The notes below the pieces were generated by a model, which was not told where the DNA came from, ran no database searches, and saw only the letters and a program-made list of their open reading frames with translations. Source: Stentor roeselii (taxonomy: Eukaryota; Ciliophora; Heterotrichea; Heterotrichida; Stentoridae). From it: 43,905 nucleotides of DNA. The position numbers and the translations under genes were made by a program. Every line of letters begins with the position of its first letter. Position 1 is the stretch's first letter. This document shows positions 1 to 43,905 of this stretch, piece by piece. The stretch is taken from contig RSEH01000334.1 in NCBI GenBank assembly GCA_006503475.1, positions 1-43,905 of the forward strand, read 5' to 3'.

Positions 1-23
1 AACCCTCTCAAGAAAAGAAAATA

Positions 24-1694
24 ATGCAAAAAATTGATGAAGACTCGAAAATACCAAAAGTCTCGAAATTCTCGAAATTCTCGAAAGTCGCTTTACCGGC
101 GATTCCTGAAAAACCTGATAATTTACCTTGGAAAAAAGGAGAATTGTTGGATAGTCTTGACCTCAGCAGCACGAATTTAAAAAAATTTTTTCAGAATAAA
201 CCTAAACTTTGTGAATCGCCTGGAAGGCAAGCGACTGATGACAGGAGTTGGCTTAAGGAAAACTTCAGGGAAAGTATTAAAGAATGGGCTCCGAGGAAGA
301 CTTGGAAAGAGAAAAAAGCTGAAGATTTGAGAGAAAAGATTGAGGAAAAGATTGGGTTTAATAAAATTGAAGAAAAGACTGGCTTTAATAAAATTGAAGA
401 AAAGACTGGCTTTAATAAAATTGAAGAAAAGACTGGGTTTAATAAAATTGAAGAAAAGACTGGCTTTAATAAAATTGAAGAAAAGACTGGTTTTAATAAA
501 ATCGAAGAAGAGGCTATATTGAATAAACATCAAGATATTGTTAACCAGAAAAAAACAATCGATCAAGTCAATAATGAAAAAATCGTAAACTTGAAACCTA
601 CCAAAAGACTTGTCCCAAGGAACGGCAAAGCTGGACTCAGTGAAGAACTGAAAGAACTTCACAGACCAGAAAAAAAAGTCAAATTTTCAATCGAAAAAAA
701 TCCTGAAAAAGCCAGCACAAGATATACCAACTCAGACTATGAAGAAGAAACCCCTGATTTCCCCTTAAACAACGCAGAAGACCCAAAAAACCTTTTTCCA
801 TCTCTAAAAGAAGCAAATCAAAACCCATCAATCCACGAAAAACACTTAAAAAAAGACCAAAAACCTCCATTAAAACCTTCAAAATTCGTAACAAAGCTAA
901 AAACTCTAGAAAAAGACACATTTTTAGAAAACGAGCTAAAATGTCTAAATGACGAAGAAGCTCGACTAGAAGCTTCTCTAGCTCGACTCGACATCAAGTC
1001 CTTAAAAATGAAGCATCAGGCCGAGCTCGAACTTTTGAATCAACAAGCGAAAAACTTAGAAGAATCTTTAAAGCGAGCTCAAGAACTTCCGAAAAATCCA
1101 GTTTTGATAAAAGAAGAGTCTTTCAGCGAAATTGAAGACGAAACTTATAAATTTCAAAGTTCGAGAAGCAACTCAAATTCAAGTCCTGCTCTTAGTCCGA
1201 GGTCTGGACTTGTTCCGCCTTTGCGAGTGAAGATTGACTGTCAAAATGAAAATAAATTGAATAAAATCAAAGAGTTTTCACAACCTGAACTTGGGAGTAA
1301 AAATGAATTTTTTATGAAAAATCGGAATGAAAGTAAGGATATTGAGGAAAGGGAAAAAGATCGTAAAAAATTATTGCAGTTTAAGGCGAATCAAGGGTAT
1401 TCTAAACAGGTGCAGGAAAAGTTGAAAGGAATGCCTGATGACTTGATAAGCGTCGCTCCTAGTGAACGATCTGGAAAATCAGGAGCTAGAGACCCGGCTC
1501 CCGAGCCCAGGGCACGATCAGTCATAAGTGGTTACTCAGGCCGCTCCGGACATGCTATCGTGCGAGTCAGGGTCCAAGCGGTGAGTCCCATAAGCGAAAA
1601 GTCCAAAAAAACACCACCGACCGGTCAGGAAGTAATAAAAGTCAATCCCAACATCGACCTCAAGTCAATCTTTGGAGACCTGAACAGTCCTTAG
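24..1694 (+). CDS. Charged, disordered coiled-coil protein with KIEEKTGFN repeats
   Basis: The family is not recognised. The frame stays open upstream of this ATG to the window edge, so the 556-residue reading may be 5' partial. The protein is very rich in Lys, Glu and Ser. Residues about 105-167 are seven near-identical copies of the nonapeptide KIEEKTGFN. A predicted helical, Leu/Glu/Ala-rich coil lies around residues 295-355 (pattern LxxLxxxEARLEASLARLD). A Ser/Arg/Gly-rich basic stretch (about 480-530) precedes the end at TAG. There is no signal peptide or membrane segment. The shape suits a cytoskeletal or scaffold protein, but that is inference only. The gene lies 37 nt before the next gene on the same strand. 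Confidence 0.75.
   Translation: MQKIDEDSKIPKVSKFSKFSKVALPAIPEKPDNLPWKKGELLDSLDLSSTNLKKFFQNKPKLCESPGRQATDDRSWLKENFRESIKEWAPRKTWKEKKAEDLREKIEEKIGFNKIEEKTGFNKIEEKTGFNKIEEKTGFNKIEEKTGFNKIEEKTGFNKIEEEAILNKHQDIVNQKKTIDQVNNEKIVNLKPTKRLVPRNGKAGLSEELKELHRPEKKVKFSIEKNPEKASTRYTNSDYEEETPDFPLNNAEDPKNLFPSLKEANQNPSIHEKHLKKDQKPPLKPSKFVTKLKTLEKDTFLENELKCLNDEEARLEASLARLDIKSLKMKHQAELELLNQQAKNLEESLKRAQELPKNPVLIKEESFSEIEDETYKFQSSRSNSNSSPALSPRSGLVPPLRVKIDCQNENKLNKIKEFSQPELGSKNEFFMKNRNESKDIEEREKDRKKLLQFKANQGYSKQVQEKLKGMPDDLISVAPSERSGKSGARDPAPEPRARSVISGYSGRSGHAIVRVRVQAVSPISEKSKKTPPTGQEVIKVNPNIDLKSIFGDLNSP
336..524 (+). repeat. 27-bp in-frame tandem repeat, 7 copies
   Basis: Seven consecutive 27-nt units encode KIEEKTGFN: the first copy has I in place of T, and the last has diverged to KIEEEAILN. 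The middle copies differ only at a few third positions, so the array expanded recently and copy number may vary between alleles or in assembly. Confidence 0.93.
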
Positions 1695-1731
1695 CTTTTT
1701 CATATGCTATTTATATTCAAACATTTAAATA

Positions 1732-2412
1732 ATGGAACAAGTCATTCAAAGTTTAAAACTCAAAGCCACTCCAACTAATTCTTCAAGGAACAACTTTCGC
1801 TTCGTCGAAGTTGTCGGCTCGCTTGAAGTTCAGAACGACTCGAAACCTTTCAAGAAACTCAAGTTTGAAAATACTGATGAAGTCAAAGCATCTGATATTG
1901 AATTTTCTGATATTGTTTCTGAGTTCTCTTTTAACTCTGAAGAACCGAAGGAAAAAGAGTGGTCGAGGATTTTAGGGAATACTTCGAATGAGCAGAAAGG
2001 GAAAACTCTTGATAGCAAACTGACTCCAAAACCTAAAAAATCTGATAAATTTTCAACGATTTACACTCTCAGTAGTGACTCAAGCAAGCTGCAAGAAGAC
2101 GCTTCAGACGATATCAAAGGAGTTTCAACGAAATATACAACAATCAATGAGGACAAAGAAAACATCCCAAGTCGCAGTAAAGAATATTTGGAATTTTTAC
2201 CTGCGAAAAAATATTGTAAAAACTGTTCATGTGAGGTAAACACGACAATTAAGCTTGAAATGCCAACAATTCCTTTGTAATTTATAAATAGGTGGAAAAG
2301 ACTTTGTTGCTCTAATTGTGAAATCGAATCATATGAAAGGTTTCAAAGGATTTTGCATATTTGTGTTAAATGTAAGAAGGTCATTCATATGGTAACTCCT
2401 AGTTTATATTAA
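1732..2412 (+). CDS. LITAF-like / CxxC zinc-binding protein, two exons
   Basis: Without splicing the frame stops at 2280. Removing a 15-nt intron (2277-2291) extends it to a TAA at 2410-2412, giving 221 residues. The first ~160 residues are Ser/Lys/Glu-rich and look disordered. The end holds three spaced Cys pairs: CKNC, a central CCSNC, and HICVKC followed by KKVIH. The CxxC...HxCxxC arrangement resembles the LITAF/CDIP zinc domain, in which two half-sites flank a membrane-inserting loop; here the loop is less hydrophobic than usual, so the assignment is tentative. The Cys pattern lost by stopping at 2280 is the main reason to trust the splice. The start ATG follows an A/T-rich leader. Confidence 0.75.
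2277..2291 (+). other. 15-nt spliceosomal intron
   Basis: The sequence is GTAATTTATAAATAG, beginning inside the TTG codon that precedes an in-frame TAA. Splicing restores a Leu-Trp junction and opens 40 more codons carrying two further Cys pairs. Length and T9-A10 match the other three introns in the window. Confidence 0.9.
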
Positions 2413-2690
2413 CATTTACAACTTTTATATTTTTACAAAATTTCAGAATTTTAATTAATTTCTTCTCGATCCATTCAAGATAATCTAAATTCCAGCATTT
2501 TATCCATAATAAAACATATGAAAAGCATAAAACAATAACTCAATAAATAAAATCGATTCAAAATACCAACCCAAAAATAAAAAAAAACTCTAAATCCTTT
2601 AAAAGTCCTCCAAACCCCTAAAATAAACCCAATTCAACCTATCCTTCCAATGAATCTACTTACTATTATTTCCACCTTTTATATACAACA

Positions 2691-3677
2691 ATGGCAAATA
2701 CTGCAAAATTCCTCAAACTAAGATTCCGTGTTTGGTGGTTGATATTTTTCTGTATCCAAGGATTCCTATTGATGATGATGGGAGTGACTCTCGGCGTAAA
2801 CGACTGGGTTTTCACTAACAACAACAAAGTCTTAACAAACTCAGATCTTCTGCTAGAAGAAAACGATACCGACAACTACAAGTACATCGGTTCCGACTTC
2901 GAAGGCACTTTAACCTACTGCACGAAATCCTGCGACGAGTCATACGGCTGGCTATCAAGCAAATGGTGTTCCTACGCGAAAGACACCAAAAAAGAATACG
3001 AGGACGTTGACTCCAACTATGCAGACCCTCTTTACAGCGTATGCGGAATGTTCTTCACTCTAGCCGTAGGCGGTTCAATTTACATAGTTTTCGAAATCCT
3101 TGCAATGATCGCAGTTTCCATCTGGGCATGTTCGATGATTTGCTATTGCAAAAGGGTGAACTGTTTGTGTCTCTCCTTTTGTTGTGCTTGTTGCACTTGG
3201 ACTTCTCATTATGTCGCTTTGATTCTGTTCATGGGATTCTCTAATGCGAACTTTAACAAGGAATGTGATGAGTTCCCTGATGATGATAATCGTCCAAAGC
3301 TTTGTGTTGGGGCAGGACCTGAAATTTCTTTGTTTATTTTAATTGCTTTGCCGTTTGTTGTTATCTGGTTTTATGTTGTTGCTTGTAAATTGCAAAGGGA
3401 ATTTGGATGTGATGGACTCAGCAGGGATGGGGCGAATGGACATCTTAGGGTACCTGCTCCTATTATTGTGCAGGAGTTGAGTGCTAATCCTCATCCGTAT
3501 GTGCAGTACCCTCAGCAGGCGTATTACTATCCTCAGCCTGCTTTTGTTCCGGAGTTTCAACAACCTTATTCTCAACCACCTCCTGTTGTTTATGGACAGG
3601 TTCCTATTCCACAGAATAATGGAAATAGTGATATTGTTCAAGGTCCTCATGACACTCAGATGAAGAATCCTGGGTAG
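2691..3677 (+). CDS. Claudin-like four-transmembrane protein (paralogue 1)
   Basis: 328 residues with four hydrophobic segments: about 15-37, 113-140, 148-182 and 205-230. The large first loop (about 38-112) contains Cys residues and acidic runs. The fourth segment is followed by VACKLQRE, a motif shared with the two downstream paralogues, and the loop before it carries the shared CDEFPDD...PKLCVGAGP block. The tail, from residue 245 on, is rich in Pro, Gln and Tyr and differs from the other copies. Topology resembles tetraspan/claudin-type membrane proteins, but no family signature settles it. It is the first of three tandem copies. The ATG lies just after a TATATA-like stretch. Confidence 0.8.
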   Translation: MANTAKFLKLRFRVWWLIFFCIQGFLLMMMGVTLGVNDWVFTNNNKVLTNSDLLLEENDTDNYKYIGSDFEGTLTYCTKSCDESYGWLSSKWCSYAKDTKKEYEDVDSNYADPLYSVCGMFFTLAVGGSIYIVFEILAMIAVSIWACSMICYCKRVNCLCLSFCCACCTWTSHYVALILFMGFSNANFNKECDEFPDDDNRPKLCVGAGPEISLFILIALPFVVIWFYVVACKLQREFGCDGLSRDGANGHLRVPAPIIVQELSANPHPYVQYPQQAYYYPQPAFVPEFQQPYSQPPPVVYGQVPIPQNNGNSDIVQGPHDTQMKNPG

Positions 3678-3799
3678 ATTTTGATAGAATTAAGGTTAAA
3701 TTTTGATGGTTTTTTTTTAGGTGGTTTTGGAACTGTTGAAATAATGAGGTTGAATGTTATAATCCCCATGATTTCTTGTGAATAAAAGCCATTTATAAA

Positions 3800-4672
3800 A
3801 TGTCTTCAAGTTCAAAGTGTTTAGGAATCTCCTTCAGAACATGCTGGATAATCTTCTACATAATGACAGTTCTTCTAATCGGCTTGATGATCGCTTCCTT
3901 ATTGATAGAAAGCTGGATTTACGTAGAAATAAACGACGATGATACCTTCAAAGGTGGGTTGACGAGATACAACGAGCCGAAAGACGACAGTTACAAAGAC
4001 TCAAAAGAAGACACTTGTGATTCATATGATAAGTTAAAAGAAGAATACGATAAACTTCAAGGATTCGACACAAGTGCTAGTAAACTCTTGCTCAACATTG
4101 CAAACTCACAGTGCAAAATGCTGAAAAGTCTCCTTATCGGCGGGCAGGTCTTTATTGGACTTGAAATATCTGCTATTTTCTCTTTAGTTCTTTGGATAGC
4201 TGCCCAGGTCTTCTATTGTGTTAAAGGTAAAGCTCTTGTTTTAGCTTATTTCAGTTCTTGTTTTGGGTTATTCTTGCATTTGGCTGGAATCGCGAGTTTT
4301 ATGGTTTTGACGAATACTCTTTATGGATCTTGTGATGATTTTCCCACAAATGGAAATGCTCCAAGACTTTGTGCGACTGTTGGGCCGAGTATCGCTATTG
4401 CAGTATTTTTTGGATTAGGTTTAGAAACTATCGTCTTTTTTGTGGTCGCCTGCAAATTGCAAAGGTCTGAAGGATTTTCTGGGCTTTCAAAACATGGGGA
4501 AAGGCATGAAACTCAAGCACACCATGATAAAAATGTTGAGGAAATCAATCAGACTAAGATTCATAATATCAATGACTCACTTCCTGATAATAATGAGGAG
4601 GTTTTTAAAACTTCAGGCAGAGGACAAGGAACAGATAGGCTTGAAAATATATCTACAGTGAAGAGACATTAG
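3800..4672 (+). CDS. Claudin-like four-transmembrane protein (paralogue 2)
   Basis: 290 residues with four membrane segments near 15-38, 110-138, 146-170 and 195-220. It shares with paralogue 3 the N-terminus (ISFRTCWIIFY), the loop block GGLTRYNEPKDDSY..SKEDTCDSYD, the extracellular motif CDDFPTNGNAPRLCA, and the tail motif GRGQ. The tail is charged and polar rather than Pro/Gln-rich as in paralogue 1. It starts 122 nt after paralogue 1 and directly follows TTATAAA. It is a product of tandem duplication; the role is unknown, probably a plasma-membrane or cortical membrane protein. Confidence 0.8.
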   Translation: MSSSSKCLGISFRTCWIIFYIMTVLLIGLMIASLLIESWIYVEINDDDTFKGGLTRYNEPKDDSYKDSKEDTCDSYDKLKEEYDKLQGFDTSASKLLLNIANSQCKMLKSLLIGGQVFIGLEISAIFSLVLWIAAQVFYCVKGKALVLAYFSSCFGLFLHLAGIASFMVLTNTLYGSCDDFPTNGNAPRLCATVGPSIAIAVFFGLGLETIVFFVVACKLQRSEGFSGLSKHGERHETQAHHDKNVEEINQTKIHNINDSLPDNNEEVFKTSGRGQGTDRLENISTVKRH

Positions 4673-4972
4673 TTATTAGAGTAAATTATCAAATTCTCTA
4701 AAATACGAGGAATTAGCTTTTAGATCAGTGAAAAGTTATCTAAAGCCTTATTTAGAATGTCTCCAATTCGACTAACAAAATTTTAAAATAGTCTAAAATC
4801 ATATAGTCAACCAGCATTTTCAAATTTTAACAATTTGATTAATTATGATCTTCTTGTAAGCACCTTGTAATATAGAATTAGGGTCAGCATAGTAATTAAA
4901 AAATTTGGATCAATTTAATTCACAAAAATATTTTATCATTTATCTCAATTACTTTAAAAATATATAATCGGA

Positions 4973-5022
4973 TACAGGATTGACCCTATAAAATAAATAC
5001 AGGATTGACCCTATAAAATAAA
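4973..5022. repeat. 25-bp perfect tandem duplication
   Basis: Two adjacent identical 25-nt units, each containing ATTGACCCTATAAAA. No coding role is seen. Confidence 0.9.
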
Positions 5023-5025
5023 ATT

Positions 5026-5598
5026 TCAATTATCAAAAAATTCAGAAACTAACCCCCTTAAATAATCTAAATAGTTACTAATTGGTCTTATCTTTTCTTT
5101 TTCATCTTTGGGGCTCCAAGTAATTTTAAAGTATTTATCTTACAGTTTTAATTCGTTGGTAATAACTTTTGAATATAGATTTGCAATATTTTTAATCATG
5201 ATCCATTCTTGTTTAACTATATTCTCTACTCAGTAGTTATCAAATAATAATAAAAATCCTCTGTTATGAATTTTCGAATAACAATTTTTCGAGAAAATTA
5301 AGATATTTATTGATGCATTTCCGTTTATATTTGATTTTGATTTAAATTTAAATTTAACAATGAATGAATTACTGTTTAATATAGCTTTCAATTCAATTAT
5401 AATTAAATTTTGGTCATCTTAATAGACTGAAAAGTTGTCTTAGATTGATACGTGATGATTAATTGTTACATTTGCTTGCTCACTTTAAGATATGCAATAT
5501 ATGTTTGTGAGCCTTTATCTCTGTTCTTCTGATGTCTATTGAATAAGTTTCATAATTTTATGAATAGATTTTATAAAACTTCAAATGATAAAAATCTT
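5026..5598 (-). pseudogene. Coding-like relic with in-frame stops
   Basis: Reading the minus strand in one frame over 191 codons gives a plausible globular protein interrupted by eight internal stops, about half the number expected by chance at this AT content. Clean runs include 62 codons (up to RGFLLLFDNY before a TGA) and 35 codons (DKYFKITWSPKDEKEKIRP...EFFDN) before the terminal TGA at 5026-5028. Most stops fall where Gln or Trp would be natural. That fits decay by C-to-T/G-to-A changes, but could also be reading bias. The family is not recognised. No start was located. Confidence 0.35.
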
Positions 5599-6006
5599 AA
5601 GGTTATATTTATGATATTTATAATTTATATGCTTGAATCATACCTATTCTTAACAAATTTGATATAATATCATTCATAAGTAAAAAATAATTTAATTGAT
5701 TATTATTAAAAACTGGTTTAATACAAGGAGCTTAAATTTTGACTCATTTTACTCATTTTATAAGAATATCAAAACTCAATATATGCTTTGATCTTTAGTC
5801 ATCAAACTATATTCCCAAAATGAAAAAATAAAATACCTATAAATAAAAATTCTACTAAAAACCTCATCTCCTTAAAAAAAACTCTAAATTCTAAAACAAT
5901 ATCACCTGAAAATCAAATAAATTTTTTTCTACAAAATGCTATCTAAAGAATTTTTAAATAATCCTCTCAGATAATTTCAACATCCTTAGTCTTGATATAA
6001 AAAAAA

Positions 6007-6849
6007 ATGTTAAAAAAGCCAGGGTGCATTGGGGTTTCATTTCGGACTTTCTGGATAATTTTCTATGCATTGAATGTCATGATGATTGGCTTGATGATTC
6101 TATCGTTAGTATCTCAAAATTGGGTCTATGCGAAATTAGGCCGCAATGTCTCTTTAGAAGGAGGTTTGACTGGCTACAACAAACCAAAGAATGATGACTA
6201 CAGTAATTCAAAAGATGATACATGTAATTCTTATGATATGCTGAAAGAAGAATACAAAGAGTTGCAGGATAATCGAATAGTCTCTGATACTATCAAACTT
6301 TTAGTCAATTTAGAAAATTCAAAATGCAAAATGTTTTCAGGTCTTATGGTTGGGGGCAAGGTATTTATAGGATTAGAAATCGTTGCAGTTGTTGCTTTAT
6401 TAGTTTGGATTATTGCCAATGCTGTGTATTGTTTTAAAGGAAAATTTATTTTTATTGCTTATGTTAGTTCATGTTTTGGTTTGGTTTCGCACTCAGTTGG
6501 TATAGCTAGTTTTATGGCATTAACTAACACCTTTTATGGATCTTGTGATGAATTTCCTATATATGGAAGTACTCCAAGACTATGTGCGTCATTTGGACCA
6601 TCTTTAGCATTGGCAGTATTAATAGTTCTAGCTTTAGAAACATTTATGTTCTTCATAGTCGCATGCTTAGTCCAAAAGACTTGTGGAAACTCAGGTCTTT
6701 TAAAAGAATTAAAAATCTCAGACGATACTCAAAACGTAGAAGAAGTAAATGAAACAAAGTCCCAAGGCATAAACGATTCAGTTCCTGAGAAGGATAATGA
6801 TGAAGTTATTAAGAAAACTGGGCGAGGACAAGTTACCGAGAGATATTAA
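6007..6849 (+). CDS. Claudin-like four-transmembrane protein (paralogue 3)
   Basis: 280 residues with the same layout as paralogue 2: an N-terminal membrane segment after VSFRTFWIIFYAL, the loop block GGLTGYNKPKNDDYSNSKDDTCNSYD, membrane segments near 108-135, 143-168 and 193-218, the CDEFPIYGSTPRLCA motif, and a polar tail with NVEEVNETK and GRGQ. It is clearly a direct duplicate of the 3800-4672 gene, now 1.3 kb away and with more A/T at third positions. The start follows GATATAAAAAAA. Function is unknown. Confidence 0.8.
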   Translation: MLKKPGCIGVSFRTFWIIFYALNVMMIGLMILSLVSQNWVYAKLGRNVSLEGGLTGYNKPKNDDYSNSKDDTCNSYDMLKEEYKELQDNRIVSDTIKLLVNLENSKCKMFSGLMVGGKVFIGLEIVAVVALLVWIIANAVYCFKGKFIFIAYVSSCFGLVSHSVGIASFMALTNTFYGSCDEFPIYGSTPRLCASFGPSLALAVLIVLALETFMFFIVACLVQKTCGNSGLLKELKISDDTQNVEEVNETKSQGINDSVPEKDNDEVIKKTGRGQVTERY

Positions 6850-7005
6850 TTATCTTTAGCATAAATAAATTTCAATTCATTTAAAATAAACAATCCACTA
6901 TTATTCAATCTCAAAAAATTCTAACCAAAACCGTAAAAAACTATTCCTAAACAAATCTTCTAAAATTCTTTATTACTGCTTAAAAATCCTCAAACCTAAG
7001 AATTT

Positions 7006-7641
7006 TCAAACATTTTTCTCAGCAATTCTTTTCTTCAGCTCTAAAATTTCAGTCATTTGAAGGCGATTAAGTTCTTTGAACTTTTGATGTTCAGCTAAAG
7101 TATTTTCAAGAGAAACTTTCAAATTTTTAACGAATTCCTTATGTTTCCTGATCTGTTGGTCTTTAAGTCTTACCTTATTTTTCAGTTCTTCCACAATTGA
7201 AGAATTGACAGACTCTCTGTAAAATTCGCATATTTCTGGGTCTTCCTGAGCAGGTGAAACTGGAAATTTTGTGTCGTTTCCACATGGATCCTTAATTTTT
7301 TCATAGAGATTTTCAATGATCATCTTGCATCTCTCTGTCAAAGGCAAGATTTTCTTTTCAAAGATCATGTCGTTGTACTTACCCATGGCAGAGTTTTCAC
7401 TGTTTTCACAACTTTTTAAACGGTTGATCTCGATTTGATGATTTACCTTCATTGAACGAATCTCATTTTCCATTTCACAGATTTTGTTTTTTAGTTCTAG
7501 GTTTTCGTTTGTTAGTCTTTCGATATCTTCGACTTCTGGAAGGAATTTAGGAGTGCTGAAACATGAACCGGCTGGGGAGACTGGAGGTGAAATTTCAGGT
7601 TGTTTTACTTTCAGTATCTCAAAAAAACTATTCATATTCAT
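7006..7641 (-). CDS. Coiled-coil protein
   Basis: 211 residues ending at TGA. After a Pro/Ser-rich N-terminus (residues 10-35) come two coil stretches: about 38-75 (IERLTNENLELKNKICEMENEI) and about 145-205 (VEELKNKVRLKDQQIRKHKEFVKNL). The first ATG shares its A with the transportin stop codon (TAATG on the minus strand). A second in-frame Met two codons later is an alternative start. The family is not recognised; structural or adaptor roles are typical of such short coils. Confidence 0.7.
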   Translation of the reverse strand: MNMNSFFEILKVKQPEISPPVSPAGSCFSTPKFLPEVEDIERLTNENLELKNKICEMENEIRSMKVNHQIEINRLKSCENSENSAMGKYNDMIFEKKILPLTERCKMIIENLYEKIKDPCGNDTKFPVSPAQEDPEICEFYRESVNSSIVEELKNKVRLKDQQIRKHKEFVKNLKVSLENTLAEHQKFKELNRLQMTEILELKKRIAEKNV

Positions 7642-10097
7642 TACACTTGGAAATTAACTAATAACTCCTGTCTAAAAATAAAAGCCCCAACATAATTCTC
7701 CCACCGTTCATCCCCAACAAACCCTTTCAAAGTAAAAAACAAATTCTTCGCCAAGCTCCTAATTTCATCAGGCATATCTCGATACTTAACCAAAGCTTCA
7801 GCAAGAAACTGAAAAGTATTATCAAGAGCTCTAATATTGACATAAACCGCATTAAGCATTCCTTTAAAGCTAAGGTATTTATCATTAGGGTCTTGATTAA
7901 ACCCGATATGTTCGCACCAAGTAAAAAGGACACTTTGCAGATTTTCAGCAAGAGCGACAGGATTGACATTTCCGAGTTTTCCAATACTACAGACGAGATT
8001 ACACTTGACCTGCAACAAGTTAGTTTTATGTGCGCAATCTGAGAGTACTTTCAATACTTCTTTAACATGAGGGTACATCGCCTCTGGGTAGCTCAGTCCT
8101 AGTTCAGACAAGGCGCAAGCCGCGTTGTTGCAAGCAAGCGAATAAGAATTATCCTCGCCGTTGTCGTAGATGGTAAGGCAGTTAAAAAGCTTGTTCATTA
8201 AAGGTGTTGTTATTCTTTGAAGGTCGGGAACCTTTTTGTACAGCAGGTCGCCGACAGTGGCTGAAGCGTATTGTCGAACTGACACGTCTTGAACGTCAAG
8301 GGCTCGAAGGACTAGAGGAAGAAGCGGGGAATAGTCGAGGTCGAATGAGTTCTCGATTACTACTCCGGATAGTTCGAGACCTTTCACTGCGAATTGACGC
8401 TCTGAAGAATCTAGACCGATGAGGATTATTTCACAGCTGCGAGATAAGAGAGAAGCCATGAATGGAAGGAGATATTCACCGATTGCTAGAAGGATGGAAC
8501 AGAGACACTCGGTTACTGTCCAGATTAAACGGTCGTTGGATTTTGTAGATGTGAATAAGGAGTATACTGGCATGAATAGGGAATTCACGTAGATTTCGTC
8601 TTGAAGGGCTGCGCCCTGCACATCAGCAATTGATCCAATCGCGTCAAGTAAGTTAATCATCGACTTACCCTTATAAATTTTCAAACTTTTTGAGAAGATC
8701 TCGAGGATGAACTCAATATTTGGTAAGATTTCCTCAGGAATCCGAGTAATTAACACACAAAATGCTGTGCAAGCTGCTTGTTGAACTATTGGATGAGTCT
8801 GCTGAACTCCCTGCATTATTATGCTGACGTAGTTGGTCAACACGTTCATTCCTGCGATTCCGTCGGTGAAGCGGGATATTGTCCAGTATGCCATCGCCGC
8901 CACTAGTTTTTCTTGATGTCTTGTCAACTCCATCAGATATGGCAAAAAGTTAGGAAGGGTTGAAACTAGTACCTCTCCTGAACCAGGGGCGAGGGCACCT
9001 AACGCAAGAAGTCCACTTTCAACTAAAATCCAATCACTACTCAAAATCATCTCCTGAATCGAAGTCTGTAAAGTCAAAAAGCAAAGTCCTCCAAATTTCT
9101 GTGACAAGTTATCAAGTAACAAAGCACTTTCCCTTCGTTTGCTCCAATTTTTCTCCCCTTCTTCCTTTTCAAATCTAAAGTCATCATTTTCAGGTAGCAT
9201 ATTCATAATATCCGCATCAGTAAGTTTGAGATTTTTAAGTACAATAAAAAGAATCCTCTCTAAATAAGGTCTAATCATAACAACATCCTCAATGAACTCC
9301 ATCCAGAACGAGCACCCAGCAGCTCCTTTTTCATCTTCCATGAATCCAAGTATCATAACAGCGCATTCCTGAAAGTGTTTCTTGACAAGGTCCTTGCGAC
9401 ATTCACTCAAAGCGCAGATTCCTTCAGCTACTTGAAGACTAGGCTGGGTGTTGATAAGAGTGATTAAATATCTGCTGACAAGAGACATAAGTGGAGTAGG
9501 CATAATTTTTACAAGTTTATTCATCACTTGAAAGGCCATCAGGCACTTCCCCTGCGCCAAGTCCAGCAACTGCGTGGCAATCGAAGTGATGACCTGTGAG
9601 TACTCGAATCCACTCAGTGAGTAAGAAAGTGCGGAATAACTGTGAATGTCTTCGAATAAATGATCTAAAAGCACCAAAGAGTTCGAATGGCTCATATTCC
9701 TTGAAATGTGCAATAATAAATCTACCCAACCTTCTTGAGACACGTATAAAGTCGTTGCTGCATTTGTTATCGCAGATGTTATTGAAGTGTCTAAAATGTT
9801 TTCTATGATTCTTTGCTGCACGTATGATAAGAAGTGAAGAAGAAGGGGAGTCTTCTCGAGAACTGACTTTAATGTGTGACCTGAAGCTTGACGCACTGTT
9901 AAGGGAACTGATGGAGTTGTTAGGATTGTGATCAGGTAACAGCTGAAACTTGGGTCTGATGAAAGTGAAGAGATCCTTGAAGCGATTTCTTTTTGTCTTT
10001 GGTTTGAGGATCCTGAAACTGCTTCTGTGATCAGGTCGATGATTTCTTGAAAGAGTTCTGGATTTCCTTGCCACATTAGATTATTAAGATATGGCAT
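7641..10097 (-). CDS. Transportin (karyopherin beta-2) nuclear import receptor
   Basis: 818 residues of HEAT repeats. The N-terminal half aligns in character with transportin-1: a short Asp/Glu loop (LPENDDFRFEKEEGEKNW) sits where transportins carry the acidic H8 loop, followed by the typical block SKRRESALLLDNLSQKFGG and then VESGLLALGALAPGSGE and YWTISRF. The protein is slightly shorter than animal transportins (about 890), mainly through a shorter acidic loop. It should carry M9/PY-NLS cargoes into the nucleus under Ran control. The start is the Met at 10097; longer readings begin with a non-ATG codon. It diverges from the 10155 gene with only 57 nt between, and its stop overlaps the next start by one base. 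Confidence 0.88.
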   Translation of the reverse strand: MPYLNNLMWQGNPELFQEIIDLITEAVSGSSNQRQKEIASRISSLSSDPSFSCYLITILTTPSVPLTVRQASGHTLKSVLEKTPLLLHFLSYVQQRIIENILDTSITSAITNAATTLYVSQEGWVDLLLHISRNMSHSNSLVLLDHLFEDIHSYSALSYSLSGFEYSQVITSIATQLLDLAQGKCLMAFQVMNKLVKIMPTPLMSLVSRYLITLINTQPSLQVAEGICALSECRKDLVKKHFQECAVMILGFMEDEKGAAGCSFWMEFIEDVVMIRPYLERILFIVLKNLKLTDADIMNMLPENDDFRFEKEEGEKNWSKRRESALLLDNLSQKFGGLCFLTLQTSIQEMILSSDWILVESGLLALGALAPGSGEVLVSTLPNFLPYLMELTRHQEKLVAAMAYWTISRFTDGIAGMNVLTNYVSIIMQGVQQTHPIVQQAACTAFCVLITRIPEEILPNIEFILEIFSKSLKIYKGKSMINLLDAIGSIADVQGAALQDEIYVNSLFMPVYSLFTSTKSNDRLIWTVTECLCSILLAIGEYLLPFMASLLSRSCEIILIGLDSSERQFAVKGLELSGVVIENSFDLDYSPLLPLVLRALDVQDVSVRQYASATVGDLLYKKVPDLQRITTPLMNKLFNCLTIYDNGEDNSYSLACNNAACALSELGLSYPEAMYPHVKEVLKVLSDCAHKTNLLQVKCNLVCSIGKLGNVNPVALAENLQSVLFTWCEHIGFNQDPNDKYLSFKGMLNAVYVNIRALDNTFQFLAEALVKYRDMPDEIRSLAKNLFFTLKGFVGDERWENYVGAFIFRQELLVNFQV

Positions 10098-10154
10098 GTT
10101 GGTCTTCTGGAAGTGTTGGACTTTGGGTTGGAGTTTTAACAATCTGCAATATAA

Positions 10155-10655
10155 ATGAAACCCTACTTCAGCGTAAACATCAAGTTAAAAGAAAAAACAG
10201 CCTCTCCAAAGTCCCCAATCAGTTTAATTTCGATTCCACCCGGTGAAAACCCTTCAACCTCCCACAAATATCGAAAATCTCTTCAAAATATGAGATTCAA
10301 GTCAAAACCAAGTATAAAAAACCCATCATTTCTCCATTTTCAAGGTATTTTGAACCAAGGAGGCTTAGACTCATCATCCTCATCTCCAGTAGTACGTTCT
10401 CTGACTCCAGATCAACTAAAAGAGGCGAATCTGATTTTTTTCAAGCGAGTCCAAATGCGCAATTCAAACAAATCTACAAATTTTCCGTCTTCCAAAAGTA
10501 AAAAAATCGACCCAGACCTGCCTCAAATAAATTCCGGTTGTTTCGTAAGTCACTTTAACAAGAAAACTTTGAAACATTCCTGGGCACTTGACATGTCATC
10601 TGAAAACTACCGAAAACATGTCAGAAAACTTAAAGATTTATTTAATCTTCGTTAG
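10155..10655 (+). CDS. Small basic protein, unknown
   Basis: 166 residues, rich in Ser, Lys and Pro, with no membrane segment or signal peptide. Readable features are a run of five Ser (about 73-77) and the C-terminal block KHSWALDMSSENYRKHVRKL, which may form an amphipathic helix. It is not recognised. The ATG directly follows ATATAA. It is the only plus-strand gene between 7 and 33 kb, and its TAG is immediately followed by the reverse-strand stop of the chitin synthase, so the two 3' ends touch. Low complexity suggests a regulatory or cytoskeletal partner, which is guesswork. Confidence 0.65.
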   Translation: MKPYFSVNIKLKEKTASPKSPISLISIPPGENPSTSHKYRKSLQNMRFKSKPSIKNPSFLHFQGILNQGGLDSSSSSPVVRSLTPDQLKEANLIFFKRVQMRNSNKSTNFPSSKSKKIDPDLPQINSGCFVSHFNKKTLKHSWALDMSSENYRKHVRKLKDLFNLR

Positions 10656-13412
10656 TTACTCGAGGTTACTGTCTAAAGAAATGCTTTTGATGATACTGTC
10701 TAACATTTCAAGGTACCTTTCCGCGTCTTCTGTGTTGTCAGTCTCGATGTTTCCAGAAGATTCTGATGGTTCTTCGGATTTGTCTCTGATTTGGTCGACT
10801 ACATTTTTTACTTCTTCTGAATCTTCCCAGATAAAATCGTTTTGTTCTGACTTGTCCATGTCGAAAACTCCTTTAATTGAACTTTCATTTTTGTTAACGA
10901 TTGAATGAATTATTTCACTTGATTCAAAATCGAAAACTCCTGATTGCTCACCTTTTATGTCACTCATGTCGTGACCGTCGAGGAACTTTTTGGCTTCATC
11001 GTGTTTTGTGATTGGTCTGGCTTTTTCACTGTTTTTTTCCATTTCTTCACTGTCTTTACTTTCTTCTTTTAATGCTGAGTCTCTTAAAATCACGGTGTAG
11101 CCTTTTTTAAGTTCACTTTTTTTATCTTTTTTAAATTTTTTAGTAGTTTTTGACTTTTTTAAGATTTTTTCTTGTGAATGAGATTCTGAAGAAATTTCCT
11201 GAGATTCTGACTCTTCTGAGTCCATAAGTTCACTTTTTTTAATCATTCGGGTGAGGTTCATATGAAAACTTTTACCGAGTTTATCTTTTCCTTTCTTTTC
11301 CATGATGTCGAGGATGGAGTTTCTAAGAGCTTTACTGCCTCCGACTCTCATTGATTTATTAAGTTTGTCGTTAATTTCTGATAAAATTTTATTGTTTTGG
11401 TTTTCAATGACTGCTGCTGAAGATAATGCGATGTATCTTTTAGAACCTGAAGTACGGTTGTCAAGCCACCAGGTGAAGTAATGCCAGATGCACCCGAAGA
11501 AACGAATAAGAATCAAAATCACGGCCAAGGTGAAAAGAATTGTAAGAGCTGTTTGGTTCGGGTCCATCATTGAAGCTGACATAATTTTGTAGTACAGAAC
11601 ATTGCTGATTATCCAGATTATCACCCATTTTGTTCGGTAATGTTGGAAGTCAGCTACTTTCATTAACTCTTCCTCGGTCATGACTTCTGGACGGTTTCCC
11701 CAGGAACAGTCATGAATGTTGCAGACTGCGTAGATGCCGAACATATTGACATAAACTGGAGTGATAATCAAAAATTGCACTGTTCGAAATAACACTTTTT
11801 TCGTGTTTTTCGTGATTAACACACCTATTGAGTAAGACCCCATCGAGCCCGCAAGTAAGAAAATACTGAATAAAGAAAGTTTATTAGCTTCACTGAAAGT
11901 GAAGTAATTTAGAATCATGAATCCAAACATCATGTAACAAGCAAAAAAAAATACAATGACTTTATAAGTGATTTCGATTTTTGCAGTCTTCACACCAAGT
12001 GAAAGCATGAACATCAACATAAGTAGTCCCAAGTAAAGATTCATGACAATTTCAATACCTGAAAAATATCTCAAGAAACTAGCAGGGTACTTTTCAAGTA
12101 GTCCTCCGAAGATCAGCTCAGTGAACAAGTAAAAAGAACCAACCATTACCCAAGACACGAAAATAGTTGCAGTGAAATAAACTATTTCAATAGTAAACCA
12201 AATCTTTCTCCATCTTGAATGATTTGATCTTTTAATATTACCGAAATGTCGCCATGTTTCTATCAAGGCGAACCAAGAGCCGTTTATCCATCTTCTCCTT
12301 TGAGATAATAATACAAAGATCTTATCAGGAACGTCGGTTTCAGCATAAGCAAGATGCACGAATTTCAATAAATTAGTTGTTCCTGGTTTACTTACAATCG
12401 CTAATGATAATACTCGATCTTCAGCTAAAAAAATATTTGAATAATAAGCGTTCATGATTTCTGGTCTTGTCATTGTGGTGTAGTAATCGTCTTCTAAAGG
12501 ACCTCCTTTTATGGCTTCCCATCGATAAGCACTGAATGCTCCAGGTAGCACACCGATATAACCGAAGCAGCTTTCAAGAGCCTTATCGAAAATATGTGAA
12601 AAAGTGTATTCGACTGTTTGGCCGGACACCACAATATTCGAATACTGCGGGTCCATAGGTGCGATTTCCCCACAGACGCCAGCAATCAAGTCATTCATTT
12701 TCATAGTATCATACAAAGCACACAAGCTTTTTCCAAAAGGTTTAGTACCCACATCAATCAACATCACAAATTTCGGTTCAATCATTTTACAGAATCCTCC
12801 AAAGAACCAAAGATGCGTATTAAGTTTCCTTTTATTCTTTTGTTTAACACAAAAGACCAGCTGTAGTTCGGGGTACCCTTCAAATCCAAAGTTAGTCTTA
12901 CAGCTGAAACAATGAGCGATTTCTTGATTCTCGGCCAATGGTATGCCGTTGATAGTATCTTGAATATTGAAACGTTCTTTAATCATATCATTATCAAAGA
13001 AATTTGAAAAGTACGGATTTTGCTCAGGTTTGAAAAAAGTCTGTGAAAACGGTCGAATTCCATCAATGATGCAAATGCAACCCACAAGGCTAGGGTCTAG
13101 GCCGTCTTCTTGAAAATGTTTCAAATTCTCTATAATCCCATGCATTGTATCTGTGTAGTTGTTGCGGTCTTCGTTGTACATCGTGACAACCATGAGAAAC
13201 TCCACTTGACCGTTTAGCTTTATCATGTCTGAAAGACAAGAATCTTTTATTTTCGTGTCAGGATGATAAGGTCTCATCCCGTTGACCGAGTGAAGTTTAT
13301 TGTAAGTCGTATTGTGAATCATTTCGACTTTATACTCAGTGATCAGCTCAAGTGGCTGGTAAATCAACTCCTTAACAAAGCGAGGGTTGACAGTATTATC
13401 TTCATGAGCCAT
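10656..13412 (-). CDS. Chitin synthase (GT2 family, EC 2.4.1.16)
   Basis: 918 residues with the full set of chitin synthase catalytic motifs: FLMVVTMYNED near 72-82, LIDVGT near 219-224 (DxD-like UDP-sugar/metal site), LPGAFSAYR near 289-297, the catalytic-base motif AEDR near 330-333, and QRRRWINGS near 371-379. Membrane segments follow from about 405 to 660, in line with extrusion of the polymer through the membrane. The last ~230 residues are a Ser/Glu/Lys-rich cytoplasmic tail with no known domain. The enzyme transfers GlcNAc from UDP-GlcNAc onto growing chitin, probably for cyst wall, lorica or holdfast material. The start is ATG. Its 3' end abuts the 10155-10655 gene with no base between. 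Confidence 0.92.
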   Translation of the reverse strand: MAHEDNTVNPRFVKELIYQPLELITEYKVEMIHNTTYNKLHSVNGMRPYHPDTKIKDSCLSDMIKLNGQVEFLMVVTMYNEDRNNYTDTMHGIIENLKHFQEDGLDPSLVGCICIIDGIRPFSQTFFKPEQNPYFSNFFDNDMIKERFNIQDTINGIPLAENQEIAHCFSCKTNFGFEGYPELQLVFCVKQKNKRKLNTHLWFFGGFCKMIEPKFVMLIDVGTKPFGKSLCALYDTMKMNDLIAGVCGEIAPMDPQYSNIVVSGQTVEYTFSHIFDKALESCFGYIGVLPGAFSAYRWEAIKGGPLEDDYYTTMTRPEIMNAYYSNIFLAEDRVLSLAIVSKPGTTNLLKFVHLAYAETDVPDKIFVLLSQRRRWINGSWFALIETWRHFGNIKRSNHSRWRKIWFTIEIVYFTATIFVSWVMVGSFYLFTELIFGGLLEKYPASFLRYFSGIEIVMNLYLGLLMLMFMLSLGVKTAKIEITYKVIVFFFACYMMFGFMILNYFTFSEANKLSLFSIFLLAGSMGSYSIGVLITKNTKKVLFRTVQFLIITPVYVNMFGIYAVCNIHDCSWGNRPEVMTEEELMKVADFQHYRTKWVIIWIISNVLYYKIMSASMMDPNQTALTILFTLAVILILIRFFGCIWHYFTWWLDNRTSGSKRYIALSSAAVIENQNNKILSEINDKLNKSMRVGGSKALRNSILDIMEKKGKDKLGKSFHMNLTRMIKKSELMDSEESESQEISSESHSQEKILKKSKTTKKFKKDKKSELKKGYTVILRDSALKEESKDSEEMEKNSEKARPITKHDEAKKFLDGHDMSDIKGEQSGVFDFESSEIIHSIVNKNESSIKGVFDMDKSEQNDFIWEDSEEVKNVVDQIRDKSEEPSESSGNIETDNTEDAERYLEMLDSIIKSISLDSNLE

Positions 13413-13496
13413 CTAAAATTATAAAATTTTCTAATAACTAATAAAATCACATAAATCCTCAAATAAATCTTAATTTTATCACAAAAATGATTAAGT

Positions 13497-14390
13497 TTAA
13501 ACACGAATACTCGAAATTAAAAACTCGATATACTGCTTCGTTAGTTTCACCTCTTCAACCTCCGCCAACAATTGACTCCAAGTAAGTTTTTCATGGGGTT
13601 GGGCAAGTCCCTTTAAAAAATTACATCCTTTTTTATAAACCTCAGAAGGTTTAATAAGAGTCAGGATATCAGAAGGGTCTTTCAAGTTAAAAAGTTTATC
13701 TTTGAGTCTTAAAAGTATAGTAATGACCATCTTATAGAAAAAAATCCATCCATTTTTAAAGAACTCATCAAGAACCTGCCCCATTTCAACTATCGGAACG
13801 ACTTTCGCAAACAAAGTAAAGCACCATTCAGTGATATAAACACTGATATCCGCTCGGTTATCATTTAAATAACACACAAATGACGGGTACTGCTCAAATA
13901 AAATCAGTTCAAGAATCTTGGAGTGCTTTGCCAGGCCAGGCAATCCAGGAATATAATTAAGTCTCAATTCAAACTTACCCAGTAAAGTCACCATCAGCCA
14001 AAAGGTCTTCACTTCTGAAGCGTGCCATAAAATTGCACCTGCTAAAAAGTTCATTCCTTGCACGTAGCCCACTGAAGGGTCGTATAAACTGATGCTTATT
14101 AGAATACGACGAAGACTTGCCTTGTCAGCACTGCCGAAAAACTTCTGGCTTGGAAAAGTTCTGTCGATGTCTAAGTCGATTTGGTGAATGTCTGATGATC
14201 GGGCTGATGACTCTTGTTTTAATAGGTTTGAGTAGATCTCTGATATGTTTTCTGGGTAAAATAAAAGCTTTTCCCATTCGGACACTCGGTGGCAGGATGA
14301 TTTGGAAAAGATGAAGCTGAAGTGGTTGAAAAAGGAAAAAAATTGGGATTTGTTGTTGCAGTCGCAATTCGAAAAATGTTTAGATATCAT
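13497..14390 (-). CDS. TBC-domain Rab GTPase-activating protein
   Basis: 297 residues, nearly all TBC domain. Visible motifs are RVSEW near 35-39 (the R-x3-W of TBC motif A), IDLDIDRTFP near 71-80 with the arginine finger R77, and YVQGMNFLAG near 109-118 with the glutamine finger. Helical blocks follow (WCFTLFAKVVP...VLDEFFKNGWIFFYK). It would speed GTP hydrolysis on a Rab, controlling membrane traffic. The N-terminus is short and rich in Phe and Ser, so a further upstream exon is possible. It lies 50 nt downstream of the MORN gene on the same strand and 84 nt before the chitin synthase start. Confidence 0.85.
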   Translation of the reverse strand: MISKHFSNCDCNNKSQFFSFFNHFSFIFSKSSCHRVSEWEKLLFYPENISEIYSNLLKQESSARSSDIHQIDLDIDRTFPSQKFFGSADKASLRRILISISLYDPSVGYVQGMNFLAGAILWHASEVKTFWLMVTLLGKFELRLNYIPGLPGLAKHSKILELILFEQYPSFVCYLNDNRADISVYITEWCFTLFAKVVPIVEMGQVLDEFFKNGWIFFYKMVITILLRLKDKLFNLKDPSDILTLIKPSEVYKKGCNFLKGLAQPHEKLTWSQLLAEVEEVKLTKQYIEFLISSIRV

Positions 14391-14440
14391 TATGAAGATG
14401 TTAAAAAATTAGTAGGTGATTAAAGAAAGAATCATTATCA

Positions 14441-15367
14441 CTACCCGACAAACTTTCCTTCTTTCCACTCTCCAACTTTTTCATTCCCTTTATGAACCAA
14501 GGTCCCTTTGCCATGTTGTTTTCCTTTCATCCACTGCCCTTCATACTTTTTGCCATTAGCCAAAGTAAGAATACCTTTTCCTTGTTTTTCATTTTTATAA
14601 TACTCCCCTTCATAAGTTTTCCCATCACTCCATCTAAACTTTCCCCTTCCATGCATCATATTATTTTTCCACTCACCTTTATAGTTTTTTCCATCAGGAG
14701 TCCAATACGACCCAATCCCTTCAATTTTATTATTTTTGAACTGTCCTTCATACCTACTTCCATCAGGCCAAATAAAAATTCCTTTTCCAGTCCTCAATCC
14801 TTTAAGATACTCGCCTTCATACTTGCTTCCATTCTTCCAAACTTCACATCCTCTTCCATCAGGCAGGTCATTTTTCCAGTTCCCTTTATAGTCAGTTGCT
14901 CCCAGAAATTCTCCAAATCCTTCTTTCAAGTTATCTTTAAACATCCCAATAAAAATTTCTCCGTTTTCAGTAACAATTCTACATTTTCCATTCAACTTCC
15001 CTCCAAGCCAGGTGCCTTCCTTGACCATGTCAGAACTGAAAAGTCGTCCTTGTCCATCAGGAAGTCTTGAAGCACTAAGTTCTCCTTCATAAATTCCTTC
15101 AGAGACCACGACAGGGTTTTTCGTAGAAGGGACTGAAAATTCAGGTAATGACTTGTAAACTGACTGTAAAGCGACTGACATTGAAGGTGTTAAAGACGGT
15201 CTTCTTTGAAGATAAGATTTTACTAATGCTTGAATTTTAAGCGTTTTTTCGAGATCAGGGGAATCTTCTGAGTATTCGCTTAAGTCGATACCTGGTCGAC
15301 GCCCTGCGTCGACGTTGACTGATCCTTGCTCTTGTTTTAAGAGACCTGCACAGTTACATCCGCCCAT
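14441..15367 (-). CDS. MORN-repeat protein with lipid-anchor N-terminus
   Basis: 308 residues. Nine to ten MORN repeats of 22-23 residues (Y-x-G-x-W/F...G-x-G...DG) run from about 90 to the end, e.g. YEGEYLKGLRTGKGIFIWPDG. The N-terminus MGGCNC is a textbook N-myristoylation (Gly2) plus palmitoylation (Cys4/6) signal. An IQ-like stretch, IQALVKSYLQRR, lies near 45-56 and might bind calmodulin. MORN arrays bind membranes or act as scaffolds in ciliate and apicomplexan cortex, so a cortical or vesicle-membrane adaptor is likely. It starts 19 nt after the stop of the gamma-CA gene and ends 50 nt before the TBC gene. Confidence 0.9.
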   Translation of the reverse strand: MGGCNCAGLLKQEQGSVNVDAGRRPGIDLSEYSEDSPDLEKTLKIQALVKSYLQRRPSLTPSMSVALQSVYKSLPEFSVPSTKNPVVVSEGIYEGELSASRLPDGQGRLFSSDMVKEGTWLGGKLNGKCRIVTENGEIFIGMFKDNLKEGFGEFLGATDYKGNWKNDLPDGRGCEVWKNGSKYEGEYLKGLRTGKGIFIWPDGSRYEGQFKNNKIEGIGSYWTPDGKNYKGEWKNNMMHGRGKFRWSDGKTYEGEYYKNEKQGKGILTLANGKKYEGQWMKGKQHGKGTLVHKGNEKVGEWKEGKFVG

Positions 15368-15386
15368 TTCTTTAATAGTTAACTAA

Positions 15387-16454
15387 CTAGTACCGCCTGG
15401 TCCAAGGCGACTCGTCTCTTCTATGAGCGGGAGCGGCAGTCGGGTCTCTTAACTTTGGAGGCTGGTCGAATAACTTCTTGGCTCGGTCGTAACTTTCAAG
15501 GTCTTCTCCGTAGATTTTCCAGTCCTCTGGGTATACTGCAGCGTCTTCTTTGAATGGCTTCCAGTTCTTAGGGGAGTAAAGCTCTGTTACATGTCTTTCA
15601 TACATATTGTTATACTCATATCCTTTAACCTTCTCCACATCATGCTGATCAATATTATGACTAGTATACCCAAGATTTTCCAATTTTTCATGTAAAGCAA
15701 CATCCCAAGGCATATTCATACTTTTTTCCTTCAAGAACTCATCAACAAAAACCTGTTCAAATTTCTTCTCGGTTTCCTCACAATGAATAGCAGCTAAATT
15801 TTTAACTTCACTATGATATTCACGAATACTTTCCCTTTCCTCACTTGTAACATCTCTCAAGTACTTAGCCGGAGATCCAGCCCAAATTTGTCCAGAAGGA
15901 ACGACAGTGCCTTTAACAACAACAGCTCCAGCAGCCACGACGGAATACGACTCAACAACAACTCCATCCTCAACAGTGGCTCCCATTCCAACAAAAGAAT
16001 AATCCTGAAGTGCAGCGCCTCCAACATAAGAATTAGCAGAAATAATGACTCCCCTTCCAATTTTAATACCTTCATTACCTTCTCTTCGTTTAACAGTGGC
16101 TCGATCATGGACAATGGAGTCTTCTCCAATGATGATGGCGCTGACGTCGCCTCTCAACACTGCGCCATACCAAACAGAAGAGTTTTTTCCTAAAGTCACT
16201 TCTCCAACGATGCAACTATTGGGTGCCACGAAGTTGCTACGAGAAAGATCAGGAATACTTGTCTCAGTTGGCACGTTTCTTATCGATTTGACGTCTGATT
16301 AACACTCACAGTTTTCGACGTAGGAATAAGGATTTAAACGTACACCTGCAGAGTCTATCGACTTTCCTAATGTTCTTAACTAGATAAGTCTTACAAATGG
16401 ACCTAATTTAGTTCTTGTGAAATGATCTCCTAATGATAAGAGAAGTTGACGCAT
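15387..16454 (-). CDS. Gamma-carbonic-anhydrase-like protein (complex I subunit), three exons
   Basis: 345 residues once two 15-nt introns (16380-16394 and 16295-16309) are removed; without them no ATG precedes the conserved core. The N-terminus (LRTLGKSIDSAGVRLN) matches the start of mitochondrial gamma-CA subunits. The left-handed beta-helix core follows (VTLGKNSSVWYGAVLRGD, IGEDSIVHDRATVK, GVIISANSYVGG, VGMGATVEDGVVV). The three zinc-ligand His positions of the active Cam enzyme appear as Lys112, Ala130 and Gly135, so catalysis is unlikely. Plant and ciliate mitochondria carry such proteins in the matrix arm of complex I. A charged ~105-residue C-terminal extension follows. The ATG directly follows TTTATAA. 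Confidence 0.9.
16295..16309 (-). other. 15-nt intron (second of gamma-CA gene)
   Basis: Minus-strand sequence GTGAGTGTTAATCAG. It splits a Tyr codon (T|AC). It contains an in-frame TAA, so unspliced RNA could not encode the conserved N-terminus. Confidence 0.9.
16380..16394 (-). other. 15-nt intron (first of gamma-CA gene)
   Basis: Minus-strand sequence GTAAGACTTATCTAG, phase 0, between Phe20 and Leu21. It has the canonical GTAAG donor and T9-A10. Confidence 0.9.
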
Positions 16455-16471
16455 TTATAAAGGTTATTCAA

Positions 16472-17047
16472 TCATTTACGATTATTACATCTCGAAAACA
16501 CTTTTGATTGATTGTAAAGTCTTTCATGCACTTTTGAGTCTTTATTTTTACAGGTGCTGCTGAGGATTGGAGTGTTTTTACGGTTTGCATCACTGGAGAG
16601 ACCTTGAAGAGAAAGTTTTAGAATAGTCGAATTCTTTGATTTGACGTATTCTTTCTGCTTCTTGTCAAAACTTTTTAAGGAAGATTTGATTACCTTGACG
16701 TTGGTTTTCGGTTTAAAAGTGCATCCTTCAAGCTCTTTGATTTCTTTTTCCATCTTCATGAACTTTATTTTATTTTCGCTGATTTGCTTCAAACATAGAA
16801 GTCTTTCTGGCAAGTCACTTGTTTTTTTCCTTAATTTTCTGAGTGAACCTGTCATTTCATCGATTTCTGTGAAGAGCTTGGAAAGGGTAGGCTGGTAACT
16901 TGGTCTTTCTATTTCAAATGTACAGCTGTTCGTCGAAATCGTTTCGGAAAATACTTTATGATGACGAGATTTCTGGAATAGTTTTACCATTGGCTTCAGA
17001 GGAAATCCTTCCATGTCTAGTTCTTCGAAGTCTTCGGATGTACTCAT
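16472..17047 (-). CDS. Small coiled protein with CTFKPKTN motif
   Basis: 191 residues, ending at TGA. A helical, charged centre (about 70-120, with LRKLRKKTSDLPERLLCLK and KIKFMKMEKEIKEL) leads into CTFKPKTN. This motif of the ECTFxPxxN type recurs in many ciliate and flagellate coiled-coil proteins; HERLYNQSK further on resembles the RLY element that often accompanies it. Function is unknown, with cytoskeletal or ciliary use suspected. The ATG follows AATATAA. Only 17 nt separate its stop from the gamma-CA start on the same strand, so little room is left for a separate promoter. Confidence 0.75.
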   Translation of the reverse strand: MSTSEDFEELDMEGFPLKPMVKLFQKSRHHKVFSETISTNSCTFEIERPSYQPTLSKLFTEIDEMTGSLRKLRKKTSDLPERLLCLKQISENKIKFMKMEKEIKELEGCTFKPKTNVKVIKSSLKSFDKKQKEYVKSKNSTILKLSLQGLSSDANRKNTPILSSTCKNKDSKVHERLYNQSKVFSRCNNRK

Positions 17048-17518
17048 TTATATTATTTGAGGAATGTTTGCAGATTTATTGAGTTTTTAATTTTTGTGGG
17101 TGGAGGATCTGTGATGGATTGTTGAATGATTGTTGGATATGATTGTTGGGAAGAAAGTGGAGAGAAGTTTGACATTTTTTGGTTGGAGAGGTTTTAAGAT
17201 GTTTTAGATTTTTATTTTAGGGGGAGAGGAAAGAGTTGTGAAAATTTGTGAAGTTTATTAGAGTTGGAAAATTTAGATTTTTTTATTTGGGGAGAGTTTC
17301 AGAGATTTTAATTTGATTGGGTGTTAGTTTATATTCTTTTAATTTAATTTTTATTGATTCTTGATTAAAATTATTGTAACAAAGAGTTACTTTTTAATAA
17401 AGTTAATTTTCACAAGAGAGTTAAAAAACCACTAAAAAACATCAAAAAATGATAAAATTAACTATCATTAACTCCTTCAACCCTCTCTAATTTAATTCCA
17501 TTAATTATATCACATTAC
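17048..17518. other. Spacer
   Basis: No gene seen. The left two-thirds are strikingly G/T-rich on the plus strand (runs such as GATTGTTGGATATGATTGTTGGG), and the right third is A/T-rich. It holds the presumed promoter of the 17047 gene and the 3' end of the RMC1 gene. Confidence 0.5.
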
Positions 17519-19504
17519 TCAATTGCTAATTTTTTCAGAGTTTAAAAAATTCCATTCCTTGATCAAAATATTAATCAAGTTAATCAAATTCTCATCAACT
17601 TCTCGATATCCTTTATTAAAAACCGTAGTAACATCAAACTTAACAGGCGATTTTGCCTGAATATTTTTAAAAGCTTCAAAAAAAAACTCTTTCTCAATTA
17701 AAACCATTAAAACCTTATCATGAGCCTTAAGCCTGACCATCATATCAACAGCAACAACCCAAAACTGCTGATATTTCCCGGCATTGTCAAGTAAAATACT
17801 TGAAATTTCCAAATGGTCAGGCAAGACATGATGTTGAACAAGTTGTTCAATCTGCTGAAACTCTTTCGCCCTAATCAAAATCTTCAAAAGCAAGACCTGA
17901 AAATTTAACTGAACCTGCAAGTCTTCATTCCAAAGTGACACAATATAAGCCTGAACATATCTCGCAAGTCTACAACTTCTAAGTGACTTCTCCTCAAAAA
18001 GCGGAAAAAAAATAGACCCAAGGACTTCAGACTGAAGTAAAAGAGTCATTCCTTCTAAAGTCCCAAGTCCATTATCAGCTTGTTTGAATTGAGATGAAAG
18101 TGCTGATTGATTTTTTCTCTTTTCTATCGCTGCGAGTTTATAGTGATTTGCGAAGACCTTAAACAACTCTGAGACTATTTTTAAATCAACTCCATTTCGT
18201 AGCATTCTTTTTAAGTACCCTAAAGCTTGAGTCTTGCAATTTTTTCTTCGAAGTAAAAATAAAATCGACTCCACCTGGTCTGGGTGGTTTTCACTGATGA
18301 ATGAAGGGAAAAGAGTCAGTTTAAAACAACGGCCTTCTTTCACGTCAACGCAAATGTCGTTGTCAACGAAGACTTTTTGACTGTCTAAAGAAAATTCGCA
18401 TTCGGCTGCTGCGACTTTTGAGTTACGAAGGGAAACTGAAAGGTCAGTTCTTTCGATTGACTTGTTGTTGTAAAGGATTTCGCTGTTTAGCGAAAGTTTG
18501 CCTTCCGAATCGAAAAGTTTTAGTTTTATGGAAACTTCTGGCTTTTGTCTCATTCCGTTCCAAAAGGTGTAAAAGACTGAAAAACCGTATTTTTTACTTT
18601 TGATGTCGATTAGGTAACTTTCTTGCAGGGAATAGTTCTGAAGGATTAGCAGGTTGTCTAGTTCTCGGATGCCGTAGTGCCCTGGAGGAACTTGAACTGA
18701 CTCAGCAATTTTCTGAACCTTTTCATGAGTGACTTTATAACAACTCAGACTTCCATGAATGCAATTGATATGAACAAAGTAAGTAGCTCCATACAAATAA
18801 ACCAACGCAACAAAATGAGGATTTGGGAAAGAGGCAGGTTCAACAAATCCATTCAAATTATTCAAATGAGGACCTGCTTCTGTCCACATATCAGTGACGG
18901 AAGGTGACAAGTCACAATTGAATCTCTGCCCGTTGAAAAACTTTGGGCCCTTGTTTTGGTTGATGAAAAAAGTGCTGAAAAGTCCGAGTTTTGGAGGAGA
19001 AGAAGCCACGACGAGAATCCCTTCAACACCATGGAACCAATAATGCCCTACAGACATCGGGTAGTTCCTCACAGTCATAATTTTCCCAAGTTTCGGAAAA
19101 ACCTTAAAAAATTCAATTCCCGTCGAGTCAACAACAACAAAGTCGCTATAAAGTGTTTGGGTGAGCCAATGATATCCTAAGATCGTCTTCGACTTGCCGT
19201 TTAAAACAAAGTGCGTTTTCGAATCCAGAGCCAAAAAGTCCTGAATATTCTTTACAATGTCATGGGTGTTTCTTTGAAAGGACAAAACTTGACCCGAAGG
19301 CGAAAAAGTGCAAGAAATGAACTGGCTGCTAAGTAAAGTTTACCTAAATTCTCCTAAATCCACGTAGGGCTGTGAGTTTGGGTTATCCACTGCTTTTGAA
19401 TACAGAAAATTAAAATTTTTGAAGATGAGGTGACGCTCAGAACTGTTATAAAAGACTTCGACTGAGTTTCCGCACTGCCACTTTTCTATATTGTATAAAT
19501 CCAT
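17519..19504 (-). CDS. RMC1: RMC1 homologue (Mon1-Ccz1 regulator), two exons
   Basis: 656 residues after removing a 15-nt intron (19329-19343), practically the length of animal RMC1 (formerly C18orf8/Mic1). The first exon encodes MDLYNIEKWQCG onwards and supplies the first propeller strands; the second contains VVVDSTGIEFFKVFP, matching the TDQGIEFYQV region of the family. The beta-propeller-like half ends near residue 370, and a helical Mic1 domain follows (VESILFLLRRKNCKTQALGYL, then HxxPDHLEISSILLDNAG). RMC1 joins Mon1-Ccz1, the exchange factor for Rab7, in late endosome and autophagosome maturation. Without the first exon the frame begins with a non-ATG codon, supporting the splice. Confidence 0.87.
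19329..19343 (-). other. 15-nt intron in RMC1 gene
   Basis: Minus-strand sequence GTAAACTTTACTTAG. It splits an AGC codon (AG|C) and removes an in-frame TAA. T9-A10 is conserved. Confidence 0.9.
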
Positions 19505-20027
19505 TCGTTATTATAACTGGTTTAAATGGATTTCACTTTGAGGGTTACTTTTAAGCATACACTGAAAATTTAAGAATTAAAAATCATTTGGTCTAGAAAA
19601 AAGACGGACTTTGAGAAAATTATTTATGAGTTTATTGATTGGAATATTTATGGTTTATTTAGGATTTTATGGTTTGGTAATTATGGTGAAGTTGTAATTT
19701 TTTGTATTGAATTTAAGGATTTTTAGAGGTATTTTAGTTTTGAAAGATAGAAGGTAGGTGAAGTTTTGAAACTGGTAAACTATAAATAGAAATGCTTTCA
19801 AAGATTAAGGTGAGAAAATAAGAGATTTTCTCAAATAATCATGGTAAATAAATAATAAAGATTTCTAAAATTTCCAGAAACTGAATACATCAATGATGCA
19901 ATCTATCGTTAATTTAAATTGAATAACAATAATATCTAAAATAACTTATCTATCTATCTATCACAATCAATTTAAAATTATCATTACTCCTCACTTTCAT
20001 TCATTCCGTAATATATCCCCTGAATAC
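19505..20027. other. Spacer with short TATC microsatellite
   Basis: No gene seen. A (TATC)4 tract lies near 19948-19963. It presumably carries the RMC1 promoter and the 3' end of the next gene. Confidence 0.5.
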
Positions 20028-20597
20028 TTACTTAAATATAGAAACCTGCTGAAGCCGGTACAATTTTTCAGCAAAAGTCATAGCCGGTCTTTCATAAACC
20101 GTATTAACTAAAAAGCAATCCTCAGGCTGTGCCGGTTCAGGAGCATGTGGTTCAATAACAATTTTCTTAATTTGTTCAATTCGAGATTTGATATTAAACT
20201 TCTTTAAAACAAACTTTTTCTGAATTTCGTTGAAATTTCGATGAAGTTTTTTGAAGTCTTTATAACTTACCTTGTTCTTTTTTTCTTCACTTTTGCTGAC
20301 TCTTTGGGTAAAAACGACTTTCATAAAACTTCTTCTCTGCTTTTGAGGATGACTTGAACGGACTGGATGAGCAGCTGGGCGAAAATCTTGGAATTTTTTT
20401 GAAGGAGTGAATTTTCGCTCGGTTATGCCTCTTGAGGACAGTTCTTTTAACCTTTGGAGGGAATCTGGAGTCACTGATCGCATTGAATTTAGACAAGGAA
20501 CGGATTTTTTATTTAGATTGGATAGATCTAGGATTTTTGGGTCTTTTTCAGCGTTGATTCGGATTGAGAGGTTGTTTAGAAGAAGTTTGGGTTTCAT
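20028..20597 (-). CDS. Small basic protein, unknown
   Basis: 189 residues, strongly basic (many Lys/Arg), with no membrane segment. Readable blocks are SVTPDSLQRLKELSS near 41-55, a Lys-rich helical stretch near 105-145 (KVSYKDFKKLHRNFNEIQKKF), and an acidic-proline patch HAPEPAQPEDC near 151-161. It is not recognised. A short GTAAG...CAG of 12 nt at the stop codon was considered as an intron and rejected on length. The ATG is preceded by AATATAATAC. It is flanked on both sides by spacers. Confidence 0.65.
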   Translation of the reverse strand: MKPKLLLNNLSIRINAEKDPKILDLSNLNKKSVPCLNSMRSVTPDSLQRLKELSSRGITERKFTPSKKFQDFRPAAHPVRSSHPQKQRRSFMKVVFTQRVSKSEEKKNKVSYKDFKKLHRNFNEIQKKFVLKKFNIKSRIEQIKKIVIEPHAPEPAQPEDCFLVNTVYERPAMTFAEKLYRLQQVSIFK

Positions 20598-22140
20598 TGT
20601 ATTATATTTTTATTTTTTTTTTAGGGATTGATTAGGGATTTTAGGAAATTGAAGGAAGTGATTAAAGGATGAGGGAAATTTAAGGGTTTTTATGAATTTG
20701 ATTATTATTTGGATTTTTAGGGTTTTTACATCTTTATCGTTAGTTTTTAAATAATAGATAAATCGGAGGAAAGGATGATTCAAGGAATATTCTTATAGAA
20801 TATCATGAAATTAGGATTAATACAGTTTATTTACAGATATTGAGGATTACTACTTGAAAACTTTTAATAGATTTTAGAAAATTTTCAGAAAATTGTTAAG
20901 GATTTGATAAACTTGGTAATTTTTACATTTTGACAAAAATAATGAATTTTGGTTATATTTTATTGTCTTATACTTTTAACTGGCTTTTATGAATTTTAGG
21001 AACCAGAATTTTATCATTCTTAAACTTAAGTGATAATATAATCATAAAAAGAAAAAACGTATATCCTAACAGCTCGAATTTCATTCAATTAGCTTCTATA
21101 TGAAATTCAAAAAGAAGGATTTAATTCTTGATAGACTCTCTCTTATTTATTTAATCAGAGAAAAATGTGTTTACACGAACTCAAAATTTTAATCTTTAAA
21201 TAACCACCATAAAGATAGATTCAAGATTCTAGTGAGTTAAGTAGAAAAGACCAACAGCTCATAGTAACAATGACTGAATCAAGAATTATTTTCCAAACGT
21301 CAGAGTACTTTAACTACACAATTAACAAAATTAAATCATTTAATCATAAATTTGAATCAGAAATAAATCTTACATCTACTCATTAAAAAATTATTTATAT
21401 CTTAAAGGTAAATCCTAAGAGATAGTTATGGAATTATTTTAGAATTTCTAAATTTGAGCTCTTATATGTATTTTAGTCTGGAAATTATTGAAATTATTCA
21501 AAACTTAATTGAATGGATAGCTCTTTGAATGCAAATAATTCAGAGTCTCTATTTGGTAAGGTTTTAAATTAAAACTTTGGAAAAATCTTTGAATAGCTTA
21601 TAAAGCCAAATGAAAAATTCTTGATCTTGAAAAAAATCAAGGTGGCAATATGAATTAAACTAGATTATCTAATTTTTTACATAAATAAAATAAATAGTTT
21701 AGAGGAATTGTAAAGATTTCAATAATTTCATGCTTATTTTAATCTAATTTTCGTGGTGAGACATAATTTACTGCTGGATGAACTAATCAAGTTGAAGTTT
21801 TTGAAAATAGTTAAGATAATCTTCCTAATTATTAATTAGTTATGCTTCTTAAGTATGATGTAGATGCAACTTTATTTAATGAATTGATAAATATTCAAAC
21901 CAAAAAATTATTGAAAAATAAACTGATCGAAATTATAAATTTTATACTTTCGCGTTGATTTCACAAAGGAGTACACTAAAGCTATTAAGTTAGGAAAAGT
22001 TTTATGATTGATTTAAAATAAATCTCATCATATAAAGCCTTAATTTTCTCACATGAATGGAAGAATAGTATCCAATTAAAATAATTCAAGGACACATAAT
22101 ATAAAGAGATAAAAAAACCTAAAAATAAATCATAAAATTC
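20598..22140. other. Long AT-rich spacer, possible gene relic
   Basis: No intact gene. On the plus strand an ATG near 21271 opens 38 clean codons (beginning MTESRIIFQTSEYFNY), after which the same frame continues in a protein-like manner but with about eleven stops over the next ~160 codons. That is only mildly fewer than chance, so a decayed gene is possible but unproven. Confidence 0.35.
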
Positions 22141-23520
22141 CTAATTACCATCCATTTCAACATCGCAAATAATATTTTCACTTTCTTGATCATCAGCCAC
22201 TACCTCAAACCTCTCAAAAATCTTATCAATCCTCCTTAAAACATCCTTATCTCCAACTGAAATACCATACAATTGAACCAATTTATCCTTAACCTGCCCA
22301 TTTAAAGCCTGAGGATCTTTCTCAAGCGCTCCAAAAACCCCTTCAACAGCGATACATTTTTCTTTATTTTCATTAACCCTGATAGCGATTTCAATCAACT
22401 TACCAACAATTCCCATTCTAACAAGTTCTCCAACTTTTAAAGTATCACACTTCAAGAAAATATTAGAAAAAATCCAAATTATCTCTTTAATTATCTGAGG
22501 ATTTTCTATTTCAGTCATTTCAAGCAACTTATAACAAACTTTCAATTCAATTAATTCTTTGACAACCTCTGAAGACTCAGTCGAAAGATTTGCTAAGATC
22601 CAGACAGTTTCTCTTCTGATGATTATTTTGGAATCGTTGAGAAAGTTTGATAAAATAGGTAAAATGTTGAGGGTTGATAGATAATTCCAAGAGTTTTTTA
22701 CGTTTGATATAAAATTTCCTAATATATTTAAGCATGATAATTGAATTTGTAAGATTTTTGATTGGAGATGTTGGACTATCAAGGGTAGTGCAAGGGTAAA
22801 GTGCTGAGATATGTTTGTTAGTGACTCGGAAATTGATGAAAGTCCCCAGAAAAGGTCAGTTAGAATATCTGAATTGTTTAGAACTCTTGGAAGGCTTAAG
22901 ATAAGTATTGGCTCTATTTTTGAAAGAATGTTCTGAGAAGAAGCTGGTTTTGCTCTTGCGATATTAGAAAGAGTCCAAATATAATTACCGATAAAAGAGA
23001 TATTGTTTGAATTAATTACTTCTGTTCCGTATTGAATGATTTTAAAGAAAATCGAAGAATCAGTGACTAAGTCTCTATAAAAACCTGATTCTCCTGAAAT
23101 ATTTCCAACTCCCCAAACAATCTGATCTTTTAACTCTAAACTATTCAAATCAAACATCTTATCAAAAAATTCTAAGCAATGATTCTTCAGTAAATAGTCA
23201 ATATGAGTTGAATTTCCAGATGCAATGTTGCATATTATCCAACTGACTTCAATGACGAAGTTTTCATTTCTGAGATAAGCCATCTGGATTATTGTTGGAA
23301 TGATGTTGGCTTCGATTATTTCATTTATAGGAGAATTATTGGGTTTTGATAGCATTTTTCGGATATGCTGGACTCCTTCGAATTCGAGGTCTGGGATGTT
23401 TGAATTTATTCTGAGAAGAGCTGATTCGAGGTTTTTTGAGTTTTCTGGGTTGATTGAAAGGGATGAGAGTTTTTCTTGTATTTCTTCGCAAGATAATGCT
23501 ACTGGATGATCTAGGTTCAT
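22141..23520 (-). CDS. Importin-alpha-like armadillo-repeat protein
   Basis: 459 residues built of armadillo repeats. The Trp-x3-Asn ladder that binds nuclear localisation signals is visible repeatedly: SWIICN, VWGVGN, IWTLSN, VWILAN, IWIFSN (one repeat has FWGLSS with Asn lost). The N-terminus (about 1-45) lacks the Arg/Lys-rich importin-beta-binding (IBB) domain of a standard importin alpha. The tail is acidic (VVADDQESENIICDVEMD). It could be a shortened importin alpha, one whose IBB exon was missed, or an ARM adaptor. The ATG follows GATAATAA. Length is about 60 residues under typical importin alpha. Confidence 0.85.
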   Translation of the reverse strand: MNLDHPVALSCEEIQEKLSSLSINPENSKNLESALLRINSNIPDLEFEGVQHIRKMLSKPNNSPINEIIEANIIPTIIQMAYLRNENFVIEVSWIICNIASGNSTHIDYLLKNHCLEFFDKMFDLNSLELKDQIVWGVGNISGESGFYRDLVTDSSIFFKIIQYGTEVINSNNISFIGNYIWTLSNIARAKPASSQNILSKIEPILILSLPRVLNNSDILTDLFWGLSSISESLTNISQHFTLALPLIVQHLQSKILQIQLSCLNILGNFISNVKNSWNYLSTLNILPILSNFLNDSKIIIRRETVWILANLSTESSEVVKELIELKVCYKLLEMTEIENPQIIKEIIWIFSNIFLKCDTLKVGELVRMGIVGKLIEIAIRVNENKEKCIAVEGVFGALEKDPQALNGQVKDKLVQLYGISVGDKDVLRRIDKIFERFEVVADDQESENIICDVEMDGN

Positions 23521-24740
23521 TTATTATCGGTTATTTGATTATAATTTGAAGAGGAATTTAGAATGGTTTAGTTAGGTTATTATGAGACTTAAGGATCATG
23601 ATAGTGAAGAATACATAAATAAAGTTGAATTTCTTATCTTTCTGATAAGATTAAATTTTTTTATGAAATTTTAAGTGTTTTGATTTATAAGGTTTTATCG
23701 ATGGAAGATTGAAAAGCATTTATAATGGATAACAATAGATTATTTTTTTGTTGGATAATCTTCAAATTTTCCAAAGATTTTATAAATTTTAGATTTCTGA
23801 AATATGTATGCATTCAATATGTGAAATAATTACGATAATCCTGATCAAATTTTATTATTCTATCGATTTAATTGAAATTCAATATCAGAATCATGCTTAC
23901 CTAAAATTCAAAAATAGTCATTAATATTCTCGGTAATTTAGATATCTGATTATTTCCCTCTGTTATATCTATAAAATTTTAATTATCAGGAAAAAAATCT
24001 TTTAATCATCACTAATACTTTCATTATAATATCAAATTTTTCTTTAATATCCAGTGTCAAAGCCTTGTCCATTTTTTTCACCACTTCTATCACCGCTTCA
24101 CAAGCGTTTTTTGTAAATCTATTTATTTAGCTACACACTTTCAAAGATTTAATCAATTAACCCATTTTAACCATTTTCTTCCTACTCAGCTTCATATTTC
24201 AAGCATTTATTAAAAAGTCCTAATAATCTCAGAAATCTCCTTTCAATAAAATCTTACAACTCATCAAATCTTCAATTAAAGTATCTCAGCAAAATCGATA
24301 AAAGATTCAGGAGAGGTTTTAAACTATCTAAACAGCTTCTTTTCTGATAATCATGTAAATGATTCAACAGTTTTCTGCTGTTTAAATGATTAAACTTGAA
24401 CTATAATTTTCATAGTTTTAACTATTGAAACTATTTTCAAATATTCTTAGACTTATCATCAGGAGTTACAAGTTTTCTAATACAATAATCGGTATATGTT
24501 TGATTGAACTTTTGTGGAATAGTGGATGATGTCAAGTGATTTGAAATGATACAAGACCCCAGAGGTTATCAGTAAAATAAATGGGTCATTTGGAAGTTTG
24601 GAAAATGGAAGACTTAGATTGAGCCTATGTTTTCAAAGGATATTTATGGTGCTGCCATTCCTTTTTCGAGCTTAATTAGAGCAAGAATATTAAAACTTAT
24701 AAAAGATTTTAAAGATTTTTATTTATGAACTTTAGTGATT
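23521..24740. other. AT-rich spacer with a short coding-like patch
   Basis: No intact gene. Around 24527-24680 (+) base composition becomes richer in G and a frame reads MSSDLK, a TGA, then about 40 clean codons (YKTPEVISKINGSFGSLE...) to a TAA. This may be a gene fragment with CGA changed to TGA. Nothing else is seen. Confidence 0.35.
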
Positions 24741-25998
24741 CTAGGCAAAGCAAATTTTCTGCAAATTAAATTTCAGATCCTTATTCTCTTCATTCATTTT
24801 TACTATTTCCTCTTTAATTTTTTCGAGATCGATATTACTTTCCGAGTCTCTTTCAAATTTAATCGATTCAAGTTGATTCTTGTAGTTTTCAGCTTCGTTT
24901 AAAGCAATTTTTAATTCATTTTCTAAATCAAAGAGTCTGCTTTCATAATTATTTTCTATAATTTTTTGATTAATCTCATTCTTTAGACATTCTATTTCAA
25001 GTTTATTAATTTGTTGCATTTTTTCATTCTCTGATAATAGCTCTTTATGATTTTTTTCTAATTCCTTAAGGTTTTGTTTCATTCGATCTAAATCTTCTGA
25101 TAGTAATGAATTATTTTTCCTAAAAATAAAATTTTCTCTATTAAGATTTTCTATTATTTTATTTTTCTCATTATTAGAATCAGTCAAATCATTATTTTTA
25201 TCCTTTAAAACTTTATTTTCTTCTTTAATTTTGGAAATCTTTTCCTTATTCTTTCTGATTTGATCTTCCAAATCATGAATTTTTTTCAAATCGTCTTGTT
25301 TTTCATTATGAAACTTTTCTCTTTCTATTTCACATTCTTTTCCTTCTAGATATTCCTTAAGATTTCTAATATTTTCAGTAAGTCGATTTATTTCTTCAAT
25401 TTTATCAGTAACCTGATTCTTTAATTTTATATTTTCTTCCGATTTTTCATTAGACTCGCATTTCAATTTCTGATTTTCTTCCCAAAGAATCTCTTTATTT
25501 TCAACACTTTTTTTTCCATTTTACTTCAAAGTTTTCATCATCTCGAAAACAGTTGAAACTATTATTTAAAGTTGAAAGATTCTCTGAAAAATTACTTTTT
25601 TTTTCTGATATTGAGGAAAATTCAGAAAAGCCACTTATTTTCTTTAACTTTTTAGCATTACCGTATTCTTCACTATTAACTGAAAGATGATCAATATCTT
25701 TCTTTTTGAATTTATCTTTTATGGGTGGTTTACCTTCGGTATTTTTCTTTAGTTTATCTAGTTTTTGGATTTCTCGTTCATCATTAATCATTGGAATTTG
25801 AAGTTGAATGACTTTGGAGGTTATTGGTAATTGAGTATCTTGGGCTCTTAAGGTACTATTTGAAAGATTGCTATTTGAAGGTATTTTAGGAAGTTTTGTA
25901 TGTTTTGAACGGGGTGAGTGCGATGCTTTTTGTAATTTTTCTAAATTTGGGTTATAAAGATTTTTCATATAAGTAGAATATATTTCTTTTTTGCTCAT
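24741..25998 (-). pseudogene. Coiled-coil gene split by a homopolymer frameshift
   Basis: Two frames join into one protein of about 415 residues if one base is dropped from a run of eight A (plus-strand T8, 25508-25515). Before the run: a Ser/Lys-rich region with LPKIPSNSNLSNS and KLKKISGFSEFSSIS. After it the other frame reads on without any start codon (SVENKEILWEENQKL) straight into a long coiled coil (about residues 180-410, Lys/Glu/Asn heptads such as INRLTENIRNLKEYLEG), ending at TAG. No 15-nt intron fits, so this is either a sequencing/assembly indel or a recent inactivation. It starts at the Met at 25998; longer readings use TTG. It is not recognised beyond a structural coil. Confidence 0.6.
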
Positions 25999-26461
25999 AT
26001 TAAACTTATCCAAAATGTGATAAAATGCAGAATAAATGTAAAATATTAGAGGTATTATCAGTAATGTATACCGAGATTACTAAACTTTATTATCTACTTA
26101 GCCAAAAAAATTATAAACCTTCTAATTTGGTAAGTATTAAAATTATTTTTACATGAGATCTATCTTCAAAGTGACAGAGTAAGAAATTTTCAAAACAAAG
26201 AGATTTATCTCAATAGAAACTCCTTCATGATTAGATAATAAGTAATTTTACATTATATGAAGATAAAACTTTAAAGACTATATTACTTAGCCTTTCTTTT
26301 CATAGTCACTTAGCCTTCAAAAATACTCTCTTTCAAATAAGGTCTGTGAAAAGTGGGAAAGTAATTAAATGATTGATTCTTTTTAATAATTTTTGAAGGA
26401 AATGATTTTATAATCATTTTTACTCTTCAATGCGGGAAAGTTTATCTACCTACTTAATAAA
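25999..26461. other. Spacer
   Basis: AT-rich; no gene or repeat seen. Confidence 0.5.
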
Positions 26462-29334
26462 TTATATTTTCGTAATGCAGAGATTGCAAGGACTTTTAGT
26501 GCAAAAGTTGCAACAGGGATGATTGCAGCTAGAACGATAAGTATTTGAATTGTTTTTTTTGCAGATGATGCAGGTGCAATAAGGACACACTTTGTATTTT
26601 GTTTTGCATTCAGAGCATATTGAATGGTTTTGATGAGACTGAAAATTTTTGTTTTGCTTTTTGCACATGATGCAGCTGCATAATCGACATTCCACTTCTG
26701 TGCAGGACTTACATACTGGGTGGAGACTTGATTTGCATTTCTTCATTGTCTGATTATTGCAATATATGCATTTCTGAGTGAAGGTTTCACATGAATTGCA
26801 AAATTTTCCATCGTTTTTCATGCAATTTGTTGAACAGTATATATGTTCGCAATTAGTATATTGATTGCAATAACTTTGAATGATTGACAAGTTGAGCAAG
26901 GATCATCTATTGGCTTCTTTAACACTAATGCCACCTGTTCTTTCAATCGATTTATAATAAATTCAGATTTTTCATTGATCTCATATTTGTTGATCTGAAT
27001 CCTTAAATTTTTTATTGATGTATGAACTTCATTAAACCTTTTTAACATTTCTGATATTAAAAAAGAGCATTTACTTGTAAATTCTTTTTCAATTTCTGTA
27101 ATTTTAGATAAAAGTTCGGATTTCTTCCCTTCTTTTTCAAATAAGTACATGATTTTTTTCTCCTGAATAATTTCTTCTTGAGAAACCATTATTATCTCAC
27201 ATCCGAGTTCTTGGTGTGGCAACAAATGCTTGAGACACATAAATTGTGAGGGCTTGCAATTGCTGCATTTTCCGTAAGCTTTTAACGAACAAATATCAAA
27301 TTGGCAATTCGAATTTATACTTTCAGAATTATTTTTCTTTAGTTTAAGTGTGGTAGGGTGATTATCAGCACATGATATACAAGGACCTGCATTAAAACAA
27401 TTATTACAAAGTTTATGACGATAGCCTGGGCAATATTGTAAAATCAGAATAGACTTACAGTGATCACATTGTTCACAATTACAGATCTCTGTAGTGCTAC
27501 ATTTTTGGCAGTATAAATGAGGTGTATCACAACGACTTTTGATTTTATTATCGTATTTTCCGCACTTTGAGCAAGTATAGTTCTTGATTTTTCCAGTGCA
27601 GACCAAGCACGTGTCTCCCATGATTGATATATAAGTTTTATAACAATTAAGGTTATAACATTCAACACAAAATATATTGTGATCGCAGGTATTATTTGCT
27701 ATTTTAGGTAGTTTTTTGCAGCAAAGACATAAATCTGAGCAATTTTTGCAGATTTTTAAAATATTTGATGGATAATCAGGTCGCTTACATTGACTACAAG
27801 TCGAACATTGCTTGCAGGCTATTCCATTATTCATCTTGCAATTTTCTGAACAAAATTTATGCTCACAATTAATATATTTCTGGCAATTAAACATAAATTG
27901 GGAACAAGTCGAGCAAGCATCAGTGCATTCTTTGCATATTGTATCATTATTATAAATGCAATTGCTGCATATTGAATGCTTTTGACAGTCTAATTGATAT
28001 AAATTATAATATTTTTGTCCACATTTATAACATTCTTTTAAGCATTCATGACAAATATGATTAGTTTCCAAACACTTTTTACATCGTTGATGAATATTAC
28101 ACTGAAGTTTCAGATAACAATTATTGCAATATATATGATAATTTTCACACTTTCTGAATTCGTACGAATATTGATTACACCCTGAGCATAATTCTACGCA
28201 ATTTTCACAGCCTTTCTGCTGAATGCAACCTCCACATCCTCGATGATCTTTTGGGCATCCATATTCTTTATTGAAGCACTCATTTTTTTCGCAAGTAATG
28301 TGTCCTTGAATGCATATTCTCTTCCAATAACCTTCTTGTCTACATTCAATGCATGATTTTGAGCACTTGTTACATCTTTGATTTTCACAATTTCCGCATT
28401 TATAGTGCTCATTATATTCACAGTCAAATTTAAGGGATTTAATAGTTTCATTGCCACAGTTTACACAATATGCTCGATTTCTATAATATTCAGCACATGG
28501 CTCGCAAGGACCTGCACTCAAACAATTATTACAAAGTTTATGACGATTATCTTGGCAAGAATATAATGAAAGAATAGACGTAAAATTATCGCATTGTTCA
28601 CAATAACACATCTCTGTAGTGCTACATTTTTGGCAGTATAAATGAGGGGTACTACAACGACTTTTGATTTTATTATCGTATTTTCCGCATTTAGAGCAAG
28701 TATAGTTCTTAATTTTTCCAGTGCAGATCAAACAGCCGTCTCCCATGATCGATCCGTAATTTTGAAAACAATTAAAACAAAATATATGATTTTGGCATTT
28801 TCGTAACCGATACATCCCTTCAACTTTGCAAATATCACAAGTCTTTAAACATAACTTGCACTGATTAGCCACACAATAACTACAAGAAGGATGTTTACAA
28901 TCATTATGAATTGAATCAACTTGATACTTTTTGCAGTTTATGCATGTGCAGAATGGACAAATACCATTTTTATTATAGCATTCCCCGCAAATAGAGTGAT
29001 TTTGATGAGTTGCCATATTAGCTTTTTTCTGATTGCACATTCCACAGTAGCACATTTTACAATCTTTATCTCGGCAGTCCAGGCACAAGGGATGAATTTT
29101 CGATTCACATTTTTTTGAGGTCCAATTGATATGACAAGTACTGCATTGAGCAGCTCTTTTATCCTGCATTAAGAATTCAATTTTGATGTCGAGAGAGCAT
29201 GTGAGACATCTCAATGAATTTTCAACGATCTTTTGAGCACAATCATAGCATACTTTATGATACCTAGCCTTGTTAACGAAATAGTAAAAGTTGGCCTTTC
29301 CACAGACTAAACAACTTTGCTTACAATTCACCAT
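26462..29334 (-). pseudogene. Cys-rich multi-RING/B-box protein, frameshifted near the 3' end
   Basis: The first frame gives ~820 residues of tandem Cys/His knuckles. An internal B-box-like finger plus coil lies near 675-800 (CSLKAYGKCSNCKP..CLKHLLPHQELGC). Just after CSTCQSFK the frame is lost, and an overlapping frame carries on the array (SYCNQYTNCEHIYC...) for ~135 residues. Adding one A to the AAA at 26875-26877 would join them, matching the internal sister unit CSTCSQFMFNCQKYINCEH column for column. No 15-nt intron fits. The protein is internally duplicated: the block from CLVCTGKIKNYTCSKCGKY occurs twice, and the tail repeats the head (CGMCNQKK..HQNHSIC versus CIMCKKQN..HQNHSIC). A zinc-binding, possibly ubiquitin-ligase-like protein is inferred. 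Confidence 0.7.
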
Positions 29335-29648
29335 AATAATTACAAGTGTCTATATTTTAATTATTATATAGGATCAAATAAAAATTTTCTTATATTTTTA
29401 GTTTCTAGTTAACTTAATTACAGAGCTTCTCTTATTTTCATGCTAAAGAAAATACAAACCATTCTGAATAAGTTATCAGAAATTTTAAAGCATTTTTCAG
29501 ATATCAATCAAGAAGAGAATTTTATATAATTTGATAATTTAAAGATTTAGGACTAATAAGTAAAACACCCAGTCCAAATCTAATAATGCTACTCTCATTC
29601 AATATTCATATTAATAAGCTTGTATTGAATGCTTAGACTAAGTTAGAT

Positions 29649-30053
29649 CTAATAATTTTCCTTAATAATCCAAGAAGAAGTGCTTTCGAACCCAAGATCA
29701 TCTTCAAAGCTTTTATTTTGAATAGTATTTAGTAAGAGATGCTTTATTGAGTGAAATTCTTATGCAGATCGATCTTGTTCACTGCGATAGACTATCAACT
29801 TAGTTATTAGGAGATCAGTTTCTCTAGATTGAATCAAACAGCCAGTGATTAGAGAATTTTCAGTTATTTCAGTTAACTCTTCATCAGAAATCTGATGAGC
29901 TAGGCTGTCGATTATTTAAATTTCTCTGTAGTTTTTTTTCCTCAATAGTTGTCTCTCTATCATAATGAATCGGCTGCTTAGAATATAGATTGAATGAAGT
30001 ATCATTGAATCTTTCTCTTCCTCAGTCAATATTTCTTTGATTTGATTAAAAAT
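29649..30053 (-). pseudogene. Decayed gene fragment, unknown family
   Basis: One minus-strand frame runs 135 codons with only two internal stops (TAA at 29916-29918 and 29760-29762), giving clean runs of 45, 51 and 36 codons before a TAG; about eleven stops would be expected by chance. Codon position 1 is rich in G (GAA, GAG, GAT), as in real genes, and the product is acidic and helical (ILTEEEKDSMILHSIYIL; ISDEELTEITENSL). Both stops fall where Gln fits. The frame stays protein-like for ~50 codons upstream with two further stops. The family is not recognised. Confidence 0.5.
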
Positions 30054-30224
30054 TTTAGATATCGTTGATAAAAGATTGATTATTTAAGCTTTCAAGTTGA
30101 TAAATGAGGTACAATTCAAAAGTGAATCTGAATTATCAACATAGAATACAAATATTTAAAAGAATTTATAAAGATTATCAATATCTATATATAATATACT
30201 TTTTCGGTTACTATTCAATTAAGT

Positions 30225-30354
30225 TCAACTACACAATTATTATAAGCCATTATAAATTATTTTTAACATTGGTATGAGGAAAAGTGATTTCAACTACACA
30301 ATTATTATAAGCCATTATAAATTATTTTTAACATTGGTATGAGGAAAAGTGATT
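30225..30354. repeat. 65-bp perfect tandem duplication
   Basis: Two adjacent identical 65-nt units (30225-30289 and 30290-30354), beginning TCAACTACACAATTATTATA. As 65 is not divisible by three, it would break any reading frame crossing it. Confidence 0.93.
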
Positions 30355-30512
30355 TTACTATAAAATAAACACTAATTTTTAGGGTATTTCTTTAAGTTAA
30401 TGAATGGTAAAAGAAGATCAAATAATTTTTTTTAATTTTAAATCAGCCATATAAGATTAGAACTATAATATAAAAGGGTTTATAAAAAAGATAGTAAAAT
30501 TTAACTTTTTAA

Positions 30513-32126
30513 CTAACTACTATTTCCTAAACAATAATGGCCATCTTCGTATAATGATTTACAAACAGAACAAATTCTTATTGCACAGCAATTCAAATCG
30601 ATTGTTTCATCATTTTTCGTATAAGGAATCTTTTTCGTTGGGTGCTTAGGACAATTATAATAATGAGGGCAAAGATTACAACTATTTGTGCTATTTGCAT
30701 ACCCTGAATCCCAACAATCTTTACATATTTTGTGCTTACAATTAAGTTGTTTAATATACCCAATATTTTCCTCCAAACAAACACTACATAATTTTTCGCA
30801 TTTGCATATTTGATCACTATCATTAGAAAATCCTGGCAAATATTTCTTACATATTAAGCAAATATTTGTATTTTCTTTTAATTTGTGAAAATTGACGCTC
30901 TTATAATTCATACACATGCAACAGTATTGATATTCTGATAATTCACTGATATTTTTAATTTGATTGCATTTTTTACAATTTAAAAATTGATTATTCATGT
31001 TCATCATACATCTATTACAGTAATTTTGATTATTTGAGAATTCTGATATAATTTTCCATACTTTACATGATTCACAGAATTTATTGTCTAAACTTCTGGA
31101 AAGAGTTGTAAATTCTTTATATCTGCACTGTTGACAATTTCCATTAATTATTTCTAATGTCTTGAAATTTTTCTTGCAAGATATGCAAACTATCTGAGAT
31201 GAACAGTTCTGACAGTACCCGTCAGTGAGTTGAATAAAATAAAACAGATTCTTGCAATTTGAACAACAAGAAATTGTCAGGCATGACTCACAATATCCAT
31301 CTTTAAACTCGGTTACATTTTTTTCTTTGTGGCAGCCTAAACAAGGAACTATTGGTGAACAGATTTCACATTTTCCGTTTTTTAAATCAAATCTTTTATA
31401 TAGCTTTGAACAGGAATTACAATTTTCTAAAGAAAGACATTTTTTACAATAACCATCTTCTAATGTTGAGTATTTTACTTTGGTTTCGCAATTTTTACAT
31501 TTCAAATATTTGCAATTTTCACAGTGAGTATCGTCGTTATTCTGTATGGGAAACACATCGTTGCATTTTTTACACTTTTTAAGCTGGAGACATTCAAGAC
31601 AATTGATGGATTCATACCCTAAAGGTAATTTTAAATCAACGTCTACCAAATTATCATTAATTTTGCACTTTTTACATTTTTTGCTACAATTTTTGCAATC
31701 ACAAATACTGAAAGAATTGAATATCTTATAGTATTTATGAAAAGCAGAAATTTCTTCCAATTGGTTTATAATCAAATCATGTTCCTCATTCGATTCACTG
31801 TTATAAACCTCATTCATTTGGTTTTTGATAATACTGTGAACTTCATTAAAATGTTTTACTATTTCAGATATCAAAAGAGAACTTTTCATTGTAAAGTTAT
31901 TTTCAACTCCTTTGATTTTAGCTAGAAGTTCTTCTTTTTTCGATTTTTTTTCAAGGTACTTCTGAAGTTTGATTTTTTCAAGGATTTCGGCATGTGGCAT
32001 AATGATTATTTCGCATTGAAGCATTTCGTGATCATGTAAATGTGTGAGACATAAGTACTTTGCAGGTTTACACGTGTTGCATATGCCATAAGCTTTAGAG
32101 GAGCATAAGCATGATTGACAACTCAT
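30513..32126 (-). CDS. B-box / CxxC-knuckle / RING protein
   Basis: 537 residues. B-box-like finger at 1-40 (CQSCLCSSKAYGICNTCKP...CLTHLHDHEMLQC), then a helical coil (about 45-135) with the family motif LLISEIVKHFNEVHSIIKN. Residues 145-410 are short zinc-knuckle repeats of about 23 residues, CxxC-x8-10-[FL]x[DN]Gx-CxxC (e.g. CGxxx..LEDGYCKKC, FKDGYCESC, LTDGYCQNC). A good RING (C3HC4 spacing) follows near 450-490: CSVCLEEN...NCKHKICKDCW...CNLC. The layout is TRIM-like in order (B-box, coil, RING last rather than first) and suggests a ubiquitin ligase; this is inference. The start is set by the shared leader TATAAATATG. Confidence 0.8.
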   Translation of the reverse strand: MSCQSCLCSSKAYGICNTCKPAKYLCLTHLHDHEMLQCEIIIMPHAEILEKIKLQKYLEKKSKKEELLAKIKGVENNFTMKSSLLISEIVKHFNEVHSIIKNQMNEVYNSESNEEHDLIINQLEEISAFHKYYKIFNSFSICDCKNCSKKCKKCKINDNLVDVDLKLPLGYESINCLECLQLKKCKKCNDVFPIQNNDDTHCENCKYLKCKNCETKVKYSTLEDGYCKKCLSLENCNSCSKLYKRFDLKNGKCEICSPIVPCLGCHKEKNVTEFKDGYCESCLTISCCSNCKNLFYFIQLTDGYCQNCSSQIVCISCKKNFKTLEIINGNCQQCRYKEFTTLSRSLDNKFCESCKVWKIISEFSNNQNYCNRCMMNMNNQFLNCKKCNQIKNISELSEYQYCCMCMNYKSVNFHKLKENTNICLICKKYLPGFSNDSDQICKCEKLCSVCLEENIGYIKQLNCKHKICKDCWDSGYANSTNSCNLCPHYYNCPKHPTKKIPYTKNDETIDLNCCAIRICSVCKSLYEDGHYCLGNSS

Positions 32127-32312
32127 ATTTATAGATTTACTTTGAGTATATCATTTGATTTAAAACTTTTTTAAGGAATTTTGAAATTTTATGATTGAAT
32201 AGAAAAGAATGAATATAGTTCATAAATCATTCATATCAGAATGAGATGATAAATACTTAGGAAGTGGTATGGCCTATCTTATAAAACAGCTTTGAATACT
32301 GACATATTGTAT

Positions 32313-32328
32313 AAAATATAGACACTTA
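32313..32328 (+). promoter_or_regulatory. Shared upstream element, copy 1
   Basis: AAAATATAGACACTTA lies 187 nt upstream of the 32126 start codon. The identical 16-mer lies 188 nt upstream of the 41247 start, while surrounding sequence is not alike. A conserved promoter or enhancer element of the B-box family is a reasonable guess. Confidence 0.45.
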
Positions 32329-33040
32329 AGTTAATTATTTGAAGAACTATGGAAATTGGTATAAGATCATTAGTGAATATTTTTAGATTATCATTTCGAG
32401 ATTAATATAAAACTTTATTTTTATCAATTTTTCGATTAATTAAGTATCATCTGATTCTTTTTAGTATATTAGTATCAATCATCGTTCTAAGGAGTATTTT
32501 TACACTTCAATCGTTTTCTTATATTATTTTTAGTGATACAACGAACTAGACTTATTATAATTAATCCTTGAAAATACAAAGATTCACTCATAATACTTCC
32601 TTTTGTCTATGAATTTAATTTCAAGAATTAGTTCTATATAAGATAAGTTATTCAAATATATGGAAAAGATTGCAATATCTAAGATTTTATGGAAATTTAT
32701 TGTTACCTCAACCCCTAGAGTAAGTTTAATAATCACATTCTTTAGTAAAAAAATCTCTAATTATTTAAATCCAGAGATACTCGAAAGCTTTAACAGTAAT
32801 CAAAACAAATTTTATTATAAAAAGAGATTAATTTTCAAAATTATGATAAAACTGAATTTCTTCTAAAATAACAACCTCAACAAATACTCAAATATAATAA
32901 TATTTCTATATAATCCTATATCTTTCATTTCTACTAAAAATTAAGTAGTCAAATTGATCCCAAATTTCATTCTAAATAAAATCTGTTAATATTTAAACAA
33001 CAAAAAATGTAATATATTTTAACCTTATAAAATTCTCTAA

Positions 33041-33573
33041 AATCTAAAAGTTCTATTCGTTCCGACAATAACTATTTTCAGTCCACTCGAAACTTCCGAT
33101 TTCTTTCACTCCTCATCAACAAATCAATCGAAAGAGCCTTTCTATTCTAGTTCCTTAAACAAAAGTTTGACCTCATCATTTCATTCTGAATTTAAAACAT
33201 CAAGAAATGATCAAAACAATTAAAAAGGTCTAATGTATTACAAAACCAAAAAAAATTCGCTTAAGAAATAGAAAGACTTGAAGGAAATTTGAAAAATGTT
33301 GAAGAATCTAAACATGGCTAAATCAGCCTGATTTTACTTGATAAAGAAATCATTAATTTTCACAGGTGTGTAAAAACTTGAGGGAAAATGAAAAGAATGC
33401 TCTCAAGTAGGTTAACTTAAATCTAAAGACCAGCTTTGAAGAGAAAATTCCTTAAAATATTAATAAAATTAAACTAAATTGAAACAATAAAGTGGAAAAT
33501 ATATATTCAAGAAGCTGAGCTACTTAGAAACACTGAAGATTTAAGGGTAACTATAAATAACAAAGAAATTAAT
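33041..33573 (+). pseudogene. Frameshifted relic of a Ser-rich/coiled-coil gene
   Basis: A clean 60-codon frame (33041-33223), Ser-rich (SKEPFYSSSLNKSLTSSF), ends at TAA. Shortly after, another frame shows coil-like pieces (EIERLEGNLKNVEESKHG; IQEAELLRNTEDLRV) broken by several stops. No start or intron pattern makes it continuous. A dead gene is the simplest reading; the family is unknown. Confidence 0.35.
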
Positions 33574-33658
33574 TAGGAAATAAAGGTGATCTTTATTATT
33601 TACATTTAGATTTGCATTAGAAGTTTTGAAGAATGAATTATCTAACTATCTGATTAAT

Positions 33659-34549
33659 CTAACTGCTTGAAGAAGAACTTGATATTTTTTTTGATCCTAT
33701 TTTTATTTCCAATCCAGAATTTATCTGGACTCTCGGAGGTTCAATTTTTGCTTTAATTTTAGGTGTAATGACTTTTTTTTTTCCCGAACTACTGCTTGAA
33801 GAAGAACTTGATATTTTTTTTGATCCTATTTTCAATCCAGAATTTATCTGGACTCTCGGAGGTTCAATTTTAACTTTAGGTATACTAATTTTTGGTATTT
33901 TCGGACTACTGCTTGAAGAAGAACTAGAATTTTTTTTTCCTCCTATATTCACTCCAGAATGGACTCTCGAAACTTCAACTTTTGCTTTAATTTTAGGTGC
34001 TTGAATTTTGGCTTTTTCCGAATCACTGCTTGAAGATGAATCTGAATATAATTTTTTACTGATATTAGCAACTACACTAGTAGTATTTTCATGTACTTTA
34101 GCTGATTGAGACCTTGTTATTTCATTTCTTTCACAACAACTTGTACATAAAATAGAACTCATAGTTAAGACTTGATCCCGGATCAAGTTTATAATCGTAG
34201 CCCTATCCTCTTTAAAATCGTTTCTCAATACTTTTTCTCTCTGACTCCTTATAAACAAGTTTATTTCTTTAAACTTTTCCTCAATTAGAGAGATCATGTA
34301 ACCGCTCTGCTTACAAATATAATTTTCATACTCATTAACTTGATATAAAAATTCAGTATTAAGTTTATTCCTTTCAAGTAATTCTTGCTTTTTCATCATT
34401 CGATCTAATTTTCTAGAATTTATTGTCTTTACTTTGCATCCGTAGTTTTCGTGCACACCTAAATGCGAAAGACATAAAAAATTGAATACTTGGCAGGTTT
34501 TACATTTTCCACGGGCTTGCATGTTGCAACCTTGTGTTTGGCAGTTCAT
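33659..34549 (-). CDS. B-box protein with Ser-run repeat tail
   Basis: 296 residues. It opens with the family B-box-like finger (CNMQARGKCKTCQV...CLSHLGVHENYGC) and coil (SGYMISLIEEKFKEINLFIRSQ), but then has no RING or knuckle array. Instead, after CTSCCERNEITRSQ, the tail is a repeat of about 40 residues: a basic Pro/Val stretch (PKIKAKIEPPRVQINSGL), IGSKK, and a run of 7-9 Ser. It ends at TAG inside a Ser run, as if cut short by repeat contraction. The first ~150 residues link it to the cluster; the tail may be a phosphorylated or disordered linker. Confidence 0.75.
   Translation of the reverse strand: MNCQTQGCNMQARGKCKTCQVFNFLCLSHLGVHENYGCKVKTINSRKLDRMMKKQELLERNKLNTEFLYQVNEYENYICKQSGYMISLIEEKFKEINLFIRSQREKVLRNDFKEDRATIINLIRDQVLTMSSILCTSCCERNEITRSQSAKVHENTTSVVANISKKLYSDSSSSSDSEKAKIQAPKIKAKVEVSRVHSGVNIGGKKNSSSSSSSSPKIPKISIPKVKIEPPRVQINSGLKIGSKKISSSSSSSSSGKKKVITPKIKAKIEPPRVQINSGLEIKIGSKKISSSSSSS
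33661..34045 (-). repeat. ~120-bp imperfect tandem repeats in the Ser-rich tail
   Basis: Three units of about 117-127 bp plus a partial fourth, each beginning (plus strand) with ACTGCTTGAAGA and containing a pyrimidine/T-run and CCAGAATTTATCTGGACTCT or a shorter form of it. The two distal units are nearly identical. Confidence 0.85.
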
Positions 34550-35671
34550 ATTATAATCTTGAGTAATGTCTACAATTTATGGAAATATAAATGGAAAATT
34601 AAGTCTCGAAATATTTGATATTGACTTGAAAATAGTTTGTTATAAGAATGATAGATTATTTTTGTACTGTTTCTATAGTCGATATGGTAGTTGAAAGAAA
34701 TAGAAACATGCGAAGATCTATTTGATTATAAATATTTGATGTTTAAGTAGATAGTTTTTTAGGACTTATATTTAAATCTTGGATACTTTTCTTATTTAAT
34801 TAAGTTATCTTCTTTAATCCTATTAGAGAGGCTCAATATATAATCTTAAATGTTTCAATGATATATAAATGAATTCTTGAAAGTTTTTTTTGTATTTAAA
34901 GCATTTAGAATGTAAGTTTAAAATTATCAGGTATTTTTCAGCAAAATCAAAACATATATTTGGGGATGAACATATTCTTCATTCAAAAAATTCAAATAAT
35001 GCAAGTTTTAAAATCAATCAGCCTTCATACGCCCATGAAAATCTGCATCTTAAAGAAAATTAAATAAATAATACTTAGTTAATTACACCAGCAAAACATC
35101 TAATAGTTAAATCGGTACTATATTGATATCGATTAAATAAAGATAAGTGAAATATCCAACTTTTAAAATTTTTTTAATTATCCAGAATTTTATCCTCTCC
35201 TTTCCAATGCTACTAAGAAGATAATTAATCATTTGACAATAAACTTCATTTAAATTTATTCTTATCTCTTTAGCTTGATTCTTGATGGCTCAACCTAAAG
35301 TTCTGAGCCTCAATATAGTTTAAATATCGAGAGTATATTAATACCAAGTAGTTTAATAAATTTCTTGTAAAGTAAATATCTTAGGATGGTGATGATATCT
35401 TTTCAGGTTTACTGAAATATTAACTAGTTTCATTACTTGGCTGGCCAGCTTCAATACTTTTTTGATTGATATGAATTACATTTGGTTATGTATTACTTGA
35501 ATTAAACTTGGATAATTATAGTGATTATATCACTGAGTTTTATATATTATTTACTTTAAATGTAAGATCTTCAATTGGAAGGCCATGAAATAATTTTAAA
35601 GAATAGCATAATCTTTCTAAAAAACTTGTTCAAACTCTAAGAAGATATTATTCTGGATATTATTCTATTCA
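34550..35671. other. AT-rich spacer
   Basis: No gene is supported. A plus-strand frame from about 34880 to 35064 is free of stops for 60 codons but rich only in Ile/Lys/Gln, which is weak evidence. Nothing else is seen. Confidence 0.45.
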
Positions 35672-37120
35672 TTAAATCAAATACTTATTAAAATTATTGG
35701 GTTTACTTAACGAACAAATATGGCCCTGTTCGAAACCTTTCTTGCAAGAAACACATAAATAAGCTTCACAGCATTCTGCAAAAACATAAATACTTCCTTT
35801 AGCAAAATATATTTTCTTCAAAGGATGAGAAACGCAATTAAAGTACTGCTGATAGCATAGAGAACATTTAGAGTTATTTAAGTCCTTGCATTTAGCACAG
35901 AATATATGATTGCAAATGTATTTGTGAGGCTTTTCAGGAATCTCTTTTCGACATTTATCGCAGTAAATATTACAATTGCATTTTTCATCAGTATTGTTAA
36001 CATAACCACGATAAATCTTGTAACATTTTTCGCATTGTTTAGACATTTCTCCTTGGTCTCTTGATGAATAACATGAAATACACTCGGTTCTATTCGCAAA
36101 GTCGTTTTGAAGCTTATTCTTATTGCAGACTGAACATTGAAAGTATTGTTGTTGAGCGACTAATTTAGCATAACAATCGTTACAGTAGTTTTCATTTTTA
36201 GTAAACAAACTATGATGCTTATAAGTTTTACATTTTTGGCAGGCTATGTGATAACAATCTCTACAAAGTTGATTGTTGTCAAGTTCTGATTTTAAAAACA
36301 CTTTATTGCAGAGTTTACATAAATTTCGTTGATTACAGCAATTTTGACATGCAAAACCTGATTCAATTTGAATGCAGATTTGAGATTGATATCTTTTTCT
36401 ACAAAAAATGCACTCAATCAAAGTACTACAAGTTCTACAAAGTCCAGCTTGTAATTCTTTCGATTTCACAGAAGTTTTACAATAAGAACAAGATGAAGGG
36501 ACACATGCTTTGCAAAATTTTGAATTCTTAAAAAAATTATTATTATTCAAAACAATTTTGCAATCTAAACACATTTTCAAGTTCTGACAGATAAGACAAT
36601 AATCGTTTTTAAATTCATTAGGCAATTTAGCACCTTCATAAAAAATTTCTTTTTGATTATTGCACTTCTTGCAAAATTTAGAACAATTTTTGCATTCACT
36701 TTTCTTTATATATTCATTAAAAGTAGGCATCGTTTTAACCTTCTCTTTTATCTGGTTTATAATTGAATAGATTTCCTTATCCCAGTCATTTTTCGAAATT
36801 TCGACCTTTTTAGTTTTGATAAAACCATGAATTTCATTAAAACTCTTTAGAGCCTCTGATATAAACAAGCAACTTTTATTGATAAATTCGATTTCAATTT
36901 CATTGATAGCAGCTAAAATCGCATTTTTATTTTTACAGTTTTCAATTTCTTTACGTTTATTTATAATCTCAACAATTTCATTCAGAGGAATAGTCCTGAT
37001 TTCACATCCTTTACTTTCATGCTTTCCTAAATGCTTCAAGCATAAAAAGTTGGATTTTTCACAAGTGTTGCATTTTCCATGAGCTTTTAAAGTGCATCCT
37101 TTGGATTCTTCACAACTCAT
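35672..37120 (-). CDS. B-box / CxxC-knuckle / RING protein
   Basis: 482 residues from the Met at 37120, which follows the family leader TATAAATATG; an ATG four codons upstream is open but less likely. B-box-like finger (CTLKAHGKCNTCEKS...CLKHLGKHESKGC), coil with LFISEALKSFNEIHGFIK, then knuckle repeats (about 145-380) and a terminal RING CDKCRKEIPEKPHKYICNHIFCAKC...CSLC, followed by a Cys-containing tail ending after GHIC. Its 3' ~1 kb is a near copy of the 3' end of the 38119-41247 gene. A zinc-binding, possibly ligase function is inferred. Confidence 0.82.
   Translation of the reverse strand: MSCEESKGCTLKAHGKCNTCEKSNFLCLKHLGKHESKGCEIRTIPLNEIVEIINKRKEIENCKNKNAILAAINEIEIEFINKSCLFISEALKSFNEIHGFIKTKKVEISKNDWDKEIYSIINQIKEKVKTMPTFNEYIKKSECKNCSKFCKKCNNQKEIFYEGAKLPNEFKNDYCLICQNLKMCLDCKIVLNNNNFFKNSKFCKACVPSSCSYCKTSVKSKELQAGLCRTCSTLIECIFCRKRYQSQICIQIESGFACQNCCNQRNLCKLCNKVFLKSELDNNQLCRDCYHIACQKCKTYKHHSLFTKNENYCNDCYAKLVAQQQYFQCSVCNKNKLQNDFANRTECISCYSSRDQGEMSKQCEKCYKIYRGYVNNTDEKCNCNIYCDKCRKEIPEKPHKYICNHIFCAKCKDLNNSKCSLCYQQYFNCVSHPLKKIYFAKGSIYVFAECCEAYLCVSCKKGFEQGHICSLSKPNNFNKYLI
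35690..36690 (-). repeat. ~1-kb dispersed direct repeat, copy A
   Basis: Roughly 93% identical by eye to 38105-39095, same orientation, offset about 2.4 kb. It covers the knuckle and terminal RING part of both genes; similarity ends sharply where the 5' parts differ. Confidence 0.85.
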
Positions 37121-37443
37121 ATTTATAGACATATTGAATAATAGGGTTCTTATAGTTCTTTATTAGAAAGAGTTTTGCTTAGAGTGAAAAATTGCATGAT
37201 TGATTGCTGAAATTCTCAGAAGTGTGAGCGCTTATTTGGAATTGTTTAAATCATGTATGAATTCATAGAGTTTAATTGAGATGTAGGATAGGAATCCACA
37301 GTTGTATTTGAAATCGAACTGAAATGAAAAGAAGTGGAAAATAAGATATTTATCTGATGTTTGTCACTGAATATTACTTAAAATTGTTTAAAAATTTTCT
37401 TAAACACAAACTATTATCAAATAATTCAATTCAAAGCCTTTAA

Positions 37444-37945
37444 AACCTCGTGAATTCCCTATCTCTTGATAATACAACACTTTTTGAAATCCTTCACAGT
37501 GAAAGTGAGACAAGCTCTACTAAATCTGAAATATTTTTATCAGAACCACTTATACTCAAATCCAATTTTTCTGTGATGAAGTCTAAGGATGCCAAATTTT
37601 CACGAAAAAATTCAATCGATGATGTAAAACTTTTATATATGTAAGACTTAGCATAATCTTAGAACCGCAACAGAAAACATTTAAGTAAAGAAAATTTTCA
37701 GCAGCCATGACAATATTTCCTGCTTTTTATATAATGAGTGTCAGCAAAAATCTATCGATAGACTATCTGAAAGGAATGAGAATCAAGTATCTCATAAAAA
37801 TATAAAATTAAAATTATTCTTGCTTATCAATCCAAAAATTGATCATCTTCAAACCTTTCATTTATATTATTTATCTCTAAAGATTTCAGACTATGATCCT
37901 TTCTTAAACAGCATTAAAAAACAATTAAGAAATAAAATAGTTTGA
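37444..37945 (+). pseudogene. Broken or multi-exon plus-strand gene in spacer
   Basis: Two stop-free frames lie in series. The first (37444-37644, 66 codons) reads NSLSLDNTTLFEILHSE...IDDVKLLYM; past its TAA the same frame remains protein-like for ~20 codons (NRNRKHLSKENFQQ) with further TAA and TAG. The second (37685-37945, 86 codons, no ATG at its head) reads FSSHDNISCFLYNECQQK...FLNSIKKQLRNKIV to TGA. Such runs are improbable in random AT-rich DNA. GTAAGACTTAG at the first stop resembles an intron donor half but no 15-nt intron fits. A decayed gene is likely; the family is not recognised. Confidence 0.5.
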
Positions 37946-38104
37946 TTACCAAATGATGAAACATTATCTATAGTTTAAAAATAATAAACGAATTATTATA
38001 TATCCGAAAGCTTTTTTAAGTAATTAATGAATCTAATACTGTATATTGTGATCAATTCAATATAGAATTAAAAGCATTTATTAAACTAATAATTATTGAA
38101 ATTA

Positions 38105-39095
38105 TTGGCTTTACTTAATTAACAAATATGGCCCTGCTCAAAACCTTTCTTGCAAGAAACACATAAATAAGCTTCACAGCATTCAGCAAAAACATAAATA
38201 CTTCCTTTAGCAAAATATATCTTATTCTTAGGATGAGAAACGCAATTAAAGTGCTGCTGATAACATATAGAACATTTAGAGTCTTTTAAGTTCTTGCATT
38301 GAACACAAAATATATGATTGCAAATGTATTTGTGAGGTTTTTCAGGAATCTCTTTTCAACATTTATCGCAGTAAATATTACAATTACATTGTTCATCAGT
38401 ATTGTTAACATAACCACGATAAATCTTGTTACATTTTTCGCATTGTTTAGACATTTCTCCTTGGCCTCTTGATGAATAACATGAAATACACTCTGTACTA
38501 TTCGCAAAGTCGTTTTGAAGCTTATTCTTATTGCAGACTGAACATTGAAAGTATTGTTGTTGATTTACTAATTCAGTATAACAATCGTTACTGTAGTTTT
38601 CATTTTGAGTAAACAAACTATGATGCTTATAAGTTTTACATTTTTTGCAGGCTATGTGATGACAATCTCTACAAAGTTGATTGTTGTCAAGTTCTGATTT
38701 TAAAAACACTTTTTTGCAGAGTTCACAATAATTACGTTGACTGCAGCAGTTTTGACATGCAAAACCTGATTCAATTTTTATGCAGATTTGAGATTGATAT
38801 CTGTTTCTACAAAAAATGCACTCAATTAAAGTACTACAAGTTCTACAAAGTCCAACTTGTAATTCTTTCGATTTCACAGAAGTTTTACAATGAGAACAAG
38901 ATGAAGGGACACATGCTTTGCAAAAATTTGAATTCTCAAAAAATTCTTTATTATTCAAAACAATTTTGCAATCTAAACATATTTTCAAGTTCTGACAGAT
39001 AAGACAATAATCGTTTTTAAATTCATTAGGCAATCTAGCACCTTCATAAAAAATTTCTTTTTTACTATTGCACCCCTTGCAAAATTTAGAACATT
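38105..39095 (-). repeat. ~1-kb dispersed direct repeat, copy B
   Basis: The counterpart of 35690-36690. It holds the premature TGA that copy A lacks (CGA in copy A). Confidence 0.85.
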
Positions 39096-41247
39096 GAGGG
39101 CATTCTTCATTTTGATAATTTTTTTTATATATCGTCGAGCATTTATCGCATTTAAATATACTTAAAGTTTCCTTCTGATTAAGGCAAAAAGGGCATATAA
39201 TTATATTATTTTTTTGATATTGAGTGCAAGCGTATCGCATATTATTACAAACATCGCATTTATATTGACGCATATTAAAACACTTTGGACAATCTTGTGC
39301 GCATTTGTACATAATGCAAGTTGAACAAATAAGGTAATTACATGAATGAAACTGGTTTGATCCTTCTAGCCCTTCATTACAGATATGACATTTATTTTTC
39401 TGATAATTTGTTAGGCATTCTAAACAAACTTGTGAGTTAGGGATCTTATAAATTAAATTTTTATGGGTATTGCAACTTTGGCATAAATTATTTTCTTTGT
39501 TATCTTCACAAATAATGCACTTTTTAAAATTTCCAAAGCAATGTTTGCATATATGTCTACAACTTGTAAAATTATTAGAATCTTTGTGGCATATTTGGCA
39601 TGTAATTAAACAGATATTGCACAGTTTCGATTGATTTGTACAATTTTGACATTGCTTATGACCACAAGGTAGTTCATTCTTGCTTATATTATTTCCACAA
39701 GTGTTGCAAATACAATTTTTACATATTTTTATATTACCATGGTTCATTAATATTTGAAGAGGCTCATTTGTTGACTTTCTACAGTTCTTGCAAATATTAT
39801 TTAGGCAATCCAAACATTTTTCATTTCCATACTCGATACAATTGAAACAGCATTCATGTCCACATTTCATTTGTCTAATTAATTTCGAATTTTGGCAGTT
39901 ATTGCATTGGCTTTGCTGATAATATCCTTGACAAAGCATACAAACATCTATAATACCATGATTTGTGCAAAGTGCGTGATCTTGCTTATCGCAAAAAAGA
40001 TTTCCTTCTTTCGCACAAATGACACATTTAATTTCACAAGTTTTACATCTGCCTTGAAGTTTATTGTAACAACCTTCACAAAATAATCTGTAGCATACTT
40101 GGCATTGAGTTCCTGGAGTTTCTTTATGGTTAACACAACATATTCTGCAATCTTTATTATGTGGTGATTCTGTTTTTTCAAGGCATGATAAACAAAAGTA
40201 ATGGGAGCACTCAAATTTTAAGTAATCTTCAGATATATGATGGTTGCATAGAGAACAATATAATCGGCACTGATCTGAATTATTGTAACAATTATGGCAT
40301 ACTTTGTGGTGAGTGCAATTTAAAGTTTTATAATCATTGGTTTTTTTATTACAAAATTCACATTTTCCTGAATTTAGTATAATAAAATCGCAAAATGGGC
40401 ATTTTGACTTAAAATAATTATTGCACTCAGTACAAAAATAATGATTATTGCAATGAAGTTTAATAATGTTTGTATTTTTTCTACAACAGATGCAAGATTG
40501 AGGATCGTAAGTGCAATTTTTACATATTTTTAATAATGCATCTGGATTCAAAGACTTAAGTTGGCAATTATTACAGATAATACATTTTGTGCATGAAAGC
40601 CCATTTTCTTGTTTACACTGATCTGAGCAGTAATAATGCTCACAATTATTATATTTATAGAGATCAAATATAGATCTTTTACAAGTTGAACAATATCTTA
40701 TACATTGTTTACAGACTGAATAAGATTGAAGACTATTCAATGTTTTTTTAAGAGAAGTTAATTCATTTGAATAAACTCCACATTTATAGCACATTTTAAT
40801 ATCTAAAACTTTGACACCGTTCATATATCCACTCCTGGTAAATTCTAAGAAACTCGTAAAAATATCTGATATTTTTTTCTTCAGTTGGTTTAGAATTATA
40901 TCTCCTTCTTTAATCTCATTTTGAAATACTTCTAACAGATTATTTTTTATTAACTGATGAACATCATTAAACGATTTTTCTATTTCTGATATTAACAAAC
41001 AACTTTTACTCGTAAATTCAATTTCAATTTTTCTGATTTCTGTAATAATTTCTAACTTTTTATTGTTTTTTTGGATATTTTCTTGAATTTCTATCTGCTT
41101 ACGAATTTCTTCGAAGGGCATTGGGACTATTTCGCATCCACGTATTTCATGTTCGCCCAAATGCTTAAGACATAAAAATCTCAAGGGTTTGCAAGTGTTG
41201 CATCTACCAAAGGCTTTAAGCCCAAGTTGACATGATTGGCAACTCAT
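38119..41247 (-). pseudogene. Giant B-box / poly-RING protein with in-frame TGA
   Basis: 963 residues precede a TGA at 38356-38358; the frame then stays open for 78 more conserved codons to a TAA at 38119-38121. The B-box-like finger (CQSCQLGLKAFGRCNTCKP) and coil (LLISEIEKSFNDVHQLIKN) open the protein. From about 150 to 720 there are around fifteen tandem RING-like units (e.g. CEFCNKKTNDYKTLNCTHHKVC; CNTCGNNISKNELPCGHKQC), then CxxC knuckles. The TGA sits right after CDKC, the first Cys pair of the terminal RING, where the 35.7-kb paralogue has CGA (Arg). Either a truncated protein, a fresh nonsense mutation, or read-through. The start follows TATAAATATG. Confidence 0.78.
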
Positions 41248-42553
41248 ATTTATAAGTTTAGTAAAATATTCGATTTGAAGAAATGCTTGAAAAATTAGAT
41301 TTTTTAAATTTGGATTTGAATGGATTATTTAAAGAGTTTTTAAATAGATTAGATAGGTCAATTTTTGGATTAAGTTTAAATTTGAGAAGGCTGAGGTTAA
41401 AATGAAGAATAACTAGAATTGACATATTTGTTTTAAAATATAGACACTTAAATTTATTACTATTTAAGTATTTTACTATCGTATGTAGAAGAGTATTAGC
41501 ATTTCTGATTGATTTAAAGGATTATGTTTAAGATAACAGAAAGAGATTAGAAAAAGTTCATTTAATCAAGAATAGCAAGATTTTGAGATGGATAGGTTAA
41601 TAGTTTTAAATGTAATAATTATGTGAACCTCAGGAAGTTTTGCTGAAGATATTGAAGATGGCTTTAGGAATTTCAGCCTCTAAGTGAAAATTTAATTGGA
41701 TTGTAGACATATATATTTCATAGTGTAAAATTCAACATGAAATATTATGTCAGATTAGCATTTTAAAGGGTAGTAAATATGCTACTGGGATTCTAGGCAT
41801 GATTATTATTCAAAGAAAGGTCTATTGTTAATAGATTTAGCTTTTTTGAAATTTTTCATAGTTTATCCTGTGATTAATAACAAAAAGAATTAGTTTTAAA
41901 GCGAAGTGCTTATTTCCGATTATAAATTTTATCGCGATAAGATTTCAATAAAAACACCAATCAAAGAAAAAAAGTTTCTTAAATTTAATAAATCTTTGAA
42001 AATATTGAGTTAATACTGAAGTTCTTTATACGACTTCAACTTGATTTTTTAATTAACTTTAAGGTTGAGTAGGTAAATCTTTTATCAATTATTCATCTGA
42101 AAGTATCATTAAATTATAAAAAAACAGAGTTTTTCTGAATTAGATTTTCTTCATCCAGAGTTTATTGTTTTAGAGTAATTCCAATATTTATCTAAGGGCT
42201 GGAAATAGAAGCAAATCTTTGTGACTATAAACAAATAAGACCAAATCTCACTTTGACAAGCATAATTCTGGAGACCTAGAAAATTTTAGAAGTTCTAAAC
42301 TCAAATCATTTAATAGATGAATAACTTAAAATTTCTAAACCATCTTCAATCTAGGTGATCTAATTACTCCAATATATTTAAAGAGAAAAAAAAAAACTAA
42401 ACTGCGTTAAAAACACAGCGAAATAATTTTTATAATTTATCGAAAAAAATATATTATTAAATCTAGTTACATAAACTAAAAGTGTATAAAAAAAAATTTT
42501 TCAAAATTAAATAAAACGATAATACAAATATGAAATCAAGTAGAAATACTTAC
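41248..42553. other. AT-rich spacer up to the foreign segment
   Basis: It contains the 16-nt element at 41435-41450 but no gene. The junction with the plant-like sequence cannot be placed exactly; it lies somewhere in about 42380-42553, where AT-rich text runs into a plant-type splice donor. Confidence 0.5.
41435..41450 (+). promoter_or_regulatory. Shared upstream element, copy 2
   Basis: AAAATATAGACACTTA, identical to 32313-32328 and at the same distance (188 versus 187 nt) from its start codon. Both copies are preceded by GACATATT. Confidence 0.45.
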
Positions 42554-43480
42554 AACTCTGCTATCATTAGGATAAGCCAGTTTCAGGTTTTCTATTCTGG
42601 CATCCTCCAATGACAATCCCCGTCTCACAGCTTCATAAGTGCGCTTCGCAAATCTTTTCGCTCCTGAATGATGTGGCATTTGCGCAGCCCTGTTCTTCTT
42701 GTTGATTTCAGAAATCATCTACATTAAAAATAATTAATAAATATTAGTAAATTAATACTATATAAAAAAAATTACATAATTATAATATTACGTACCTTTC
42801 CTTTTTCTGATCTTCTTTCAATCAATTTATTGCGAAATTGATCTACGGGGATATGATCCGGAAGAGTCCTAATGACCTCTTCAACAGAAAGTGCACGATT
42901 GTCATATTGTGCCATTAGCCTGTTGTGGTTCGTCCTCCAGAGTTTGTTTAGAGTCTTGTTAATGAAACGATGTGCTTCTTGAGACTGACTTAAATCAAAC
43001 TCTCTCTACAAAATGAAGATCAAATAAGTTTTCAAATAAATGACAAATTAATATTACATTAAGGGTTGTACGTACCTTCACAGCTCTCATAGCATCTTTC
43101 AAGTTGTTCTTATCTTGCTTCGTCCAAGGTATGTCAAATGGAAGTAAAGTACTATCTGTTGCAATAGCACTCAATTTCCTATGCAAGTTATCTCCAATCT
43201 CATCTCCCACTTGGTTTGTGTCGTCCCACAAAACAGTGAACTTACAACCAAGTTTCGGATGGTAACGGGCGTGATCCTTGTTCCCAGATCTACGTTTCTT
43301 CTTCGTCGGTTGAGACGAAGGTTCTGGTGAACAAGATCGACCAATCTCGACATCATCGTCGTCAACACAACGTTCGTCGATAGACTGATCTGACCCGTCG
43401 TCACCGACTGCTACAGTCGGAATGAACACGGCCCAAAGAACATAAACCAGAAGACCCAGAAATACAAAGGCAAACATGAT
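42554..43480 (-). CDS. Transposase_24-type exons of plant CACTA element (partial)
   Basis: Three exons: 43076-43480, 42796-43005 and 42554-42718, joined across 70- and 77-nt introns (43006-43075 and 42719-42795). The first exon has a hydrophobic start (MFAFVFLGLLVYVLW), an acidic Ser/Asp stretch, a basic patch KKKRR, and HARYHPKLGCKFTVLWDD. The later exons contain RFINKTLNKLWRTNHNRLM and the hallmark KKNRAAQMPHHSGAKRFAK of the Ptta/En/Spm plant transposase domain. The last exon ends at a GTAAGT donor (42553) with no following exon visible, so the gene is cut off on the left too, probably by the chimeric joint. Confidence 0.82.
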
Positions 43481-43621
43481 CTATAAAAAATAAAAAAAGT
43501 TAAATAAAAGAAGTTAAATATAATTCCTGACACAACAACCAGACTTTCTTTAAATAAGACAACATTAAATTAATAGAAGCATTTAAATCACAAAAATTAA
43601 TCATTGAGTAATTTACATTAC

Positions 43622-43905
43622 ATTTTCATCATCATTCATGTCATAAATATCTCTAGGAGGTCTCTTTAATACATAACTCATACTAGACTCTATCGGATCT
43701 GTAACATAAAAGCATTGATTAGCTTGTTCAGCCATTATGAAAGGATCATTTGCATGTCTTAGTTGTGTTGTTTTGACAGACATGAGACCAAATTCATCAA
43801 CTTTCAAGCCTCCGAACCATTTACATTCAAACATAGGAATTTTCAACGAATGACCGTAAGTAACCTCATAAACTTTTTCAACAACTCCATGATATGATAG
43901 ATCTG
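43622..43905 (-). CDS. DUF4216 exon of plant CACTA transposase gene (partial)
   Basis: The exon is open to the window edge and begins YHGVVEKVYEVTYGHSLKIP, then FECKWFGGLKVDEFGL, PFIMAEQANQCFYVTDP and VLKRPPRDIYD. These are the landmark blocks of DUF4216, found in plant CACTA elements next to the TNP2 transposase. It ends at a GTAATG donor at 43621. The upstream part of the gene lies outside the window. Confidence 0.85.

Follow-up and report, generated by a model that had tools for sequence, protein, structure and literature searches.

A tandem cluster of five Stentor roeselii genes joining a B-box-like finger and coil to RING-like and zinc-knuckle arrays

In the window, that is, the whole 43,905-nucleotide stretch of DNA analysed here, the minus strand carries five head-to-tail reading frames between positions 26462 and 41247, called under the standard genetic code and designated genes A to E, which bears out the tandem arrangement proposed in the initial annotation. 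The genes and their features are as follows.

26818..29334 (-): main frame of gene A (838 aa), an array of RING-like units ahead of the B-box-like finger and coil
27370..29145 (-): array of A, 12 RING-like units by a relaxed C3HC4 pattern (residues 64-655), not all contiguous
28490..28775 (-): internal duplication of A, copy 1, 85% DNA identity to 27365-27650
27365..27650 (-): internal duplication of A, copy 2, 85% DNA identity to 28490-28775
26923..27309 (-): B-box-like finger and coil of A, internal
26462..26902 (-): continuation of A past a one-base frameshift at a run of A, carrying 2 RING-like units
30513..32126 (-): gene B (537 aa), with finger and coil, an array of CxxC knuckles, a RING and a further zinc module
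31746-32126 (-): finger and coil of B
30669..30788 (-): C3HC4 RING of B (PF00097, E 3.1e-4, 21 bits against a cut-off of 21)
30531..30653 (-): module 3' of the RING of B, C-x2-H...CC...C-x2-C...H-x-C, by alignment and reading by eye
33659..34549 (-): gene C (296 aa), with its finger and coil followed by a tail of Ser-rich repeats
34169-34549 (-): finger and coil of C
about 33662-34057 (-): Ser-rich repeat tail of C
35672..37132 (-): gene D (486 aa), with finger and coil, an array of knuckles, a RING-like unit and an RBR-like second module
36710-37120 (-): finger and coil of D
35855-35962 (-): RING-like unit of D
35714-35836 (-): RBR-like second module of D
35667..36685 (-): tail of D, 93.5% DNA identity to the E tail over 1019 columns
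38356..41247 (-): gene E (963 aa), with finger and coil, 7 RING-like units and an array of knuckles; closes at TGA
40825-41247 (-): finger and coil of E
39508-40692 (-): 7 RING-like units of E
38076..39093 (-): tail of E, near-identical to the D tail
38119-38355 (-): 78 homologous residues behind the TGA of E

The finger and coil of the five proteins align over about 140 residues with 25-51% identity to E, and the coil motif LLISEIxKxFNEVHxxIK is present in the five-protein consensus as first written. The N-terminal position claimed for this front end holds for B to E, whereas in A it lies at residue 674, behind the RING-like array. The tails diverge as described, being RING-like in A and E, knuckle-bearing in B and D, and Ser-rich in C. 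The B-box label stands only as a likeness. No Pfam B-box match was found in any of A-E at E ≤ 1 or E ≤ 5, and none of the 49 such matches in the genome lies on this contig; per-member Pfam searches returned AN1 in 5 of 16 and an ANCHR-like B-box in 2 of 16, and the top PDB row was AN1-like (E 0.012; 1wfe, which we take to be an AN1 finger). Nevertheless, hhalign comparison of the finger profile preferred eight B-boxes from the same genome (probability 49, E 1.7e-4) to eight AN1 fingers (probability 7.6, E 0.0046). An AN1 identity was rejected on this comparison, and because the AN1 model matches none of these loci genome-wide. Against the PDB, the combined finger-coil profile gave nothing better than E 0.18.

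Widespread in this genome, the front-end module occurs at about 23 loci, where it is joined to kinases, Kelch, GLE1-like sequences and RING arrays, as well as to RanBP-type zinc fingers below the Pfam cut-off. Viral contigs scanned with the E array and with the finger-coil profile yielded no confirmed relative, and no such array or family is described in the titles and abstract openings among the keyword matches listed from one open-access library.

About fifteen consecutive RING-like units had been proposed for A, a number that is fair, since the relaxed pattern finds 12 units in the main frame plus 2 beyond the frameshift, but the units are not all contiguous; a few more stretches lack one ligand by reading, and E has 7. 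Shuffling the residues 300 times yielded on average no more than 0.18 units per protein. Under a stricter block shuffle, which preserved CxxC pairs and segments, the mean was 9.2 for A (max 13) and 4.9 for E (max 8); the number of units by itself therefore establishes Cys-rich arrays rather than RINGs. The RING nature of the units is instead indicated by their profile, built from 28 of the 39 pattern-found units after omission of 11 less regular or near-duplicate ones. This profile matched 142 distinct PDB sequences at E ≤ 1 (best 1.6e-4), including RING2/BMI1, TRIM39, CBL, TRIM21 and IAP; selection by Cys/His pattern and the omission of 11 units both bias it towards RING matches. A control profile, in which Cys and His were kept and other residues permuted, matched 14 PDB sequences (best 0.057), 13 of them likewise RINGs. 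The comparison upholds the claim of RING-like arrays, suggesting that the units are RING-like beyond their Cys/His spacing. Single-unit Pfam matches are weak, as is the AlphaFold model of the array (mean pLDDT 48.6), for which Foldseek placed LIM pairs on top (best E 0.041) and RING rows lower. LIM-array adaptors such as FHL2 and PINCH string double-zinc modules into protein-binding rods, as the array proteins here may do; unlike them, the units here have C3HC4-like spacing, and their profile matches RINGs, with no LIM among the best 60 PDB rows.

RING fingers are generally regarded as modules of ubiquitin ligases, and some active RINGs lack a contact residue, so that a test by contact residues is not decisive. 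None of 38 units carries the three usual E2/ubiquitin contacts together; two are present in 3 units, one in 17 and none in 18. By contact, CxPhiC occurs in 14 of the 38, Pro after C7 in 6 and the Lys/Arg linchpin in 3. Among ordinary RINGs of the same genome, selected by a stricter pattern and with His also allowed as linchpin, at least two contacts are found in 3 of 5 (Fisher p 0.014, small control). The array as a very long ubiquitin ligase, one sense of the ubiquitin-related system first thought conceivable, is thus not supported: a fifteen-RING ligase appears unlikely because no unit has all three contacts and 18 have none, and a pseudo-RING scaffold seems to fit the array units better. 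An alternative is that these are multi-RING ligases gathering several E2~ubiquitin per chain for fast chain building, with finger and coil assembling them further. The profile likeness of the units, the B RING attaining its Pfam cut-off and the raised chain synthesis when three RINGs of TRIM5alpha lie close together (reported in PMC9675739) speak for it, but the scarcity of contacts, with Pro after C7 in so few units, and the weak single-unit Pfam matches render it unlikely. The TRIM pseudoligases, as reported in PMC11992055, also keep the RING and have lost E2~ubiquitin contacts; they have one RING per chain, against up to a dozen serially here.

CxxC-knuckle arrays are present, as annotated, in B, D and the E tail. 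Only two weak PDB rows came up for the 21 knuckle units (HypA, E about 0.5). In Pfam, against which 20 of the 21 were scanned, no family was common to more than one member. In B and D the arrays close with one RING and one further zinc module. Although the AlphaFold model of the D C-terminus is weak (mean pLDDT 54.8, its RING mostly below 50), RBR ligases make up 40 of its 42 Foldseek rows (best E 0.40), and those of the post-RING module point to ranges of parkin or HOIP that include RING2 as well as IBR, so it is assigned to neither. On these low-confidence models, the C-termini of B and D look like shortened RBR ligases. With HOIP, HOIL-1, parkin and HHARI they would share a RING followed by an IBR/RING2-like module; they differ in having just one module behind the RING, the chain stopping by our reading 13 (D) or 5 (B) residues past the last Cys. 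The RING1-IBR-RING2 series is absent from both ends, which have no third module, and reading revealed no catalytic-Cys motif of the RING2 form. A genome search with the D end recovered D, E and B, along with weak matches at two places on contigs C421 and C99. A D-like end in contig C134, seen only in a four-row alignment at 34% identity, was rejected, as this search did not find it.

The D and E tails differ little (pS 0.106), whereas pS is 0.57-0.77 across the ten N-terminal pairs. Because the tails are 93.5% identical over about 1 kb and the front ends of D and E are near saturation, the cluster appears to be young by sequence comparison. The earlier view that it is still rearranging is supported by the recent homogenisation of these tails and the internal duplication of A. 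The frameshifted continuation of A is 42% identical over 116 residues to the start of A's own array. Cys and His are preferentially retained, with changes between the D and E tails at 1 of 56 Cys/His and 47 of 280 other residues (p 0.0014), one of them a Cys lost in E.

The cluster might instead be decaying, with A and E recent pseudogenes and the arrays relics of formerly functional genes. The stop codon of E (TGA) corresponds to CGA (Arg) in D, and this together with the lost Cys, the frameshift in A, a relative on contig C516 with one TAG and one frameshift, and a D/E tail Ka/Ks of 0.65 that cannot be told apart from 1 (p 0.15) would be consistent with decay. Inspection by eye revealed no tiny intron that would account for the TGA of E or the frameshift of A. 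However, B, C, D and a relative on contig C256 are open, Cys/His is kept, nonsynonymous changes are rarer than synonymous ones in the internal duplication of A (Ka/Ks 0.39, p 0.01), and E behind its TGA gives a Ka/Ks of 0.28 against D, on just 17 changes. In addition, an unrelated gene at about 25500 also has a frameshift at an A-run, which points to assembly errors, and the frameshift of A is possibly one. General decay is therefore considered quite unlikely.

Variable tandem families rich in CxxC repeats also recall Cys-rich surface antigens, such as variant surface proteins or immobilisation antigens. Hydropathy analysis of 13 proteins and pieces revealed no membrane-grade hydrophobic segment, the highest Kyte-Doolittle mean over 19 residues being 1.55, nor any clear signal peptide, and Lys plus Arg make up 13-18%, all of which makes this explanation extremely unlikely. 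The tandem array, differing tails, and recent homogenisation and loss would also suit a self/non-self or pathogen-recognition repertoire, in which variable zinc-finger tails are pressed to diversify, as in animal TRIM restriction factors. Yet in the D/E tail, as in each of the ten N-terminal pairs, pN is lower than pS, a weak test with pS near saturation, and we regard such a repertoire as very unlikely.

Taken as a whole, the cluster is best explained, with a probability of about 0.5, as a young family of zinc-finger scaffolds that act inside the cells of a heterotrich-like ciliate and are still undergoing rearrangement. Through the B-box-like finger and the helical coil, these proteins would most likely self-associate, as TRIM proteins do through the corresponding region; TRIM coiled coils mediate dimerisation according to PMC4864278. 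The tails would serve as exchangeable binding arms, either runs of compact RING-like units in A and E or zinc knuckles in B, D and the E tail, and the arms, mostly without E2-activating residues, may act as protein-binding rods of pseudo-RINGs. The single RING and RBR-like module closing B and D would be the likeliest part to recruit an E2. Duplication in tandem and of single units, together with homogenisation of the tails, may renew the set, while single copies decay. A more specific proposal, which we consider doubtful, is a class of poly-pseudo-RING scaffolds, in which rods of at least a dozen units, perhaps with two zinc ions each, are assembled by finger and coil and renewed as units duplicate and tails are exchanged, forming a fast-evolving recognition or assembly platform of heterotrichs, some members ending in a shortened RING-plus-one RBR-like ligase.

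Like TRIM proteins, the family combines a RING-like part with a B-box-like finger and a helical coil in a single chain and varies in its C-terminal modules. The TRIM order of RING, B-box and coiled coil, once each, does not occur in A-E: finger and coil come first in B-E and any RINGs follow, the array of A lies ahead of its finger, many RING-like units stand in place of one, and the finger escapes the Pfam B-box model. The cluster would thus be a compact case of TRIM-like module exchange far from animals, for which ordinary RING-B-box proteins in the same genome allow comparison. If this view is true, a dozen mostly contact-less RING-like units per chain would mean that the RING, like LIM, can be strung together in series as a building unit.

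The window constitutes one entire contig (C269, 43,905 bases) of an assembly of 522 contigs (44.4 Mb), and five genes, A-E, lie head to tail on its minus strand at 26462-41247. Their frames and an alignment of about 140 residues (25-51% identity to E) bore out the initial annotation that all five have a finger and helical coil (front end) in common and differ in their tails. The finger is N-terminal in B-E as proposed, but in A it begins at residue 674, behind an array.

26818-29334, continued at 26462-26902, minus strand: gene A, reversed order (long array, finger and coil, short second array piece beyond a one-base frameshift at a run of A)
30513-32126, minus strand: gene B, finger and coil, then serial CxxC knuckles (knuckle array) and, at the end, a RING with one more zinc module behind it (RING-plus-one end)
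33659-34549, minus strand: gene C, finger and coil, then a Ser-rich repeat tail
35672-37132, minus strand: gene D, as gene B
38356-41247, minus strand: gene E, finger and coil, then a RING-like array followed by a knuckle array

The finger ligands follow C-x4-C-x7/8-C-x2-C-x6-C-x2-H-x3-H-x4-(C or H) with slight variations. The Pfam B-box model did not recognise the finger, and among 16 family members Pfam gave weak matches, to AN1 in 5 and to an ANCHR-like B-box in 2. Profile comparison nevertheless placed it nearer to eight B-boxes of the same genome (probability 49, E 1.7e-4) than to eight AN1 fingers (probability 7.6, E 0.0046), with B-box against AN1 scoring 1.1. "B-box-like", as originally proposed, would thus best be kept as a label rather than a family membership.

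The long RING-like arrays held up in the sequence of their units (single RING-like repeats), but not by pattern counts. A relaxed C3HC4 pattern found 12 units in the main frame of A and 2 more in the shifted one; E has 7, B and D have a single unit apiece, C has none, and three array relatives (contigs C134, C256 and C516) together contribute 16. Residue shuffles gave means of at most 0.18 units; with block shuffles keeping CxxC pairs the means rose to 9.2 (A) and 4.9 (E), so near the real counts that these alone are weak evidence. A profile built on 28 of the 39 units (the window supplied 16, the relatives 12; the 11 excluded were less regular or near-duplicate) matched, at E<=1, 142 different PDB sequences, the strongest at 1.6e-4; the best 60 of them are RING proteins or RING fusions, with one row named COMMD3. 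A control profile with identical Cys/His positions and the remaining residues permuted gave 14 matches (best 0.057), 13 of them RINGs. Unit by unit (E<=0.5, n = 28), zf-C3HC4_3, zf-RING_5 and zf-C3HC4 matched 12, 11 and 10 units, against 0, 4 and 7 in the permuted control. Both excesses argue that, judged by sequence, the units are RING-like past their ligands. Whole-protein Pfam scans were almost silent, only the RING of B reaching the cut-off.

The hydrophobic residue before the second Cys and the Pro after the seventh ligand serve as E2/ubiquitin contacts in RINGs. Among 38 units trimmed and merged from the pattern list (23 from the window, 15 from the relatives), the former occurs in 14, the latter in 6, and a Lys/Arg following the eighth ligand in 3; no unit has all three features, 3 have two, 17 have one and 18 have none. 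Two or more were present in 3 of 5 ordinary RINGs found in 12 other loci of the genome (p 0.014), a small control obtained with a stricter, differing pattern that also allowed His as linchpin. Most units are accordingly read as probably non-catalytic; the meaning of the linchpin and the pseudoligase concept are taken from PMC11992055.

The tails of D and E are 93.5% identical in DNA over 1019 columns (pS 0.106, pN 0.070), whereas all ten N-terminal pairs have pS of 0.57-0.77, meaning that this tail underwent recent copying or homogenisation. Stops excluded, changes affected 1/56 Cys/His and 47/280 other residues (p 0.0014); Ka/Ks is 0.65, not confidently below 1 (p 0.15). The array of A contains an internal duplication (85% identical, Ka/Ks 0.39, p 0.01). 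A perfect 67-bp tandem duplication (30224-30355) lies immediately downstream of gene B. E carries an in-frame stop within its RING end (TGA, where D has CGA) and has lost one tail Cys, so that the RING-plus-one end is probably missing from E. Frameshifts at A-runs occur in A, in C516 and, near 25500, in an unrelated coiled-coil-like gene (24741-25998, minus strand) that is split by it. This suggests that the assembly contains homopolymer errors and makes assembly error likely in A and C516; the in-frame stops found in E and in C516 are of another kind.

Stentor is described in PMC9505925 as having introns of 15-16 nt, a branch A mostly at position 10 and the standard code, and Blepharisma in PMC9942806 as having 15-16 bp introns and UGA as Trp. 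A gamma-carbonic-anhydrase-like gene (15387-16480) becomes one open frame once two 15-base GT..AG stretches, by reading with A at position 10, are removed. The 23 listed window frames end in TAG (9), TAA (7) or TGA (7, two being those where the end of A or of E is in dispute). We infer a standard genetic code in a heterotrich-like host. G+C is about 0.28-0.42 across the first 20 kb and drops to about 0.26-0.31 at 20001-42000, and an ARM-repeat gene outside the cluster also lies on the low-G+C side (GC3 0.29). Elsewhere, the contig carries a chitin synthase (10656-13412, minus strand; PF03142, E 6.7e-30) and three adjacent genes for related multi-span membrane proteins (2691-3677, 3800-4672 and 6007-6849, plus strand), tetraspan- or claudin-like by eye. 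At the contig end lies the sole DUF4216 match of the assembly (43685-43867, minus strand; PF13952, E 8.5e-17), a domain typical of plant CACTA-type transposons; this end is possibly chimeric or contaminant sequence, or a captured element.

In the genome, 15 places matched the finger and coil of E (E<=0.01), and a search with the same region of a kinase-tailed relative gave 18. Together they amount to 23 loci, C256 included on the strength of a finger visible in its frame; some rest on weak rows (E as high as 0.008), and the number is an undercount for large families. The tails include a protein kinase (C112, C290), Kelch (C32), a GLE1-like domain (C179), RanBP-type zinc fingers that fall short of the Pfam cut-off (C178) and RING arrays (C516, C256); C134 has RING-like units without such a front end. 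The A-E cluster is therefore a small part of a broader family that exchanges modules. Outside the cluster, the E front end has its nearest relative at L011/L040 (on C173; 51% identity), where an Arg-rich stretch follows, with another front-end-like gene close by (L040, 7480-9096). The assembly has 49 Pfam B-box hits, among them six ordinary RING-plus-B-box loci (L001-L005, L008), TRIM-like in order by reading.

Because keyword searches of one open-access library gave, among the matches listed, no chain with a dozen RING-like units, we call the A-E architecture unusual. The weakest points of the overall reading, that A-E likely serve as a scaffold with mostly pseudo-RING units, are the poor predicted structure models and a comparison confined to one ciliate genome.
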